Positions 1 to 64,000 of a stretch of DNA of 64,000 nt are shown one piece after another. Where the stretch lies: positions 558,001-622,000 of the forward strand of contig JAUICH010000001.1 in the NCBI GenBank assembly GCA_030427505.1, given 5' to 3'. The translations under genes were made by a program, and so were the position numbers. The stretch is from Verrucomicrobiia bacterium. GTDB taxonomy: Bacteria; Verrucomicrobiota; Verrucomicrobiia; Verrucomicrobiales; DEV007. The stretch's first letter is position 1. Each line of letters begins with the position of its first letter. The notes below the pieces were generated by a model. The model saw nothing but the letters and a program-made list of their open reading frames with translations. It was not told the origin of the DNA and did not search any database.

Positions 1-535
1 AGCTTTTACCCAAGGCGGAACGCCGGGCCACCAGCTGGGCTTCGATCTCATCGATCCACCACGTTTGCTTGATATACCGCGGATCTTCTAAGGTCAGACC
101 AGAGAGTCGAAACCTGGGCACCTCCACTATTCCGTCGATATCCGTGTGGACCTCTATATCGCCATTCGTACGGTGCAATATGACCGTCGCGAAGGGCAAC
201 TCGTGTCCGTCTTCAGCCAATAAAGTCACTTCCCGGGAGAATATCTTGGGAATGCCCCAGATCGAGCCAACCACAGATACGACGATGACCGCGAGGATGG
301 ACAACTCCGTGGCGTTGAAACCTCGAGGAAATTTTTGAGTCTCTCCCCGGTCCTTGCGTCGTTTGAGACGGCCGATCTTGAAGCCGGACACGAACAGCCT
401 GATGATAAACTCGACAGCCAGAAGTAACTGATTGATGGCCGCTATCGTGAGTTCGACTAACGCCACAACCAGCGAGAACACTAGGACGATGATGGTGTCG
501 AGGATCATGTTGGGTTTGGGAAACCATGCAGACAT
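1..535 (-). CDS. Membrane-anchored hypothetical protein (3' end off window)
   Basis: An open frame starts with ATG at 535 on the minus strand and runs off the left edge, leaving 178 visible residues. The N-terminus (MSAWFPKPNMILDTIIVLVF...) has a hydrophobic segment at about residues 10-48. A basic stretch (about 53-62, KIGRLKRRKDRG) follows, then a second hydrophobic segment at about 76-96. The remaining part is a soluble region with alternating beta-like pattern (EVTLLAEDGHELPFATVIL) that resembles a carboxypeptidase-regulatory or prealbumin-like beta sandwich; this resemblance is a guess. The amino-acid pattern, with membrane segments and basic flanks, is far more protein-like than the overlapping frames. 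I do not recognise the family. It lies downstream of the acyl-CoA synthetase gene on the same strand with a 48-bp gap, so the two may be cotranscribed. Confidence 0.6.
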   Translation of the reverse strand, partial: MSAWFPKPNMILDTIIVLVFSLVVALVELTIAAINQLLLAVEFIIRLFVSGFKIGRLKRRKDRGETQKFPRGFNATELSILAVIVVSVVGSIWGIPKIFSREVTLLAEDGHELPFATVILHRTNGDIEVHTDIDGIVEVPRFRLSGLTLEDPRYIKQTWWIDEIEAQLVARRSALGKS

Positions 536-583
536 TCTAGCCAGACGGCCAGTCCTTTTGGATAAAGGCGCCCACGCCAGCGA

Positions 584-3286
584 TCAAAGATCCAGGCTCA
601 CCTCTTTCACATCCGGGGCGTCCGCGCAGGTGGCAACCTGAAAGCCAAGGCGGCGCATTAGGCGCAGCATGGGGTGGTTGGTCGTCAGGACTTGGCCTTC
701 GATCTGTTTGATTCCCTTGCCCCGAGCTTCGTCCATCAGCGTTCTCATCAGCAGCGTTCCGATGCCGCGGTCATGCCAGTTGTCCGCCACCACGATGGCG
801 AACTCGCAGCTCTCTCCGTCGGGGTTGATGATGTAACGGGCGATGCCGATTTCGACTTCCTTGCCTTTCTCATGAATGCTGGCCAGGAAGGCCATCTCCC
901 GGTCGTAGTCGATTTGGGTAAAGCGGACCAGCATTTCTGGGGAAAGCTCCTGCAGCGACTGCATGAACCGGAAATACTTGGCTTCCGGTGACAGGTTTCG
1001 CACAAAGCGCTGCTCCATTTCCGCGTCTTCCGGCCGGATGGGGCGGACGGTCAGAGTCTTTCCATTGTCCAGAGTGGTGGTCTTGACGAGGTTTCCCGGG
1101 TAAGGAGGAATCGCCATGTGGGCAAAGTAGCGGCCTGGCCCGGGTATCTTGCGGGGCTGCGAAGAGGTCAGGTGGACCCGCGCATCCAGAGCGCATACGC
1201 CGGACTCATCCGTGCTCAGGGGATTGATGTCCAACTCCTCGATTTCCGGAATCTCGCACACCAGTTCGGACAGCCGCAGGAGAACGTGCTCCAGCGCCAG
1301 CGCATCCACCGGGGGCAGGTTGCGGAACGCGCCGAGCAGCCGGGCGACGCGGGTCCGGGCAATCATCCGGCGGATCAGGACTGAGTTCAGCGGTGGCAGG
1401 CAGACCGCGCGGTCGGCCAGGACTTCCACGGTGGTGCCGCCCCAGCCAAAAGTGATCACCGGGCCAAAGACCGGGTCGCGGACCACGCCGACCAGCAACT
1501 CGCGGACGTGGGCCCGGCTCCATTGCTTTTCAAGAGTCACGCCGGTCAATTTTGCTTCCGGCGCGTTGGCGCGGACCCGTTCCATGACATTGGAAAAAGC
1601 GCGTCCGACTTCCTCAGAATTCCTGAGATTCAGTTCCACTCCATCGACATCCGACTTGTGGCTCAGGTCCGGCGAATCGATCTTCATCACCACCGGAAAC
1701 CCGAGTTGGCTGGCTACCTCGACCGCTTCTTCCGCGGTGGCGGCGGCACGGGTTTCGGCCACGGGAATGTGGAAAGCGGCCAGCAGCGTCTTGGCCTCTG
1801 AAGAAGACAGGTGCGTCCGTCCTTTTTCCAAGGCTGCCTGGACCAGGCGGCGGGATTCCTCCACTTGAGGTCGAGATTGATCGGTGAGGGGGCCCGGAAC
1901 CTCCAGCAGAAGCCTTTGGTTGCGGTGGTAGTGCCACAACTGAGCAAAGGCGGACACCGCCGCTTCAGGCGTGTAGAAAGAAGGGATGCCTGCCTCGGCG
2001 AAGAGCCGGTGCGCTTCCGCCACGTGGTGCTGTCCCATCCAGCAGGTCAAAATAGGCTTGTGAGCGGTCCCTTTGGCCGCGTGCCAAACGTCGATGACTT
2101 CCCGCGCCACGGCGGTGGGTTCGCTCATGGCCTGTGGGGTGAGCATGACGAGCACGCCGTCCGAGTTCAGATCGTGGAGGCAGAGCCGGACGGCTTTCTG
2201 GAAGCGGCCCGGGTCCGCGTCTCCCAGGACATCCACCGGATTTCCCTTGGACCAGTGCGCGGGGAGGGCTTCGTCCAGGGCCGAAAGGGTGTTGGGGCTT
2301 AGATCGGGAATCGTCAGGTCCCGGTCCACCGCCATGTCCGCCGCGACAACGCCTGGGCCTCCGCCATTGGTGACGATGGCCAGCCGTTTGCCCCGCACCT
2401 TCATGCCGTAGGACAGGGTGCGTGCCGCGGAGAACAGTTCGTCCACCGTCTGGACCCGCACCACGCCGGCGCGGTCCAGCGCCGCGTCAAACACGTCGTC
2501 CGCGCCCACCAGGGCGCCGGTATGGGAGACCGCGGCATGAGAGGCCGCCGGGTGGCGCCCGGTTTTCATGACAATGACCGGCTTCAACCGCGCGGCCGCG
2601 CGCAGGCCGCTCAGAAAGCCGCGTGCTTCCCGGATGCCTTCGATGTAGAGGAGAATGCTGCGCGTCTTCGGATCGGTGGCCAGGTAGTCCAGGACTTCGC
2701 CAAAGTCGATCTCCGCGGCGTTTCCGAGAGAGACCACCAGGGAGAAGCCGATTCTTTCCGCTTCGGCCCAGTCCAGGATGGCGGTGCAGAGTGCTCCGGA
2801 CTGAGACACCAGCGCCAGCTCTCCCGGGTGCGCCTGGGACTTTCCGAATGTGGCGTTTAGTCCCATGGAAGGCCGGATCAATCCCAGGCAGTTCGGACCC
2901 AGCAGTCGAATCCGGTAGTGCCGGGCGATCTTCAGGATCTCTTTCTGCAGCGCTTTGCCTTCCGGCCCGGCTTCGCCAAATCCGGCGGATAGCACGGCGG
3001 CCGCGCGGACTCCCTTTTCTCCGCACTGTTTCAGAATGTCCGGCACGGTAGTGGCGGGTGTGGCAATGACCGCCATTTCCACGGGCTTGGTAATGGCGGC
3101 GATTTCCGGATGGCACAGCATGCCCTGCACGTGCTCGTGCTTCGGGTTCACCGGAAAGAGCAGACCGTCAAAACTGGCGGACACCAGGTTGGCGAAGACC
3201 CGGGAACCCACGGAAGCCGCCCGTTCGCTGGCGCCAAAGACCGCGACGCTGTGTGGGCTGAAAAGGGGAGACAGGTAATGTTTCAT
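584..3286 (-). CDS. ADP-forming acyl-CoA synthetase / GNAT acetyltransferase fusion (Pat/YfiQ-like)
   Basis: A 900-residue protein of the family that includes protein lysine acetyltransferase Pat/PatZ. The order is a CoA-binding Rossmann domain (PLFSPHSVAVFGASER near the start), two succinyl-CoA-ligase-like domains, an ATP-grasp domain (about 480-700, with VVMKIDSPDLSHKSDVDGV) and a C-terminal GNAT domain (about 735-890, including DRGIGTLLMRTLMDEA as the acetyl-CoA loop). The SHTGAL segment near residue 255 keeps the histidine that is phosphorylated in active ADP-forming acetyl-CoA synthetases, so the ligase half could be active; this is inference. The frame can be extended to a TTG at 3334, but the internal ATG at 3286 fits the family N-terminus better and follows a GGAAA. 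It probably acetylates lysines of metabolic enzymes, or interconverts acetyl-CoA and acetate. Confidence 0.85.
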   Translation of the reverse strand: MKHYLSPLFSPHSVAVFGASERAASVGSRVFANLVSASFDGLLFPVNPKHEHVQGMLCHPEIAAITKPVEMAVIATPATTVPDILKQCGEKGVRAAAVLSAGFGEAGPEGKALQKEILKIARHYRIRLLGPNCLGLIRPSMGLNATFGKSQAHPGELALVSQSGALCTAILDWAEAERIGFSLVVSLGNAAEIDFGEVLDYLATDPKTRSILLYIEGIREARGFLSGLRAAARLKPVIVMKTGRHPAASHAAVSHTGALVGADDVFDAALDRAGVVRVQTVDELFSAARTLSYGMKVRGKRLAIVTNGGGPGVVAADMAVDRDLTIPDLSPNTLSALDEALPAHWSKGNPVDVLGDADPGRFQKAVRLCLHDLNSDGVLVMLTPQAMSEPTAVAREVIDVWHAAKGTAHKPILTCWMGQHHVAEAHRLFAEAGIPSFYTPEAAVSAFAQLWHYHRNQRLLLEVPGPLTDQSRPQVEESRRLVQAALEKGRTHLSSSEAKTLLAAFHIPVAETRAAATAEEAVEVASQLGFPVVMKIDSPDLSHKSDVDGVELNLRNSEEVGRAFSNVMERVRANAPEAKLTGVTLEKQWSRAHVRELLVGVVRDPVFGPVITFGWGGTTVEVLADRAVCLPPLNSVLIRRMIARTRVARLLGAFRNLPPVDALALEHVLLRLSELVCEIPEIEELDINPLSTDESGVCALDARVHLTSSQPRKIPGPGRYFAHMAIPPYPGNLVKTTTLDNGKTLTVRPIRPEDAEMEQRFVRNLSPEAKYFRFMQSLQELSPEMLVRFTQIDYDREMAFLASIHEKGKEVEIGIARYIINPDGESCEFAIVVADNWHDRGIGTLLMRTLMDEARGKGIKQIEGQVLTTNHPMLRLMRRLGFQVATCADAPDVKEVSLDL

Positions 3287-3556
3287 TTTCCGGAAGCTCT
3301 CTTCATCCACGCCGCAATGTTCTCCATGCTTCAACGGTGAAAGAGTTTTCCGCGGAAGAAACTCTTTTCTGGAGACACCTCTATCACAAAGACAAGATCG
3401 GCTGGAAAATCGCTCGATTTGCGCTCGCGGCCCACTGGCGCGCTGAATAGGAAGTTACGAAGAAGCGTTCCGGGAATTGCCGGACAGGGCTGACAGACCG
3501 GGGGGTCAACCCTCATACGTAACCTGTAGAGAAGACAATAACCCTGGAGAACTGAT

Positions 3557-4012
3557 ATGGAGAAAATGATTGTAGTAGCGGATTTGGGCCGTCTCAGGGC
3601 GTTTCGACTGGCGCCGGAAGACCCACTGGACGGAGGGAATGTTCACGCGCATGAAGTGGAAATTTCGCCCTTGGACGAACAACCGGAGTCCGTGCACGAA
3701 ATGGTGACCGATCAAGCGGGCCGCTTTGCCCGGGGGAGCCGGGTCGGGAGAATGACCGGCATGAGCCGCAGCGAGGCCAATGGAATGCTTGCCGAACAGG
3801 AAGCGCGCTTGATCAAACTGCTGGCCAGCCGCATTGAATCGCTGGCGGCCGGATTTGGCACGTCCGAGTGGACTCTGGTCGCCCCGGACCGCATCTGCAA
3901 GCGCCTGGAATCCACCCTTGGCGCGGGAGTCAAGGATTCCCTCTGTCAGGTGGAAAAGGCCGACCTGACCCATGCCTCGCTCCAGGACATCGAAAAGCGT
4001 TTTGGATGGTAA
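3557..4012 (+). CDS. Host attachment protein family (AtsE-like)
   Basis: A 151-residue protein beginning MEKMIVVADLGRLRAFRL, with the conserved middle SRSEANGMLAEQEARLIKLL and the ending LTHASLQDIEKRFGW. This is the pattern of the 'protein required for attachment to host cells' family, first reported in Agrobacterium but widespread in non-host bacteria. The biochemical role is unknown; the central fold resembles release-factor eRF1-like domains involved in nucleic-acid or stress functions. An ATG at 3557 has a GGAG eight bases upstream. It diverges from the acyl-CoA synthetase gene across about 270 bases and stands alone. Family call is firm, function is not. Confidence 0.75.
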   Translation: MEKMIVVADLGRLRAFRLAPEDPLDGGNVHAHEVEISPLDEQPESVHEMVTDQAGRFARGSRVGRMTGMSRSEANGMLAEQEARLIKLLASRIESLAAGFGTSEWTLVAPDRICKRLESTLGAGVKDSLCQVEKADLTHASLQDIEKRFGW

Positions 4013-4075
4013 GCGCCTGCAAATTTCAGCTGGTGGATTCGTGGTTTGACTAACCCCGGAAGCCTCTGACCTTAA

Positions 4076-4717
4076 ATGCGTATGAACCCCCATTCCCAAT
4101 ACATGGCAGCCTGCGTCGGAGTTGCGTTTATCTCCTTCAGCGGTGTTTTTTCCGTTTCCTGCCAGGAATCTCAGGATACGAAACCAGGACCCTCGCAAGA
4201 GGAAACGGCCGCTCGTTTGGATCCCGCTCCGGCAACGGATGATCTGGAACCTTATCAGTGCGGCACCCTTGCGCCACTGCATGCCCAGGGAAAGACGCTT
4301 CTGGCTGGTCAGCCCTCTCCGGAAGATCTGGCGGAAGCAAGGAAGCGGGGAGTCACCACGGTGATCAACCTGCGCCATCCGGAGGAAACGCCGGACATGG
4401 ATGAAAAGCAGGTCGCTGAGAGTTTGGGCCTGACTTATTTCAATCCGGCGTGGAATGGTCCCGAAGAATTGACGGACGAAAAGTTCGACGAAGTGCGGGG
4501 ACTGTTGAAGGCGGCGAAGGGTCCCGTGCTGTTTCATTGCGGCTCATCTAACCGGGTAGGCCCCCTCTGGATGGCGCACCGGGTGCTCGACGAAGGAGTC
4601 GACGTCGAAGCCGCCGCCGCTGAGGCTAAGGCCGCCGGCATGAGAACCTCCGCCTATGAGGAGATCGCGCGGGATTACATCCGCCGGAAGCAGGATTCCT
4701 CAGGGAAGAAGCCCTGA
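4076..4717 (+). CDS. DSP-like (beta-lactamase hydrolase-type) phosphatase, secreted or lipoprotein
   Basis: A 213-residue protein with an N-terminal signal-like segment (about 10-30) ending in a cysteine (FSVSCQES) that may be lipidated, although the -3 residue is not typical. After a Pro/Glu-rich linker comes the domain of the DUF442/TIGR01244 phosphatase family: LLAGQPSPEDLAEARKRGV, TVINLRHPEE and the P-loop HCGSSNRVGPLW. The C-x4-R loop with catalytic Cys at about residue 156 matches this family rather than classical C-x5-R tyrosine phosphatases. It probably dephosphorylates something in the cell envelope; the substrate is unknown. The start is ATG at 4076; an in-frame ATG six bases on is an alternative. 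There is no obvious Shine-Dalgarno. Confidence 0.75.
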   Translation: MRMNPHSQYMAACVGVAFISFSGVFSVSCQESQDTKPGPSQEETAARLDPAPATDDLEPYQCGTLAPLHAQGKTLLAGQPSPEDLAEARKRGVTTVINLRHPEETPDMDEKQVAESLGLTYFNPAWNGPEELTDEKFDEVRGLLKAAKGPVLFHCGSSNRVGPLWMAHRVLDEGVDVEAAAAEAKAAGMRTSAYEEIARDYIRRKQDSSGKKP

Positions 4718-4805
4718 CAGAAAGACCGGGCAAAAAAGACATTGCCCTGTCTGCCATTTTTCCTGAAAAAGGAACTCAGTCCCGGCTGGGACTGGGACGC
4801 CTTTT

Positions 4806-5480
4806 ATGGCAAAGCTGCTGCCGGAGAGAGACAAGTTAGTCCTGATCGTAGACGACCACCCGCTGATGCGGGAAGGTCTAGAACGCCTATTGTCTGGTGA
4901 AGAGGGCCTTTCCGTTTGCGGCAAGGCCGGTTCGGTGAAGGAAGCCATGGAGATGATGGCCACGGATGGGCCTGATCTGGTGGTGACCGATCTGACCTTG
5001 CCGGGAAGGAATGGCTTGGAGTTGATCAAGGATCTGAAGGCGCTCTATCCGAAGATTCCCGTACTGGTCATGTCCGTACATGACGAAATGATCTTCGCGG
5101 AACGTGCCTTTCAGGCGGGTGCTCGCGGTTACGTCATGAAGGAAGCCCCGCCATCCGCTTTTTTGGAAGCCATTCAGAAAGTCTTGAACGGCGGGCTCTA
5201 TGTCAGCCAGGCGGTCACGGAGCACTTTTTGGAAAGCATGGCGCAGGGCGGGGCGCCAAAGTTCAGTTTTCCTCTAAAACGCCTGACGGACCGGGAAATG
5301 GAGGTCTTTGAACTGATAGGGCAAGGCCTGGCCACGGAGGAGATTGCCAGCCGGCTCAGCATCAGTACTCGAACCGTGGACGCGCATCGCGCCAACGTCC
5401 GGGAAAAGCTGGGGCTGGAAGATACCAACGCCGTGCTGCGCTACGCGGTTCGTTGGGTGGAAACCGGCGATCTGAATTAG
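4806..5480 (+). CDS. NarL/FixJ-family response regulator
   Basis: A 224-residue two-domain regulator. The receiver domain (about 11-128) has the acidic pair VDDHP, phospho-acceptor Asp62 in VTDLTLPGRNG, Thr/Ser at VMSVHD and Lys in YVMKEAPPS. The C-terminal LuxR-type helix-turn-helix (about 155-215) contains LTDREMEVFELIGQGLATEEIA and STRTVDAHRANVREKLGL. It should be phosphorylated by a HisKA_3-type kinase and bind DNA as a dimer. The only HisKA_3 kinase in the window is the receiver-kinase at 6902-8038, 1.4 kb away on the other strand, which is a candidate partner. The stop codon TAG (5478-5480) sits at the first bases of the 213-bp repeat, so the repeat's inverted terminus may have supplied the stop. 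Confidence 0.9.
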   Translation: MAKLLPERDKLVLIVDDHPLMREGLERLLSGEEGLSVCGKAGSVKEAMEMMATDGPDLVVTDLTLPGRNGLELIKDLKALYPKIPVLVMSVHDEMIFAERAFQAGARGYVMKEAPPSAFLEAIQKVLNGGLYVSQAVTEHFLESMAQGGAPKFSFPLKRLTDREMEVFELIGQGLATEEIASRLSISTRTVDAHRANVREKLGLEDTNAVLRYAVRWVETGDLN

Positions 5481-5692
5481 GGTGTATGGAAAAATACCCG
5501 AACCGCCCGGACGAGATGAGAAAGGAAGGCAGAATCAGCGCCGCAAGCGGCGATTGTTCGAAAGACGCGGCCCATTTTACGCCTGGCTGCGTTCCGCCTC
5601 ACTTTATTGGGACCACCCAATGGCATTCGGCGCGCCTTCCCAGCCGTGAAATGGACTCGCGCCGGGCAGTCCGCCAATTTGTCCACACACCC
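5480..5692. repeat. 213-bp dispersed foldback repeat, copy A
   Basis: A non-coding element with inverted ends: GGGTGTATGG at 5480-5489 and CCACACACCC at 5683-5692. The pairing extends outward through TTA/TAA. Its centre contains the inverted pair ATTGGG-ACCA-CCCAAT, and the arms are partly complementary, so most of the element can fold back. It matches copy B (15475-15687) in the same orientation and exactly the same length, with shared blocks such as GCCCATTTT-CGCCTGGCT, CTCACT-TATTGGG and CCAATTTGTCCACACACCC. TA dinucleotides flank both ends here. It looks like a MITE or REP-type element with no coding capacity; small open frames across it look spurious. Confidence 0.8.
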
Positions 5693-5912
5693 TAACCGAG
5701 TCCCGGTTCGGAAGTTCTCTTTTTTCGCTCCGGGAGACGCACCTGACCGGTCTTCTCAGACGAACTATTTCATAGAGATGGGACTACGAATGAGCGGAAA
5801 AGCCGAGTACGCAAATTGCGTACGCCGATAGCGGCTATTTCGACAGTCTGGAGGTCAGCATCTCAGCCAATTCACGGAAGGCGGAATTCGTTTAATCTAC
5901 CTCATATGCTGA
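5693..5912. other. Regulatory gap upstream of the AraC/PocR gene
   Basis: These 220 bases, together with repeat copy A, make up the 432-base gene-free stretch between the NarL-type regulator and the AraC-type regulator. I see no coding potential here. The one notable feature is the perfect 17-base dyad at 5807-5823. No clear -35/-10 pair could be assigned. Confidence 0.5.
5807..5823. promoter_or_regulatory. Perfect palindrome, possible operator
   Basis: The sequence GTACGCAA-A-TTGCGTAC is a perfect inverted repeat of two 8-base arms around a single A. It lies 90 bases upstream of the AraC/PocR regulator start. Such short-spacer dyads are typical of binding sites for dimeric helix-turn-helix proteins; AraC-type proteins more often use direct repeats, so a different regulator may bind. 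The function is inferred from symmetry and position only. Confidence 0.35.
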
Positions 5913-6863
5913 ATGCTGCTCACGGCTTCCCAACCAATGAATCTCAACAGACATCACTGCAATTTTCCGGATCAGGGCGCTTCGTTTTCGCTCTGTGACT
6001 TGGCCTTTGACAAGCTGGTGCGGTCCATGGCGTTTCGCCTGTATCACCGGGTTTTCACCGCCAGTACGGGTATGCCCCTTGTCTTGGAACGGGCCGTTCC
6101 GGAGATGGCCGAAGAGGGGAAGATTGGAGATCAAAGCCAAGGAACCCCGGACTTTCCGGTCCGTGGCGTGCAGCCGGGTTCGGGGCACCAGAAGAGTGAC
6201 TCGCGCAAGTCGTACCGTTGTAATGTTTCCAGCCATCTGCTGCGGGGTTCGGTTCCCATTCGGTTCAATGGGGAAGTTGTGGGCTACTTGGTAACCGTGC
6301 AGTCTCTTGCCAGCCAGAAGTCTCCGAAAGCGCCCGCGGGATTTGGTGAAGTCGCGCGGGAGAGGGCTTCCCATTCTGAGAGCGGCCGCAGCGATGCTCC
6401 CACGCCTGCCGCCCAATTCGGCAGAGCGATCATGTTTCTGGAGGCGATAGCCGGACAACTGGGCGGCGAGATCAATCGCTTTCTGGTTCAGACAGACAAG
6501 AACGATCCCGAGTGGGTCAATAACATCCGGTCGCGGCTGATGGGCGCGTCTACCCGGCGAGGCCGGCTCGGCGCCTCTCACCTTTCGGACACGCATTTCT
6601 TCTGGAGAATTCCGGCTCAGTTCGAACAGGCCGTGGGAATGTCGTCCTTGGACTTTGCGCGGCGCTGCCGTTTGGAAAACGCGCGGCTGCGGGTGACCCG
6701 CACCGAAGCGGACCTCCAAGACATTGCCCTCACCACCGGCTACGAATCCGAAGAAGAGTTGACGGAACAGTTTATCCGCTACCTGGGAGAGACACCGGGA
6801 GAGTTCCGGAATCGCATGCGGAAGATCAAGGCCAAGCTGGAGGCTTGGACGGGTAGCCTGTAA
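5913..6863 (+). CDS. PocR-sensor AraC-family transcriptional regulator
   Basis: A 316-residue protein. The N-terminal half (about 25-130) resembles the PocR ligand-binding PAS-like domain: SLCDLAFDKLVRSMAFRLYH, then TGMPLVLE, Cys in YRCNVSSHLL and VPIRFNGEVVGYLVTVQ. PocR domains bind small organic molecules in propanediol and related pathways. The C-terminal part (about 240-310) is an AraC-type double helix-turn-helix, with MSSLDFARRCRLENARLRV and DLQDIALTTGYESEEELTEQF, but it is more divergent than usual: the second helix motif reads GYESEEELTEQFIRYLGETP where the family has GF-S-F-R-FK--G--P. No catabolic or microcompartment genes sit nearby, so its target is unknown. An in-frame ATG at 5937 is an alternative start. 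Confidence 0.75.
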   Translation: MLLTASQPMNLNRHHCNFPDQGASFSLCDLAFDKLVRSMAFRLYHRVFTASTGMPLVLERAVPEMAEEGKIGDQSQGTPDFPVRGVQPGSGHQKSDSRKSYRCNVSSHLLRGSVPIRFNGEVVGYLVTVQSLASQKSPKAPAGFGEVARERASHSESGRSDAPTPAAQFGRAIMFLEAIAGQLGGEINRFLVQTDKNDPEWVNNIRSRLMGASTRRGRLGASHLSDTHFFWRIPAQFEQAVGMSSLDFARRCRLENARLRVTRTEADLQDIALTTGYESEEELTEQFIRYLGETPGEFRNRMRKIKAKLEAWTGSL

Positions 6864-6901
6864 CACGGAGTGAATTCAAAGCCGCCAGCCCGAGCAGCGG
6901 C

Positions 6902-8038
6902 TCAGATTCCCTCGGCGAAATTCGTGGCGGGGGGCGCTTCTCTTTCTTGAGCCACTGTGGCGGGAGAAGTTGACTTCACCGTTCCGGCGGCGGGTAAAGT
7001 GCAGGAGAGATGGACTCCCTTTTCGGGTACGGAGTCCAGCGTTAGCTGGGCGCCGATGACGCTGGCCCGGTGCTGCATGACTTGAAGCCCGATCCCTGCC
7101 GGGGTGGCGCTTCCTCGGAGACCCTGTCCGTTGTCTTGGACCCGAAGGCAGACGGTGCCGTCCGGATCTTCGGTCAGGCGGATCTCCACCTCCGTGCCGT
7201 GGGAATGTTTGACGGCATTGTGCACCGCCTCCTGGGCGATGCGGAAGAGGTGACCCGCCACAATCTCATCCTGGATGGCAATTTTCTCTGGCGGATCGAA
7301 CCGGCACTGAACCCGGCCGGCCTTGCTGGTGCGTAGCGCGAGTTCGCTGAGCGCTTCCAGGAAACCACCCGAGCCCAGTCCCAGGGGCGCCAATCCGTGC
7401 GCCAGTGCCCGGGTATGTTGCACGGCTTCCTCCAGGTAGTGATCGATCTCGGAGAGCTGCGTTTCCAAGTCAGGATGCGCGGGAGGCAGGCTGCGCCGCA
7501 GCCGTTCGCAGAGCATGCGGATGGCGGTCAGCTGCTGGCCCAGGCCGTCGTGCAGCTCCGCGCCGAAACGCCGGCGTTCCCGCTCGCTGATATCGACCAA
7601 CTGCGCTTTGCTCTCCTCCAGCGCGGCTTGGGCCGCGGCCAGACGCTGGTCCTTTTCCAAGCGGTCGAGCGAGCGGCGAACCACCGCGGGGAGAAAGTCC
7701 ATCAGCTTCACGTCCTTGACCAGATAGTCGCTGGCGCCTCCCTTCATCATTTCCACGGCCACGCGCTCGTCTCCCTGCCCGGTGATGACGATGAAGGGAA
7801 CGCTCCGGCCCATGGCGGTGAGCCGGGTAATCAACTCCATGCCTCCCAGGTCCGGCAGCTTCAGATCCAGCAGCATCAGGTCGGCGTCATGCCCGGAGAG
7901 CCACTCGATGGCCTGGCCCCCGGAAAGAGCGGTCGCGGTCTCAAAGCCCTCCCGTTTCAACGCCTTTGACATCAGGCGCAGCAGGCCCTGATCGTCGTCG
8001 ACGATGAGCAGTTGAGGCGGGCGGCTGATCTCAGACAT
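6902..8038 (-). CDS. Receiver-HisKA_3 histidine kinase (NarX-type output)
   Basis: A 378-residue soluble kinase that carries its own receiver. The receiver (about 8-125) has the DDD acidic pocket at 14-16, Asp58 in LLDLKLPDLGG and Lys108 in YLVKDV. A short coiled linker leads to a HisKA_3 dimerisation domain with His163 in the sequence ERRRFGAELHDGLGQQL, then an ATPase domain with N-box (EAVHNAVKHSH) and G-boxes (DNGQGL, GIGLQVMQHR). HisKA_3 kinases pair with NarL-type regulators, and the one at 4806-5480 is the obvious candidate. It is the last gene of a three-gene minus-strand operon, 9 bases after the single-domain regulator, so signals may pass PAS kinase, then Rcp-like receiver or this receiver, then output. 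Confidence 0.88.
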   Translation of the reverse strand: MSEISRPPQLLIVDDDQGLLRLMSKALKREGFETATALSGGQAIEWLSGHDADLMLLDLKLPDLGGMELITRLTAMGRSVPFIVITGQGDERVAVEMMKGGASDYLVKDVKLMDFLPAVVRRSLDRLEKDQRLAAAQAALEESKAQLVDISERERRRFGAELHDGLGQQLTAIRMLCERLRRSLPPAHPDLETQLSEIDHYLEEAVQHTRALAHGLAPLGLGSGGFLEALSELALRTSKAGRVQCRFDPPEKIAIQDEIVAGHLFRIAQEAVHNAVKHSHGTEVEIRLTEDPDGTVCLRVQDNGQGLRGSATPAGIGLQVMQHRASVIGAQLTLDSVPEKGVHLSCTLPAAGTVKSTSPATVAQEREAPPATNFAEGI

Positions 8039-8047
8039 GGACTCGAC

Positions 8048-8515
8048 TCAGATCGCGGGCAGGTCCCCGATTTCGGGTACCTGAACCAGATTGAAAAAGA
8101 TGCCAAGCTGCTGGATCGCGTCGGAGAATTTTTCGTAGTTCACCGGTTTGACGATGTAGTTGCTGCAGCCTAGTTCGTGGCACCGGGCGACTTCGCGGGG
8201 ATCGTCCGTGGTTGTGAGCATGCTGACCGGGATTCGTCGTAACTCCGGATCCGCCTTGAGTTGTCGCAGTACCTCGATGCCATCCACCTTGGGCATCCGG
8301 ATATCCAGCAGCAGCAGGTAGGGGGTATCCGGCGCGCGCTTGGAACCTTCCCCACGGCAGAAGAGGAAGTCCAGGATGTCCTGCCCGTCTTCGAACCGGA
8401 GAATTGGGTTGTCCAGTCCGGCCCGCCGGAGGTTTTTTTCGATCAGCCGGGCATGGCCGGAATCGTCCTCGGCTATCAGGATTTCCAACTCGCGAGTCAA
8501 GTCGTGGCGGCTCAT
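8048..8515 (-). CDS. Single-domain response regulator, Rcp1-like
   Basis: A 155-residue stand-alone receiver of the Rcp1 type that usually serves phytochrome or PAS kinases: [21 protein letters not shown], then a longer loop with DFLFCRGEG, phospho-Asp71 in [17 protein letters not shown], Thr at MLTTTDD and Lys in [12 protein letters not shown]. There is no output domain, so it probably acts by phosphotransfer or protein-protein contact. Its ATG overlaps the stop of the upstream PAS kinase by 4 bases (ATGA), which indicates translational coupling and a cognate pair. Confidence 0.9.
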
Positions 8516-9726
8516 GGTGTAACTTCAGCTGATGGTAGGGTCAGGGTGAAAGCGCTTCCGCGGCCCACTTCGGATTCCACCCAGATTTTACCGTTTTGCC
8601 GTTCCAGGATTTTCTGGCTGATGGTCAGGCCCAGGCCTTCGCCCGTGCTTTCGTCCGGGTTCAGACGGTGGAAAATTTCGAAGACCCGCGCCTGGTGTTC
8701 CGGCGCGATGCCGATGCCGTTGTCTTCGACAATGAAATGCGCGCGTCCGTTTTCAACATGGCCGCGCACCTGGATCTTTGCCGGCCGGTCAGGCGCCCGG
8801 TACTTCAGAGCATTGTCAATCAAATTGGAAAACACCTGATTGATCTGCGTGGCATCTCCGAAGCAGGCCGGAAGTTCCGCTACTTCCAGGGTGGCGCCGT
8901 TTTGTTTGATCTGGAAATCCATGGTCAGAAGAATCTCCCGAAGCAGATCATTCATGCCGATCCGTTCGATGGTCAGGGCGGCGCGGCCCAGGCGGGAAAA
9001 GCGCAGAAAGCCCGCGAGGAGCTTGTCCATTTTCGCCACGCCAGCCTGGATGAAGGAAAGCGCTTCCGGAACCTCATCCGTAAGCAGGGTCAGCAATTCT
9101 TCCCGGTTGACCGGAAAGTTGTCGCCATCTTTCTCCATTGAAGCTTTCACCTGCTCGCAGGCATAGGAAAGCTCCTTGCTGAAGCCCTGAACATTGACCA
9201 GGGGCGAGCGCAGGTCGTGGGAAGCCACGTACACCACAGTCTCCAGCTCTTTATTCTTTTCCGCCAGTTCCTGGGCGTAGAGTTCCAGCTTTTCCTCATC
9301 AGCTTTCCGGGCCGTGATGTCCGTGCGGATGGCGATGTATTGAAAGGGTCTTCCGCTTTCGTTCAGGAAGGGAAAGATGGTGGTGTCCACCCAGTAGAAG
9401 CTTCCATCCTTGGCCCGGTTTTTTATCTCGCCATGCCAGACGTTACCGTTGGCAATGGTTCGCCACAGGGTGGTGAAAAACTCCTTCGGGTGATGCCCCG
9501 AGTTGATGATGCGATGGTTCTGCCCCAGCAATTCTTCCCGCGGGTATTTCGAAATCTGGCAGAACTTCTCGTTCACATAGGTGATGTCGCCCTGGGCATC
9601 AGTAATGGCCACGATGGAGTGAGCGTCCAGAGCGGCCTTGATGTCCCGCAGTTCTTTCAGGGTCTCCTGGATGCGCTGCTCCGCGTGGGGGTTAGCGGTG
9701 GCGTCTGGAGAAATGCCGGGACCCAT
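8512..9726 (-). CDS. PAS-domain histidine kinase
   Basis: A 404-residue cytoplasmic kinase without membrane segments. A PAS/PAC module (about 20-150) includes [20 protein letters not shown], the loop [11 protein letters not shown] and [10 protein letters not shown]. The HisKA domain has the phospho-accepting His in [20 protein letters not shown] (about residue 170), and the ATPase has N-box [13 protein letters not shown]1 DNGIGI and G2 [12 protein letters not shown]. This layout is the bacteriophytochrome-like kinase that partners with Rcp1-type receivers, and the next gene is one. The frame can be opened from a TTG at 9747; the ATG at 9726, preceded by GGAAAA, looks better. It starts the minus-strand operon 9726-6902. 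Confidence 0.88.
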
Positions 9727-9909
9727 GTTTTCCGAGGAGTTACTCAATGGAATTCAGATATCGAATTGCCATACATTGTCCCGCCGCCTTTGGTGATTCC
9801 AAGAGAAAACCACTATTTCGGGAGGGAACCGCCTTTTCTTCCAACCGGCGGGTGGTGAAGCCCTCAGTTGGCTTTCCACGAACGGATGGTCTACTCTGGC
9901 GGTGAACTT

Positions 9910-11577
9910 ATGAGACTGAGCACCCTCGTCCGCATTGACAAGAGCGCCCGGCGTCTGGCGGAGATCGTGGGATTTCTGGCCAAGTACGGCCTGGCGGACT
10001 GGCTTTCCAATGTCGATTACGACTGGCTGCGCGGGTTGTTGAAAAACTCAGGCGGCGAAGTCCTGCCGGACCTCAGCACCGCCGAAAGGATTCGCAGTGT
10101 GCTAATGGACCTGGGGCCGGCCTTCATCAAACTCGGCCAAATCCTCAGCACGCGGCCGGATTTGGTGGGGCCGGATTTGATCGAGGAACTGGGCAAGCTC
10201 CAGGTGCAGACGAAGCCGGACGATTTCTCCGTGGTCGCCCGGACCGTGGAGGAAGAACTGGGGCGTCCAGTGTCCGAACTGTTCGCCTCAATTGAGGAGA
10301 AGCCCATGGCCTCGGCGTCGATCGGTCAGGTCCACGGAGCCGTGCTGAAGAATGGCAAATCCGTGGTGGTTAAAGTCATGCGTGCCGGCATCCAGGAAGC
10401 CATGCGCCTGGACCTGGATCTGTTCGTGGGCCTGGCGGAATTGGCTGAGAAACACTCTCCTCCGTTGAAGCGATTTCAGCCCGTGGCCACGGCCCGCTAT
10501 ATTCAGCGAACCCTGCTCAGAGAACTGGACTTCGCCTACGAAAGGCGGCACCTGGAGCGGTTCACGGAGCATTTCCAGGACGATCCCGCCGTGCATTTCC
10601 CGGAGGTGCACCCCGATCTTTGCAGCGAGCGGGTGCTGACAATGGAACGTCTCAAAGGCATCCCGGTGAACGACCGGGCCGCGCTTCAGGCTTCGGGACT
10701 CGATCTGAAAGAACTGGCTCAGAAGGGTGGCAATCTCTTTCTGGACATGATCTTCCGGGACGGCTTCTATCACGCCGACCCCCACCCCGGTAACTTGATG
10801 GTCCTGGAGGGCGAAGTGATTGGCGTGCTGGACTGCGGGATGGTGGGCTACATTGACGACAGCTTTCGCGAGGAGATCGAAGACATGCTGCTCGCCGCCG
10901 TGGATGGCGATGCTGAAGAACTGACCAATGCCGTCATCCGCGTGGGGCAGGTGCCTCCCGAACTGGATCAGGAAGAAATGCGGGCGGAGATCAGCGAGTT
11001 TCTTAACGACTACACGAACCAATCTCTCACGGAACTGGACATCAGCGGCGCGCTTCAGCGCATCTTTGGTGCTTTCCGGGACTTCCGGGTCGTGCTTCCG
11101 CCCAGCTTTGGGATGCTGATGAAGACCCTCATTCTCCTGGAGGGAACGTCTCGCCTGGTCTCGCCGGACTTCAGTCTGGCGGCCATGATCCGGCCATACT
11201 ACATGCGGGCGGTTCACCGGCGAATGGCGCCCCGGAGGCTGTTTTCGGAATTCCGGCGGACCTATCGCGACTGGCGGCGTCTCATGGACACGCTGCCGCG
11301 CGACTTGGTGGACATCCTGAGCCGTTTCCGGAAAGGCACGCTGGAAGTCCACATGGAACATCAGCGGCTGGAACATACCGTGGACCGGCTGGTCACCGGG
11401 CTCCTGACGGCCGCGGTCTTTCTCGGCTCGGCCCTTATGTGGAGCATGAACGCTCCGCCCACCTTGTGGGGCGTTTCGCTGTTTGGCGCGCTGGGGTTTC
11501 TTGTCAGCGTGGTGATGGGCGTCCGCTTGTTGCTCTCGATCAACCGGGACAAGAAGAACCGGCCCCGGCATAAGTGA
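9910..11577 (+). CDS. ABC1/UbiB-family atypical kinase
   Basis: A 555-residue protein of the AarF/UbiB/ADCK family that supports quinone biosynthesis or lipid homeostasis at the membrane. Seen in order: the family-specific K-x-G-Q region ([18 protein letters not shown]), the Ala/Ser-rich nucleotide loop ([15 protein letters not shown]), the invariant Lys in [10 protein letters not shown], the catalytic loop [11 protein letters not shown], and the metal motif DCGMVGYI. Two hydrophobic segments close the protein (about 495-545), the usual C-terminal membrane anchor. A TTG 42 bases upstream would extend the frame, but the ATG at 9910 has GGCGGTG in Shine-Dalgarno position. No ubiquinone or menaquinone genes are adjacent. 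Confidence 0.9.
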
Positions 11578-11746
11578 CGCCGGGCGCGGCCTTCAGGGGC
11601 GCGTCCGTTGTTACTTCAGGGCTCGTAACCCTTATGGACCCCGAAGAAGCAATAACGTGTTCCAGGATTCCCTCCAGACGAGCGAAGCAGAGACCACCAC
11701 GATTGGGTGGCCTCCACTGGCGGAGTTGGATGAGCCGGAAGATGGA

Positions 11747-12001
11747 ATGGAAGTGGCAGACCCCGTTTCGTCGGTCATTCATCACAAAGGGAACGATCTC
11801 TGGCACGTCACACCGGAGGTTTCCGTGGGCATTTGCCTGAGGATCATGACAGAGAAACGAATTCGGCACCTTCCCGTGATTGAAGGAGCCAAGCCGGTGG
11901 GGATTCTTTCCATTGGAGACTTGGTAAAGTGGACCATTTCCGCACAGGGCGTCAGGATCAGCCAATTGGAAAAATACATCACGGGCGCATATCCCGGATA
12001 G
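11747..12001 (+). CDS. Shortened single-CBS-domain protein
   Basis: An 84-residue protein that begins [15 protein letters not shown]. The opening [20 protein letters not shown] matches the start of the first CBS motif of the common ~145-residue tandem CBS proteins. What follows at once, [30 protein letters not shown] and [10 protein letters not shown], matches the second CBS motif and C-terminus of the same proteins. The middle 60-odd residues, the end of CBS1 and start of CBS2, are absent without a frameshift. CBS motifs normally pair to bind adenine nucleotides, so this product would have to dimerise to form a site, or be non-functional. The frame can be opened further upstream from a GTG at 11657, but the ATG at 11747 has GGAAG just upstream. 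Confidence 0.65.
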
Positions 12002-12115
12002 CCGGCCGGGCCGCCCGGCACCATTGCGAAAAGCCGTGGTAGAGTATTGTCAGGGCGGCACCGTCCGGAAGGAGGGAGGAGCCGCCCAGCCTGAGTTTAC
12101 GAGCCCTGCGTTTTC

Positions 12116-13777
12116 ATGGAATCGAATCCGGTCATTTCTTTTCTACGATCGGTCGAGCAGATGTTGCGTCGCCGGACGGGGAAAATGGCATCGCTGGCCA
12201 CGCGGTTTAACCGCATGGCCTACTTTGGGTTCAACCTCGTTTTTTGGTCGCGAATTTTTCGCAGCCAGCGCAGCCCGATCCCCATCGAACTGCCGCTGTC
12301 TCTCTTGAACCGGAAAGACATTCACCTGGAAGCGCCGGTTCTCCATGTGTCGGGCCTGCATCATGAGGTGGCTCATTGGGACGATGGCTTCGCCGGCATC
12401 TATGCGGTCCTCTTCGAGAACTTACAGCCTCCCGACGTGCTTTCCGCGGTGCGGTATGCCCACCCGGCGCCAGCCTTCAGGGGCGTCTATCTGTGGGACT
12501 CCGCCTTTATCTCCCAGGTGTGGAAGGCCTGGGACCGGGACGTGGCGCACGACATCGTAAGGGCGGTCATCGATTTGCGCGATGGGGACCGGTTGCAGCA
12601 TGTGGTATCGGATCTGGTCGCGTCAGCTTACACCCAGCCTCCCCTCATCGCCTGGGCGCTCCAACGGATTTGGGAGGGGCGTCCACGCGGCGAACTGAAT
12701 GAGTATCTGGAGCCGCTGTTCGAGGCCCTGGCGGGGTACAATCGCTGGCTCTACGAAAATCGCCGCCTTCCGAATGGGCTTTTTTTCTGGGCACACCCCT
12801 ATGAATCTGGCGTGGAAAACGCGCCCCGCTTCAGTTCCCGGGACGAAAGCGTTCTCCTGGATACCCGTGGCGTGGCCGCGCCGGACATCAGTAGCTACGT
12901 CGTGCTACAAAATGAAGCGCTCGCCGCGATGGCGGAGTGGCTGGACCGGGATGGGAGCGTTTTCACAGACCAGGCGGAGACCTTGCGCGAACAGATCCGC
13001 GGTCAATTGTGGAGCGAAGAAGACGGCTTCTTCTACGACCGGAATCAGAAAACCGGAGAGTTTGTGCGTTCGCGCTCCATCGCCTCGCTGTTTCCTCTCT
13101 GGGCGGGCGCCGCCACGGACGAGCAAGCACGGCGCCTGCTGGCGCATGTCTTGGACGAGTCTCGATTCAATACCCTGCTGCCGCTGCCTTCCATGGCACT
13201 GGACGACCGGGAATTTTCGCGGGACATGTGGCGCGGGCCGGTCTGGCTGAATACCGCCTTTGGCGTCATTCAGGGTCTGAAACGCTACGGTTTCGAGCGC
13301 GAAGCCAGCAGCCTGGCGTTCCGGCTTTGTGACGGGGTGTACCGCATTTTCCGCAGTGACCGGCGGTTCTACGAATTTTACGATCCCACCTCTCTGGACA
13401 TCGCCCAGCTGCACCGGAAGAAAGGAAACCGGTGGAAAGCATTTACCCTGGGGGTTAAGCCGCAACCCGACTTTGTGGGCTGGACGGGGTTGGTAAACAC
13501 GTTGGTTATCGAGCAGTTGTTCGGTTTCCATTGGAAAGACGGGCGGCGCTACGTCCAGCCGCGTTTCCCGGAGGAAGCGGTGGGAAAGGGTTACTCGCTA
13601 CGTTTGCCCAGTGAGGCCGTGGCCGTGGATGTGGCGGTGCTGACGAGCCGGGAGGTGCGGGTTTCGCTGCGCACCGAAAAGGCGGAACTGAATGAAACCC
13701 GTTGTGCCTTTGGCGAAGCTGTCGCCATTGATAAGCTGGAGAATCTGTCCCGGTCCACTCCGCTGGTTGCCCTGTAA
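12116..13777 (+). CDS. MGH1-like (GH63/GH37-clan) glycoside hydrolase
   Basis: A 553-residue cytoplasmic protein with an (alpha/alpha)6-barrel pattern of the mannosylglycerate-hydrolase / trehalase-like group. Markers are FRGVYLWDSAFISQVWKAWD (YLWDSAF is a substrate-pocket motif), TQPPLIAWALQRI, GYNRWLYENRRLPNGLFFWAHPYESG, the late motif MWRGPVWLNTAFGVIQGL and FYEFYDPTS. It likely hydrolyses a small alpha-glucoside or alpha-mannoside, perhaps a compatible solute such as mannosyl- or glucosylglycerate; the substrate is not determined by sequence alone. The start ATG at 12116 has no strong Shine-Dalgarno. It converges on the GCKR/MurQ-like gene, which may act in the same sugar economy. Confidence 0.78.
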   Translation: MESNPVISFLRSVEQMLRRRTGKMASLATRFNRMAYFGFNLVFWSRIFRSQRSPIPIELPLSLLNRKDIHLEAPVLHVSGLHHEVAHWDDGFAGIYAVLFENLQPPDVLSAVRYAHPAPAFRGVYLWDSAFISQVWKAWDRDVAHDIVRAVIDLRDGDRLQHVVSDLVASAYTQPPLIAWALQRIWEGRPRGELNEYLEPLFEALAGYNRWLYENRRLPNGLFFWAHPYESGVENAPRFSSRDESVLLDTRGVAAPDISSYVVLQNEALAAMAEWLDRDGSVFTDQAETLREQIRGQLWSEEDGFFYDRNQKTGEFVRSRSIASLFPLWAGAATDEQARRLLAHVLDESRFNTLLPLPSMALDDREFSRDMWRGPVWLNTAFGVIQGLKRYGFEREASSLAFRLCDGVYRIFRSDRRFYEFYDPTSLDIAQLHRKKGNRWKAFTLGVKPQPDFVGWTGLVNTLVIEQLFGFHWKDGRRYVQPRFPEEAVGKGYSLRLPSEAVAVDVAVLTSREVRVSLRTEKAELNETRCAFGEAVAIDKLENLSRSTPLVAL

Positions 13778-13812
13778 GTCTTGGGTCTGGGTTCGCTGGA
13801 TCGAATTCCCAG

Positions 13813-15372
13813 TCAGGCGTGGTTCGACCGGTTGGTGAAGGCTTCCACGGTTTTCAGGACCACGGGTTCCGCCGGCTGAAGAACAGTTCGCTGCCGGAAA
13901 ATCTCACGGGCTACTTCTTCGTAGCTGGGTGGTGGTCCGCCCCCTTTTTCCAGAAGCAGTCGCACGTAGCGGATGGCCCGGTCGATGAGCTTATAGTTGG
14001 TGGGTTTCACATAAGTCATGACATTTCCTTCAAACCGGCCCAGCCGTCCCATGACCAGCGTGGAGTGGGTGTTGAGGAGCATTTTCAGCATCAAATGCCG
14101 GGAGAACCCGTCTTGGCCGGTGGCCGTCACCTCTTGGGAAAGTTCCTCGAACCGAAATACCATTAGGTGCTCTTGATTCAGAAGCTGAAACCGATGGAAC
14201 GGACCCAAGGTTGCCCGTGCTTCGAGGACGGAGTCTGAAAAATCGAATCCGTTTAGGGGGGCATTCCCGGTCAGGTGAGCCAATCCTTCCCACTCCAGCG
14301 TCCTCGGTGACCGGGACAGTAGATGGCGCCATGCTTCGCCGGCGTTGGGGGTGCCGGGAATGTGCAGGTAGCAGAGGGAAGTCGGATCGTCCGGATGGAG
14401 CGAATTTTCAAAAGGAGGGAGGCTGAAGGTGGGCGAGCGCTCAGTGGTGTCCGTCAGGACCGTAATTCCGAAATCTCTCGCTTCGTAGAGGAGGTAGGCA
14501 CCCAGGGAATAGAGCTCTGCCTCTTTCTCGATGAACGGTTCCAGAAAGGTGGAATCCGTGGCTTCGAACCATTCCAAGAAGCGGTCCGCTACCGGATGGA
14601 GAGATGCGGGACGGTCCCGGCATGCCATGGCCCAACCCACCGCCGCCATCAAGACGGTGCTGGCTTGCATGCGCGTGCTGCCGGTGATGGCCATGGGACC
14701 CACTGTCAGGTCGATGGAATGAATGTCAGGGTCCTCCAGGACCCGGCGGGACCGTTCCACGGCTTCGCGAAGTACGGCGTCAGGATTGCAGTAGAGGAAA
14801 AAGGGCCGGTTGGAGGACAGTCGCGCCGCCGCTTCCGTGGCGCCGATGACAAAGGGCGTTTCGCCGCCTTCGGTGGTGGATATGAGCAGATCTCCCTGAC
14901 CGAAACCCAACTCGCGCAATTGGCGGCTTCCATACTCCGGGAAGTCTTCGAAACTTTCGATGGAACGCACCAGGGCGGCGTCTCCGCCCGCCATGAAAGC
15001 GACAACGGCTTCTTTGGGAATGTCTCCAAACAGCCCCTGCCGGGCGAAGATTTCCAGCGAGATCGACAGCCGGCCGGTGGCTCCGCAACCGCAGAGAAAG
15101 ACGCGCCTTCTGGCAGCCAGAGTCGCCGCGATGCTTTCCGCCAACGGCAGCAGTTTCGGCAAGTGTTCCGGCAGACATTTCAGCGCCTCGTGGTCCGTCT
15201 TCCGGAGGGAGCGGATGGCGGCGGGCAGGTCTTCCCGCGCCTGGGTCGAAAGGGAAGTGGTGAGAGGGTGGGGCTGCTCGGTTATCAGCTTCCCGAGTTG
15301 AAACTGGGGGGCGGCTTTGAGGAATGCCTCAGCTTCGGCCTCTGCCTCGGTTGGAACAATGGAATGATTCAA
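13813..15372 (-). CDS. SIS-domain protein, GCKR/MurQ-like
   Basis: A 519-residue protein with two phosphosugar-binding SIS modules. The first (about 85-270) has RRVFLCGCGATGRLSISLE, AFMAGGDAALVRSIESFED, DLLISTTEGGETPFVIGA and GPMAITGSTRMQASTVLM, which are the hallmarks of MurQ (N-acetylmuramic acid 6-phosphate etherase) and of glucokinase regulatory protein. MurQ is only about 300 residues, so the length and the second SIS-like half (about 290-480, FGITVLTDTTERSPTFSLPP) favour the GCKR-like group. Function in bacteria is unclear: phosphosugar isomerase, etherase or regulator. The frame has no ATG near the start; TTG at 15372 is the only reasonable start, 11 bases after AAGG. Repeat copy B lies about 100 bases upstream. 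Confidence 0.75.
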   Translation of the reverse strand: MNHSIVPTEAEAEAEAFLKAAPQFQLGKLITEQPHPLTTSLSTQAREDLPAAIRSLRKTDHEALKCLPEHLPKLLPLAESIAATLAARRRVFLCGCGATGRLSISLEIFARQGLFGDIPKEAVVAFMAGGDAALVRSIESFEDFPEYGSRQLRELGFGQGDLLISTTEGGETPFVIGATEAAARLSSNRPFFLYCNPDAVLREAVERSRRVLEDPDIHSIDLTVGPMAITGSTRMQASTVLMAAVGWAMACRDRPASLHPVADRFLEWFEATDSTFLEPFIEKEAELYSLGAYLLYEARDFGITVLTDTTERSPTFSLPPFENSLHPDDPTSLCYLHIPGTPNAGEAWRHLLSRSPRTLEWEGLAHLTGNAPLNGFDFSDSVLEARATLGPFHRFQLLNQEHLMVFRFEELSQEVTATGQDGFSRHLMLKMLLNTHSTLVMGRLGRFEGNVMTYVKPTNYKLIDRAIRYVRLLLEKGGGPPPSYEEVAREIFRQRTVLQPAEPVVLKTVEAFTNRSNHA

Positions 15373-15474
15373 GCGATCCGTACCTTGTGGGAAAGGTAGA
15401 GCCTCTTCACGCCGCGGACAATCAGTGGTTGTTCGGAGTTGCCGAAAAGAAGAAAGTCCACTGAGAGAATACTG

Positions 15475-15687
15475 GGGTGTGTGGACAAATTGGAGAACGG
15501 ACCGGAAATGAAGAGAAGGAAAGAGAATTCAGCGCCGCGGAGCGGCGAACACTTGGGGACGCAGCCCATTTTTCGCCTGGCTTCGTTCCCGCTCACTCTA
15601 TTGGGGGTAGGCCCAATGCCGTTCGCGGCGCCTAGCCAGACAAAAAGTGCGCTCGCGCCGCTCCGCCCCCAATTTGTCCACACACCC
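15475..15687. repeat. 213-bp dispersed foldback repeat, copy B
   Basis: The ends are a perfect 19-base inverted repeat: GGGTGTGTGGACAAATTGG at 15475-15493 and its complement ending at 15687. Inside are GCGGAGCGGC paired with GCCGCTCCGC, TTTTTCGCCTGGCT roughly paired with the complement of AGCCAGACAAAAA, and a central ATTGGG/CCCAAT loop at 15600-15617. The left arm carries an extra purine-rich stretch (about 15500-15528). Length and orientation are the same as copy A. The right flank is TAA as in copy A; the left flank is CTG, so no clean target duplication is visible. It separates the SIS gene from the pseudokinase. Confidence 0.85.
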
Positions 15688-15710
15688 TAAACAGCGGCCC
15701 CCGGAGAATC

Positions 15711-16526
15711 TTAAATATCCGTGGTGGGAAGGTAAACGGAAAAGCAGTTTCCGCTTCCGTTGCGCCGGTGATATTCGATCAGGCCGCCGTGTTCCTGCAC
15801 GATGTCCAGAAGCGCCGCGCGGCGGAACGGAAGTGAAGAGGTCTCAATCTCGTCTTCGACATGCTGGGACAAGATGGCTTCCAGCTCTTCTTCCCGGATC
15901 TCCTTGCGCGAATCGACCACGTTAATGTGGATGTAGTCGCCGGGAGGAATTTCCAAATTGCGGAATTTCCGGCATTGTTCGAGTTGGATGTTTTCGCCTT
16001 CGAAGACGATCTCTCCGCCGTGAGGCATGGCGTCCCGGGCGTTCCGGGAAAGATCGAGGAAGACTTGATAGAGCTGCATGACGTGCCCTGAAACCGGTCT
16101 CAGATTGCGGGGCAGGTTCTCGATGGCGGTGATGTTATCGGGAAATTTGTCGTTGGATACGTCCACCACCTGTTTGCAGAGATGGCGCATCTGAATGGCG
16201 ATGGGCTCTCCGGTGATGCCCTGCATGAAGGTGTTCATCTGCCGGACAATGGAGGTGCCCCGCTGACAACTGTTTTTGACCAGCCGGGCCAAGTCCCTGC
16301 GCTTCTCTTCAGAGATGTTGGACTCCAGCAGATCGGCCGCCACGGAGAGGGGCGTCAGTACGTTATTCAGGTCGTGAGCGATCCCCGCCGTAAGCAAGCA
16401 GACTCCTTCCGCCTCCTGGGCCAAGAAGAGCAATTCAGCCAATCTCGCAACCTCCTCCCGCAAGCCTGCGTTGGAGGCTTCCAGTTGGATGACCTTCTGT
16501 TCCAGTTGTGAGACGAGAGTATTCAA
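15711..16526 (-). CDS. Degenerate histidine kinase (probable pseudokinase)
   Basis: A 271-residue soluble protein: an N-terminal coiled coil (1-40), a HisKA-type dimerisation helix with His51 in LTAGIAHDLNNVLTPLSVAA, and an ATPase-like C-terminus. The N-box is kept (DLSRNARDAMPHGG, Asn162), but the G1 box, normally DxGxG, reads VVDSRKEI (205-209 region). The G2 box is lost (IETSSLPFRRAALLDIV), although the final EHGGLIEYHRRNGSGNCFSVYLP is family-like. ATP binding is therefore doubtful; it may accept phosphate or act as a scaffold. Start is a TTG at 16526, because an in-frame stop lies 33 bases upstream with no ATG between. It diverges from the receiver-kinase genes at 17008-19909. Confidence 0.75.
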   Translation of the reverse strand: MNTLVSQLEQKVIQLEASNAGLREEVARLAELLFLAQEAEGVCLLTAGIAHDLNNVLTPLSVAADLLESNISEEKRRDLARLVKNSCQRGTSIVRQMNTFMQGITGEPIAIQMRHLCKQVVDVSNDKFPDNITAIENLPRNLRPVSGHVMQLYQVFLDLSRNARDAMPHGGEIVFEGENIQLEQCRKFRNLEIPPGDYIHINVVDSRKEIREEELEAILSQHVEDEIETSSLPFRRAALLDIVQEHGGLIEYHRRNGSGNCFSVYLPTTDI

Positions 16527-17007
16527 TTCTTTGAGGGACGATGCAGAGCCAGATCCTTAGTGTTGAGGGTAGCCATCTCCGGTTCGGCTCACCCCGCGGA
16601 TTCAGGGGGAGGTTTTTTGCTGAGAGAAGATTCTTGAGGACTTCTTACCATCTCAAACAACCTGAAAATCTAGTCCCAGAATGTCTCTGGGTGTCTGTTT
16701 GGGGGGTGAGCACACTGCGTGCTCCAGACTGAAAGAAACCTAACTATTTTCCAAATGGACGACCAGCAAAAACCGATGGGCCTCTCTTTTTCTCGGCTGT
16801 CCTGAGAGTATGAGAAGCGGTGGGCGCTGAACTTCGCGAATCAGGAGTTCATTCAGATAGGGACCAAGGTGTGGCGAACTTCATAGTAATGGGTACGGTC
16901 GCGGCGGCCCGACCGGTTACATGCTGGTGACGGTTCATGACTGGAAAATTCTCAGAAAATTCAAAACAACTTGATTACAATATTTATGATAATTATAATT
17001 CCGTCAA
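16527..17007. other. 481-base intergenic region between divergent signalling genes
   Basis: No convincing gene is present. It contains a small hairpin GAGCAC-ACTGC-GTGCTC at 16708-16724 and, at the right end, an A/T-rich promoter for the gene at 17008. The composition is clearly lower in GC than the flanking genes. Confidence 0.6.
16971..16999 (+). promoter_or_regulatory. Sigma-70-type promoter, probably giving a leaderless mRNA
   Basis: TTGATT (16971-16976), a 17-base spacer and TATAAT (16994-16999) form a near-consensus housekeeping promoter. The -10 box ends 8 bases before the ATG at 17008, so transcription should begin at about 17006, one or two bases before the start codon. No Shine-Dalgarno is present. 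Confidence 0.7.
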
Positions 17008-17844
17008 ATGATTGCCGCCAATCTCCCAAAGAAATTAGAACCCGGTCTTTCTGCGGTTTCACCAGCCGCCAGTGAAGGGATCCGGCTTCTACTAGTCGAT
17101 GACGATGGCGCGTACCGTTCGTTAATGAGGCAAGTGCTCGCGAAGCACTACCCGGATCTACAAGTCGCCGAAGCCAAAACAGGGAACGAGGGGCTTCAAT
17201 TCCTGAAGACGAAGGAGTTTGACTGCGTGCTGCTGGACTTGGGCCTGCCAGACATCGACGGCTCGGAATTCATTCGCATTGCCTCCCGGGAGAATGTCCT
17301 GATGCCCCCTGTCATTGTCCTCACCGGGGCTCATGGAGAGGAATTGGGCGTCAAGCTGATCGAAGAAGGCGCGCAAGACTACCTGATTAAGGGGGATCAC
17401 CGGGATCACTCCATTGCACGGTCTATCCGTTATGCCATCCAGCGTCACCGCCTGGCCGCGGAGTTGATGGAGAACCAGAAAATTCTCCAACTGCAGAAAG
17501 AGGCGATCCAGAAGCAGGCCAGATCCCTGGTTATTGCGAATCGCTGCCGCTCCGAATTTCTCGGGAGCCTGACTCACGACCTTCGCAGTCCCTTGAACAG
17601 CATCTTGCTTCTCTCGCGGTCTCTGATTGATAACAAGGACGGTAACCTGTCGTCCCGCCAGGTTCAGGCCGCCGAAGCGATTCAGTCCTCCGCGACCAGG
17701 CTCCTCGCGACGATTGAAGAAATCCTGACCGTCTCGAGAAACTACCCACAGGGCTCTGACGCATCCGCGCTGAATTCGGATCAGATTGATGACGAGGAAG
17801 ATTACCTCGAATCTCAGAGCCGGCTTATCTCCAAGCAAACATGA
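17008..17844 (+). CDS. Receiver-HisKA protein without ATPase domain
   Basis: A 278-residue protein. The receiver (about 25-145) has VDDDG, phospho-Asp77 in VLLDLGLPDIDGSEFI and Lys128 in DYLIKGD. A coiled linker (about 150-178) leads to a HisKA helix with His190 in EFLGSLTHDLRSPLNSILLLSR. The chain stops about 90 residues later in an acidic tail (SDQIDDEEDYLESQ) with no N- or G-box. It therefore has a phospho-acceptor His and Asp but cannot bind ATP itself. It could be phosphorylated in trans by the intact kinase encoded 113 bases downstream, or it may be a 3'-shortened remnant of a large hybrid kinase. The clean stop and good promoter argue for a working product. Confidence 0.82.
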   Translation: MIAANLPKKLEPGLSAVSPAASEGIRLLLVDDDGAYRSLMRQVLAKHYPDLQVAEAKTGNEGLQFLKTKEFDCVLLDLGLPDIDGSEFIRIASRENVLMPPVIVLTGAHGEELGVKLIEEGAQDYLIKGDHRDHSIARSIRYAIQRHRLAAELMENQKILQLQKEAIQKQARSLVIANRCRSEFLGSLTHDLRSPLNSILLLSRSLIDNKDGNLSSRQVQAAEAIQSSATRLLATIEEILTVSRNYPQGSDASALNSDQIDDEEDYLESQSRLISKQT

Positions 17845-17957
17845 CTTATCATGCCTGGAATTCTTATCTTTCCGGAAATGGAAGCGAAGACGGGAGACCT
17901 CCAAGTCCCGCTATCGTTTGATCTGGCCGAGCCAAGGCTTCTAGCCCTTTGAACGGA

Positions 17958-19463
17958 ATGACCTACCTGCCCGAAATATCTGACGAGACGCAGAGCGAAA
18001 CCGTGAACGTTCTGCTGGTGGACGACCTTCCGGATAATCTGCTCGCGCTGGAGGTATTGCTGGAGAAGCCCTCACTGAATCTGGTGAGCGTGACCTCGGG
18101 CCTGGAAGCCCTGGAAGCCCTGAAGAAGGAGAAATTCGCGCTGGTGCTGCTGGATGTGGACATGCCGGGAATGGACGGACTGGAAACGGCCCGGCAGATC
18201 CGCATGGGAGAGGCGAACAGCCATGTGCCTATTATCTTCGCCACCGCCATGGGGGTGAAACGGGACTTTGTGTTGGAGAGCTACTCCGCCGGGGCGGTGG
18301 ATCTTCTGGTCAAGCCTCTGGAACCCAGCATTCTGAAGAGTAAGGTGGACGTGTTTGTGAGCCTGTACCGGCATGAGATGAAGCTGGAGCAGGCCATCCG
18401 GGCTCAGTTGGAGATGAAAGACCGCTTCCTCTCCCAGGTGTCGCACGAGCTGAGAACGCCTCTGAATGCGCTCTGCCAGTTTCTGCACATTGTCGAAAGC
18501 GGCATGGCGGGGGACCTGACCGACGACCAGCGCCAGTACCTGGCGATCGCGTCGCGCAATGCCGGGAATCTCAAGGAATTGGTATCCGATCTGGTGGACG
18601 TCATGCGGGCCCAGAATAACAAGCTGAAGATCAGTCCTCAGTGCATCTCATTTCGAGACCTCCTCGAAGAGATCCGGCCGGAATTGGATGAAGACGCCCG
18701 GACCAAGAGCAACCAGTTTTCCATCCACATCGAAGAGGATCTGCCATTCCTCTGGGCGGACCCGGGCCGGATTCGTCAGGTCATCGTCAATCTTTGCAGC
18801 AACGCCATGAAGTTTGGGCCGCAGGGGATGTTGGTCAGCCTGATGGCCCGCCGGTCTTCGGATTCTCCCGGCATGGTCCAGATAGAAATCCATGACGAAG
18901 GGTGCGGCATTGAAGAGGACAAACTGAAGACGATTTTCGATCCGCTGTACCAGTTGGAGACGCCCTCGGTGGAGGATTGCCGCCGGGGCCTGGGCCTGGG
19001 CTTGTTCATCTGCCAGGAGCTTGTCTCGCAACACGGCGGACGCATCTGGGCCCATAGCGAACTCGGGAAAGGCAGCCAATTTTGCTTCACCTTGCCTTGC
19101 TTTAGCCTGGAAGCCGTCCAGGCCTCACTCGGCGGTGAAGAGGGCGGGCTGAGCAGTCTTTCACTCCTGACCTTCCGGGTAGAGGGAGAAATGAACGGAG
19201 ACGAAGGCAAGATCCAGAGCGGTCTCCGGCGTTTGGTGGAACGCTGCACCGGACCCCACCGTGGAATTCTTCTGCCGGCCAATCTTTTGAAGAGCCGGCA
19301 GCGGGCTCTCTCTTGTCTCCTTTTTCAGGCATCCGGTCCGGAGGTGGACGGTGTCTGCGACCGGATTCGAGACGAATGGAAAGCTTCCTCTGAATTGAAA
19401 GGATACCGTTTCGATCTCGAAGCCCTGCACGGCGACCAGGTGTCGGTCGAACTTGCGGGCTGA
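17958..19463 (+). CDS. Receiver-histidine kinase with C-terminal extension
   Basis: A 501-residue soluble kinase. The receiver (about 15-138) has LVDDLPDN, phospho-Asp66 in LVLLDVDMPGMDG and Lys119 in LLVKPLEP. The HisKA domain has His163 in LSQVSHELRTPLNALCQFLH, and the ATPase has N-box NLCSNAMKFG, G1 DEGCGI and G2 RGLGLGLFICQEL, all intact. About 110 residues after the ATPase (from about 392) form an extra domain I do not recognise (SLSLLTFRVEGEMNGDEGKI...). ATG at 17958 is preferred over a TTG nine bases upstream. It is the only catalytically complete kinase in this island and sits between the ATPase-less kinase and the single receiver at 19505. Confidence 0.88.
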   Translation: MTYLPEISDETQSETVNVLLVDDLPDNLLALEVLLEKPSLNLVSVTSGLEALEALKKEKFALVLLDVDMPGMDGLETARQIRMGEANSHVPIIFATAMGVKRDFVLESYSAGAVDLLVKPLEPSILKSKVDVFVSLYRHEMKLEQAIRAQLEMKDRFLSQVSHELRTPLNALCQFLHIVESGMAGDLTDDQRQYLAIASRNAGNLKELVSDLVDVMRAQNNKLKISPQCISFRDLLEEIRPELDEDARTKSNQFSIHIEEDLPFLWADPGRIRQVIVNLCSNAMKFGPQGMLVSLMARRSSDSPGMVQIEIHDEGCGIEEDKLKTIFDPLYQLETPSVEDCRRGLGLGLFICQELVSQHGGRIWAHSELGKGSQFCFTLPCFSLEAVQASLGGEEGGLSSLSLLTFRVEGEMNGDEGKIQSGLRRLVERCTGPHRGILLPANLLKSRQRALSCLLFQASGPEVDGVCDRIRDEWKASSELKGYRFDLEALHGDQVSVELAG

Positions 19464-19504
19464 GAGATTTCTCATCGCCAACCACATACGACCCGTCCCT
19501 TGAA

Positions 19505-19909
19505 ATGGAAAAGAAACCAAAAATACTGATCGTCGAAGACGATACCGATTCCATGCTGGGCCTCAGCGTGATCCTTCAGAAAGAAGGCTATCTCACGGTT
19601 TTTGCCCAGGATGGAGCCACTGCTCTGGAAAAGGCAAAAACGGAATTTCCTGACCTGATGATCCTCGACTTGGGGCTTCCCTCAGGAGACGGACATTTTG
19701 TGCTGTTCACGCTGAAAAAGCTGAAACGGAACGAAACGGTGCCCGTCATCGTGCTCAGCGCCCGTCCGGCGGAGTTCAACGAACAGCATGTCCGGAACAT
19801 GGGAGCCGTGGCCTACTTCGAAAAGCCGGCCGACATCCCGCGCCTGCTGGACGTCATCCGCACGGAAATCGACGCGATCTCTGAAATGGGAGCCGCCCTC
19901 AGTTCCTGA
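19505..19909 (+). CDS. Single-domain response regulator
   Basis: A 134-residue stand-alone receiver: KILIVEDDTDSMLGLSVIL, phospho-Asp55 in LMILDLGLPSGDGHFVL, Ser in VIVLSARPAEF and Lys in AYFEKPADIPRLLDVI. It lies 41 bases after the receiver-kinase on the same strand and is probably its phosphotransfer partner. It has no DNA-binding or enzymatic output domain. Confidence 0.9.
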   Translation: MEKKPKILIVEDDTDSMLGLSVILQKEGYLTVFAQDGATALEKAKTEFPDLMILDLGLPSGDGHFVLFTLKKLKRNETVPVIVLSARPAEFNEQHVRNMGAVAYFEKPADIPRLLDVIRTEIDAISEMGAALSS

Positions 19910-19991
19910 AGGAAAGGGGCGGTAGAAATTCCGCAATCCCGATCGTCTCGGGGGGGGAAACCGCCGCATTCCGGCGAGTCCATTTCCTGTA

Positions 19992-21314
19992 TTACCAGAA
20001 GCGTTCGACAAACCGGGTAACGGCGCCTTTGTCCTTCGCAATCTCGGTGCCGCCGGTTTTTGGAACTTCGGTGGTCATTTCGTCCACCAGCGAAGAAGAC
20101 GTGGTGCGGCTGTCCGCGCCGCCGTCCCAGGAAGGCAGGTTCGAAGCCAGCGATCCACCCATTTCGTTGACTTTGTCGGCCGCGCCTGCCGGCAGACGGT
20201 CTCCCGCGGCGCCGGCCAAGGCATCGGCGGTGGGCTTCCATTCGCTGGCGCTTGGAGCGGGCTCATCCGCTGGGGTGGGTTCCGGGGTGACCTCGGAATT
20301 GCCGTCCGCCAGGTAGACGGGCTGAAGGTTTTGGTCGAAAGAATTGGGTCCGTTCGCCGCCGCGATTGCCGGAGCGGGTTCTTCCGCCGGCGGCGCCGCG
20401 ATTTCTTCGGGCATGTCTTTGTCTTTGTTCTTATCCTTGCCGAACAGGCCGCCGATCCGCTTCAGAGGATTGCCGATACCGCCCTTTTCATTCGCGGAAG
20501 CCATCTCATCCGCGGGCTGCTGTTTTTTCACCTTGGCGGGTGGGGCCTCTTGGGCGGGAGTAGCCGGCATCCTGGAACCGTTCAGGCTCACGTCCTTGGT
20601 GGCTGAAGAAACCAGCACGCCACGAGAGTCGGAGTAGCGTTCGATGGGATTGAATTCCTCGTCATCCGAGGAAGTGGAAGTCATCTCGGGGCTTGGCAGA
20701 TCCAGGGCGGGTACGGGTTGGTCGCTCAGCACCCGGGTGGAGAGAATTTCCACACGCTCCACCGGCACATTGTTTTCATCCGTTGGGGTATTGGCGATAT
20801 CGTCGATGTACTCGAGGCCCTGAACCACTTTTCCGAATACGGTGTATTCTCCGTCTAGATCCTCAAGGCGGTTCAAAGCGATGTAAAACTGGCTGCCGCT
20901 GGATTCCTTGCTGGAGTTTTCATCGTTGTTGAGGCGTGCCATGGCGAGAGAGCCTTTGAAGTGGGGTTGTCCCAACTCCGGCGGAATGGTGAAACCCGGG
21001 CCGCCCGTTCCCCAGAGGTGTGCCTGAGCGGGGTCTTTGGAAAGCGGGTCGCCCGCCTGAATGATGTAGCCCGGAATGACGCGGTGGAAGACCGTGCCGT
21101 TGTAGTAACCCGCCGCGCAGAGCTTCTTGAAGTTCAGCGCGGTCTGCGGGGTATTGGCGTCGTCCAACTCGATCAAAATGGTGCGTGGCGTGCCGCCGAC
21201 GTCCACTCGCATGATGACAGTGTCTCCCGCGGCGAACAATGCGCTGGAGGAAGCCCCAAAAAAGACGGCGGCCAATGCGGTCAACAGGGCGGTTCTAAGA
21301 CGCGACGAATTCAT
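19992..21314 (-). CDS. Secreted cyclophilin-type peptidyl-prolyl isomerase with low-complexity tail
   Basis: A 440-residue protein. A Sec signal peptide (about 1-28, MNSSRLRTALLTALAAVFFGA) is followed by a cyclophilin domain (about 30-205): TALNFKKLCAAGYYNGTVFHRVIPGYIIQAGDP (quoted in parts: FHRVIPGYIIQAGDP is the catalytic loop with Arg), GSLAMAR, SGSQFYIAL and YTVFGKVV. The remaining ~230 residues are rich in Pro, Ala, Glu and Ser with no recognisable domain, except a small basic-acidic patch GLFGKDKNKDKDMPEE. It probably folds envelope proteins. The frame extends 69 bases upstream into the YgfZ gene, but the ATG at 21314 places the signal peptide at the N-terminus. Confidence 0.85.
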   Translation of the reverse strand: MNSSRLRTALLTALAAVFFGASSSALFAAGDTVIMRVDVGGTPRTILIELDDANTPQTALNFKKLCAAGYYNGTVFHRVIPGYIIQAGDPLSKDPAQAHLWGTGGPGFTIPPELGQPHFKGSLAMARLNNDENSSKESSGSQFYIALNRLEDLDGEYTVFGKVVQGLEYIDDIANTPTDENNVPVERVEILSTRVLSDQPVPALDLPSPEMTSTSSDDEEFNPIERYSDSRGVLVSSATKDVSLNGSRMPATPAQEAPPAKVKKQQPADEMASANEKGGIGNPLKRIGGLFGKDKNKDKDMPEEIAAPPAEEPAPAIAAANGPNSFDQNLQPVYLADGNSEVTPEPTPADEPAPSASEWKPTADALAGAAGDRLPAGAADKVNEMGGSLASNLPSWDGGADSRTTSSSLVDEMTTEVPKTGGTEIAKDKGAVTRFVERFW

Positions 21315-21379
21315 GACAATGGAGAAGTAGAGGTACGGAAAGATCGTTTTTGGATGGGTCTCTTCAAAAAGCCCGCCTA

Positions 21380-22309
21380 TCAAATCCGAACCGGAGTGTT
21401 TCGGATTTCCAAAGCGTTTAAAAGCTTATTCTGATCTTCCCCGACCATAAGCCGGGTCCCCGGATTGGCAAATGCCTGTCGCACAAATGCGAGCGCTATC
21501 GCACGGCCGAGAGCAGGGCTGAACGTCACGCTGGTGATCCGGCCGGCTGGCTTTTGTTCTCCGGGACCGGGATCCGCCGGAAAAAGCAACATCCCGGGCT
21601 GGATGTCGCCGGCGGCACCGCCGCTGGAATCCGGGTCGCTCACCAAGGCGCGCAGGACCCGGTTGACCTTACCCACGCTGTGAATGCGGGAAATGACCTC
21701 TTGGCCGATGTAGCAACCTTTGTGAAAGTCCACCGCGCGTTCTTCGAGGCCAGCTTCGGCCGGAAAGACGTCATCGCTCAATTCATGGCCCCACTTGGGA
21801 ACGCCGTGAAGCAGCCGGGTTTCCTCAAGGGTATCGCCGGGAACGGTTCCGGCTTGTTTGGCGATTTCCTCAAGACCGCTCCCTTCACCCGGCCCCAGCC
21901 ACAGGTCGTTACCGGGGAGGCCGTAGCGGTTGGCTTCCTTCAGTCCTTTGTGACCGGCTAGAGATCCGGGTAGCTCGCCAGGGAAATGCAGCAAGCCATA
22001 GTCTTCGCTGACGTCTTCCAGTTCCGCGTCGTCCGCGATGAGGTATTTCCCAAGCCGGAGCGGCAGGTGGTCCCGAAGTTCGGGTGGGCCGTCGATGAGC
22101 AGGCTTTCGCCGTCCGCGGATTGGGTGATGAAAACGTCGGCCTCGATCTTGCCCTTCAGGTTCGGGACGCAGGCATAGATGGCGGTCCGGGGATTCGCTT
22201 TGGTCACATTGTTGGTGACTTGGCCGTTCAGGTAGCGGACGCGGTCGCCGCCGGTCAGGCGGAGTTTGACCCGGGAACTGAGATCGATGCAGCCGCTGAG
22301 CTTCTCCAT
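21380..22309 (-). CDS. ygfZ: YgfZ/GcvT-like folate-binding protein
   Basis: A 309-residue protein with the YgfZ signature KGCYIGQEVISRIHSVGKVNR (seen here from about residue 195; quoted core KGCYIGQEV). The N-terminal half has the GcvT-like GDRVRYLNGQVTNNV motif. YgfZ family proteins bind tetrahydrofolate and help assemble or repair certain iron-sulfur enzymes such as the MiaB-type methylthiotransferases. The signature cysteine is present. Start ATG at 22309 (MEKLSGCIDL). It lies 65 bases upstream of the cyclophilin gene and 28 bases downstream of the dehydrogenase on the same strand. Confidence 0.85.
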   Translation of the reverse strand: MEKLSGCIDLSSRVKLRLTGGDRVRYLNGQVTNNVTKANPRTAIYACVPNLKGKIEADVFITQSADGESLLIDGPPELRDHLPLRLGKYLIADDAELEDVSEDYGLLHFPGELPGSLAGHKGLKEANRYGLPGNDLWLGPGEGSGLEEIAKQAGTVPGDTLEETRLLHGVPKWGHELSDDVFPAEAGLEERAVDFHKGCYIGQEVISRIHSVGKVNRVLRALVSDPDSSGGAAGDIQPGMLLFPADPGPGEQKPAGRITSVTFSPALGRAIALAFVRQAFANPGTRLMVGEDQNKLLNALEIRNTPVRI

Positions 22310-22337
22310 GGGGCAGTGCCGTGGGGTACCGGGACCC

Positions 22338-23264
22338 TCAGTCCTTTTTCGAGTCCTTCTTACCGGACGAAGCGCTTTTGCTGCCTTTTTCCTTCTCCTT
22401 GGAGGAAGCGTCCAGTTTATCCTGGTAGGTTTTGGCCAGAGAGGAGAAGTCCATTTCGCCGTATCCGCGCTGGATGGACTTGAACATCATGCTGGCGGTG
22501 GCGGACAGCGCGGGAAGGTCCAGGTGCTTGTCGTTCGCCAATTTCAGCGCGAACTGCGCGTCCTTGAACATGTTTTTCAGGGAAAAATGCGCCTCGTAGT
22601 CCTGCGAAATGATCGCCGGCAGCTTCATGGTGGTCAGTGCCGAACTGCAGGCGTTGTGCTCGATGGCGGTTTGGAGCTTCTCCGGGTCCACTCCGCAGGC
22701 CCGGGTCAGGGCGTAGGATTCGCAGAGCACCTCCACGATGGTGGCGGAAATCATGTTCGTCGCCACCTTCAGGATGGTGGCCGTTCCTATTTCACCCATG
22801 AAGAGGATTTCCTTGGCGGAAACGTTCAGCACCGGCCGCACCTGATCCAGAGCTTTGGGGTCGCCGCTCACGTAGTAAACCAGCGATCCTTTTTCCGCCG
22901 CCACTTTGCTGCCGGTGAACGGCGCGTCTAGAAACGTGCCCTCCATGGATTCCACGATTTCCGCCGCTTTCAGGGTGGATTCCAGATCGACCGTGGAGTT
23001 GTTGACGATCACGTGCTTTTTCGTGATCCGGTCCTTCATGTCGTTCAGAACTTCCAGCAGCGCCTCGCCATTGGTTACGAAGATCTGGATGACGTCCGCG
23101 AGTTGGGCGATTTCCTGTGGGGAACTGAGGAAATTCGGCACCGTCTTTGGCGTGCGGCTCCACACATAAACATGAGCGTCCGCGTCACGCAGGCATTCGG
23201 CCACCCGGGTGCCGATGATGCCCAGGCCGATCACGCCAACCCTGAGATGTTTGTCCGGAAACAT
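22338..23264 (-). CDS. NAD(P)-dependent beta-hydroxyacid dehydrogenase (3-hydroxyisobutyrate dehydrogenase family)
   Basis: A 308-residue Rossmann enzyme: dinucleotide motif VGVIGLGIIGTRVAECL, substrate loop FLDAPFTGSKVAAEKGSLVYY and the catalytic lysine segment ILKVATNMISATIVEVL. These place it in the beta-hydroxyacid dehydrogenase family with 3-hydroxyisobutyrate, tartronate-semialdehyde and glyoxylate reductases. The substrate cannot be fixed from sequence. The C-terminus is a Lys/Ser-rich tail (about 280-308). It is likely cotranscribed with ygfZ. Confidence 0.82.
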   Translation of the reverse strand: MFPDKHLRVGVIGLGIIGTRVAECLRDADAHVYVWSRTPKTVPNFLSSPQEIAQLADVIQIFVTNGEALLEVLNDMKDRITKKHVIVNNSTVDLESTLKAAEIVESMEGTFLDAPFTGSKVAAEKGSLVYYVSGDPKALDQVRPVLNVSAKEILFMGEIGTATILKVATNMISATIVEVLCESYALTRACGVDPEKLQTAIEHNACSSALTTMKLPAIISQDYEAHFSLKNMFKDAQFALKLANDKHLDLPALSATASMMFKSIQRGYGEMDFSSLAKTYQDKLDASSKEKEKGSKSASSGKKDSKKD

Positions 23265-23386
23265 GCCCGGACCTTAGCGGTCCGAATCCCCCTCGGCAAG
23301 CCGCAGCCGTTGTTCCCCGGTCAATTCCCGCCCAAAAAGGCAATTTTGCGTCCGTGGCTCTGGCCGGGGAATTCCGGAGCGAACGG

Positions 23387-24448
23387 CTAATTCAGCTGAT
23401 CGACAAACACGAGGATATCCGACCCGCGCCGGAGCTTGTGGATCAACAGCTTTACCGCGTAGGCCCGCTTTGCGTTTTCCACTTCCACCCGTGCCGTCTC
23501 CTTTACCTCCTCAAACGAAAGCGTCCGTTCCGCCTCCCGTTCCATCATTTGCACGATGTGCCAGCCCATGGAAGTGCGGAAGGGCTCGCTGACTTCGCTG
23601 GGGAGCATGAGGAAGACCTTTTCCGCGAAGTCCTCGGGCATGCGTTCGCGGCTGAAATAGTTCAGGTCTCCGCCCGTCAGCTTGGTGCGTTCGTCTTCGG
23701 AATATTCCGCCGCGAGGGCTTCGAAGGTCTTTTCGCCAGCGGACAGTTGGCGGAAAATTTCGCCCATAAGCGCTTCCCGTTCCGGACTGTCTTCTTCCAC
23801 CGTGCTCAGGAAGATGTGACGCGCCCGCGCCACTTCCGGCGCCACCAGTTCGTCCTGGTGACGTTCGTACCAGGCCCGCGTTTCTTCTTCCGTGACAGCG
23901 ATGGCTTTTTCCAGCCGCAGTTCCATCCAGCCCAGTTGATTGGCGTATTCCGTCAGGACAGTGTTCCGGTCAGCTTCCGTCAGGCCCTGAGCGCCGGAGC
24001 GGGCTTCGAGTTCTTCCGGCGTGGTGAACTGGCTTTCAAACGCGGTCCGGACAGCATCCACCACTTCAGGGCTGGCGTGGAATTTTTCCGCCTCGCAAAA
24101 CTGGCGAATGACTTCTTCATCGATCAACTGCTGAAGGGCGGCGCGCCGGGTGATGGAGAGGTTCGCGGGACTCAACTCCGCGGCGGTTTTCCCCCGGCGA
24201 TAAAGAAAGAGCGCAACGGCCTTGTCCAGGCGTTCGCGGGAGATGGGGTGGGTATTGACGGTGGCGACCCAGCCTTTGGCGGCGGCCTTGCGGCGGAGGC
24301 GTTCGCGGGGGGAAAACTGCTGCTCGAGCGCCTGTTTCAGTGGCCCTTCCCACACATAGAGATCGGCCACCAGGTAAAGAACAACGGCCAGGTAAAGAAA
24401 TACCCGCCAGGGAAACCGGGCCCGCGCCGCCGTCCGCCGGTGGCTCAT
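23387..24448 (-). CDS. Membrane-anchored parvulin-type peptidyl-prolyl isomerase
   Basis: A 353-residue protein with one N-terminal membrane segment (about 13-32, WRVFLYLAVVLYLVADLYVW), a SurA-like alpha-helical region (about 50-195) and a parvulin rotamase domain (about 200-315: ARARHIFLSTVEED, FEALAAEYSEDE, GGDLNYFSRERMPEDF, MGWHIVQMME). It likely acts on exported proteins on the outer face of the inner membrane. The chosen ATG at 24448 overlaps the metF stop by 4 bases (ATGA); the open frame continues further into metF but the extra residues are Arg-rich antisense-like sequence. Confidence 0.85.
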   Translation of the reverse strand: MSHRRTAARARFPWRVFLYLAVVLYLVADLYVWEGPLKQALEQQFSPRERLRRKAAAKGWVATVNTHPISRERLDKAVALFLYRRGKTAAELSPANLSITRRAALQQLIDEEVIRQFCEAEKFHASPEVVDAVRTAFESQFTTPEELEARSGAQGLTEADRNTVLTEYANQLGWMELRLEKAIAVTEEETRAWYERHQDELVAPEVARARHIFLSTVEEDSPEREALMGEIFRQLSAGEKTFEALAAEYSEDERTKLTGGDLNYFSRERMPEDFAEKVFLMLPSEVSEPFRTSMGWHIVQMMEREAERTLSFEEVKETARVEVENAKRAYAVKLLIHKLRRGSDILVFVDQLN

Positions 24449-25404
24449 GGCGCGGACGCGACGGCCGAAGCGGCGGGGCTGGGGGCCTGCCGGAAGGTTT
24501 CCGTGTCCCGCAGTCCCAGGTTCGCGTAGATCTCGCGCGTGGCTTGGGAGCGGTTCAGCGTGTAAAAGTGGAAGCCTCGCACGCCGCGTTCCAGAAGCTC
24601 GGCGCACTGCTGGGTGGCGTAGTGGACGCCCACGCGCTCGACAGCCGCCGCGTCGCCGTCCGGGCACCGGTCCAGCATCCGCAGAAGCTTTGCCGGGAAC
24701 TTTGCCCCGGCCGCCAGGTCCGCCATACGCTCCATCCCTTTCTTTGAAGTAATGGGCATGATGCCGGCGATGATCGGCACACGGATGCCCGCCAGGTCGC
24801 AGCGGTCGCGGAAGTCCAGGAAGTCTTCGTTGGAAAAGAAAAGCTGCGTCACGATGTAGTCCGCGCCCTCGTCCACTTTGGCTTTCAGGTATTCCATTTC
24901 CTTCAGCCGGTTGGGCGTGGCGGGGTGACCCTCAGGAAAACCGGCCACGCCAATGCCAAAGCCGCGGGCGTCCGGGTGCCGGCCGCTTTCATTAAATTCG
25001 CGAATGAATCGTACCAAATCCGCTCCGTGCTGGAAGGCGTCTTGAGAGCGGTCGTAGTTGGCCTTGTCCCGCGGCGGATCGCCACCCAGGGCCAGGATGT
25101 TACTGACGCCTGCGGTAGCGTAACGTTCCAGGATAGCCTCTACCTCCGGCGCCTGGTGGCACACGCAGGTCAAGTGCGGAATGGGGTCGAGCGTGGTTGT
25201 TTCCTTGAGCCGCACCACCAGGTCATGGGTCAGTTCGCGGGTCGAGCCCCCCGCGCCATAGGTCACGCTAACGAAGGAGGGCTTGAACGTTTCCAGTTCC
25301 GCGATGGTGCCGTATAGCGCCTCCGAGGTCTCCTGAGTTTTCGGTGGGAAAAACTCGAAGGAGATGGTGGTGGAGTACCTCGCTAAAATGTCCTGGATGT
25401 GCAT
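24445..25404 (-). CDS. metF: 5,10-methylenetetrahydrofolate reductase
   Basis: A 319-residue TIM-barrel flavoprotein that reduces methylene-THF to methyl-THF for methionine synthesis. The N-terminus ISFEFFPPKT (catalytic Glu), VSVTYGAGGSTRELT, the flavin motif NILALGGDPP, GVAGFPEGHP, IVTQLFF, PIIAGIMPI and the C-terminal GFHFYTLNRS are all present, so it is full length. The ATG at 25404 (MHIQDILARYS) is preferred to an earlier in-frame start that adds a non-family leader. No SAM-type riboswitch signature was evident in the 189 bases upstream. Confidence 0.93.
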   Translation of the reverse strand: MHIQDILARYSTTISFEFFPPKTQETSEALYGTIAELETFKPSFVSVTYGAGGSTRELTHDLVVRLKETTTLDPIPHLTCVCHQAPEVEAILERYATAGVSNILALGGDPPRDKANYDRSQDAFQHGADLVRFIREFNESGRHPDARGFGIGVAGFPEGHPATPNRLKEMEYLKAKVDEGADYIVTQLFFSNEDFLDFRDRCDLAGIRVPIIAGIMPITSKKGMERMADLAAGAKFPAKLLRMLDRCPDGDAAAVERVGVHYATQQCAELLERGVRGFHFYTLNRSQATREIYANLGLRDTETFRQAPSPAASAVASAP

Positions 25405-25593
25405 GCCAAAAAATACCCCGGATGGGTGGAAAAACCGGGCGCGAAAGGTAGCCACAGGCCCTTTGCGAATTCAATATGTTTAACGTTTCCTAATCGGTTA
25501 TGAGATCCAGGAGGCGGGCCGGTTACATTCGCCCGGTTTGACAGGGGATGGGACCGTGTTAGCTTTTTTCCGAACGTGTGTGAGCCCCGGGAT

Positions 25594-26016
25594 ATGCCTT
25601 CCGAGGAACAAAGAAACCAACCCCCCTTTGAAAATGGCCGCTTCAGCGGTCCAGGGTGCCCCTTTCTCTCCGTGGTGGCCGTCAACGAGCACGGTATGGT
25701 GCTGGAATCCCGTAGCGGATTCGACGTCGGAGCCGCGATTTCCCTGGGGTTTCACCTGGATTCCGAGGACCAGCGCAGCCAGTTCGTCAGCGCGGAAGGG
25801 ATTGTGGTGGAAAGCCGCTGCCATTTAGCGGCCAATGGCAAGATTCTCAATCGTGTGACCCTGCTGTTCAGCGAAATCAGCCGGGAAGACCGGAACATTC
25901 TGGTCCGTTATTCTCAGGAATCCGGCGCTTCGGCTGAAGAGAAGCTGGATGCTGGCACGCCTTCCGGGCCCAGTGTTTCTGGAGACGGCGGTGCGTCTCC
26001 GCTCTGGTTGAATTGA
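25594..26016 (+). CDS. PilZ-like hypothetical protein
   Basis: A 140-residue soluble protein with a central beta-rich segment (ESRSGFDVGAAISLGFHL, then AEGIVVESRCHL, RVTLLFSEISREDRNILVRY) that resembles the PilZ domain barrel; the terminal F-x-x-I-x-x-x-D-R-x-x-L pattern is typical of PilZ domains. The N-terminal RxxxR c-di-GMP motif is not obvious, so nucleotide binding is uncertain. The tail is Ser/Gly-rich. Start ATG at 25594; a GTG 18 bases upstream in frame is an alternative. It diverges from metF. Confidence 0.55.
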   Translation: MPSEEQRNQPPFENGRFSGPGCPFLSVVAVNEHGMVLESRSGFDVGAAISLGFHLDSEDQRSQFVSAEGIVVESRCHLAANGKILNRVTLLFSEISREDRNILVRYSQESGASAEEKLDAGTPSGPSVSGDGGASPLWLN

Positions 26017-26053
26017 GCGTCTTGACAGGGGCGGCGGATGGTGGATCATGGTC

Positions 26054-26069
26054 GGCCCCGTGAGGGGCC
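26054..26069. other. GNRA-loop hairpin, possible terminator
   Basis: GGCCCC-GTGA-GGGGCC forms a perfect 6-bp stem with a GNRA tetraloop, followed after a few bases by GGGTTTCTT. It could end transcription of the PilZ-like gene, but the T-run is poor. Confidence 0.3.
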
Positions 26070-26322
26070 ATGGCGGGTTTCTTGAAGCCTTCCCGAAGTG
26101 GCCCTTCTGGCCGGAAAAAATCCCTTCTCGAACTACACAATCCCGGGTCCCGGACGCTCTGGAAGACGTATTTGACGGAGTCTTGGTGTCGAAATTTGGG
26201 GTAGGAATATGGTTAGGAATTCCATAATTCCAAGACTTTCAAAGCTTTAATCGGGTTAGCGATTTTATCTTTCACGTTCTGTCCGGGAAAGGTCGAAAAA
26301 AGTACAGTTTTTGCTTGTCGAA

Positions 26323-26338
26323 ACGCTATATCTTGGGC
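26323..26338 (+). promoter_or_regulatory. NrdR-like box 1
   Basis: ACGCTATATCTTGGGC agrees with the published NrdR consensus acaCwAtATaTwGtgt at 12 of 16 positions, including nearly all strongly conserved ones. NrdR represses ribonucleotide reductase genes when dATP is high. Its centre lies 32 bp from that of box 2, matching the three-helical-turn spacing usual for paired NrdR boxes. Confidence 0.55.
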
Positions 26339-26353
26339 TACAAAAGCCGAGCA

Positions 26354-26370
26354 ACACCAAGATATGGTGT
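26354..26370 (-). promoter_or_regulatory. NrdR-like box 2
   Basis: ACACCAAGATATGGTGT is a near-perfect palindrome. On the minus strand it reads ACACCATATCTTGG, sharing the core ATATCTTGG with box 1. The pair is about 210-255 bases upstream of the nrdB start. Confidence 0.55.
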
Positions 26371-26577
26371 AGCAGAAAAGAGGGGGGCACCATCCATTGT
26401 GTGTGGTGCGCGGAAGCCTGGACCACCCTGAGTGGTTCATTTTTATCGCTAATTCGTTCTAATAATTAAGAATAGTTATTAAAACTGAGAGTTCTCTCTG
26501 ATCTTTCGCCGGTGTTCCGGCATTGCCAACCACCGGTTTTCCCTTTCATCTGAACCTTTAATTTGCTCGCCTCGAAA

Positions 26578-27663
26578 ATGGAGAAAGTCTTTCAGCTCGG
26601 TAGCCGCTCTTTTGTGCTCGATCAGGACAAGGCGGAGGAAGCCTTCGCGGCCAAACGCATCATCAATGGCCGGCGTTCGATGGCCTTCAATCTTCTGCCC
26701 CTGAAGTACCCCTGGGCCTACGATCTTTACCGGACGATGAAGTCCAATCACTGGGAGCCAGAAGACATCTCCATGCAGAAAGACGTGGAGCAGTGGCGGG
26801 CGGACAACATCCTCAGCGACGCGGAGCGCTGGATCATCCGGATGGGGATTGGGTATTTCTCCGCCGCGGAAGGCATCGTGGGGGACAACATCATCCACGT
26901 CATCCGGGAGGTGGTCACCGCGCCCGAGCTGAAGCTGGTCCTGGGCCGCCACGCTCACGAGGAAAACATTCACGCGGACAGCCTGCTCTACATGATCAGC
27001 AGCCTGGGCATCAACCCGCACGAATGCGAAGCGATGTTCGAGCAGATCGACACCATCCGGAAGAAGAACGAGTTCGTGACCCGCACGTCTCATTCCCTGC
27101 GCCGGGATCTGGACCTGACTTTGCCGGAGAACAAGAAGCTCATCGCGAAGAACATCTTCGTATTCGGGCAGTGCATGGAGGGCACGCAGTTCTACGGTCT
27201 GTTCGGCATGGTGCTGAGCCTGTACCGCCAGAACAAATTCCCGGGCATTGGCCGGATGTTCCGCTACACCTTGCGGGACGAGTCTAACCACATCGAACTC
27301 CTGCGGAATCTCTTCATGGACCTGATCGGAGAGAATCCTGAAATCTGGACGGAAGAATTCCGTCAGGAATTGACCGACACGATGTCTGAAGCCGTGAACC
27401 TGGAGAAGGAATTCATTCAGGACTGTCTGCCGATGAGCGCGGTAGGCTTGAGCGCCGATGAATTTTGCCGCTATATTGACTTCATTGCCGACCGCCGCCT
27501 TGAAGGCGTTGGCTTGCGGCCATTGAATCCTGGTATCGACAATCCGCTGCCCTGGCTGGCGGAGATGATGGATATCAAGAAAGAGCAGAATTTCTTCGAA
27601 GGAACGGTAACGGAATATCAGAAAGCGTCTGCCTTGGACATGGTGGACAACGACGATCTTTAA
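26578..27663 (+). CDS. nrdB: Class I ribonucleotide reductase small subunit, radical tyrosine replaced by Leu
   Basis: A 361-residue R2 protein that stores the radical-initiating metallocofactor for dNTP synthesis. The six carboxylate/histidine ligands are intact: Glu98 (YFSAAEG), Glu129 and His132 (HEENIH), Glu201 (MEGTQFYG), Glu235 and His238 (DESNHIEL). The position of the stable tyrosyl radical (Tyr122 in E. coli, Phe127 in Chlamydia) is Leu136 in HADSLLYMI. The C-terminal radical-transfer Tyr and tail FFEGTVTEYQKASAL are present. This is the pattern of tyrosine-less subclasses (Ic, Mn/Fe; Id, Mn2). The ATG at 26578 is preferred to an upstream TTG. The gene precedes nrdA by 175 bases, the reverse of the enterobacterial order. 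Confidence 0.92.
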   Translation: MEKVFQLGSRSFVLDQDKAEEAFAAKRIINGRRSMAFNLLPLKYPWAYDLYRTMKSNHWEPEDISMQKDVEQWRADNILSDAERWIIRMGIGYFSAAEGIVGDNIIHVIREVVTAPELKLVLGRHAHEENIHADSLLYMISSLGINPHECEAMFEQIDTIRKKNEFVTRTSHSLRRDLDLTLPENKKLIAKNIFVFGQCMEGTQFYGLFGMVLSLYRQNKFPGIGRMFRYTLRDESNHIELLRNLFMDLIGENPEIWTEEFRQELTDTMSEAVNLEKEFIQDCLPMSAVGLSADEFCRYIDFIADRRLEGVGLRPLNPGIDNPLPWLAEMMDIKKEQNFFEGTVTEYQKASALDMVDNDDL

Positions 27664-27838
27664 CAGTGCCGTTTCTTTTCCGGGGAGCGGCTTCGTCCAG
27701 CGGTTCTTCCGGACCGGAGAAAATCAGCGAGGGGAAGGGGAGGCCCTTTGTCTCGCGACCCTGGTGGAAACGCCAGATACCCAACAGCCACCACCTCACC
27801 ACCACCACCACCGTCTAACTTCAGCCATATTCAGGAGA

Positions 27839-30800
27839 ATGATCAATCCGGATCTCATTAGAGAAGACATGGAGTTGCAGCGCTTTGCCGCGACCCCTCA
27901 GGAACTCAAGCCGCGCTTCAACTGGAGCGAACTCGCCGAAAAGCCAGCAAATCTTCCGCTGTCCCGCCTCTTTGTGCAGGAGGGCGACTTGAGAAAAGAC
28001 TTCAGCATTGGCGAGATCGCGGAAACGATCGGGAACGCGGTGACGGACCTGATGCTCTCTCGTCACGAAGAAGACATCTTCAGTGACGAGAACCGCCGCC
28101 TGGTGATCGCCATTTCCTCGGCCGTCACGCGGGAGCTGTTTACGCAGTTTCCCGAAAACGACGGTTCCGATCATTACACCCTGACCAAAGACGAGGTAAC
28201 GAAGATCATCGAGCGCGCGCTGATTCGCCACAACGCTCACGACATCGCCAAGAGCCTCATCGTCCGGCACAAGACCGCGCAGGAGAAGTACAACGGCCAC
28301 GGAAATGGGAAGAAACTGAACGGCTCCGCCACGGAGAAGCCACTGGTCCGGGTGATTCGCCGGAGTGGAGAAGTGGTGGCGTGGAATGCCGACAAGATCG
28401 AGGTCGCGGTGCGTAAGGCTTTCCTTTCTCTGCACCTGGATTCCGAGCCCGCCACGGACGTCGCCACCGCGCTGACCGATCACATCGCCAAGAGCGGTCA
28501 GGATTACATTCACATCGAAGACCTACAGGACCGGGTTCAGGAAGAGCTGATGCGGCAGGGCCACTACAAGGTGGCGGAAGCCTACATCCTCTACCGGGCC
28601 CATCGTTCCGCGCTCCGTGCCGAGGAACAACTGGAAGCGAATCAATTGCAGCTCGCGGATTCTCAGCAGGATTCCATGATCCTGGTGAAGCGCGCGGACG
28701 GCGACACTTTCCTCTGGGATGGCCTGGACCTGAAAAAGCGGATCGACTTCGCGATGATCGGCCTCGACCTCTGCCTGAGCAGCGATGAGATCGAGCGGGA
28801 ATTGCGCCGTTCGTTCTTCCCGGAAATGTCGGTGGAAGACCTGCGCAAGACCGTCATCCTCAATGCCAAGAGCTTGATCGAACGGGATGCGGACTTCGCC
28901 AAGTTCGCTGGCCGGATTCTCCTGACCTACATCTACGAAGAGGTGCTGGGCTGGGACATCGTTATCGATGGTATCCAGAAGCTTCCCCATTATCATCGCC
29001 GCGCCTTCAAGGCGAACCTCGCCCGCGGCATTCAGGTGGAGCGGCTCAACGAAAAGCTGCAGGACTTCAACCTGGACAAACTGGCCAACGCGATCGACCC
29101 GGCGGCGGACCTGGACTTCGACTACCTCGGTATCCAGACTCTATATGACCGTTACCTCATCATCGACAAGACGGTCACCCCCCACCGCCGCCTGGAAACG
29201 CCGCAACTGTTCTGGATGCGCGTGGCCATGGGGCTCTTTTCCGAAGAAGGCGCGGACAAGGAAGAGAAGGTCATCAGCCTCTATGGGCTCTACAAGTCCC
29301 GCCGCTTCTGCAGCTCTACGCCGACGTTGTTCAACTCCGGGACGCTGCATTCCCAGCTTTCCTCCTGCTACCTTTACAAGGTGGACGACAGCATCGAGTC
29401 CATCATGCACCGGGGCATCGCGGAGAACGCCTTCCTCTCCAAGTGGGCCGGAGGCTTGGGCGGCAGTTGGACCGCCGTGCGCGGCACCGGCAGCTACATC
29501 AAGGGCACTAACGGCGAAAGCCAGGGCGTCATTCCCTTCCTCAAACTGCACAACGACCAACTGGTGGCCGTGAACCAGGGCGGGAAGCGGAAGGGCTCCG
29601 GCTGCGCCTACCTGGAGACCTGGCACAACGACATCGAGGACTTCCTGGAACTGCGCCGCAACACCGGTGACGAGCGCCGCCGCACGCATGACATGAACAC
29701 GGCCAACTGGATTCCTGACCTGTTCATGAAGCGCATGGAAGCGCGGGAAAATTGGACGCTGTTCCGCTCCAACGAAACGCCGGACCTGCACGAGCTGTAC
29801 GGTAAGGCCTTTGAAGAACGCTACCTGGAATACGAAGCCAAGGCCAGGGCCGGCGAGATTCACGGGCGCGAAGTGGAAGCGATCGAGCTGTGGAAGAAGA
29901 TGCTGAAAATGCTCTTCGAAACGGGGCACCCCTGGATCACCTTCAAGGACCCCTGCAACGTCCGCAGCCCGCAGGACCATGTGGGCGTCATCCATAGCTC
30001 CAACCTGTGCACGGAAATCACGCTCAACACCGGCAAGGAAGAAACCGCCGTGTGTAACCTGGGCTCCGTCATCCTGGAAACCCACATCACCGATAAGGGC
30101 GAACTGGATCACGAGAAACTGCGCGAGACCATCCGCATTGCGGTGCGGGCGTTGGACAACGTCATCGACATCAACTTCTACCCCACCGAAGCGGCCCGGA
30201 ACGCCAACATGCGTCACCGTCCCGTGGGCCTGGGCGTGATGGGCCTCCAGAATGCCCTCTACAAGAAGGACCTGGCCTTTGGTTCGCAGGAAGCCGTGGA
30301 GTTCAATGACGAGTTCATGGAAGCCATCGCTTACTATGCGTATGAAGCTTCCTCCGATCTCGCGGCGGAGCACGGCAGCTACGCCACCTACGAAGGGTCC
30401 AAGTGGAGCCGCGGCCTCCTGCCGCCGGATACGCTGGACCTGCTGGAAGAGGAACGCGGTCAGGCCGTGGAAGTGCCTCGTGGCGGCAAGTTGGACTGGG
30501 ACGCCCTGCGCGCCAAGATCCAGAAGCAGGGCATGCGCAACAGCAATGTGCTGGCCATCGCCCCGACGGCCACGATTTCCAATATCATGGGCAGCACGCC
30601 CTGTATCGAGCCGAACTACAAGAACCTCTTCGTGCGCAGCAACCTGTCCGGGGAGTTCATCGTGCTGAACCAGTACCTGGTGCGCGACCTGAAAGCCCGC
30701 GGCTTGTGGAACCGGGACATGATGGACCGCCTGAAGTACTTCGACGGAGAGCTGGCCGACATCGATGAGATTCCCGAGGAGTTGAAGAAGAAGTACTCCA

Positions 30801-31135
30801 CGGCGTTCTCGGTGGAATACACCTACCTGATCGAAGCCGCGGCGCGCCGCCAGAAGTGGATTGACCAGTCGCAGTCGGTGAACCTGTTTATGGGTAAGCC
30901 GGACCTGAAGATCCTTTCCCACATGTATCGCGCGGCCTGGCACAAAGGGCTGAAGACCACCTACTACCTGCGCACCATGGGCGCCTCGAACATCGAGAAA
31001 GCCTCCGTCTCCATGAAGAAGGAAATGCGCGGCGTCGGCGTGCCCGCCGCCGCGAAAGAGGTCACGGAAGAAGAAAAGCTGGCCTGCAGCCTCGAAGCCC
31101 GGATGCGCGGCGAAGAGTGCGAAGCCTGCCAGTAA
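27839..31135 (+). CDS. nrdA: Class I ribonucleotide reductase large subunit with extended N-terminus
   Basis: A 1098-residue R1 protein, far longer than E. coli NrdA (761). The first ~370 residues look like three tandem ATP-cone units: a degenerate one (about 45-150, ending TLTKDEVTKIIERALIRHNA), a classical one (about 170-260, VRVIRRSGEVVAWNADKIEVAV) and a third (about 285-375, ILVKRADGDTFLWDGLDL). The catalytic barrel follows: FSSTPTLFNSGT-like start with Cys (FCSSTPTLFNSG), SSCYL, the finger-loop NLCTEITLNTG with active-site residues, and the C-terminal Cys pair (CEACQ). The start ATG at 27839 directly follows AGGAGA; a GTG 75 bases upstream would add a His-rich leader. Ends with a strong terminator. 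Confidence 0.93.
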   Translation: MINPDLIREDMELQRFAATPQELKPRFNWSELAEKPANLPLSRLFVQEGDLRKDFSIGEIAETIGNAVTDLMLSRHEEDIFSDENRRLVIAISSAVTRELFTQFPENDGSDHYTLTKDEVTKIIERALIRHNAHDIAKSLIVRHKTAQEKYNGHGNGKKLNGSATEKPLVRVIRRSGEVVAWNADKIEVAVRKAFLSLHLDSEPATDVATALTDHIAKSGQDYIHIEDLQDRVQEELMRQGHYKVAEAYILYRAHRSALRAEEQLEANQLQLADSQQDSMILVKRADGDTFLWDGLDLKKRIDFAMIGLDLCLSSDEIERELRRSFFPEMSVEDLRKTVILNAKSLIERDADFAKFAGRILLTYIYEEVLGWDIVIDGIQKLPHYHRRAFKANLARGIQVERLNEKLQDFNLDKLANAIDPAADLDFDYLGIQTLYDRYLIIDKTVTPHRRLETPQLFWMRVAMGLFSEEGADKEEKVISLYGLYKSRRFCSSTPTLFNSGTLHSQLSSCYLYKVDDSIESIMHRGIAENAFLSKWAGGLGGSWTAVRGTGSYIKGTNGESQGVIPFLKLHNDQLVAVNQGGKRKGSGCAYLETWHNDIEDFLELRRNTGDERRRTHDMNTANWIPDLFMKRMEARENWTLFRSNETPDLHELYGKAFEERYLEYEAKARAGEIHGREVEAIELWKKMLKMLFETGHPWITFKDPCNVRSPQDHVGVIHSSNLCTEITLNTGKEETAVCNLGSVILETHITDKGELDHEKLRETIRIAVRALDNVIDINFYPTEAARNANMRHRPVGLGVMGLQNALYKKDLAFGSQEAVEFNDEFMEAIAYYAYEASSDLAAEHGSYATYEGSKWSRGLLPPDTLDLLEEERGQAVEVPRGGKLDWDALRAKIQKQGMRNSNVLAIAPTATISNIMGSTPCIEPNYKNLFVRSNLSGEFIVLNQYLVRDLKARGLWNRDMMDRLKYFDGELADIDEIPEELKKKYSTAFSVEYTYLIEAAARRQKWIDQSQSVNLFMGKPDLKILSHMYRAAWHKGLKTTYYLRTMGASNIEKASVSMKKEMRGVGVPAAAKEVTEEEKLACSLEARMRGEECEACQ

Positions 31136-31174
31136 TCAATCAAATAGCGAAACCTGTTTGCCGTCAGTAGAAAG

Positions 31175-31209
31175 CCGCCACTCGCGAATGTTCGCGGGTG
31201 GCGGTTTTT
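31175..31209 (+). terminator. Rho-independent terminator after nrdA
   Basis: A 14-bp stem, CCGCCACTCGCGAA paired with TTCGCGGGTGGCGG (one G-T pair) around a TG loop, is followed by TTTTT. It lies 40 bases after the nrdA stop, between the convergent nrdA and allophanate hydrolase genes. Confidence 0.9.
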
Positions 31210-31265
31210 CTTTGCCTTGAAGGGGTGCCGGGAAAGGTTCCCGGATCGTTCGGCGCAATGAAAGA

Positions 31266-33104
31266 TCAGGAGGCTGGCTGATCCAGGTAAGCCCGCCAGC
31301 TTTTCAGGGAAGTGATGTCGGTGGCGGTTTCGGTCGCGTAGGGTTCGCAGAGGAAACCGCTGACCATTTCCCCGTCTTCCAGCAGCACCTTTCCGATGGA
31401 TAGCGGAGGAGGAATGGCGGCGACGAAACCGCCGAAGGACTGGGGGGGCAGTTTCCAGACTTCCACGTCGATGGCTTCGCCCTCGTTTCCCAGGGTTTGC
31501 TGGATCAGGCCCGGCCGTTCAGGCAGGCCGAACGAAGGGGGCAGACGATACATGCGATACACCGGCTGAGTGCGGGTCGCCTTTACGAAGACCCCTTTCC
31601 GGGAAGTCAGTTGCCAGTTCAGGGGCAGGCCACTCATATGGGCGCCACAGACCGCCACGGAAATCCAGGTGTCAGGACCGAGGGCCGAGGACGCCGGGTA
31701 GCCCGGCAAAGGTGGCTTTGTCAGGAGCCCCATGCCCGTGCCGGCCTCCTGGTGGAGGCGTTCCGCCAGGTAGAGAAGCATGGCGTCGCTGAAGGCGGGG
31801 GCGACAAACGTGACGCCGAAGGGCAGACCGTTTTCATGGAACCCGGAGGGCACCGCGCAGGCGCAGTAGTCCAGCAGGTTCATGTAGTTGGTGTAGTAGC
31901 CGAGATTGGAATTGAGCTTCAGCGGTTCGGCCTCCACCTCCTCCACCCGATAGGAACGGCCGGCGGTGGGGGTGAGCAGGAGGTCCACCTGGCCCCAGGT
32001 TTCGTCCGCGAGGCGTTTCAGTTCATTCAACCGGTATCCCGACTGGAAAGCTGAGACGGCGGTCAGTCCGGAAGCGGGTTCAATGATCTGCCGGGTGACG
32101 GGGTGCATCGCCTCCGGCTGTTCCTGAATGAAGGCTTCGATGGCGGCATAGCGCTCCGCGACCCAGGGGCCTTCATAGAGAAGGCGGGCGGCGTCCATGA
32201 ACGGCTGGAAATCGATCTCGACCCGTTCGCCGCCGACGGCTTCGACCTGAGCAATGGCTTGGGCGAACAGGGTGGCGGCTTCGCTGTCGCCAAAGAAGGC
32301 GAGTTGGTCTGTCTTGGGAACGCCAAACTTGAAGGTCTGTCCGAGAAACGAGCGCGCGTCCGGAGGAGCGGGACGGCTGTAGGCATCCACCGGGTCGAAT
32401 CCCTCCGCGATTCGCAGGACGAGCGCCGCGTCCGGTGCCGTGTTTGCGAAGATGGATACGCAATCCAGCGAGCGGCAAGCGGGCGCGACGCCGCGGGTGC
32501 TCAGCAGGCCCCGGGTGGGTTTGCAGCCGATGAGATTGTTCAAGCCCGCCGGGACACGGCCGGACCCGGCGGTGTCCGTTCCCAATGCAAACGTCACCTG
32601 TCCGAGCGCCGTGGCCACGGCTGAACCGGAACTGGATCCGCCGGGGACGTAGGCTTCGTGAAAAGGATTCTTCGGGACGCCGTAGGGCGACCGCACCCCG
32701 ACCAGACCGGTTGCAAACTGGTCGAGGTTGGTTTTGCCCAGGGGAATGGCACCGGCGGCGATCAGCTTTTCCACTACGGTGGCGGATTCCGCCGGGGTGT
32801 AGGCATACTCCGCGCAGGCTGCCGTGGTGGGAATGCCGGCGAGATCGATGTTGTCTTTGATCGCGAAGGGAATGCCGAAGAGCGGCAGCGCGTCCGGGTC
32901 CGCCGACGATTCCAAGTTCGCCAGGTAGGGTTCGACTTCTTCCGCGGACAAGAGGTAAATCCAGATAGCTGGGTCCCCGGCTTTTGCCTGCTCGAGAAGA
33001 TAGGAAACGACCTGGCGCGGCGTCACGCTGCCATCCCGATAGAGGGCAAGCAGGTCCGGGATCGAGGCGAGAGATTCTTTTGCGAAGATAATTTCCGGGG
33101 TCAT
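31266..33104 (-). CDS. atzF: Allophanate hydrolase
   Basis: A 612-residue amidase-signature enzyme that splits allophanate into two ammonia and two CO2. The amidase domain (about 1-460) shows the Ser-cisSer-Lys triad: Lys in IPFAIKDNIDLAG, Ser in GTDTAGSGRVPAGLNNL and the nucleophile region VPGGSSSGSAVATALG. The C-terminal ~130 residues (WISVAVCGAHMSGLPLNWQL..., quoted in part) are the second domain typical of AtzF/DUR2 that completes decarboxylation. It is the last gene of the cluster and overlaps the carboxylase stop by 4 bases (ATGA), so the two enzymes are made together, as in fungal urea amidolyase where they are fused. Confidence 0.95.
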   Translation of the reverse strand: MTPEIIFAKESLASIPDLLALYRDGSVTPRQVVSYLLEQAKAGDPAIWIYLLSAEEVEPYLANLESSADPDALPLFGIPFAIKDNIDLAGIPTTAACAEYAYTPAESATVVEKLIAAGAIPLGKTNLDQFATGLVGVRSPYGVPKNPFHEAYVPGGSSSGSAVATALGQVTFALGTDTAGSGRVPAGLNNLIGCKPTRGLLSTRGVAPACRSLDCVSIFANTAPDAALVLRIAEGFDPVDAYSRPAPPDARSFLGQTFKFGVPKTDQLAFFGDSEAATLFAQAIAQVEAVGGERVEIDFQPFMDAARLLYEGPWVAERYAAIEAFIQEQPEAMHPVTRQIIEPASGLTAVSAFQSGYRLNELKRLADETWGQVDLLLTPTAGRSYRVEEVEAEPLKLNSNLGYYTNYMNLLDYCACAVPSGFHENGLPFGVTFVAPAFSDAMLLYLAERLHQEAGTGMGLLTKPPLPGYPASSALGPDTWISVAVCGAHMSGLPLNWQLTSRKGVFVKATRTQPVYRMYRLPPSFGLPERPGLIQQTLGNEGEAIDVEVWKLPPQSFGGFVAAIPPPLSIGKVLLEDGEMVSGFLCEPYATETATDITSLKSWRAYLDQPAS

Positions 33105-36100
33105 AGGTGGTCAGGTTCCACAACGAAAAGGGCTTGTCCCGGTTCGACGGGAGTATTCTCCCGGGCGAGGACTCGGCGGATGGTGCCAGCGCCGGAAGCG
33201 GCCACGGGAAACTCCGTTTTCATGGCTTCCAGGATGGCGACCCGTTCGCCGGCCTCCACGCGGTCGCCCTCTTCCTTGAGCAGTTTCCAAACGTTCGCCG
33301 CGACGAAACTTTCGATTGTCTGCGCGTTTTCCGGAAGATCGTTGGAGCCATGGTCCGCCAGATCCGCCGTGGCATCCGGGGTTTCCGCCGCATCCAAGCC
33401 GAGGGATTTCCAGTGTTCCCGTTCCGCTTCAAAGGCCTGTTGCTGGCTCTCCTTGAAAGCCGCGATGCTTTCCCGGTTATCACGGAGGAATTGATTGTAG
33501 TCCGCCAGCCGGAAGCTGGTGGGTTCGATCTTTACGTTGTAGCGGCCGTGCACGAAATCCTGGCGCAGGTCCTTCAACTCATCGGCGGTCACGGGGAAGA
33601 AACGGATCTGGTCGAAAAAGCGCAGCAGCCACGGCTTACCCTCCTGGAAAGAGGGAGTTTCCCGGTAGCGATTCCACATCTGAACGGTGCGGCCGACGAA
33701 CTGGTAGCCTCCCGGACCTTCCATGCCGTAGACGCAGAGGTAGGCGCCGCCAATGCCCACGGCGTTCTCCGGCGTCCAGGTGCGGGCGGGATTGTACTTT
33801 GTGGTGACCAGCCGGTGGCGCGGATCGAGAGGCGTGGCGACTGGCGCGCCGAGATAGACGTCGCCAAGGCCGAGCACCACGTAGTTGGCGTCGAAGACGA
33901 TGCGTTGAACGTCTTCGATGGAGTCAAGGCCATTGATGCGGCGGATGAACTCGATATTGCTGGGGCACCAAGGCGCGTCCGGGCGGACAGACTGCATGTA
34001 CTTTTCGATGGCACGGATAGTCGAGGGATCATTCCAGGAGAGAGGCAGGTGAACAACCCGGGAAGGCACCTCGGCGGTTTCCAAGGGAAGCAGCGAGCGT
34101 TCGATGGCTTCCACCGTTTCCAGCAGTTCCGCCTGGGAAATGATGCGGCTGTCGTAGTGCACCTGGAGCGAACGAATACCAGGGGTGAGATCGAGTACGC
34201 CGGCGAGCTCCGCCTTACGCAGGGCTTCGTAAAGGAGTTGTACCCGGAACCGGAGATTGAAATCCAGACGCAGCGGTCCGAACTCGATCAGCAGGTAGCT
34301 GTCCCCGGAGGGGCGGAAGACAACACGGTGCTGGTCTTCTCCATAAAGCCGGACCACGGATGAACAGGGTACGCAGGAACCTTTGCTGCAAGTGTGCTCG
34401 CCTTCCAGGAGAGCGGGGTCCAGAGAGAGCGTTTCGATGCCGGCTTCCTGGCTCTGGAGAAGCTCCTGCGCTTCTCTTGGGTCCACGCGCTGAAAGCGCA
34501 CCTTGTCTCCGGCGCGGAGCTGGCCCATTTTCCAAAGGTCCGCCCGGATGAGCGTGGCGGGACAGACGAAGCCACCTAAGCTGGGTCCGTCCGGGCCGAG
34601 CAGCACCGGCATGTCGCCGGTGAAGTCCACGGTGCCAATGGCGTAGGCATTGTCGTGAATGTTGGACGGGTGCAGTCCTGCTTCGCCGCCGTCCGGCCGG
34701 GTCCACTGTGGCTTGGGCCCGATCAGGCGGATGCCGGTGCGGTCCGAGTTGTAGTGAACTTTCCACTCTTCCCGGAAGAAACTGTGGAGGTACTCTTCCT
34801 CGAAAAAGTCCGGGGCGGCGTGGGGGCCATAAAGTACCCGGAGCACCCAGCGGTTTCCGTAGGTTGGGATGGAGTCTTCTTCCAGTACGGGAATATCCGG
34901 GTGGGCGGGTGGTTCCCCAATGGGAAGAACATCACCCGGTCGCAGGATGCGGCCGCCATGACCACCGAACTGTCCCAGGATAAAGGTGGATCGGCTGCCG
35001 AGATATTCTGAGACCTCGAAGCCCCCGCGAATCGCCAAGTAGGAACGCATGCCGGTGGGACCGATCAATCCCAGGGCCAGGGTCTGTCCGCGCCGGACTT
35101 CCAGCCGGGTCCAGAGAGGAACATGCCGGCCGTCCAGCGTGGCGTCGATGGGGGCCCCGGCGATGGCGATCACGGCATCCTGGTTGAACCGCAGAGTGGG
35201 GCCAGTGAGCGCGATCTCCAGGCCCGCGGCGGATTCCGGATTTCCGGCCAAGCGGTTCGCGACCCGGAAGGCCAGGGAGTCCATGGGGCCGGAAGGCGGC
35301 ACGCCCACCTCCCAGTAGCCAAGGCGGCCGGGATAGTCCTGGATGGTGGTCTGGCTGCCGGGCATGACGACATCCACCGTGGCGGGCAGATATTCGAAGC
35401 CGTTCAACCACCGCGTGGTCGCGCGACCTTCGGTGAAAACTTCGTTAGCGATGAGCTGCCGCAGGTAGCGCAGGTTTGTTTCAATGCCTTCGAGAGCGCA
35501 TTCCGCCAGAGCCCGGCTTAAGTTTGCCAACGCGGCTTCGCGGGTGTCGCCATGAGCCAGGATCTTGGCGAGCAGCGGATCGTAGTGGCTGGAAATCTGG
35601 CTGCCGGTTTCGACCCAGGTATCCACGCGGCAGTCAGTCGGGAAGTGGACGTGGGTGAGCAGGCCGGGCGATGGCTGAAAATCTTTGTTGGGGTCTTCGG
35701 CATAGATCCGCGCCTCAATGGCATGCCCGCTGAGCCCCAGGCGGAAGCGGTCGAGAGGAGGAAGGGATCCATTGCCTAGACGGACCATCCACTCGACCAG
35801 ATCGACGCCGGTGACGAGCTCGGTCACGCCGTGTTCCACCTGGAGCCGGGTGTTGACTTCGAGGAAGAAGAATTCCCCGCGATCGGTGTCATAAAGAAAC
35901 TCCACCGTGCCGGCGGAACGGTAACTGACTTGCTCGCCCAGGCGAACCGCGGCCTCCCAGAGGCGTTTCCTCACCTCCTCCGGCAGGTTGGGGGCGGGAG
36001 ATTCCTCCAGGACTTTCTGGTTCCGGCGTTGGGCGGAGCAGTCACGTTCGCCCAGGGCGATGACTTTCCCTTTCCCGTCGCCGAAGATCTGCACCTCCAC

Positions 36101-36721
36101 ATGGCGGGCGCGCTCGACAAAGCGTTCGAGGAAGACCCCGCCATCACCGAAGTTCGCCTGGCTGAGTCGCTCCACGGTTTCGAACCCGTCTTTAAGCTCC
36201 TCTGGGGAATGACAGACGCGAATGCCAATGCCGCCGCCGCCCGCCGTACTCTTGAGCATGACTGGGTACCCAATTTCCTCAGCCGCGGCGATGGCGTCTT
36301 CCCATTGGCTCAATAGAGGAGTCCCCTGGGCTACCGGCACGTCGCAGGACTCGGCGATTTCGCGGGCGCGATGTTTCAGGCCGAAGGTGCGAATTTGCTC
36401 CGGGGCAGGACCTCCGAAGGCGATGCCGCGCGATTCGCAGGCTTCCGCGAAGGCAGCGTTTTCACTGAGGAGACCGTAGCCGGGATGCACGGCCGTGACG
36501 CCGGCTTCCGCCATGATTTCAAAAAGGCGCTCCTGATTCAGATAGCTTTCGCGCACTGGGGCCGGACCGAGGAGGAAAGCCTCGTCCGCCATCGTGACAT
36601 GCTGGGAGAAACGGTCGGCGTCCGAATAGACCGCCACGGAGGGAATGCCCATCCCCTTCAGCGTACGAAGGATGCGGCAAGCGATCTCCCCGCGGTTGGC
36701 AACCAGGATCTTTTCCGTCAT
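33101..36721 (-). CDS. Urea/guanidine carboxylase (biotin-dependent)
   Basis: A 1206-residue biotin enzyme. Biotin carboxylase comes first (about 1-450, [29 protein letters not shown]). The carboxyltransferase part has KipA-like (about 465-750, [20 protein letters not shown]) and KipI-like (about 790-1080, [31 protein letters not shown]) halves. The C-terminal biotinyl domain has the target lysine in ILEAMKTEF. It carboxylates urea to allophanate or guanidine to carboxyguanidine. Its co-location with both DUF1989 genes favours guanidine as substrate, following published work redefining these operons. I could not settle the substrate-specificity residue by eye. ATG at 36721; longer frames upstream read through the next gene's antisense. 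Confidence 0.92.
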   Translation of the reverse strand: [1206 protein letters not shown]

Positions 36722-36737
36722 GAAATATAGTTTTCTC

Positions 36738-37376
36738 CTAGTCCCAGATGAGCACGCGGACGGGCGTGGGATTGTAAGCGTTGCAGGGATTGTTGAGTTG
36801 AGGGCAGTTGCTGATGAGGCAGATGACGTCCATTTCCGCCTTGAGTTCCACATAGCGTCCGGGGGCGGAGATGCCGTCTTCGAAGGTGAGCTTGCCCTCC
36901 GGAGTGACGGGCACGTTCATGAAGAAGTTGATATTGCAGGTGATGTCCCGCTTGCCCAGGAAGCCGTCGCCCCACTCGGTTACGCCGCAGAGGAAGCTGT
37001 CCCGGCAGGCGTGCATGTACTCCTTTTCCAGCGCATAGCGCATGGTATTGCTCTCGCGGGAACAGGCGCCGCCCAGGGTGTCGTGCCGGCCGCAGGTGTC
37101 GGCCACAATGGTAAGCAGCGCATTTCCGCCCGAGGAAATGAGCTGAGTTCCCGTGGTCAGGTAGAGATTGGCCTGGTTGCGAATGGTGTCGCAGGCGCTG
37201 TAGCGGTCCTCTGGGTGGTGCGCATTGTAGAAAAGCGTGTCCGCCGCCTGGTTCCCCTCCAGGTCCACAATGCGGAGGGTCTGGCCCTGAGCGACCTGGT
37301 GAATCCAGTGGTCGCCCGCCAGGACGGTGGCGTCATAGATCGCGTTGGCGGGATCGAGTGAACTTTCCGTAAGCAT
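36738..37376 (-). CDS. DUF1989 protein, carboxyguanidine deiminase subunit (urea carboxylase-associated protein 2)
   Basis: A 212-residue protein beginning [21 protein letters not shown]. Conserved family motifs are [19 protein letters not shown], the metal-type segment [18 protein letters not shown] with Cys/His residues, and [21 protein letters not shown]1989 pairs of this kind were once called urea carboxylase-associated proteins and are now known in several bacteria as carboxyguanidine deiminase, converting carboxyguanidine to allophanate and ammonia. It lies 16 bases upstream of the carboxylase. The frame continues upstream but the ATG at 37376 fits the family. Confidence 0.88.
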
Positions 37377-37422
37377 GGGTGGCGAAAGACAGGCGGTGGT
37401 GAAGAGCTGAGCGGGAGGCCGT

Positions 37423-38175
37423 TCAGTCCCGCAGGCGGTAATAATTTTCCGTGTTGGTGAAGGCGCGTTCGTTCTCCGGACGAGACAGGCGGCAGGCATC
37501 GTCCGGGCCGGGCGGCTCGGTTTGAAAGGCCGTCAACCTCACGGGTTTCGGCGCGTAGTCTGGTGAGGGGTCCAGCGGGTGCTGGCAGGGAGTCAGCACG
37601 ACCAGCGTGTTCATTTCAAAACGGAGATCCACGTAGGACCCAGTGGGTGAAGCGCCCGGCACGTAGGTCAGGTTTCCTTCTTCGTCGGAGATGACCTTGC
37701 TGAAGAGGTTCAGGTTGGGCACCAGGTCGCGTTTTCCCAGGCCCCACTTCGCCAGCTCGATGAGGAAGTTATCGTGAGCGTTCCGGTAAAAGTCGTTGCG
37801 GGCTTCCTGGTAGGTCTTGGTCCCGTACTTTGCCGCTACCTGGGCGGCGTCCGTGCAGCCGCAGACCGTGTCGTGCCAGCCGCAGGTGTCCGCCGTGATG
37901 GAGCAGAACAGACGGCCCATGTCCGAGTGGATGCAGAAGGGAGCGGTCAGGAAAAAGATGTGCTGGCCCTTCAGCGTGTCCGGCATGTTGTACCGCTCCA
38001 CCAACTGATCCGCATTGTAGAGAAGCATGGAAACGTTGGCGCCGCCTTCCAAGTCGGTGAGACGAAGCGTCTTACCGCGCTTGATCACCTGGGACCACAT
38101 GCCGCCCCCGCGAATCACAGTCTCGTAGAGAACCGGCGGGGTGACGGAATCGGGGGTGGTGGAACCTTCAGCCAT
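37423..38175 (-). CDS. DUF1989 protein, carboxyguanidine deiminase subunit (urea carboxylase-associated protein 1)
   Basis: A 250-residue paralogue of the next gene, with [38 protein letters not shown], the Cys/His segment [17 protein letters not shown], and [18 protein letters not shown]. Both subunits are needed for deiminase activity in characterised systems. It starts 6 bases after the NikR-like gene and ends 46 bases before its partner, so regulator, both deiminase subunits, carboxylase and hydrolase form one five-gene unit. Confidence 0.88.
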
Positions 38176-38181
38176 GGAGCT

Positions 38182-38628
38182 TTAGTGGGGCGAATTTGGC
38201 AGCGGGTGGATGGGCGGCAGGATGCTCGGCGACATGGTGAGGCGCCCGGACTTGATGCCCTTGCAGGTGATGAGACGGTCCGCGATGCGCTTCAGCCGGC
38301 GGGCCGGACCCTGGACGATCAGGATCTCCATCGTCTGGTTTTTCTCCAGCAGCACATGCTGAGAGCTGATGACTTCGTCGATGTAGCTGCGCTGGATGGA
38401 GGCCAGCTCCGCGAGGAGACCCGGTTTTGACTCGTCATAGAACAGCGTGATGGTCCCAGCCATGAGCTCGGCGCCGCGTTCTTTGTAGTGTTCCAGGAGA
38501 CTGTTATTGATCATCTCCGCGATGGCCTGGGAGCGGTTGGTGAAGCCCCGGGCGCGGACGAGGTTGTCGAGTTCCCGGTAAACTTCTTCGGGCAAGGAGA
38601 TGCTGATACGATGGACACCAGATGGCAC
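38182..38628 (-). CDS. NikR-like ribbon-helix-helix regulator lacking most nickel ligands
   Basis: A 148-residue repressor with the NikR layout. The N-terminal ribbon-helix-helix (VHRISISLPEEVYRELDNLV, GFTNRSQAIAEMI) is followed by an ACT-like metal domain (about 55-135: GTITLFYDES, EILIVQGPARRLKRIADRLI, KGIKSGRLTM). Ungapped alignment to E. coli NikR puts R80 at nickel ligand His76, H91 at His87 (kept), L93 at His89 and T99 at Cys95. Three of the four high-affinity nickel ligands are therefore missing, so it probably responds to something else, perhaps a pathway metabolite. Start is GTG at 38628. A sigma-54-like site and a GC-rich dyad lie just upstream. Confidence 0.85.
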   Translation of the reverse strand: MPSGVHRISISLPEEVYRELDNLVRARGFTNRSQAIAEMINNSLLEHYKERGAELMAGTITLFYDESKPGLLAELASIQRSYIDEVISSQHVLLEKNQTMEILIVQGPARRLKRIADRLITCKGIKSGRLTMSPSILPPIHPLPNSPH

Positions 38629-38661
38629 GGCGGGGAGCGGTTTGACGTTCCGGCAGGGAAA

Positions 38662-38677
38662 AGCAGAACGGGTGCCA
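38662..38677 (-). promoter_or_regulatory. Sigma-54-type promoter of the guanidine/urea operon
   Basis: On the minus strand TGGCACCCGTTCTGCT matches the -24/-12 consensus TGGCAC-N5-TTGCW at all but one fixed position, with the required GG-N10-GC spacing and a following TTT. Transcription would begin near 38651, about 23 bases before the NikR-like start. Confidence 0.55.
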
Positions 38678-38689
38678 CCCGGGGGTGGC
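38674..38689. promoter_or_regulatory. GC-rich dyad overlapping the -24 element
   Basis: GCCACC-CGGG-GGTGGC is an inverted repeat with 6-base arms that covers the TGGC of the -24 box. A repressor bound here would block the promoter; the NikR-like product encoded just downstream is the natural candidate, though canonical NikR operators have a much wider spacer. Confidence 0.35.
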
Positions 38690-38713
38690 GTAATACTTTT
38701 AAAGAAAAAAATA

Positions 38714-39583
38714 TTACGAAAGCTGTGTCGCCGTCATACTGCTGCTGGTCCTGGCGGCAAACGCTTCACGCAATTCACCGGCCATCCAGCAGTTCACTTC
38801 CCAGAGATCCGCCACTGGCTCCTGGGTGTAGGGTTCCTGGTGGAGGTATCCGTCCGGACCAAATTCCGGGGTCATGGTGACAGACTCACGCCCACAGGCT
38901 TCCATAAAATTCCAAACGTGTTTCCACCAGCGGAAGTGGGCCTCCACTTCCGTGGCGTACTCCGGAGCGCGCGGGTCCGGCACCTGGGGGCCCTGGGCGT
39001 AGCCGATGCGGGCGTGAAGGTGCCGGCAGGCTTTCATGAAGAGATAGAAAAGATCCGGATCGTCGTTCAACACCAGGCGTTCCGACACACAGCACCAGTG
39101 GCTGAAATCGCAGTTTAATTTCAAACCCGGCAGGTAGCGTAGCAATTCGGCGGTTTGCCAGGGCGTGTAGGTCGAACGGCTGCGGTGGGTCTCCACCGTG
39201 ATGGTCAGGTCATACTGATCCTGAAGTTCCAGGACCTTTTCAAAATAGGTGACCTGCTTTGTCATCGGCCAGGCATCCAGGCCGGTCATCGTGTTAATAA
39301 AGAGAGGGTCCAGGGACAGGCTGCGTTCGATGCCTTTCCGCAGATCGTCCAAGTGGCGGGATGGGTCCAGGGTGGGATCCGGCACGTAGTCGCCGCCAGT
39401 CACCACTTCCGCGATGTATTCCAGACCGTTTTCTTTCAGGTCGGCGTCGAAGGCGTTCCGGTCGGACTTCGACTTGGGTGGCGGTCCTTCAATTCCGGAG
39501 AAGGAAGCTTCCGCGGCTTGTCGAACGGCCTCGCGCAGGGTGCCTTGGTGACCCCACAGGGGTTTGAAGAGCTTGAGTATCAC
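38714..39583 (-). CDS. Sugar-phosphate isomerase/epimerase-like TIM-barrel protein
   Basis: A 289-residue xylose-isomerase-like barrel: MILKLFKPLWGHQGTLREAV, FSGIEGPPP, LTITVETHRSR (metal Glu and His), LKLNCDFSHWCCVSERL (metal Asp/His), HLHARIGYAQGPQV (metal His) and MTPEFGPDGY (metal Glu). These metal ligands are characteristic of the AP-endonuclease-2-like isomerase/epimerase superfamily (Hyi, IolE, IolI). The substrate is unknown. Start is GTG at 39583. It ends 85 bases before the NikR-like gene, so the sigma-54 promoter separates it from the guanidine operon. Confidence 0.8.
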   Translation of the reverse strand: MILKLFKPLWGHQGTLREAVRQAAEASFSGIEGPPPKSKSDRNAFDADLKENGLEYIAEVVTGGDYVPDPTLDPSRHLDDLRKGIERSLSLDPLFINTMTGLDAWPMTKQVTYFEKVLELQDQYDLTITVETHRSRSTYTPWQTAELLRYLPGLKLNCDFSHWCCVSERLVLNDDPDLFYLFMKACRHLHARIGYAQGPQVPDPRAPEYATEVEAHFRWWKHVWNFMEACGRESVTMTPEFGPDGYLHQEPYTQEPVADLWEVNCWMAGELREAFAARTSSSMTATQLS

Positions 39584-39605
39584 GGGCGTAGGTGCTGAAG
39601 GTCGA

Positions 39606-40301
39606 TTACCGCAGTTTGCGGACCACTCGGAATCCTAAGTTGTCTCTTTGTGAGGAAATCGGCAGGCCGTCCCGCCAGGAGCTTCTTAGTAACCTGGGCA
39701 TGTAGTCCCAGGCGCCACCGCGGACCGCGCGGCGGGCCGGGTCGGGAGCAGTACCGGGAAGGTAATCTTTGCGCCAGACGTCGGCGGTCCATTCGCAGAC
39801 CGATCCGTGCATGTCGCAGAGCCCGAAGGCATTGGGCGGAAAAGAGCCGACGGGCTCCAGGTGGCGCGAACCGAGACGCTCGGCCTGTTCGCCGTAGTAA
39901 AAGCTGGCCTGGTCCGGCGAAATAATGGAGCCCGTGGAGAAGATAGTGTCCTGACTGCCGGCACGGCAGGCATACTCCCACTCGGCTTCCGTGGGAAGCT
40001 GCCAGAGATCGCCGGTGCCTTGGGAGAGGGCTTCGCAGAAGCGGATCGCTTCGTTCCACGAAATGTGGACTTTGGGTAGATTTGCAAGAGCACTCTGGAA
40101 TGCGTTGCAGTTCCCCATGACGGCGTCCCATTCTTCGTTTGTGATGGGGCAGCGGGACATCTCGAAAGAATCGGGAATCACCACCTCGTGACGGGGAAGT
40201 TCAGTCGCGTTCGCAAATTTGTCGTCTGGCACGGCTCCCATCAGGAAGGCGCCTGCCGGAATGGCGACCGTCGTAGGAACGCGGAGAGCGGTGGCGTTCA
40301 T
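39606..40301 (-). CDS. SUMF1/formylglycine-generating-enzyme-fold protein without active-site Cys pair
   Basis: A 231-residue protein with an FGE-sulfatase (C-type-lectin-like) fold: IPAGAFLMGAVPDD, PRHEVVIPDSFEMSRCPITNEEW, WNEAIRFCEAL, WQLPTEAEWEYACRAG, NAFGLCDMHGSVCEWTADVW, RAVRGGAWDYMP and the ending LGFRVVRKL. In true formylglycine-generating enzymes two copper-binding cysteines lie before the final GFR; here that stretch is RSSWRDGLPISSQRDNLGFR and has none. It is therefore not expected to oxidise sulfatase cysteines; EgtB-like or purely binding roles are possible. It overlaps the deacetylase gene by 4 bases. Confidence 0.8.
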   Translation of the reverse strand: MNATALRVPTTVAIPAGAFLMGAVPDDKFANATELPRHEVVIPDSFEMSRCPITNEEWDAVMGNCNAFQSALANLPKVHISWNEAIRFCEALSQGTGDLWQLPTEAEWEYACRAGSQDTIFSTGSIISPDQASFYYGEQAERLGSRHLEPVGSFPPNAFGLCDMHGSVCEWTADVWRKDYLPGTAPDPARRAVRGGAWDYMPRLLRSSWRDGLPISSQRDNLGFRVVRKLR

Positions 40302-41164
40302 GCGGGCAGGGCGTCAAAATTGATCTCGTGGCGGGCTTCGGGGTTGGTGAGGACGTAGTCCGCCAGGCTTTCGCCGCGGGCGAACCAGGCGTCACCTTCA
40401 TCGAGAATTTCACCGATGAGGCGTTCCAGCAGGCGGACGCGGGAAGGCCGGCCGCTGAGCCAGGGGTGGAGGGTGAGGACGAAGCAGCAACCGAAGTCCC
40501 GCATGGCTTCGTATTCGCGGTGCCAGAGGGTGTAAACCTTGTCGCAATCCTCCGGCAGGACGCCCCAGGCGGGGTCCGCGTTGAAGGCGAACTGTTCCCA
40601 ATCTTCCAGCATCCAGTTCCCCGGGATCTCGACCAGGCCATTGGGGTGAACGAAGGGCACGTCATCCCCCATCTGGCTGGCGTTGTAGCGGAAGCCGCGA
40701 GACTTGAGGAGATCGGCCGTGCCGGGGTTGTTTTCGAACCACGGAGCGCGAAATCCGGTGGGTCGATAGCCCACGACGCGTTCCAGGATTTCGAGGCTTT
40801 GATCGAGGACTTCGGCTTCTCGCTCGGGCGTGAGCGTGTTGAGTTTTTCGTGAAGATGACCGTGGGAACCGAGTTCGTGTCCGCCCTCGAGTATCGCTTC
40901 GGTCATCTTCGGATGTTGTTCAACAATGTAGGAGGGAACAAAAAAGGTGGCGGGGACGGAAAGATGGTCGAGGAGACCCAGCAACCGGGGAACCCCCACG
41001 TTGGGGCCATACTCGCACTGAGACATGGTGGTGACGCGGCTGGCGAGCTCGAGGTCTTCAGAAAGGGCGGTGGTTTCGCCATCGACATCGAAACAGAGCA
41101 TAACGGCGCATTTCTTGCCGTGAGGCCATTGGTAACGGGCGGGTGGAGCGAAAGCTGTTCTCAT
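40298..41164 (-). CDS. Polysaccharide deacetylase-family (PuuE-like) amidohydrolase
   Basis: A 288-residue NodB-type metal hydrolase. Motifs: CAVMLCFDVDGETTALS (catalytic and metal Asp), GHELGSHGHLHEKL (metal His pair), YRPTGFRAPWFENNPG (third motif) and VLTLHPWLSGRP (catalytic His). The FDVDGE variant and the length match the cytoplasmic PuuE allantoinase-like branch rather than exported chitin deacetylases, so a ureide or amide substrate would fit the cluster; this is inference. ATG at 41164 is preferred to an in-frame start 54 bases upstream that would add a hydrophobic leader. The SUMF1 gene overlaps its stop by 4 bases. Confidence 0.82.
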   Translation of the reverse strand: MRTAFAPPARYQWPHGKKCAVMLCFDVDGETTALSEDLELASRVTTMSQCEYGPNVGVPRLLGLLDHLSVPATFFVPSYIVEQHPKMTEAILEGGHELGSHGHLHEKLNTLTPEREAEVLDQSLEILERVVGYRPTGFRAPWFENNPGTADLLKSRGFRYNASQMGDDVPFVHPNGLVEIPGNWMLEDWEQFAFNADPAWGVLPEDCDKVYTLWHREYEAMRDFGCCFVLTLHPWLSGRPSRVRLLERLIGEILDEGDAWFARGESLADYVLTNPEARHEINFDALPA

Positions 41165-41205
41165 GAAATTTGTTAGCAAAGTGAAAAGAAGCAGGAAGCA
41201 GCAGA

Positions 41206-41991
41206 TCAGGATTTCCATTCGCCACCGCTGATGTTGGGTGGAGTGACGACGTCCAGGCGTTCCCAGCCGGCGGAGATGCCGCCGTCCACGCTGAGAACCG
41301 CGCCAGTGATGTAGGAAGCTTCCGGTGACGCCAGGAAGTGGAAAGCGGCGGCGATCTCTTCCGGTTCGGCGAGACGGCCCAGCGGGGTGCGGGACTCGAC
41401 AAACGGGATCTCGGGATTGTCGGGAATCTCGAGCACGGCGGGCGTGCGGGCCGTATTGGGGCAGACGCAGTTGACCGTGATCTGACGGGGCGCCAGCTCC
41501 AGCGCGGCGAGCTTGGTCAGGTGAACCACGGCGGCCTTGGTGCTGGCGTAGATGGCGGCGTTTGGCACGCCAGTGAGACCGACGTAGGAACTGGTATTCA
41601 GGATGCGGCCGCCAGTAGTGAGGAGCCGCGAGGCATGCTTAATACCATAAGCCGTGCCGAATACGTTCACCTGGTAGGACTTTTCCAGAAGCGCGGGCGT
41701 GAGGTCTTCAAAGCGGACGCCCAGGGGCTGGATGGCGGCGTTGTTCACCACGATGTCCAGGCCGCCGAGTTGTTGTTTGGCCTGATCGAAAGCGTCGCTG
41801 AGGCAGGCTTCTTTGCTGACGTCGGTGCGGATGTGGGAAAGCGAAAAGCCGTCTTCCTCCGTCTCCGGTGGAGATTGCAGATCGAGCGAAATGACCCGGG
41901 CGCCCGCCGCCAGAAAGCGGCGGCAGATGGCGAGTCCAATGCCGGAGCTGCCGCCGGTGACGACGGCAGCTCTGTCTTTTAAGCTGAACAT
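41206..41991 (-). CDS. Short-chain dehydrogenase/reductase
   Basis: A 261-residue classical SDR: cofactor motif VVTGGSSGIGLAICRRF, structural NNAA (IVVNNAAIQPLGV), catalytic Ser and Tyr-x3-Lys in LNTSSYVGLTGVPNAAIYAST-K (quoted in parts), and VNCVCPNTARTP. An Asp at the end of beta-2 (VISLDLQS) indicates NAD preference. The substrate is unknown; context suggests oxidation of an intermediate released by the Rieske enzyme. It lies 16 bases downstream of that gene. Confidence 0.85.
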   Translation of the reverse strand: MFSLKDRAAVVTGGSSGIGLAICRRFLAAGARVISLDLQSPPETEEDGFSLSHIRTDVSKEACLSDAFDQAKQQLGGLDIVVNNAAIQPLGVRFEDLTPALLEKSYQVNVFGTAYGIKHASRLLTTGGRILNTSSYVGLTGVPNAAIYASTKAAVVHLTKLAALELAPRQITVNCVCPNTARTPAVLEIPDNPEIPFVESRTPLGRLAEPEEIAAAFHFLASPEASYITGAVLSVDGGISAGWERLDVVTPPNISGGEWKS

Positions 41992-42007
41992 AGGTGGATA
42001 CGAATGT

Positions 42008-43360
42008 TCAGCGTTGGCCAGGGGCGGCGGGACGATCGAAGGTGGGCCAGGTGCCACGGGAACGGGCGGCCAGGTAGCGCTGGATGAGCCAGATGGGCAT
42101 TTCCAGGTGGCTCAGGCGGCCCCGCTGGTACCCGCTGGCATAGAAGCCGCGCTGCACGGCGGTGCAGACTTCCATGTCTTCCAGGTGAAACTCGATGGCC
42201 TGCTTCCGGCCCTTCTCCAGCATGGCGGAATAATCCGCATGCTTGGGTGTGGAGGGCGGGACGAGCAAGGTAGTCAGGAGCTTCATCCGATTCGGACCCA
42301 GGGGCTGGGTGCGGTACCAGATGGCGCAGTCCGGCGCGACGAGGAACTTGAAGGTGGGGAAGCCCAGGAAGAGGCCCCACTCATACCGCTCCTCGCCTTC
42401 CAGCCCAGCGATGGGGGGAAAGGTGTCCCACTGTTCGCCCCGGGATTCCATGTCGCGGATCTGGTTGCGGATGCCCTCTTTCAGCGGCAGGTGACAGCGG
42501 ATGAAGTGCGGCTGTTCTGGCTCCGTCCACGTGTCCTTGGCGGGCATCATGGGCTGGAGCGTCTTGGCGTGGGCCCCGGCGTGGTGGTAGGACTCCATGA
42601 AGTTTTCCGTGAGCACCTTCCAGTTGAAGGGGCAGTCCCATTCATTGGCGATGATCATTTCCATCTCCGCGAGGTTCCACTTGGCGATGTAGTCGCCGAG
42701 CCCCTTGTATTGTTCCGCCACGGTGTAAGGCGCGTCACCGTCCAGGTTCACGAAGATGAAGCCGTGCCAGATTTCGCTGCGGAAAGGCTTCAGGGTCCAG
42801 TCGTCGCGGTTGAAGCCTTCGGCCTGCTGCATTTCGGCGCAGGCCTTGAGGCGGCCATCCAGCTCGAAGGTCCAGAAGTGGTAAGGGCAGAGCAGCAGGC
42901 GGGTATTGCCGCAGCCGGGCTTACCATCTTTGGGATCGGCGGGGCTGTGGCCGTCGTAGCCGAAACCGGGCGGCATGATGTCCATGGCGCGGTGGGGGCA
43001 GACGCGCGAGAGGACGCGAATGTCGTTGCCCTTGTCGCGGATGACGATGAGCGGTTCGCCCAGCAGATCGAGGTTCAGGAAGTCGCCCGCGTTGGGAATC
43101 TGGGAGACGTGCCCCAGGCAGAGCCATTCTTTCCGGAAGATGTTTTCCACCTCCCAGTTGAAGAAGGCCTGCGAGGTGTAGGCCTGGGCGGGGAGCGTGG
43201 TGCTTTCGCCCATGGGCAGGTCCGCCACGCGAGCGATCTCGTCTAGGATGGTTTCCACCGGCAGATCCGGCTGCGCGCCCGTTGAGGCGGGGGAGAGTGC
43301 CGATGAGGCAAAGGGATCCGCGGATCCGGCACAGGCTTGGCGGATCATGGTTTCAGTCAT
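42008..43360 (-). CDS. Rieske non-heme iron oxygenase, alpha subunit
   Basis: A 450-residue oxygenase. The Rieske centre is CPHR ... CPYH, but the two halves are separated by 34 residues, about twice the usual 15-17, owing to a Gly/Asp-rich insert (GYDGHSPADPKDGKPGCGNT). The catalytic domain has NWKVLTENFMESYHHAGAH, containing the bridging acid and the H-x4-H iron ligands, and the third ligand region FHLEDMEVCTAVQRG. It is related to the choline, carnitine and N-demethylating monooxygenases, so oxidative N-demethylation is a reasonable guess. No reductase gene is adjacent. The start is uncertain: ATGs at 43369 and 43360 and an earlier TTG or GTG are all in frame. Confidence 0.85.
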   Translation of the reverse strand: MTETMIRQACAGSADPFASSALSPASTGAQPDLPVETILDEIARVADLPMGESTTLPAQAYTSQAFFNWEVENIFRKEWLCLGHVSQIPNAGDFLNLDLLGEPLIVIRDKGNDIRVLSRVCPHRAMDIMPPGFGYDGHSPADPKDGKPGCGNTRLLLCPYHFWTFELDGRLKACAEMQQAEGFNRDDWTLKPFRSEIWHGFIFVNLDGDAPYTVAEQYKGLGDYIAKWNLAEMEMIIANEWDCPFNWKVLTENFMESYHHAGAHAKTLQPMMPAKDTWTEPEQPHFIRCHLPLKEGIRNQIRDMESRGEQWDTFPPIAGLEGEERYEWGLFLGFPTFKFLVAPDCAIWYRTQPLGPNRMKLLTTLLVPPSTPKHADYSAMLEKGRKQAIEFHLEDMEVCTAVQRGFYASGYQRGRLSHLEMPIWLIQRYLAARSRGTWPTFDRPAAPGQR

Positions 43361-43666
43361 GTTGACCATATGAAAAATCAGGAATGATAACGATTGCAAA
43401 AACAGGTTAGGAAAAACGTTAGTTTCGCGCCTCGCGAAACCGTGGGAGAGCGGCATGACCCCGCCGCCGGAGGGTGTGTGGAGCCGAGGTTGCGACAGGA
43501 GACGAGATCAATCGTCCACTGCGCCGAGCCGCGCTCTGTTCAGGGGCGGCAGCCTAAAAAGACAAAAGAACAAAGCGTCACCCCGAGCGTTCTCAGGGTT
43601 TGCTTGTTCTGGGTGTGGGAGGAGAGGCGAAGGCGTTTCACGCTGTAACCTGAGAGGTGGAAAAAC
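43361..43666. other. 306-base gap between binding protein 2 and the Rieske gene
   Basis: No convincing gene. On the minus strand this is the downstream region of binding protein 2 and the leader of the Rieske gene. An AGGGTGTGTGGAG at about 43471 recalls the terminus of the 213-bp repeat, but nothing else of it is present. No -24/-12 site was found here. Confidence 0.5.
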
Positions 43667-44938
43667 TTACTTCCCGTAACCGCTTTCCGCCAGCTTCTTC
43701 ATGGGACCGAAAGCGATTCCCGCGTTGGGCGGATAGGTTTCTTTGACCATGCCGAACTTGACCCACCATTCGTTGGTCAGCTTCCAGTGGTCCTTGATCT
43801 GGCCATTCTTCCCGATGGGCGGCTCGCCTTCCGCGACCCCCATGAAGGCGGAGGACTCCGGCCAGCCGAAAACGTAAAGGCCGCCGTCTTTCGGACCGCC
43901 AGTGTCACCGATGACGGACACCACGTCCGCGACCTCGAACTTGATGGCGTCGGCGATGATCTTATTGGCTTCAGCGGAGTGTTCTTTCCAGTAAGCCACG
44001 GCATCGAAGTAGGCTTTCATGACCTTCATCGCGAGCTGAGGTTTCTTCTTGAGGAAGTCGCCGCTCATATACATGCCGTCGGCCAGCAGACCGGTACTGA
44101 GGTAGTAGTCGTCCTTGGAAGTGGAAACGATCTTCGAGCCTTCCAGGGTCTCAATGACCTGAGTGCCAAAGGGTTCCCAGAATTCGCCGCCCGCCACGGA
44201 GCCGCTGACCATGGCCGCCACGGCGTCGTCCATGATGACATTGGTGTAGGTGACGTCGTCAAACTTCAGACCGTTCTGTTCCAGCCAGATGCCCATGTAG
44301 ATCTGGGTGAGGCCGCCTTCCAGAACGGCGACGCTCTTTCCTTTCAGATCCGTGGCGGCTTCCACGCCAGGGCCGAGGATGATCTTGTCCGTGCCATAGG
44401 AAGCGTTCGTGTAAGCGACCAGCTTGACCGGGACGCCGGAGTCGGCGGCGATGGGGCCGTATTCCACCGTGCTGGACGTCACGTCCAACTGACCGGCGGC
44501 CATCTGGCCAAAGCTTTCATAGGGGTCTTCGATGATCTGGATATCCAGTTCGAAGCCATCCGTCAGGCCCCTTTCCTTCGCCACAAACCAGAAGCCATAG
44601 CCTGGCCAGGAAAAGAGAGACACTTTCACCACCTCCATTTCTTTCGGCGCCGCCGGTGGTGGTGGCGGAGGAGGCGTCGCGGGAGCCGCGGCGGGTTCCG
44701 GATCCGGCATGGGTGCGGGCTCCGCCTTGGTTTCTTCAGGGGCCGGTTCTGGCTCGGGTTCGGGAGTCGGCGCCGGTTCCGCGGGAGGTGCTTTGGGTGC
44801 TGCCGGTGTCTCTTCCGCCGGCGGGGCGGACGGTTCGTCTGCCGGTTTTTCCGAGCAACTCGGAAGCGTGAGCAGACCAAGAGAAAGGCCTAACAGGGCT
44901 CCGGCGGCGCGGAAGGAGAGAGGAAGGAGTGGCTTCAT
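43667..44938 (-). CDS. ABC transporter substrate-binding lipoprotein 2 (NMT1/nitrate-taurine type)
   Basis: A 423-residue exported protein. The signal peptide ends in a good lipobox (LTLPSC, Cys about residue 28), followed by a ~70-residue Pro/Glu/Ala linker ending in PPPPPPPAAPKEMEVVKVSL. The periplasmic-binding domain (about 100-420) has SLFSWPGYGFWFVAKERGL, AAGQLDVTSSTVEYGPIAAD, KSVAVLEGGL and a two-lobe pattern of the NMT1/SsuA/TauA group. The long linker suggests a binding domain tethered well off the membrane. It is followed downstream by the Rieske gene and preceded by its own sigma-54-like site. Confidence 0.88.
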   Translation of the reverse strand: MKPLLPLSFRAAGALLGLSLGLLTLPSCSEKPADEPSAPPAEETPAAPKAPPAEPAPTPEPEPEPAPEETKAEPAPMPDPEPAAAPATPPPPPPPAAPKEMEVVKVSLFSWPGYGFWFVAKERGLTDGFELDIQIIEDPYESFGQMAAGQLDVTSSTVEYGPIAADSGVPVKLVAYTNASYGTDKIILGPGVEAATDLKGKSVAVLEGGLTQIYMGIWLEQNGLKFDDVTYTNVIMDDAVAAMVSGSVAGGEFWEPFGTQVIETLEGSKIVSTSKDDYYLSTGLLADGMYMSGDFLKKKPQLAMKVMKAYFDAVAYWKEHSAEANKIIADAIKFEVADVVSVIGDTGGPKDGGLYVFGWPESSAFMGVAEGEPPIGKNGQIKDHWKLTNEWWVKFGMVKETYPPNAGIAFGPMKKLAESGYGK

Positions 44939-44978
44939 GATTTGGGCGGAGACTCCGGGTGACTTAGGGTAGGATGGC

Positions 44979-44994
44979 AGCTTAATTCATGCCA
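44979..44994 (-). promoter_or_regulatory. Sigma-54-type promoter of binding protein 2
   Basis: On the minus strand TGGCATGAATTAAGCT has the GG-N10-GC core and full TGGCAYG -24 box; the -12 box (AAGCT) is weaker. Predicted start near 44968, about 30 bases before the ATG at 44938. Confidence 0.45.
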
Positions 44995-45196
44995 CGGAAG
45001 GTAGGTGAGGGCGCGTGGAGAAGCGGGGCGATTACGATGCAAGTGCGTTCGTATGCAGGTGACCTTGCCGAGGATTGGAAGAACGCTGACGATGAGAATA
45101 AGCGCTTTCTATACCCGCCGCGCCTCCGGCTCCTGCCTCAAAGAGGCAAAAGCTTATTTACCGCACTTTGGAGAGGCTTTGCCTCCCCGTTTGGTT

Positions 45197-45994
45197 TTAG
45201 GTTTCCTTTCCGGTCCTCAGATAAGGAAAGGCCCACCAGCGGAGGCCTCGGAGGAGGAGGTCCAAGACGAAGCCGAGCACGCCGATGACGAGGATGCCGG
45301 CCATGATGTCGTCCACGCGGACGAAGCGCTTCGCCCGCATCATCATGGCGCCGATGCCGTCGGTGGCGGCGACGATTTCCGCGATGACGAGGTAAGTCCA
45401 ACTGACGGCGAGCATCTGGCGGAGGGTGTCGAGATACTGGGGCAGGGCAGAGCGGAAGATGACGGAGCGAAGAATCTGCGCCGGTTTCGCGCCGAGGGTC
45501 TGGGCGGTCTCGATCAGCTCTATTCGCACCGCTTTCGTGTTGTCCATGAGGAGGGTGATGAGGAACCAGATCACGCCGAGAAAGAGGAGGGCAATTTTCT
45601 GATTCTCGCCAGTGCCCAGCCACATAAGGAGCAATGGCACGAAAGACGGAGCCGGAAGATAACGGAAGGGGGAGACCAGCGGGTTGATGAAATTTTCCGC
45701 CACGGAGAAAGACCCCATGAGAATACCGAGCGGCAGAGCCACGGCGGTCGCGATGAGGAAACTGAGCAGCACACGGTTCAGGCTTTTAAGCACGTCTTTG
45801 GCGAAGCCGTGTTCCGCGAAGAGTTCGGCCAGTGCCCGGCATACCGCCAAAGGGGAAGGCAGCAGGCGGGGGTTCGCCCAGCCGCTAACGGCCAGGCTGT
45901 GCCATATCGCGAAGAACAGCACCCAGGCACCGGCCGCGAGGCCAATCTTCCAGCCGGGCGAGAGGCTGCCGCGAAGCTGGAAGGGCCGGGACAC
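45197..45994 (-). CDS. ABC transporter permease 2
   Basis: A 265-residue inner-membrane permease of the nitrate/sulfonate/taurine type with about six membrane segments. The EAA loop is ETAQTLGAKPAQILRSVIF (Gly at the conserved position), preceded by FRYLPAPSFVPLLLMWLGTGENQK. The start is uncertain: GTG at 45994 avoids a long overlap with the upstream AhpD-like gene, but the frame is open to 46102. No ATPase gene is adjacent, so it probably uses the one at 48877-49788. Confidence 0.82.
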   Translation of the reverse strand: MSRPFQLRGSLSPGWKIGLAAGAWVLFFAIWHSLAVSGWANPRLLPSPLAVCRALAELFAEHGFAKDVLKSLNRVLLSFLIATAVALPLGILMGSFSVAENFINPLVSPFRYLPAPSFVPLLLMWLGTGENQKIALLFLGVIWFLITLLMDNTKAVRIELIETAQTLGAKPAQILRSVIFRSALPQYLDTLRQMLAVSWTYLVIAEIVAATDGIGAMMMRAKRFVRVDDIMAGILVIGVLGFVLDLLLRGLRWWAFPYLRTGKET

Positions 45995-46025
45995 GGTGTG
46001 GCGGGACTTGGCGGACGGGGCGTCG

Positions 46026-46589
46026 TCAGTTGACAGGCGGTTTTTCCCAAGCCAGTGACGCCACGGCGCTGTCCAGCGGCGTGTGGGCGATGCCGTTGGC
46101 ATAGTTGCTCATCAGTTTGGTGGCCAGGCCGAGGACCACTTCCAGGGCCTGGGGGGCGGTGTAACCCGCTTCGAAGAATCGTTGAGTGAATTCCTCCGGT
46201 GGGTGGCCCCGGTGGTCGATCAGTGCCTTGGTGAAAAGACGCAGGGCTTCCAGCTTGGGATCGGACAAGGGTGTGCCAGCCCGCAGCGCGGTATTGTCTT
46301 CTTCTTTCATCCCGGCCTTCTGGCTGAGAAAGCTGTGCCAGGGGACGCAGTAGGTGCAGTTATTCTCAAAGTTCGCGGTCTGGTAGACGACCTGTTTTTC
46401 GACGCCATTGAAGCTGGAATTTTCAAACAGCTCCCAGAGCCGGACATAGCCCGCGAGGGCCGGTGGCGAGGCGGACAGCATGCGCTCCAAGTTGGGAATC
46501 ATGCCGAAGTCCGCCTCCACTTCCTCCAGGAGCGGAAGCGACGCGGCAGGCGCGGAGGCCTTTTCGAGTAGGGGAAAGTCCTGGCCCAT
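46026..46589 (-). CDS. AhpD/carboxymuconolactone decarboxylase-family protein
   Basis: A 187-residue helical protein with the AhpD-type active site: EKQVVYQTANFENNCTYCVPWHS contains E-N-N-C-x2-C-x3-H (quoted core ENNCTYCVPWH), the redox-active CxxC plus His. Such proteins are peroxidases or decarboxylase-like and often accompany oxygenases, so it may protect against peroxide from the Rieske reaction; inference. It lies 6 bases after the glutamine-synthetase-like gene in the same unit. Confidence 0.82.
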   Translation of the reverse strand: MGQDFPLLEKASAPAASLPLLEEVEADFGMIPNLERMLSASPPALAGYVRLWELFENSSFNGVEKQVVYQTANFENNCTYCVPWHSFLSQKAGMKEEDNTALRAGTPLSDPKLEALRLFTKALIDHRGHPPEEFTQRFFEAGYTAPQALEVVLGLATKLMSNYANGIAHTPLDSAVASLAWEKPPVN

Positions 46590-46595
46590 CGGTGC

Positions 46596-48017
46596 TTAGA
46601 TGAAGGTCAGCCGCTCGTCGAGCTGGCGGTCGTGAATGGTGTAGAACTCTTTTTCCCACTCCATGGTCTTCTGGCGGAGATAGATGTCTTTCATTGCTCC
46701 GAATACTTCCGTGGCGAGATCGTCGGCTTCGAAAGCCTCGATGGCGTGCAGCAAGGTGCCGGGCAGGAACTCGATGCCTGCTTCCCGGATCTGCTTCTTG
46801 CCCTTGAGGTAGAGGTTGTCGTTGAGCGGTTCACCGGGGTCGAGTTCCTGTTCGATGCCCTCCAGGCCGGCGGCGAGGTGAAAGGCGGCGGCGAGGTAAG
46901 GGTTCACGCTCATGTCCGGCGCGCGGTTCTCCAGGCAGTAGCGGTTGAGCGGCATGCGCATCATGGCGGAGCGGTTGTTCTTGCCGTAGGCGACGAGGAC
47001 CGGCGCCCAACTGACGTCCAGCATCTCGCCCTGAGCCACGAAGCCCTGGTAGCTGTTGTAGGTCGGCGAGGTAACGGCGGTGATGGCCTTGGCGTGTTTC
47101 AAGACCCCTGCCGCGAAGTGATAAGCCTGTTTCGACATGGGGATGCCGTATTTCTCCATGAAGGGGTTTCCTCCCGGCTCCGGCGCGAAGAGGTTGTCTC
47201 CCGAGGCGTTGTCCTGGAGCGACATGTTGAAGTGGCACCCGGAGCGGAAGTCGTCGGCAAAGGGCTTCGGCATGAAGCTGGCAATGCAGCCGATGGATTC
47301 CGCGATCTTCTTCGCCATGAGACGGATGAAGATGAGCCGGTCCGACATGCTGAGCGCGTCCGCGTAGTTGAAGTCCAGCTCGTACTGACCGTGCCCGCCT
47401 TCCTGGTCGAAGGAAAACACGCCCCAGCCGAGTTCGTTCATGGCATCCACCATGGGTTCGAGGAATTCCATGGACCCCATGGACTGGTAAACATCATAAG
47501 CCGGGCAGATGCCGCCGAAGCGGTGGGGCGAAAGGATGGAGCGCTTCCCGGTTTCCGGATCGACGCGGAAGATGTAGAACTCCGTCTCCATGCCGACGTT
47601 GAAGGTCATGCCCAAGTCAGCGGCGCGAGCGACCTGGCGCTTCAGGACCTGGCGGCTGTCGTTGGGGTAGGGTTCGCCGTGGTAGTAGAGGTCGCCGAAG
47701 AAGTAGGCGAAGCGCTTGTCCCAGGGGCAGATGAGGGCGGTATCCAGATCAGGCACGGAGGCGCACTCGTCTTCCTGCGGTCCCACCAGGCCCATGCCCT
47801 CCATGGCGCCCACGGTGAAAAGTTCCGAGCCAGCGGCCATTTTCCCGAGGTATTCCAGCGGGTTTACCTTGGCCTTCGGTACGCCGTGGACATCCACATA
47901 GGTGGAAAGGGCATACTTCACGCCCTGTTCGCCCAGGCTTTTCTTCAGGCTTTCCACTTTGGAATCGTCCACGCTGAAATCGGCGGGAACGGCAAAGACG
48001 GGTTTGGCGGTGCTCAT
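46596..48017 (-). CDS. Glutamine-synthetase-like ligase (GlnT/glutamate-amine ligase type)
   Basis: A 473-residue GS-fold enzyme. Conserved elements: VKYALSTYVDVHGVPKAK, MGMETEFYIF-like metal motif (GMETEFYIF), WGVFSFDQEGGHGQYELDF, ASFMPKPF, RSGCHFNMSL (ATP/metal His), NNRSAMMRMP (Arg flap) and SVNPYLAAAFHLAAGLEG. These resemble the type III/GlnT branch, which includes glutamate-methylamine ligase and other gamma-glutamyl-amine ligases, more than house-keeping GlnA; the adenylylation Tyr region is absent. Likely role: ligation of an amine or ammonia released by the pathway to glutamate. The substrate is unproven. Confidence 0.82.
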   Translation of the reverse strand: MSTAKPVFAVPADFSVDDSKVESLKKSLGEQGVKYALSTYVDVHGVPKAKVNPLEYLGKMAAGSELFTVGAMEGMGLVGPQEDECASVPDLDTALICPWDKRFAYFFGDLYYHGEPYPNDSRQVLKRQVARAADLGMTFNVGMETEFYIFRVDPETGKRSILSPHRFGGICPAYDVYQSMGSMEFLEPMVDAMNELGWGVFSFDQEGGHGQYELDFNYADALSMSDRLIFIRLMAKKIAESIGCIASFMPKPFADDFRSGCHFNMSLQDNASGDNLFAPEPGGNPFMEKYGIPMSKQAYHFAAGVLKHAKAITAVTSPTYNSYQGFVAQGEMLDVSWAPVLVAYGKNNRSAMMRMPLNRYCLENRAPDMSVNPYLAAAFHLAAGLEGIEQELDPGEPLNDNLYLKGKKQIREAGIEFLPGTLLHAIEAFEADDLATEVFGAMKDIYLRQKTMEWEKEFYTIHDRQLDERLTFI

Positions 48018-48056
48018 ATTCGTTGGGGAGGAAGAAGATCCAGATTGAGTAGAATG

Positions 48057-48860
48057 TTAGTGTTTACCGAGAGGGGCCGGCGAAAGGCCGTTCCAGTGTT
48101 CTTCAGAAAGGGGTGGCATCTCGGTGAGAGCCTTCCGGCAGAGGGCGGCGAGCGCCTCGCCCATTTCGCGGAAGAGGGACTGGCCGCGCTCGACGGTGCC
48201 GGCGCTTGGCTTGCCGGTGATGCCGTTCAGGCTGGTCTGGGCGACGGGATAGCTGAAGACCGTGCCGTCCGTGCGATCAGGATCGTCTTCCACCAAGTCC
48301 ATGCGCACTGTGTCGGGAGCCAGGTAGAGCATGAGGTCCGTCTCCGCTTGGTTGGCGTGGATGTCGTCCCCATCGCAGAGAAAGTAGCTCAAGATATCTG
48401 GGGTCAGGGAGAAGCTGTTGCGGACACCGATCTGCAATTTTCCCAGGAACTCCAGGCGGAGTTGATCCACCGCGACACGTAGAGAGGCGTCGTTTCCAAA
48501 ATGGGAATTAATGATGAACAGCTTTTCCCAGCCCGTGGCTACGGCCCAGGAGACGAGTTCCCGCACAGAGGCGATGAAGGTCTGGTGCGAAAGCGAAAAA
48601 GTCCCCGGCCACTTCGTGGTGTGCCCGGCGGATACCGTGTAGGGCATGGCGGGGAGCATGGGAATACCGGTCTGAGCGGAGGCGTAGGCCACGACTTGGT
48701 CCGCGATGACGGTGTCCGTATTGATGGGCAAATGCGGACCGTGCTGTTCCGTCGCTCCCGTGGGTAGGAGCAGCATGCGGGGGCCGTTTTCCTGGAGATT
48801 GGCGATGGTCTTCCAGCTCAACTCCTCCAGGCGCAATGCCTTCTCAACCTCCGGAAGCAT
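48057..48860 (-). CDS. Creatininase-family amidohydrolase
   Basis: A 267-residue metal hydrolase of the creatininase / FAPy-deformylase family. Motifs: LPTGATEQHGPHLPINTDTVIAD (quoted core GATEQHGPHLPINTD with metal Glu, His and Asp), IINSHFGND (metal His; the common form is NGHGGN) and DIHANQAETDLMLYL (metal Glu). The family opens cyclic amides such as creatinine, or removes formyl groups. The G-to-F change in the NSHFGN loop hints at altered specificity. It lies 40 bases upstream of the GS-like gene, and just downstream of the importer ATPase. Confidence 0.85.
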   Translation of the reverse strand: MLPEVEKALRLEELSWKTIANLQENGPRMLLLPTGATEQHGPHLPINTDTVIADQVVAYASAQTGIPMLPAMPYTVSAGHTTKWPGTFSLSHQTFIASVRELVSWAVATGWEKLFIINSHFGNDASLRVAVDQLRLEFLGKLQIGVRNSFSLTPDILSYFLCDGDDIHANQAETDLMLYLAPDTVRMDLVEDDPDRTDGTVFSYPVAQTSLNGITGKPSAGTVERGQSLFREMGEALAALCRKALTEMPPLSEEHWNGLSPAPLGKH

Positions 48861-48876
48861 TGGTTAACGGGAAGGT

Positions 48877-49788
<912 letters not shown>

Positions 49789-49819
49789 GCTGAGAAAAGG
49801 TTAGAGCTACGCCGGGTAA

Positions 49820-51295
49820 TCAGGAAGAGACGTGCTTCGGCGGTGGCGAGCTGTCTCCCGGGCGAGCAGTGGAGGCGGACGTGACGGGACGGGGCTCCGG
49901 ATTGTCCGTCACGCGCTCCCGCGCCGCGTTCATGAGGAAGCGGGGGAACCACAGCACCGCATTTGCCACGGCGCGGGACTTCCCGCCTTTATCCCCGTGA
50001 GCCCAGGGGAAAAAGATGTGGCTGAGCCAGGCGAGGATCTGGTCCGTGAAGAAACCGACCAGCCCGATAAGGATGATGATGGGATAGACGCGGTCGAAGT
50101 TCCGCCAGCGGCCCTGCGTTTCGATGAACTCCGTGAGGCCGCTTTTCACCCCAATGAGTTCGGCGATGACCAGCCAGGTCCAGGCCCAGCCGAGTAGGAT
50201 GCGGAGGTCATTGTAAACATTCGGCATGATGCCGGGGATGACGACCTTGGTCAGGAGCTGGCGCTGGTTTGCGCCCAGAGTCTGGGCGGCTTCCAAGAGA
50301 GAGACATCGATCAACTTCGTAGTCTTGGACAGCACCAGCACCATCTGGAAAACCGTACCGATAACGACGAGCGCAATCTTGGGCGCGTCGTTGGCGAGGA
50401 AGAGCGCCACCAGCAGCGTGCTGAAGGTGGGCGCCGGCATGTAGCGGAAGAAGTCGATGAACGGCTCAAAAATACGAGAGAAGAACTGGTAGGTCCCGCA
50501 AAGCACCCCAATAGGAATGCCGATGAGGCAAGAGATGAGAAACCCGCCGAAGACGATCGTCATGGAATGCCACAGGCGATCCGCCATGGTGGGTTGACCG
50601 TCATCCACGGGGCGGGCGAATTCTTTCCAGCCATTCAGCAGGACGGCGTGGGGCTCGGGGAGATAGTCCGGGTTGGACGGTCTTCCCTGGGGGATCATCT
50701 GGACGAGCGGCTGGTCCGGAAAGTTGTCGCTGTCATAAGTGAGCGACTTCGCGGACATGACGGCCCAGTTTTCCTGGGCGATGGAGACGTTTTCCTTCGT
50801 GATCGGAGGGTCCGTCGCGACTTTCTCGCCCGTGGCGAGGTCTCGCCAGATCTCATAGATGGCCGCGTCATCCTCCGCCTGATCGCCACTGAGCCAACCA
50901 TTGGCGATGGCGATGGGCGCAATCTGGCGGAGATACTTCTTGTTCGCCCGCCGGCGGCCGGACTCCGTCCCTTCCCACTCGCCACCCGACTGAATCAATT
51001 GACGGGTCTGATCGTTCTGGCGCCGGATGCCTTCCTGAAATTCCGAGAAGTAGTCTTTCCCCACATGATCGCCTGGGGTGAAGACGGTATTCACGTCCGT
51101 GCGGTTGGCGGCAATTTCGAGCCGCACGTCCGGGTGCCAGATGAAAGGGCAGTAGCTGACCAGGCACCAAATACCCAGAGGCAGGAGGAAAGAGACGAGC
51201 GTCAGGAGAGACGCGCGGCGAGCTCCCAGGTCGCGACGGACGGCGAACCAGGGCTCACGCGGCTTTTTCTGCTGACTCGATTTTCCGAAGATCAC
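49820..51295 (-). CDS. ABC transporter permease 1 with large periplasmic insert
   Basis: A 491-residue permease, nearly twice the usual 250-280. After the first membrane segment (about 28-50) there is a hydrophilic region of about 190 residues (about 52-240, for example NRTDVNTVFTPGDHVGKDYF and GWLSGDQAEDDAAIYEIW) likely in the periplasm. Then five further segments with the EAA loop EAAQTLGANQRQLLTKVVI follow, preceded by DFFRYMPAPTFSTLLVALFL. A cytoplasmic Pro/Ser-rich tail closes it. Start is GTG at 51295. It probably forms the channel with permease 2 or as a homodimer. Confidence 0.88.
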   Translation of the reverse strand: MIFGKSSQQKKPREPWFAVRRDLGARRASLLTLVSFLLPLGIWCLVSYCPFIWHPDVRLEIAANRTDVNTVFTPGDHVGKDYFSEFQEGIRRQNDQTRQLIQSGGEWEGTESGRRRANKKYLRQIAPIAIANGWLSGDQAEDDAAIYEIWRDLATGEKVATDPPITKENVSIAQENWAVMSAKSLTYDSDNFPDQPLVQMIPQGRPSNPDYLPEPHAVLLNGWKEFARPVDDGQPTMADRLWHSMTIVFGGFLISCLIGIPIGVLCGTYQFFSRIFEPFIDFFRYMPAPTFSTLLVALFLANDAPKIALVVIGTVFQMVLVLSKTTKLIDVSLLEAAQTLGANQRQLLTKVVIPGIMPNVYNDLRILLGWAWTWLVIAELIGVKSGLTEFIETQGRWRNFDRVYPIIILIGLVGFFTDQILAWLSHIFFPWAHGDKGGKSRAVANAVLWFPRFLMNAARERVTDNPEPRPVTSASTARPGDSSPPPKHVSS

Positions 51296-51469
51296 GGCCC
51301 GGTGGTTCTACCTGGACCCGGAATGGACCGGAAAACCAGGCGGTGGATAAAGGCAGCGCCGGAAACGTTTTCCTCTATGAGAGGACCCCGTCGCCGGCGC
51401 TACAAATTCAGAATCGGTTTAAAGATGGTGAAATGTCGCGCCAGTGGAGGCACTGGGCGGTTGGCGTCA

Positions 51470-52468
51470 TCATTCGCCTTTCAGTTCCGCCGCGACTTCC
51501 TCGGTCAGGCTGGGATCGAAATATTTGTCGATGTCCGCCGGCTTTTCGTAGACCTCGTACTTCACGTTGAACTCGTCAGAGATTACGGAAGATCCATAGA
51601 CGGAGCCGAGGCCTTCGCCTTTTTCCCAGCGTTCCAGCGCTTCATCCAGTTTCAGGATGTAGGTGCCTTCCAGGAAGGGCTCATACTCCGCGGGCGTGAG
51701 GTTCACGCGGGCGGCCATGATTTCGAGGCATTCGTCGAGGTTGTCCTCATCCTTCAGGTATTCGACCATCTTGTACCAGACCTTCACGACCTTCTTCCAG
51801 TCGTCGCGGCGCTTTTCGAGGCTCTCCGGGTCCACGAAGAGGATGTCGTAAATCAGACCCGCGGCGTCCGCCGAAGTGTAGATGGTCTTGGATCCGTCCA
51901 CGATTTTCAGCGTCTGACCGGAGCTGGGCTGCCAGCAGGCCACGCCCTGCACGGCGCCGGACTTCAGCACTTGGGGTGTTTCACCGTTGGGCGTGTTCAC
52001 CAGTTCGATGTCGTCTTCCGTCATGCCACTGGACTCGAGTGCCTTCAGGACGAGGAGGTGGCTCACGAAACCGACTTCCACGCCGACCTTCTTACCCTTC
52101 ATGTCCTTCACGCTTTCGATGCCGGGCGCGGCGATGAACATGTCGTTCCCATTGGAGTAGTCATTGATGAGAATGCCGATGGAAGGCTTACCCGTGACAC
52201 CGATGACGAGGGCGTCGCCATTGGTCATGTGCACGCCGTCCAGGCCGCCGGCGGCGTAGGTGTCCATGGACTCCACATAATCCATCCACTGAAATTCGAC
52301 TTCCACGCCGGCCTCTTTGAACCAGCCCTTCTTGATGGCGATCTCCCACGGAACCCAGCCGGGCCAGTCGCTGTAAGCGATCTTCAGGGGCTCTGCCTGC
52401 AATGTCGAACCCAGCCCGAACAGCGTGGCCAACACCAGGAAGCAGCGTGTTTTGGTAACAGTTTTCAT
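51470..52468 (-). CDS. ABC transporter substrate-binding protein 1 (NMT1-like)
   Basis: A 332-residue periplasmic protein. Sec signal peptide (about 1-25, ending [10 protein letters not shown]) followed by [22 protein letters not shown], a motif of the NMT1/THI5-like and nitrate/taurine-binding proteins, [19 protein letters not shown] and [21 protein letters not shown]. It shares the SDWPG/SWPG opening with binding protein 2, indicating that the two descend from one ancestor and bind related ligands. ATG at 52468 is chosen over an in-frame GTG at 52489. It is the first gene of the minus-strand block. Confidence 0.88.
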
Positions 52469-52540
52469 TCGCGTTTTCGTATCTCCCACAGTTGGTTTCG
52501 TTTAGCCCGACACCTTCATCGAACCTTAGCTAACGCTTTG

Positions 52541-52556
52541 AGCACCAATCATGCCA
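52541..52556 (-). promoter_or_regulatory. Sigma-54-type promoter of the importer operon
   Basis: On the minus strand TGGCATGATTGGTGCT matches TGGCAYG-N4-TTGCW except one base, with GG-N10-GC spacing. Predicted start near 52530, about 62 bases before the binding-protein ATG. Confidence 0.5.
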
Positions 52557-52564
52557 CGGTCCGG

Positions 52565-52585
52565 AATCCCGGCTCCGGCGGGATT
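52565..52585. promoter_or_regulatory. Dyad upstream of the importer promoter
   Basis: AATCCCG and CGGGATT are inverted with a 7-base spacer, starting 9 bases upstream of the -24 box. It could bind a regulator of the importer operon or of the divergent pdxA-like gene. The call rests on symmetry and place only. Confidence 0.3.
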
Positions 52586-52767
52586 TTGCGGTTCGAAAAC
52601 GTTGCCGGATTGGGTTTGTAAATGACTGGTTATAAGCTGCTTGCGAAGGTGCTTACCCGCTGGACTGCTTCATAATACCGGCCAGAATGGTTTCGGGTGT
52701 TGCTGGGCTCTGAAAGCCTTTCACCCGGCTTTGGACGTTCCCCTCCTTGTGTGAGAAATTCACCCCC

Positions 52768-53751
52768 ATGGGGAAGCCGCTTGTCGCCATTACCATGGGC
52801 GATCCCGCTGGGATCGGGCCGGAGGTCTGCCTGAGTCTTTTGGCAAATCAGGAGATTGCCGGATTCTGCGTGCCGGTGGTCTTTGGGGATGCGGCGGTCT
52901 TGCGGGCGGCGGCGGAAAAGACGGGGCTACCCTATACCGCGCCGGTCCGGGGCGATGACGACTGGCATACCCTGACCGAGCCGGGAGTCTGGGACATCGG
53001 GGCCATTCCGCTGGAGGCGTTCCGGCCGGGTGAGATCAGCGCGGCTACCGGCCACGCGGCCTATGCGTATGTGGACTGCGCCATCCAGGCTGTGCTGGCG
53101 GGTCAGGTGCGGGCCGTGACGACGGCGCCGCTAAGCAAGGAGGCGCTGAAGCTGGCGGGGATCGACTTTCCGGGGCACACGGAGATTTTTGCCACCCGCA
53201 CCGGCGCGGCGCGTTCCTGCATGATGCAATATTCCGGGGAGATCACCTGTACCTTCGTGACCGTGCATGTGGGCTATCGCGAGGTTCCGGGTCTGCTGAC
53301 GGTGGAACGGATCGGGGAGGTGATCGACCTGACGGCGGAAGCGCTGGAGCGGATTCGCGGGCGGAAGCCAAAGCTGGTGGTTTGCGGGCTGAATCCTCAC
53401 GCGGGCGAGCACGGACTCTTTGGAGACCGGGAAGAAGAACGCATCATCATTCCCGCCATCGAAGCGGCCCGGTCCCGGGGGCACGTCGTGGAGGGGCCCG
53501 TGCCGCCAGACACCGCGTTTCTGCCATGGAAGCGAAAGGAGACGGACGCCTTTGTCTGCATGTATCACGACCAGGGGCACATTCCGGTGAAAGCACTGGC
53601 TTTCGATTCCGCGGTGAACACCACCCTGGGACTGCCGGTGGTGCGGACCAGCGTGGATCACGGCACCGCGCTGGACATCGCCTGGCAGGGAAAAGCGCGG
53701 CCGGACAGCCTGTTTGCGGCGGTGAGGCTCGCGGTTAGGATGGCGGGTTAG
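52768..53751 (+). CDS. pdxA: 4-hydroxythreonine-4-phosphate dehydrogenase family (PdxA)
   Basis: A 327-residue enzyme of the PdxA family: VAITMGDPAGIGPEVCLSLL, the substrate/metal segment KEALKLAGIDFPGHTEIFA (His ligand), CGLNPHAGEHGLFG (metal His), PDTAFLPW and MYHDQGHIPVKALAF (metal His). PdxA oxidises 4-phosphohydroxythreonine in vitamin B6 synthesis; paralogues (PdxA2 type) serve tetronate or phthalate catabolism. The ATG at 52768 is preferred to an earlier in-frame start. It diverges from the importer operon across a 299-base region and ends in a terminator. Confidence 0.9.
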   Translation: MGKPLVAITMGDPAGIGPEVCLSLLANQEIAGFCVPVVFGDAAVLRAAAEKTGLPYTAPVRGDDDWHTLTEPGVWDIGAIPLEAFRPGEISAATGHAAYAYVDCAIQAVLAGQVRAVTTAPLSKEALKLAGIDFPGHTEIFATRTGAARSCMMQYSGEITCTFVTVHVGYREVPGLLTVERIGEVIDLTAEALERIRGRKPKLVVCGLNPHAGEHGLFGDREEERIIIPAIEAARSRGHVVEGPVPPDTAFLPWKRKETDAFVCMYHDQGHIPVKALAFDSAVNTTLGLPVVRTSVDHGTALDIAWQGKARPDSLFAAVRLAVRMAG

Positions 53752-53782
53752 GGAGGGGGATCCCTGAACCCGCCCCCTTTTT
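53743..53782 (+). terminator. Rho-independent terminator of pdxA
   Basis: GCGGGTT-AGGGA pairs with TCCCT-GAACCCGC (one bulged G) around a GGGGGA loop, followed by CCCCTTTTT. The pdxA stop codon lies inside the left arm. Confidence 0.85.
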
Positions 53783-53806
53783 CCAAGGGATCGAATACCT
53801 GACCTT

Positions 53807-56800
53807 TCAGCGCAGATTCTTCAGCTTCTCCTGCACTTCCCGGTGGGTCTTTTGGGCCTCCGTTTCCGAACGGCGGGCGCCGTCTTCGATGGCGCGGCGG
53901 ATCGCTTCGTCCTGGGGGGCATTGCGGTAGGGCTCTTCGTAGCCGTGGCTACCCGCCAGGGATTCGGTGCGCTGGACGAGTTCGAGGAACTCGGTGCGGG
54001 CTCCAGTAGGATCCTCGCCGATGGCATTCCCCGCCAGCCAGCGGATCTGGGAGAAGTCGAAGTGGCGAGGCAGGTATTCCGAGGCCCGCAGGCGCATGCC
54101 GTAGGCCGCCACCGCGGCGGCGAAGCGTAGGTCTTCGGAGGCGGCGGACACCTTTTCTTCGGGATCCGCCAGGGGAACCGTGATGAGGCTACTGGTCTGG
54201 CCGTCCGGCTGCTTGTAGCGCAGGTTCACGGTCAGGAGTTCCGGGCTCTCCACCAGTTCGCGGCCCTGCTGAAGTCGCGGCTGTGGCTTAGGCTCGGCGG
54301 CTGGGTCCGTTTCGACCTGCCGCTGATACTTCAGGTCCACGCCGGTCAGTTCCGTATGCAGATCGGCGGACAATGGCAGCACCTCGTAAAGGGCGGTCAC
54401 GGTATGGCCCGCACCGATTTCACCGGCGTCCTTGCGGTCATCCGCGAAGTCTTCCGGATTCAGCATGCGGTTGGCGTAGCCGATGAGCCGATAGGCGCGG
54501 ACGCGGCCGGGGTTGAACTCCACCTGGATCTTCACGTCCTTGGCGATGGTCACCAGGGTGGAGGTTAACTCAGTGCCCAACACACGGCGGCCTTCCTGGA
54601 GGCGGTCGATGTAGTAGTAGTTTCCGTTACCCTTGTTGGTGATCTTCTCCAGCATGGAGTCGTTCAGGTTGCCGGTGCCAAAGCCCAGGACGGTCAGGAA
54701 GACGCCGCTCTTGGCTTCGCGTTCGACCTGATTGACGAGCGCTTCGTCCGAGGACTGGCCCACGTTGAAGTCGCCGTCCGTGGCGAGGATGACGCGGTTA
54801 ATACCTTCTTCGGAAAAGTTCTCGCGGGCGCGCTGGTAGGCCAGTTCCAGGCCGGCGGCGCCAGCGGTGGACCCCCCCGCGCTGAGGGCATCGATGGCGG
54901 CAAGGATGACGTTCTGCTTGGCGCCCGAGGTAGGGGGCAACACTTCACCGGTGCTGCCGGCATAGACGACCATGGCGACGCGGTCGTCTTCCCGCAGGTG
55001 AGGGACGAAGTCGCGCAGGGTCTTCTGGACGAGCGGCAGCTTATCCTGAGACTTCATGGAGCCTGACACATCCACCAGAAATACCAGGTTCATGGCGGGG
55101 CGGTCGCCCTCCGGCACCGCGCCCTGGATGCCGATACGCACGAGGCGGGTGGCGGCGTTCCAGGGGGTGGGAGCGACTTCCAGGTTCACCGCGAAGGGAG
55201 CCGTGTTTTCTTCTTCCACGTCCTCCAGGGTGGGAGCCGAGTAGCCGTAGTCGAAGTAGTTGATGAACTCTTCCACCCGCACCTGGTCGCGATGGGGCGG
55301 TTGGCCGTTCTCAATCATCTTCCGCACCCGGGTGTAGGAGGCCGTGTCCACGTCCACGGAGAAGGTGGACAGTGCTTCCTGAGCGGGGCTCTTGTAGGGA
55401 TTGTCGTAGGTGGCGGTGTAGCGTTCTCCCCCGTTCGTGATGTTTGCCTGGCGGCCAAAGTAAGCGTCGGATTCAGAAAGTGACGCTGGTTCAGGTGCGG
55501 CAGCCGCCGCGGCGGGCATGGCGGCTGTCGCGGAGGCTGCGCCGGATTGAACTTGGATAGCCGCCAGACTGGAAGTGCCGGTCACGGTTTGTAACTCCAC
55601 GGTTGACCCCGCGGTTATGGAAATGGAATCGGTCGTCGCCCCGGGCGCGGCAACGGGTTGGGGAGCGAGTTTACTTTCCGCGTTGATTGGGGTGAGGACG
55701 TATTCAGTGGTGGTTTGATAACCACCCGAGCCTGCGGAGACCTGGAGATCACGATCATTTTTTTGTGTCACCAGGTATTTCGCTCCGTTGGCGTCCGTGA
55801 ACGTGACCGAACCGTCCGGAGCGACCGTGCTATCCGGCATGGCACCGGGCGCGGATGGCAAACGGCTCAGTGATTCGCCTTCTGCACGTTTCACAGGGAT
55901 CAAGACTTTGGAGCGGGCCCCATCCGTGGCGGGACCGGTGGGAGCCGGGCTGGGTTTTCCCCCCTGGACCTCCGCTTCGTCTCCAAAGGTCGCGGTCGCG
56001 CCGATGTGAATCCTTCCGCTTTCATTTGCGGTACCAGCACCGCCACGGCCGGACACGGAAGATTCCCTGGCCATCAGGTACAAACGAGCCGGGTCCGGAC
56101 TCGCGGGCTGTATGGGTGCTGGCTGGGTGCTGAAGTCGGTGGCTCCGTCTCTGGAAGCCGGGCGCACCTTCGGCCGTTTGTCCTGAGCGACCGGTTCGGA
56201 TTCCAAAAGGACACCCGTAACGGGAACCGCAAAGCTATCGGTGGCGGCCGGCGCACCGGGGCCGGTTTGAGCCATCAGCTCCCCCGAGCCCCGCTCGTTC
56301 TGGCGCTCCAAAGTAGAGGAGTTAGGGCTGGGCGAAATGTATCCGTAATTGGCGACTGTTGAACCCAGGCGATCGTCCTCCCCGCTGGTGCGGGAGAATC
56401 CGTCACTCTGGGCGAGTGGCTTATCCGCTGTCGCTTGCTGAGCAACTACGGCTTCATCGCGGTAGAGTTCCCGCATTTCAAATTCGTCAAGAAACTGTGC
56501 CGAGCTTTCCGCGAGGTGGTCAATGTCAGCCAACTCTTTTTCGGCCTTTCCATTTGCGGCGTAGGGCTGATGGCTCAGGCTTTCCTGGTGGATCAGGTTG
56601 GGCACGGCGATCAGCGCCACCAAGGCGGCGGCCAGGGCGAAGAGCCCGGCGCGCACTTCGGTGCGGCTCCAGAAATGGGGACGGACAATCTTGTCCGATT
56701 CGCCACCGTTTGTTGAGGAGGAGCCCTCTTCTTGGTGAGATTCCAATTCCTCGGTAAACTCCGTGCGCAGAAGGCCGGCGAGTTGGCGGATGCCTTCGAC

Positions 56801-56926
56801 TTCCGCTTTCAGTTCCGGCGAGTTCTTGATCTTCTCCTCAATTTCAGCCGTTTCTTCCGGCGTGGTTTCGCCCAGGGCATAGGCCGTCAGGAGGGCGTTT
56901 TCAAATTCCTCAGGTTTCGCGTTCAT
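53807..56926 (-). CDS. Anti-sigma-like N-terminus fused to a YfbK-type VWA protein
   Basis: A 1039-residue membrane protein. Residues 1-60 (EEFENALLTAYALGETTPEE) resemble the cytoplasmic anti-sigma domains that pair with ECF factors. One membrane segment lies at about 92-112. A Ser/Gly/Ala/Pro-rich stretch (about 115-500) leads to the YfbK N-terminal domain (FSVDVDTASYTRVRKMI), a VWA domain with an intact MIDAS (LVFLVDVSGSMKS, then STAGAAG and ATDGDFN) and a DUF3520-like end. It follows the sigma-factor gene by 57 bases. The layout suggests that an extracytoplasmic VWA event controls sigma release; inference. Confidence 0.85.
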   Translation of the reverse strand: MNAKPEEFENALLTAYALGETTPEETAEIEEKIKNSPELKAEVEGIRQLAGLLRTEFTEELESHQEEGSSSTNGGESDKIVRPHFWSRTEVRAGLFALAAALVALIAVPNLIHQESLSHQPYAANGKAEKELADIDHLAESSAQFLDEFEMRELYRDEAVVAQQATADKPLAQSDGFSRTSGEDDRLGSTVANYGYISPSPNSSTLERQNERGSGELMAQTGPGAPAATDSFAVPVTGVLLESEPVAQDKRPKVRPASRDGATDFSTQPAPIQPASPDPARLYLMARESSVSGRGGAGTANESGRIHIGATATFGDEAEVQGGKPSPAPTGPATDGARSKVLIPVKRAEGESLSRLPSAPGAMPDSTVAPDGSVTFTDANGAKYLVTQKNDRDLQVSAGSGGYQTTTEYVLTPINAESKLAPQPVAAPGATTDSISITAGSTVELQTVTGTSSLAAIQVQSGAASATAAMPAAAAAAPEPASLSESDAYFGRQANITNGGERYTATYDNPYKSPAQEALSTFSVDVDTASYTRVRKMIENGQPPHRDQVRVEEFINYFDYGYSAPTLEDVEEENTAPFAVNLEVAPTPWNAATRLVRIGIQGAVPEGDRPAMNLVFLVDVSGSMKSQDKLPLVQKTLRDFVPHLREDDRVAMVVYAGSTGEVLPPTSGAKQNVILAAIDALSAGGSTAGAAGLELAYQRARENFSEEGINRVILATDGDFNVGQSSDEALVNQVEREAKSGVFLTVLGFGTGNLNDSMLEKITNKGNGNYYYIDRLQEGRRVLGTELTSTLVTIAKDVKIQVEFNPGRVRAYRLIGYANRMLNPEDFADDRKDAGEIGAGHTVTALYEVLPLSADLHTELTGVDLKYQRQVETDPAAEPKPQPRLQQGRELVESPELLTVNLRYKQPDGQTSSLITVPLADPEEKVSAASEDLRFAAAVAAYGMRLRASEYLPRHFDFSQIRWLAGNAIGEDPTGARTEFLELVQRTESLAGSHGYEEPYRNAPQDEAIRRAIEDGARRSETEAQKTHREVQEKLKNLR

Positions 56927-56983
56927 GGTCGAATGAAAATTGGGTGGGGTGGTCGTTCGGTTTGGAAGGGGCTCCTTCGGGTT

Positions 56984-57571
56984 TCAGCCGGCGTTGCCTT
57001 CTGTTTCGAGGTCGTGGCTCATCAGTTGGCGCAGCCGTTTCAGGCCGGTGTGGAGCAGGAAACCCACGTTGCTGACGCTGAGGTCAGTGATTTCGCTGAT
57101 CTCCCGGTAGCTCAGGTCCGCCTGGAATTTCAGGCGGATGACTTCCTGCTGATTGTGCGGCAGGCGCTCGAGGAGTTTCATTACTTCATCGCAGCGCTCA
57201 CGGCGGAGGGCGGCGTGGGCCGGGTCTGGCCGGCTGTCGTTCAGGCCCTGGAGGGCATCGACGGAGGTTGTTTTCATGGCGCTCTCTTTTCTCAGGATGT
57301 CGAGAGAGCGGTTGCGGCACACCGTGTAGAGCCAGGCTTTCAGATTCTCCGGGGCGATCTTGTCCGGGGCCTGCCGATGCAGCCGCAGGAAAGTGTCCTG
57401 CACCACATCGCGGGCCCGTTCGTGATCTTTCAAAAGCCCCCGGGCATATCCGAGCAGCGGTTTTTCGTATTCGGCCAGGGCCGTTTCGACGAACCCGGGG
57501 GGACTTTCATTGCTTTCCACGGTCTGCCGCATCGCGCTATTCTCATCCTTAGAAACGGGTCGCGAAGCCAT
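56984..57571 (-). CDS. ECF-type RNA polymerase sigma factor
   Basis: A 195-residue sigma factor with region 2 (EKPLLGYARGLLKDHERARDVVQDTFLRLHR, quoted core ARDVVQDTFLRL), the promoter-melting segment LKAWLYTVCRNRSLDILRKE and region 4 helix-turn-helix LPHNQQEVIRLKF, LSYREISEITDLSVSNV. It has no sigma-70 regions 1 or 3. The downstream VWA protein is its likely anti-sigma partner. ATG at 57571. Confidence 0.92.
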   Translation of the reverse strand: MASRPVSKDENSAMRQTVESNESPPGFVETALAEYEKPLLGYARGLLKDHERARDVVQDTFLRLHRQAPDKIAPENLKAWLYTVCRNRSLDILRKESAMKTTSVDALQGLNDSRPDPAHAALRRERCDEVMKLLERLPHNQQEVIRLKFQADLSYREISEITDLSVSNVGFLLHTGLKRLRQLMSHDLETEGNAG

Positions 57572-57719
57572 GCCTTAGAAAAAGATGAGATTATTGATGA
57601 AAAGAGAATTTCATCCTGGGGGGCGGAGGGATGATATTGGCGGTTTCAGAAACTCGCCAAACCGGTCTAATTGGGTATCATAGCGATTTGGCGCCCCGCT
57701 CACCAGACTGATAGACACC

Positions 57720-60050
57720 GTGATCCGTCCGCTTTTTCGTCCGATCGCCCTCCTTTTCAGATATCCTGGCCCGGGTCTCTTGCTCCTTGCCGGGCTATGC
57801 CTGTGCCCCGCCGCGGAAACCGCGAAGGCCGGCCCATCGTCCCGGTATGAGGTTGCCCCCGTTCCGGAGTGGGTGGTTCCGGTGGAGGCGGACCTGAAGA
57901 AGCCGGCTCCGTTTGAGAAAAACGTGAACAGTGGCTTTTACTTTCGCCTGGTGGACCTGCAGTCCCACGCGGAGAAGGAGCAGTTTTTTCACCACTACGC
58001 CGACGAGTTTCTTAATACCGCTGGCATCAGCGACTATGGCGACATCGAGATCGAATACGACCCGGCGTTCGAGACGTTGACCCTCCACCATGTGACGCTT
58101 TGCCGGGGGGACGAGCGAATCGACGTTCTGGACGAGGCCAACATCCGCTTCGTGAATCTGGAAGAGGATTGGCCCAGCGGCATGGTAAATGGCCATGTCA
58201 CGCTGTTTGTTTTCCTGAAGGATTTGCGGGTGGGAGACGTGGTGGACTATGCCTACACGATTTCGGGCAGCAATCCCTGCTACGCCGGAAAGTTCCTCGA
58301 CTCGGTGCCATTGCAGTGGGCGACTACCGTGCGGCAGTCCTACTACCGGCTGGTAAAATCCCGGAGCCGGCGGGTGTACGTGAAGAGTCACCACACGGAA
58401 ATCGAGCCTCAGGTGGAGACCTTGGAGGGCCACTTGGAAGCGCTCGTTTACCGGCAGACAGACGTGGAGCCGTTGATCTTGGAGAACAACATTCCGGAAT
58501 GGTACCAACCGCACGCCTGGGTCCAGCTAAGCGAGTTTGAAGACTGGAACGAACTGGCCCAATGGGCGGCGACTCTCTACGACTTTCCTTCGGAGGCACC
58601 GGATCCCGGTCTGCGGCAACTGGTGGAGCAGATTCGTCAAGCGCACGCCAATCCGGAGGACCGGGCCCTGGCGGCGCTGGCCTTCGTTCAGAATGATGTG
58701 CGGTACCTGGGATTGGAAGAGGGGCCGGGCGCCTACCGGCCCAGCCCGCCAAATGAGACTTTCCGGCGCCGCTTCGGAGATTGTAAGGATAAAGTGGCGC
58801 TCCTCCAGGCGCTGTTGGCGGAGTTGGAGATCGACAGCCAGCCCGTGCTGTTGAGCATGAGTGGCCGGGGCCGCGTGGCGGAGTGGCACCCTTCTCCCTT
58901 TGCGTTCGATCACGTCATTCTACGCATTTCTCTCCCGGACGGAGAAACCGTGTGGGCGGACCCGACTCAGACCCACCAGGAAGGTACGCTGAAGCAGCGC
59001 TTCTTTGACGACTACGGAAAAGGTCTGGTCGTCGATGCCAAAACAGAGGATCTGATCGACATGCCAGAGTGCGCGACCGGTTCCGGACGGGTGAAACTGG
59101 TGGAAGACTTCTACGTGGGAGACGTGGGCGAATCTTCCCGGGTGGAGGCCAGCACGCAGTATTCCGGTCAGTACGCGGACTCGTTCCGCTATTACCTGGA
59201 ATCCACGGAGGTCGATTTGATTCGTCAAAACCATCTGGATTACTACCAGGAAAACTTTCCGCAGGCCCGGGCGGTTTCCGACCCCGGGGTAACCGACCGG
59301 CGAAAGAACAATCGCCTGACCGTGGACGAAGAATACGAGCTGGATCAGATCTGGACGGCGGATGGGTCCGGAGACGGCTACCACTACATCTATTTTTATT
59401 TCGACAGCGTGCGGAACCGCATCCGCCAGCCGGTCAACGTGCGCCGGACCATGCCCTATGCCCTGGAGTTCCCGCAGAGCCTGATTCACACCATTCGCGT
59501 CCATCTGCCAAGCGAGCTGGATTGGGACTTTGACGACGAAGATGTGTCCATTGAGGAGAATGGGCTCCGGTACACCCGCAAGGTCCACTACGCGGACCAC
59601 CTGCTGACCCTGGTGGCGACCTATGAGACGCTTCAAGATCACATCGCGCCTGAGAATACGGCAGCCTACCGGAAGACCGTGGAACGGATTCTCGAGCTGA
59701 CCAGCTATTCCGTCTGGCGCTACCGGGCGGAGGATGATTTGACCCTGACCGGGGGCGGAGACGGCGCGGCGGGCAGTGAGCTGGGTTCCATGCTGGCAAC
59801 TGGGTTGGGAATCCAAGAGGACATGATCCGTCCCTTGGCGATTGGGGTTGCCATGTTGCTGGCTTTCGTGATGGGCGGGGCGACGGCTTGGGCCGTGGCC
59901 GCTACCTTGCGGGGAGGCCGTGAAAGGAATCCAGCCGTGCCGGTCAGTCCTTTTGGAAGTGCCCATCCTTTTTCTTCCGAACCGTCATCGGCGGGCCCTC
60001 CGCGGGCGCCCATGCCACAAAGGGACTCCGCGCCACCCGATCATGCCTGA
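57720..60050 (+). CDS. DUF3857 / transglutaminase-like membrane protein
   Basis: A 776-residue exported protein. A signal peptide (about 14-32), a DUF3857 domain (about 60-220, AEKEQFFHHYADEFLN, LRVGDVVDYAYTISG), then a transglutaminase-like core (about 285-420) with Cys in FRRRFGDCKDKVALLQALL, His in AFDHVILRI and Asp in VWADPTQTH, giving an intact triad. A membrane segment lies near the C-terminus (about 700-725), and a Pro/Ser-rich tail follows. It may cross-link or cleave envelope proteins. Start is GTG at 57720. It overlaps the BtpA gene by 8 bases. Confidence 0.85.
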   Translation: MIRPLFRPIALLFRYPGPGLLLLAGLCLCPAAETAKAGPSSRYEVAPVPEWVVPVEADLKKPAPFEKNVNSGFYFRLVDLQSHAEKEQFFHHYADEFLNTAGISDYGDIEIEYDPAFETLTLHHVTLCRGDERIDVLDEANIRFVNLEEDWPSGMVNGHVTLFVFLKDLRVGDVVDYAYTISGSNPCYAGKFLDSVPLQWATTVRQSYYRLVKSRSRRVYVKSHHTEIEPQVETLEGHLEALVYRQTDVEPLILENNIPEWYQPHAWVQLSEFEDWNELAQWAATLYDFPSEAPDPGLRQLVEQIRQAHANPEDRALAALAFVQNDVRYLGLEEGPGAYRPSPPNETFRRRFGDCKDKVALLQALLAELEIDSQPVLLSMSGRGRVAEWHPSPFAFDHVILRISLPDGETVWADPTQTHQEGTLKQRFFDDYGKGLVVDAKTEDLIDMPECATGSGRVKLVEDFYVGDVGESSRVEASTQYSGQYADSFRYYLESTEVDLIRQNHLDYYQENFPQARAVSDPGVTDRRKNNRLTVDEEYELDQIWTADGSGDGYHYIYFYFDSVRNRIRQPVNVRRTMPYALEFPQSLIHTIRVHLPSELDWDFDDEDVSIEENGLRYTRKVHYADHLLTLVATYETLQDHIAPENTAAYRKTVERILELTSYSVWRYRAEDDLTLTGGGDGAAGSELGSMLATGLGIQEDMIRPLAIGVAMLLAFVMGGATAWAVAATLRGGRERNPAVPVSPFGSAHPFSSEPSSAGPPRAPMPQRDSAPPDHA

Positions 60051-60855
60051 GTCCGCGAACGGTTTGTTCCAGCCGGGAGGCGGCACGGTGGTGGCCATGG
60101 TTCACGTTTCCGCCCTGCCGGGGACTCCGGAATACGAAGGCCGTTTTGAGCTGGTAGTGGAGAAAGCCATGGCGGAGGCGCTGCTCTATGCGGAATGCGG
60201 GGTGGACGCGGTCATGATCGAGAACATGCACGACCGGCCCTACCTGAAGGGGGCAGCCGTGGGGCATGAGATCACCGCGGCCATGGCGGTCCTGGGCCGG
60301 GAAGTCCGGCGCGCCTGTAAGCTGCCGGTGGGGCTGCAAATTCTAGCTGGGGCGAACCAGCAGGCCCTGGCGGCCGCGCTGGCGGGTGGGCTCGATTTCA
60401 TCCGGGCAGAGGGCTACGTCTTTGCCCATGTGGCTGACGAAGGGCTGATGGAAAGCGACGCGGGGGCGCTTCTCCGCTACCGCCGCCAAATCGGCGCGGC
60501 GAAGGTCCAGATTTTGACTGATATCAAAAAGAAGCATTCCTCCCATGCGCTGACCGGGGACCTTTCCCTGGCGGAAACCGCGGAGGCGGCCCGGTTCTTT
60601 CAGTCTGGGGGATTGATTGTCACGGGCGCCGCCACCGGAAAGCAGGCGGATCTGGACGATGTCCGCGCCGCCAAGGAAGCGGCGCCGGACCTACCCGTGC
60701 TGGTGGGCTCAGGCATCACGGACCGGAACGTCCGGACCTACCTGGAGGTGGCGGACGGCGTCATTGTAGGCTCTTTTCTCAAGCGGGATGGCGACTGGCG
60801 TCAGCCGGTGGAGGGTGAAAGGGTCCAGCAGTTAATGAAGGCAGTGGGGCGGTGA
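60043..60855 (+). CDS. BtpA/SgcQ-family TIM-barrel protein
   Basis: A 270-residue soluble protein of the BtpA family: VVAMVHVSALPGTPEYEG, GVDAVMIENMHDRPYL, LPVGLQILAGANQQAL, LDFIRAEGYVFAHVADEGLM, GGLIVTGAATGKQADLDDV and GSGITDRNV. BtpA affects photosystem I stability in cyanobacteria and SgcQ lies in a sugar operon, but the biochemical activity is unknown; the fold suggests a nucleotide- or sugar-phosphate-binding barrel. The ATG at 60043 overlaps the upstream stop (ATGCCTGA), so translation is coupled. Confidence 0.88.
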   Translation: MPESANGLFQPGGGTVVAMVHVSALPGTPEYEGRFELVVEKAMAEALLYAECGVDAVMIENMHDRPYLKGAAVGHEITAAMAVLGREVRRACKLPVGLQILAGANQQALAAALAGGLDFIRAEGYVFAHVADEGLMESDAGALLRYRRQIGAAKVQILTDIKKKHSSHALTGDLSLAETAEAARFFQSGGLIVTGAATGKQADLDDVRAAKEAAPDLPVLVGSGITDRNVRTYLEVADGVIVGSFLKRDGDWRQPVEGERVQQLMKAVGR

Positions 60856-60908
60856 GGGAGCGCAGCGCAACGGGCTGCTGCTTCCCATTGGCAATTCAGC
60901 AAAGAAAA

Positions 60909-60935
60909 CGCCGCCCGGGAGGGAACCGGGCGGCG
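60909..60935 (-). terminator. Rho-independent terminator of the small minus-strand gene
   Basis: CGCCGCCCGG and CCGGGCGGCG form a 10-bp stem around GAGGGAA. Read on the minus strand it is followed by TTTTCTTT, so it ends transcription from the right, after the small gene at 60996-61211. On the plus strand no T-run follows. Confidence 0.75.
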
Positions 60936-60995
60936 CTGTCGCACCTTCTATTGTTGGGGGGGAAGATCCCGGACCTGAGAAGGGCCGATCCTAGA

Positions 60996-61211
60996 TCAGG
61001 ATTGTGTTGTTGGGTTGGGGCGCTCTGCTTGGCTCGCGGAGCGAGCTTCGCGTTCTGTCAGGTTCATGTCCAAATAGGCAGCCATGTTGGCGATCGCCAG
61101 CCACTCCTCCAATGCGCAGTCGAGCATTTGGCGGGTGTTGGCGAGGCGTTCCTCCGGCGGGGAGGAGGCCAAAGGAATAATATTGTTCGCAGGTGGACTC
61201 GGCATCTTCAT
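60996..61211 (-). CDS. Small hypothetical protein
   Basis: A 71-residue frame starting MKMPSPPANNIIPLASSPPE. It has a Pro/Ser-rich start, a helical middle (RLANTRQMLDCALEEWLAIANMAAYLDM) and a polar tail (LTEREARSASQAERPNPTTQ). I recognise no family. Support comes from an amphipathic, non-antisense composition and from the strong terminator 60 bases downstream on the same strand. A second in-frame Met lies at residue 3. GGAGAA occurs 15 bases upstream of the ATG. Confidence 0.45.
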   Translation of the reverse strand: MKMPSPPANNIIPLASSPPEERLANTRQMLDCALEEWLAIANMAAYLDMNLTEREARSASQAERPNPTTQS

Positions 61212-61782
61212 TATAGGAATTGCGAATTCTCCAGGAACTTTGTCTCAAATTCGCAAAAATCGCAAACATTTTCTGCAATTTCTAGAAAATTTCTGTAAAC
61301 CCAGAATGAGAGCGGACTTCTTCGCAAGGTCTGGTCTCATTTTTTCGATTTCACGCAGAAAGTGGCAATATTGGGACGGATCGGTAACAGACTCCCTCTC
61401 AAGACCTTAGAGAGGGTCGTTACACCGCGGGTTTCTTGTGCCTGAGGAGGCATAAGCCGCTCTTGCCGAAGGGGGGGCCTGTCTTTACCTGCGGCCAACT
61501 TTTTCCAATTAATGAAAATTCTTTCTCATTTTTGACCCGGACGGGCCTGGAAAGCGAAAGACTGGCAATCCCTCAAGCAAACAGATCGCGTGCTCGGGGG
61601 GCGGCGAGAAATGGACGCACGGCACCAACTTCATGGAGCCCCAGAGCCGCCGGAGAAAGAAGCCCGCTGGAGATCTCCAGACGAGCCTTGAGGGAACTCG
61701 AGCGAGTATTGCCGAAAAAGGGGAGAATTCCTTAATCGGAAAAGAGAGAAGAGTAAGAGAGAATCCTCTAAGGAGAACTTCG
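61212..61782. other. 571-base intergenic region
   Basis: I see no supported gene; short open frames here have no protein-like pattern. The left 200 bases are A/T-rich with TTTTTGCGATTTTTGCGA-type runs on the minus strand, possibly the small gene's promoter. A weak hairpin CTCTC-AAGACCTTA-GAGAG lies near 61397. Confidence 0.5.
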
Positions 61783-63066
61783 TTACTGGGCCCCGCCGCC
61801 GCCGTCGCCTTCTGGCTTGGGCTCCGCAGCCGCTTCTTTTGGCTCGGATGCTTGAGGCTTCTCTGGTGCTTCGCCCTTGGCTTCCTCTTTATTAGGTTTG
61901 GAGGCCGGGGGCGCATTCTTTTCGGCGGGCTTGCTGTCCATGGGCTTGCCCGCGGGCTCATTGGCCGGAGCCGGCTTGTTCCCGGCAGGGGTTTCCTTGG
62001 GCTTGTCCGCCGGTGCTGGAGCTGGCTTTTGGTCCGCGGGTTTCGTGGAAGGCTTGTCAGCGGGCATGCTTGCCGGCGCGGGTTGTTTGCCTGCTTCCGG
62101 TTCAGCCGGTTTCTCTTTCGGTTTGTCCGCCGGAGCAGGCGTCTTTTTGCTGGCTGGTTTTTCTGCGGGCTTTTTGGCCGGCGCGAGTTGGTCTGCTTTC
62201 TTCTCCTCGTTCGGTTTGCCGGGTTTCGGCGCGGGAGGACTGTCTGGAGAAGCCGGGGCGGGCTTGTCCGTGGCGGGCATTGGAGCGGGGGTAACCGGTT
62301 CCTTTGGAGGAGCGGGCGTGGTTTCCACGGCTGGAGCGGGCGGAGTGGCTGGTTCCTCCGGCTTGGGCTCCGGAGCGGGAACTGTTTTCAGTTGCCCCAG
62401 TTCGGCCAGGACTAGCTTCTCTTCCACGCGATCGAAGAACAAGGTGCCTGGGTGGCTGGGGATGATGACTTCGTAAATCTGGCGGGCTTTTTCCGGGTCT
62501 CCCTGTTCCAGGGCGAGGTCGCCTTGCCGGATCTTGATCAACGGCACCAAGTCCGATGCTTTGCCGGCGGCGTTCAGGGCTTGATCGTAAGAGGCGGAAG
62601 CCTGGTCGTACTCTCCAGCGCGGTGGTGGATCATTCCGAGAGCGAAGATCCCTTGCGCGTGACGGGGGTGATCTTTGTGGCTGTTGATGAAGGTCTGTAG
62701 CGTGGCCTTGGCGTCTTCCGGACTACCCGCCTTCAACTCCGCGTCGGCCTTGCTCAGCAGCGCGTCTCCAGCGGATACCGAACTCGGGAATTCGGAAACC
62801 ACGGCCAGGTACCCTTCCGGCGAAGACGCGCTGGTGTAGGCCATGGCGGCGTCAATCCGCTTGGATTCGGCCATTTCGCGACCGATCAAGATGGCGCACA
62901 ACACCAGAATCACGGCCAGAACCCCGGCCACGATCTTAGTCTTGTGAGCTTCCAGCTTGGCGATAGCGGCATCAATCTCCTCCCCATGACGGGATTCTTC
63001 CATTTCGCCGGGAGTAAGCGGCTCGGCGGACTCAGGAGAGGCGGGGGACTTTTTCTTTGCGGCCAT
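61783..63066 (-). CDS. YfgM/TPR-like membrane protein with Lys-Pro-Ala tail
   Basis: A 427-residue protein. N-terminal cytoplasmic 40 residues, one membrane segment (about 45-63, IVAGVLAVILVLCAILIG), then TPR-like helices (about 75-215: DAMAYTSASSPEGYLAV, GIFALGMIHHRAGEYDQASASYDQAL, IYEVIIPSHPGTLFF) as in YfgM and other tetratricopeptide anchors. The final ~200 residues are a low-complexity Lys/Pro/Ala/Glu tail (repeats of PADKPxxKPAxxK). YfgM-type proteins join the Sec translocon and chaperone network; the tail may bind peptidoglycan or simply space the domain. It follows cysK on the minus strand. Confidence 0.75.
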   Translation of the reverse strand: MAAKKKSPASPESAEPLTPGEMEESRHGEEIDAAIAKLEAHKTKIVAGVLAVILVLCAILIGREMAESKRIDAAMAYTSASSPEGYLAVVSEFPSSVSAGDALLSKADAELKAGSPEDAKATLQTFINSHKDHPRHAQGIFALGMIHHRAGEYDQASASYDQALNAAGKASDLVPLIKIRQGDLALEQGDPEKARQIYEVIIPSHPGTLFFDRVEEKLVLAELGQLKTVPAPEPKPEEPATPPAPAVETTPAPPKEPVTPAPMPATDKPAPASPDSPPAPKPGKPNEEKKADQLAPAKKPAEKPASKKTPAPADKPKEKPAEPEAGKQPAPASMPADKPSTKPADQKPAPAPADKPKETPAGNKPAPANEPAGKPMDSKPAEKNAPPASKPNKEEAKGEAPEKPQASEPKEAAAEPKPEGDGGGGAQ

Positions 63067-63131
63067 AAGAGAGCGAATGGGGAGGGAAGGGGGGGAATTG
63101 GGGCGAGGAACCGGTCCCGTGAAGGGAGCCT

Positions 63132-64000
63132 TCAGGCTCCCACGGCGGCGCGGGCTTCGTCAGCCAGCGGAGTGCTCAGGTAACGTTCGCCCGTGGAACA
63201 GGCGATGGTGACGATAAGCTTACCCTTGTTTTCAGGGCGGCGGGCGACTTCCAGCGCGGCCACGACATTGGCTCCGGTACTGATGCCCACGAGAATGCCT
63301 TCTTCCTTGGCCAGGCGCCGGGCCATGGCAAAAGCGTCGTCATTCGAAACTTTGACGCACTCGTTCACGATGTCGATGTGCAGGTTGTCCGGGACAAATC
63401 CGGCGCCGGTGCCCTGAATCTTGTGAGGTCCAGGGGTCAGATCTTCTCCCGCGAGGGTTTGGGAGATGACCGGGGAATCCGCTGGTTCCACCGTGATGAC
63501 TTGGAAATCCGGCTTGCGGGCCTTGAGCACTTCGCCCACGCCCGTGGCGGTGCCGCCGGTGCCGACCGCGGCTACCAGGATGTCCACCTTACCGCCGGTA
63601 TCTTCCCAGATTTCCTCGGCGGTGGTTTTCTTGTGAATCTCGGGGTTGGCCGGATTTTCAAACTGCTGGGGCATCCAGGCGTTCTCGGTCGTTTCGACGA
63701 TTTCGCGGGCTTTTTCGATGGCGCCCTTCATGCCTTTCGGCCCGGGGGTCAGCACCAGTTCCGCGCCCAGGAGGGCCAGCAGCGTGCGGCGCTCCAGGCT
63801 CATCGTTTCCGGCATGGTCAGAATCAGCTTGTAGCCACGGGCCGCCGCCACGAAGGCCAGAGCAATCCCGGTGTTTCCGCTGGTGGGCTCCACGATAACA
63901 GTGTCCTTTGTCAGGAGACCTTTTTCCTCGGCGTCCGCGATCATGGACATCCCGATACGGTCTTTTACGCTGCCGAGCGGGTTGAAGAATTCACACTTCA
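63132..64000 (-). CDS. cysK: Cysteine synthase A (5' end off window)
   Basis: The visible 289 residues of an O-acetylserine sulfhydrylase. The right edge begins in [19 protein letters not shown], which contains the PLP-binding lysine (SVKDR). Then come [20 protein letters not shown], the phosphate loop [25 protein letters not shown] and [17 protein letters not shown]. The N-terminal ~40 residues lie outside the window. It makes cysteine from O-acetylserine and sulfide. Confidence 0.95.

Follow-up and report, generated by a model that had tools for sequence, protein, structure and literature searches.

What drives the expression of a 21-kb gene cluster for guanidine/urea scavenging in a Verrucomicrobiia bacterium, and do its parts share one type of promoter? 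That sigma-54 controls nitrogen scavenging in Proteobacteria is textbook knowledge; in Verrucomicrobiota, such control has, to our knowledge, been little described, and the only sensors of guanidino compounds that we know of so far are riboswitches. The association of sigma-54 with nitrogen genes is reported to fade outside Proteobacteria, where Opitutia retain a little of this enrichment (PMC12316311). In the window (the whole 64,000-nucleotide stretch of DNA analyzed here), the initial annotation had pointed out three minus-strand sites that share TGGCAY-N7-GCT at equal spacing. All three are present (Table 1) and, judged by their form, position and conservation, are very probably sigma-54 (RpoN) promoters of the cluster.

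Table 1. Promoter elements, putative operator and genes of the cluster (positions within the window).
Feature	Position	Strand	Remarks
Site 1	52541..52556	-	-24/-12 element TGGCATGATTGGTGCT; heads importer unit (BP1 to perm2)
BP1, NMT1/SsuA-type binding protein	51470..52468	-	nearest TIGR03427, below cut-off
perm1, ABC permease	49820..51295	-	
ABC ATPase	48877..49788	-	
Creatininase-family hydrolase	48057..48860	-	unit head in some relatives
Glutamine-synthetase-family ligase	46596..48017	-	
Conserved 187-aa protein	46026..46589	-	faint carboxymuconolactone-decarboxylase similarity
perm2, ABC permease	45197..46102	-	
Site 2	44979..44994	-	weaker -24/-12 element TGGCATGAATTAAGCT; heads middle-enzyme unit (BP2 to xylose-isomerase-like protein)
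BP2, second NMT1-type binding protein	43667..44938	-	
Rieske oxygenase alpha subunit	42008..43456	-	
Short-chain dehydrogenase (SDR)	41206..42057	-	
Polysaccharide-deacetylase-family hydrolase	40298..41218	-	
FGE-sulfatase (formylglycine-generating-enzyme-like) domain protein	39606..40301	-	
Xylose-isomerase-like TIM barrel protein	38714..39583	-	
Probable NikR-type operator	38689..38718	.	CGTAATA-N16-TATTACG, immediately upstream of site 3
Site 3	38662..38677	-	-24/-12 element TGGCACCCGTTCTGCT; heads nikR-like/CgdA/CgdB/UCA/AtzF unit
NikR-like ribbon-helix-helix regulator	38182..38628	-	RHH_1 + NikR_C; three of four nickel ligands replaced
CgdA-type (UAAP1) carboxyguanidine deiminase subunit	37423..38175	-	TIGR03425 above cut-off
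CgdB-type (UAAP2) carboxyguanidine deiminase subunit	36738..37499	-	TIGR03424 above cut-off
Urea/guanidine carboxylase	33101..36853	-	TIGR02712 above cut-off
Allophanate hydrolase	31266..33104	-	Amidase + AH_C

No other matches to TGGCAY-N7-GCT occur in the window, and each of the three sites exhibits the GG-N10-GC spacing that corresponds to GG at -24 and GC at -12. Sites 1, 2 and 3 lie 72, 40 and 33 bases before the start codons of BP1 (ATG 52468), BP2 (ATG 44938) and the nikR-like gene (GTG 38628), within the range of 33–73 bases given initially. All are non-coding, oriented toward the gene and located 20–120 nt ahead of a start, an arrangement reached by about 1% of random sites according to a post hoc estimate. 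The fit to the sigma-54 consensus, claimed at first for all three, is best for two of them. A matrix that approximates the published consensus, fixed before any relative was examined, ranks sites 3 and 1 as the two best-scoring positions of the window, whereas site 2 carries AAGC instead of TTGC at -12 and ranks about tenth with a score of 11.0.

Could such a motif, which is short, chosen post hoc and common genome-wide, be shared by chance? Its frequency leaves room for this reading. For the pattern, which was defined after the sites had been seen, three matches compare with 1.03 expected from dinucleotide shuffles, 6 of 100 shuffles reach three, and the 82 matches in the genome are fewer than the 118 of the reversed control. 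Frequency was therefore discarded as a weak argument, and the case for the three sites is carried by position and conservation. Among the relatives compared, which are not phylogenetically independent, 29 of 36 distinct BP1 orthologues have the site upstream, with no occurrence on the opposite strand (0/36) or with a reversed matrix. Creatininase heads the unit in four of the seven clusters that lack the site before BP1 (L155, L162, L174, and L179) and is itself preceded by the site there. Of 29 distinct nikR-like genes, 25 have their site upstream at a score of at least 8 (0.48 expected; none with the reversed matrix). At the middle position, a TGGCAY...GCT island is conserved amid unalignable flanks before BP2 or directly before the Rieske gene (L074–L079) and precedes perm2 in five other loci, i.e., it stands ahead of whichever of these genes heads the unit. 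The remaining cluster genes (excluding NikR, BP2, perm2, and Rieske) exhibit a sigma-54 site in about 2% of cases. The placement of the sites at the heads of transcription units is thus borne out by orthologous sites in dozens of relatives. Cultivable relatives that contain the cluster include Roseibacillus persicicus and Luteolibacter marinus. As far as sequence comparison goes, the chance reading is refuted for sites 1 and 3, since the signal persists at unit heads, orthologous and rearranged alike, while the strand and reversed-matrix controls yield almost nothing; the middle island also opposes it, and coincidence is very improbable overall. Because relatives keep the signal at unit heads despite gene reshuffling, the three sites are almost certainly real sigma-54 promoters.

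The components that such promoters depend on were also sought. The genome encodes rpoN, the absence of which would count against sigma-54, with all three domains (AID, CBD, and DBD), and the search for activators returned seven full-length genes (PF00158, AAA+). Furthermore, near-consensus sigma-54 sites precede two core nitrogen genes, namely PII, which is divergent from an NtrC-like gene (TGGCACGACTTTTGCA; promoter site present in 22 of 23 relatives), and GSIII, encoding glutamine synthetase III (TGGCACGGCAATTGCT). The elements, their conservation at unit heads, rpoN and the same element at core nitrogen genes were all computed directly.

The same data bear on whether an ordinary transcription factor might instead use the element as its operator. 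The failure to find an activator-binding site common to BP1 promoters upstream of BP1 would agree with an operator, but the motif is directional and non-palindromic, contains the GG-N10-GC anchor typical of sigma-54, always points at the gene and precedes PII and GSIII in the same form. Moreover, no sigma-70-like promoter lies nearby (0 found in the cluster region, 3 expected by chance). An ordinary operator is most unlikely. Hardly more credible is the proposal that a terminator hairpin (CGGGTGGCACCCG then TTCTGCTTTT) closing the upstream unit includes site 3. A terminator scan does list 38681–38669; however, terminator-like matches in the region are at chance level (16 vs. 13.7), and the flanking pairing bases vary in relatives while GG-N10-GC is unchanged, indicating that the hairpin is not kept.

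A further proposal is a sub-case of the sigma-54 reading and compatible with it, namely that the NtrC-like protein beside PII drives these promoters as one classical Ntr regulon. In its favor, the NtrC-like gene is divergent from PII, its product has ntrC as best NCBIfam match (below cut-off), and a conserved palindrome, TGGTAA-N4-TTACCA, lies about 92 nt upstream of the PII promoter site. Upstream of BP1, however, this palindrome is matched no better than in shuffled sequence, and a close NtrC-like orthologue is absent from several cluster-bearing genomes, with matches of just 38–45% in G012, G033, G035, and G094. A single Ntr regulon is thus possible but rather doubtful. The palindrome, present at PII and missing at BP1, was rejected as a common activator site, as were palindromes found de novo upstream of BP1, the best of which, judging from the flanks, resemble conserved coding sequence of a neighboring gene. 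The GAF/PAS activator L002 was likewise dismissed as a co-inherited partner, with a full-length relative in only one other genome. GCAAGC, mostly as AAAGCAAGC, occurs 82–131 nt upstream of 13 of 29 BP1 sites (2 expected), mostly within one clade. Of the regulon initially proposed, the sigma-54 promoter type common to all three units is upheld, whereas a common activator site was not found.

Site 3 adjoins a further element. The initial annotation overlooked a putative NikR-like operator that lies next to these promoters or overlaps them: CGTAATA-N16-TATTACG occurs perfectly only here in the 6.4-Mb genome, and within the window the dyad is found only before the nikR-like gene itself, with none at sites 1 and 2. 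In relatives, dyads with up to two mismatches lie just upstream of most nikR promoters; 19 of 29 BP1 promoters have one as well, located 22–42 nt downstream of the -24 T. GTAWTAC-N14/15-GTAWTAC is the probable operator of the NikR-like protein. This protein matches NCBIfam PRK04460 above cut-off, but of the nickel ligands H76, H87, H89, and C95 only H87 is retained, and neither H89 nor C95 is kept in any of 29 relatives. The E. coli NikR operator is GTATGA-N16-TCATAC (PMC7055735). Both systems share the RHH and NikR_C architecture and an equally spaced dyad adjoining the regulator's own promoter; the present one differs in the replaced ligands, the half-site GTAATA(C) and the linkage to guanidine/urea genes.

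According to the proposed mechanism, RNA polymerase with sigma-54 would bind GG (-24) and GC (-12) in a closed complex, which an AAA+ enhancer-binding activator, presumably responding to nitrogen limitation, would open. Transcription would proceed from site 1 into the importer, creatininase and GS-like ligase genes, from site 2 into the Rieske/SDR/deacetylase unit, and from site 3 into the nikR-like gene and those for carboxyguanidine deiminase, the carboxylase and allophanate hydrolase. We infer that transcription takes place, that it answers to nitrogen and that such an activator acts on the cluster. The NikR-like protein may in turn repress by binding the dyad that adjoins site 3 and, in relatives, the one shortly after the BP1 promoter; it probably responds to a ligand that is not nickel and might be a guanidino compound. 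This second regulatory layer, through a NikR-like protein devoid of nickel ligands, would be new. Somewhat tentatively, this paralogue could repress Verrucomicrobiota sigma-54 promoters in response to a small molecule (perhaps guanidine), giving a two-input control (nitrogen status via sigma-54, substrate via the NikR-like protein) that takes the place of the guanidine riboswitches found elsewhere.

Like the sigma-54 nitrogen promoters of Proteobacteria (glnA, glnK-amtB, urease), those described here combine GG-N10-GC, rpoN and AAA+ activators, and the element is found at PII, glutamine synthetase and alternative-nitrogen scavenging genes; they differ in their host, a member of Verrucomicrobiota, and in the TGGCAYG-N5-TGCT form. 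The catabolic genes are those of riboswitch-controlled guanidine carboxylase operons (CgdAB/carboxylase/AtzF), whereas here a sigma-54 promoter and a probable NikR-like operator are found, with no Rfam match to a guanidine riboswitch in the window or in seven related loci. Searches of the open literature returned no paper on guanidine carboxylase and NikR, on guanidine with sigma54, NtrC and carboxylase, or on Verrucomicrobia with guanidine and urea carboxylase.

Sigma-54 nitrogen control would thus be readable from sequence across the whole family, PII and GSIII serving as internal controls. This control would tie a large uncharacterized cluster (Rieske oxygenase, creatininase, GS-like ligase, and two importers) to the breakdown of guanidine/urea and to nitrogen limitation, the latter being the condition under which to seek the cluster substrate. 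The NikR-like protein warns against annotation as nickel-responsive and is a candidate protein sensor of guanidino compounds.

The three minus-strand TGGCAY-N7-GCT sites for which the initial annotation claimed sigma-54-type promoters in a 21-kb nitrogen cluster have the coordinates, orientation and spacing described there. They lie 72 bases before the start codon of BP1, 40 before that of BP2 (both NMT1-type binding proteins) and 33 before that of the NikR-like gene, respectively, and each heads a closely packed gene run (BP1 to the ABC permease gene perm2, BP2 to the TIM-barrel gene, NikR-like gene to allophanate hydrolase). Although they are the only matches in the window, the chance-frequency estimate first offered as support is weak: three matches compare with 1.03 expected, at least three occur in 6 of 100 shuffles, and genome-wide there are 82 matches versus 118 for the reversed pattern, or 39 versus 48 for the sharper TGGCAY-N6-TGCW. 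Frequency therefore cannot carry the sigma-54 case, which rests on location and conservation.

Coordinates of the features discussed (window positions unless a locus is named)
Feature	Position	Strand	Remarks
Site 1	52556-52541	-	precedes BP1
Site 2	44994-44979	-	precedes BP2
Site 3	38677-38662	-	precedes NikR-like gene
Dyad CGTAATA-N16-TATTACG	38689-38718		directly upstream of site 3
NikR-like regulator	38182-38628		RHH and NikR_C domains; over one NCBIfam NikR cut-off
Guanidine/urea gene cluster	31266-52468		
pdxA homologue (PF04166)	52747-53751	+	divergent from BP1; site 1 in the intergenic region
Near-consensus sigma-54 site TGGCACGGCCATTGCT	L254:4439-4454		own genome, C30; upstream of Gcw_chp/TorF-type outer-membrane protein gene

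A -24/-12 scoring matrix, based on the general consensus, fixed before promoters of relatives were inspected and with weights that approximate rather than reproduce a published table, ranks site 3 first and site 1 second among all window positions on both strands. About 20 genomes of the host's family carry the cluster, as do more outside it; most records bear the label of a Verrucomicrobiales or Verrucomicrobiia MAG, and isolates such as Roseibacillus persicicus and Luteolibacter marinus are also among them. At a score of at least 11.5 between -250 and +30, the BP1 site is present in 29 of 36 distinct orthologues, which are non-independent samples and include many MAGs; neither the opposite strand nor the matrix read backwards gives any. 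Among cluster relatives, no site reaches 11.5 at the genes for creatininase, short-chain dehydrogenase (SDR), urea/guanidine carboxylase or the carboxyguanidine deiminase subunits CgdA and CgdB. The other seven BP1 genes, which lack a site, are divergent (43-50% identity) and belong to clusters with creatininase as unit head; four of these clusters (L155, L162, L174, L179) have a good site 270-320 nt before creatininase. The signal therefore tracks the unit head and not one gene, as expected of a promoter. Upstream of the NikR-like gene, a GG-N10-GC site scoring at least 8, a threshold picked after inspection, lies within 90 nt of the start in 25 of 29 distinct relatives (shuffling predicts 0.5, the reversed matrix gives 0); at 11.5, 13 remain versus 0.02 expected. 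This conservation makes it very probable that sites 1 and 3 are promoters.

Site 2 is weaker. The window, L074, L076, L077 and L078 share TGGCAY...AAGCT within flanks that cannot be aligned; L075 and L079 retain TGGCACGG-N5-GCT with other bases ahead of GCT. In those loci it precedes BP2, or the Rieske gene directly where BP2 is missing, and in five others a site precedes perm2, which there comes ahead of BP2. Site 2 is a likely promoter, at somewhat lower confidence.

Sigma-54 promoters of nitrogen genes are already known. The machinery presupposed by the promoter claim is indeed encoded in the genome, with one rpoN gene, whose product has the activator-interacting, core-binding and DNA-binding domains, and genes for seven AAA+ activators, all full-length. 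Two further sites serve as positive controls: the best-scoring site among those examined in the genome, TGGCACGACTTTTGCA, precedes a PII gene, which is divergent from the gene of an NtrC-like activator, and TGGCACGGCAATTGCT lies 50 bases before a type III glutamine synthetase gene. Across 23 loci with PII and an adjoining NtrC-like gene (own genome and 22 relatives), 22 have a sigma-54-type site at PII; thus, in the host's family, control by sigma-54 can be read from the sequence for core nitrogen genes. A palindrome common to these 22, TGGTAA-N4-TTACCA, lies about 92 nt upstream of the -24 T and reaches a motif score of 146, versus about 41 when shuffled. In these intergenic regions (L218-L247) it is where the NtrC-like activator of Verrucomicrobiales probably binds.

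Upstream of BP1, this palindrome is no better than in shuffled sequence, and in four cluster-bearing genomes (G012, G033, G035, G094) the NtrC-like protein has distant matches only. The GAF/PAS activator L002 was rejected as the cluster's partner, co-inheritance not being seen. In 13 of 29 promoters (2 expected), largely in one clade, the BP1 site is preceded at a distance of 82-131 nt by GCAAGC, usually in the form AAAGCAAGC. As the palindrome, the NtrC-like protein and L002 yielded no common activator, the proposal of one regulon holds for promoter type, not for signal.

The initial promoter account also missed a probable second, NikR-like regulatory layer. The dyad upstream of site 3 has no other perfect match in the genome (6.4 Mb) and shows the same spacing as the E. 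coli NikR operator, GTATGA-N16-TCATAC (PMC7055735). In relatives, GTAWTAC-N14-GTAWTAC lies upstream of nikR-like genes in the same place or overlapping the -24 element. Furthermore, 19 of 29 BP1 promoters have a GTAWTAC dyad with no more than two mismatches and a spacing of 14 or 15. It lies downstream of the -24 T by 22-42 nt, a position at which a repressor, once bound, would prevent initiation or promoter escape; window sites 1 and 2 lack it. From position and co-occurrence we infer that the NikR-like protein binds this type of dyad. Compared with E. coli NikR, the protein retains just one nickel ligand, H87, and has substitutions at H76, H89 and C95; a PDB alignment gives the same result. 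H89 or C95 is kept in none of 29 relatives. Annotation would label the protein nickel-responsive despite the loss of three of four ligands.

Sigma-54 nitrogen enrichment, surveyed across 33 classes, is mostly found in Proteobacteria and fades elsewhere (PMC12316311), and riboswitch control is already known for the guanidine carboxylase pathway (PMC11410670). Neither the window nor any of seven related loci was found to contain a guanidine riboswitch. A guanidine/urea cluster combining sigma-54 promoters with a NikR-like operator was not found in the open-access literature, most subscription papers lying outside this scope. In g2 loci (L080, L082, L083, L085 and others), the cluster includes another GS-like gene, about 43% identical to the first, and in several of them also a second Rieske gene (about 46-50%); the window has neither. 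In the window, a creatininase homologue, GS-like ligase, Rieske oxygenase, SDR, deacetylase and TIM-barrel protein are joined to the guanidine carboxylase pathway. The cluster possibly converts a larger guanidino compound into guanidine, and, as a guess, the NikR-like protein may sense a guanidino compound.
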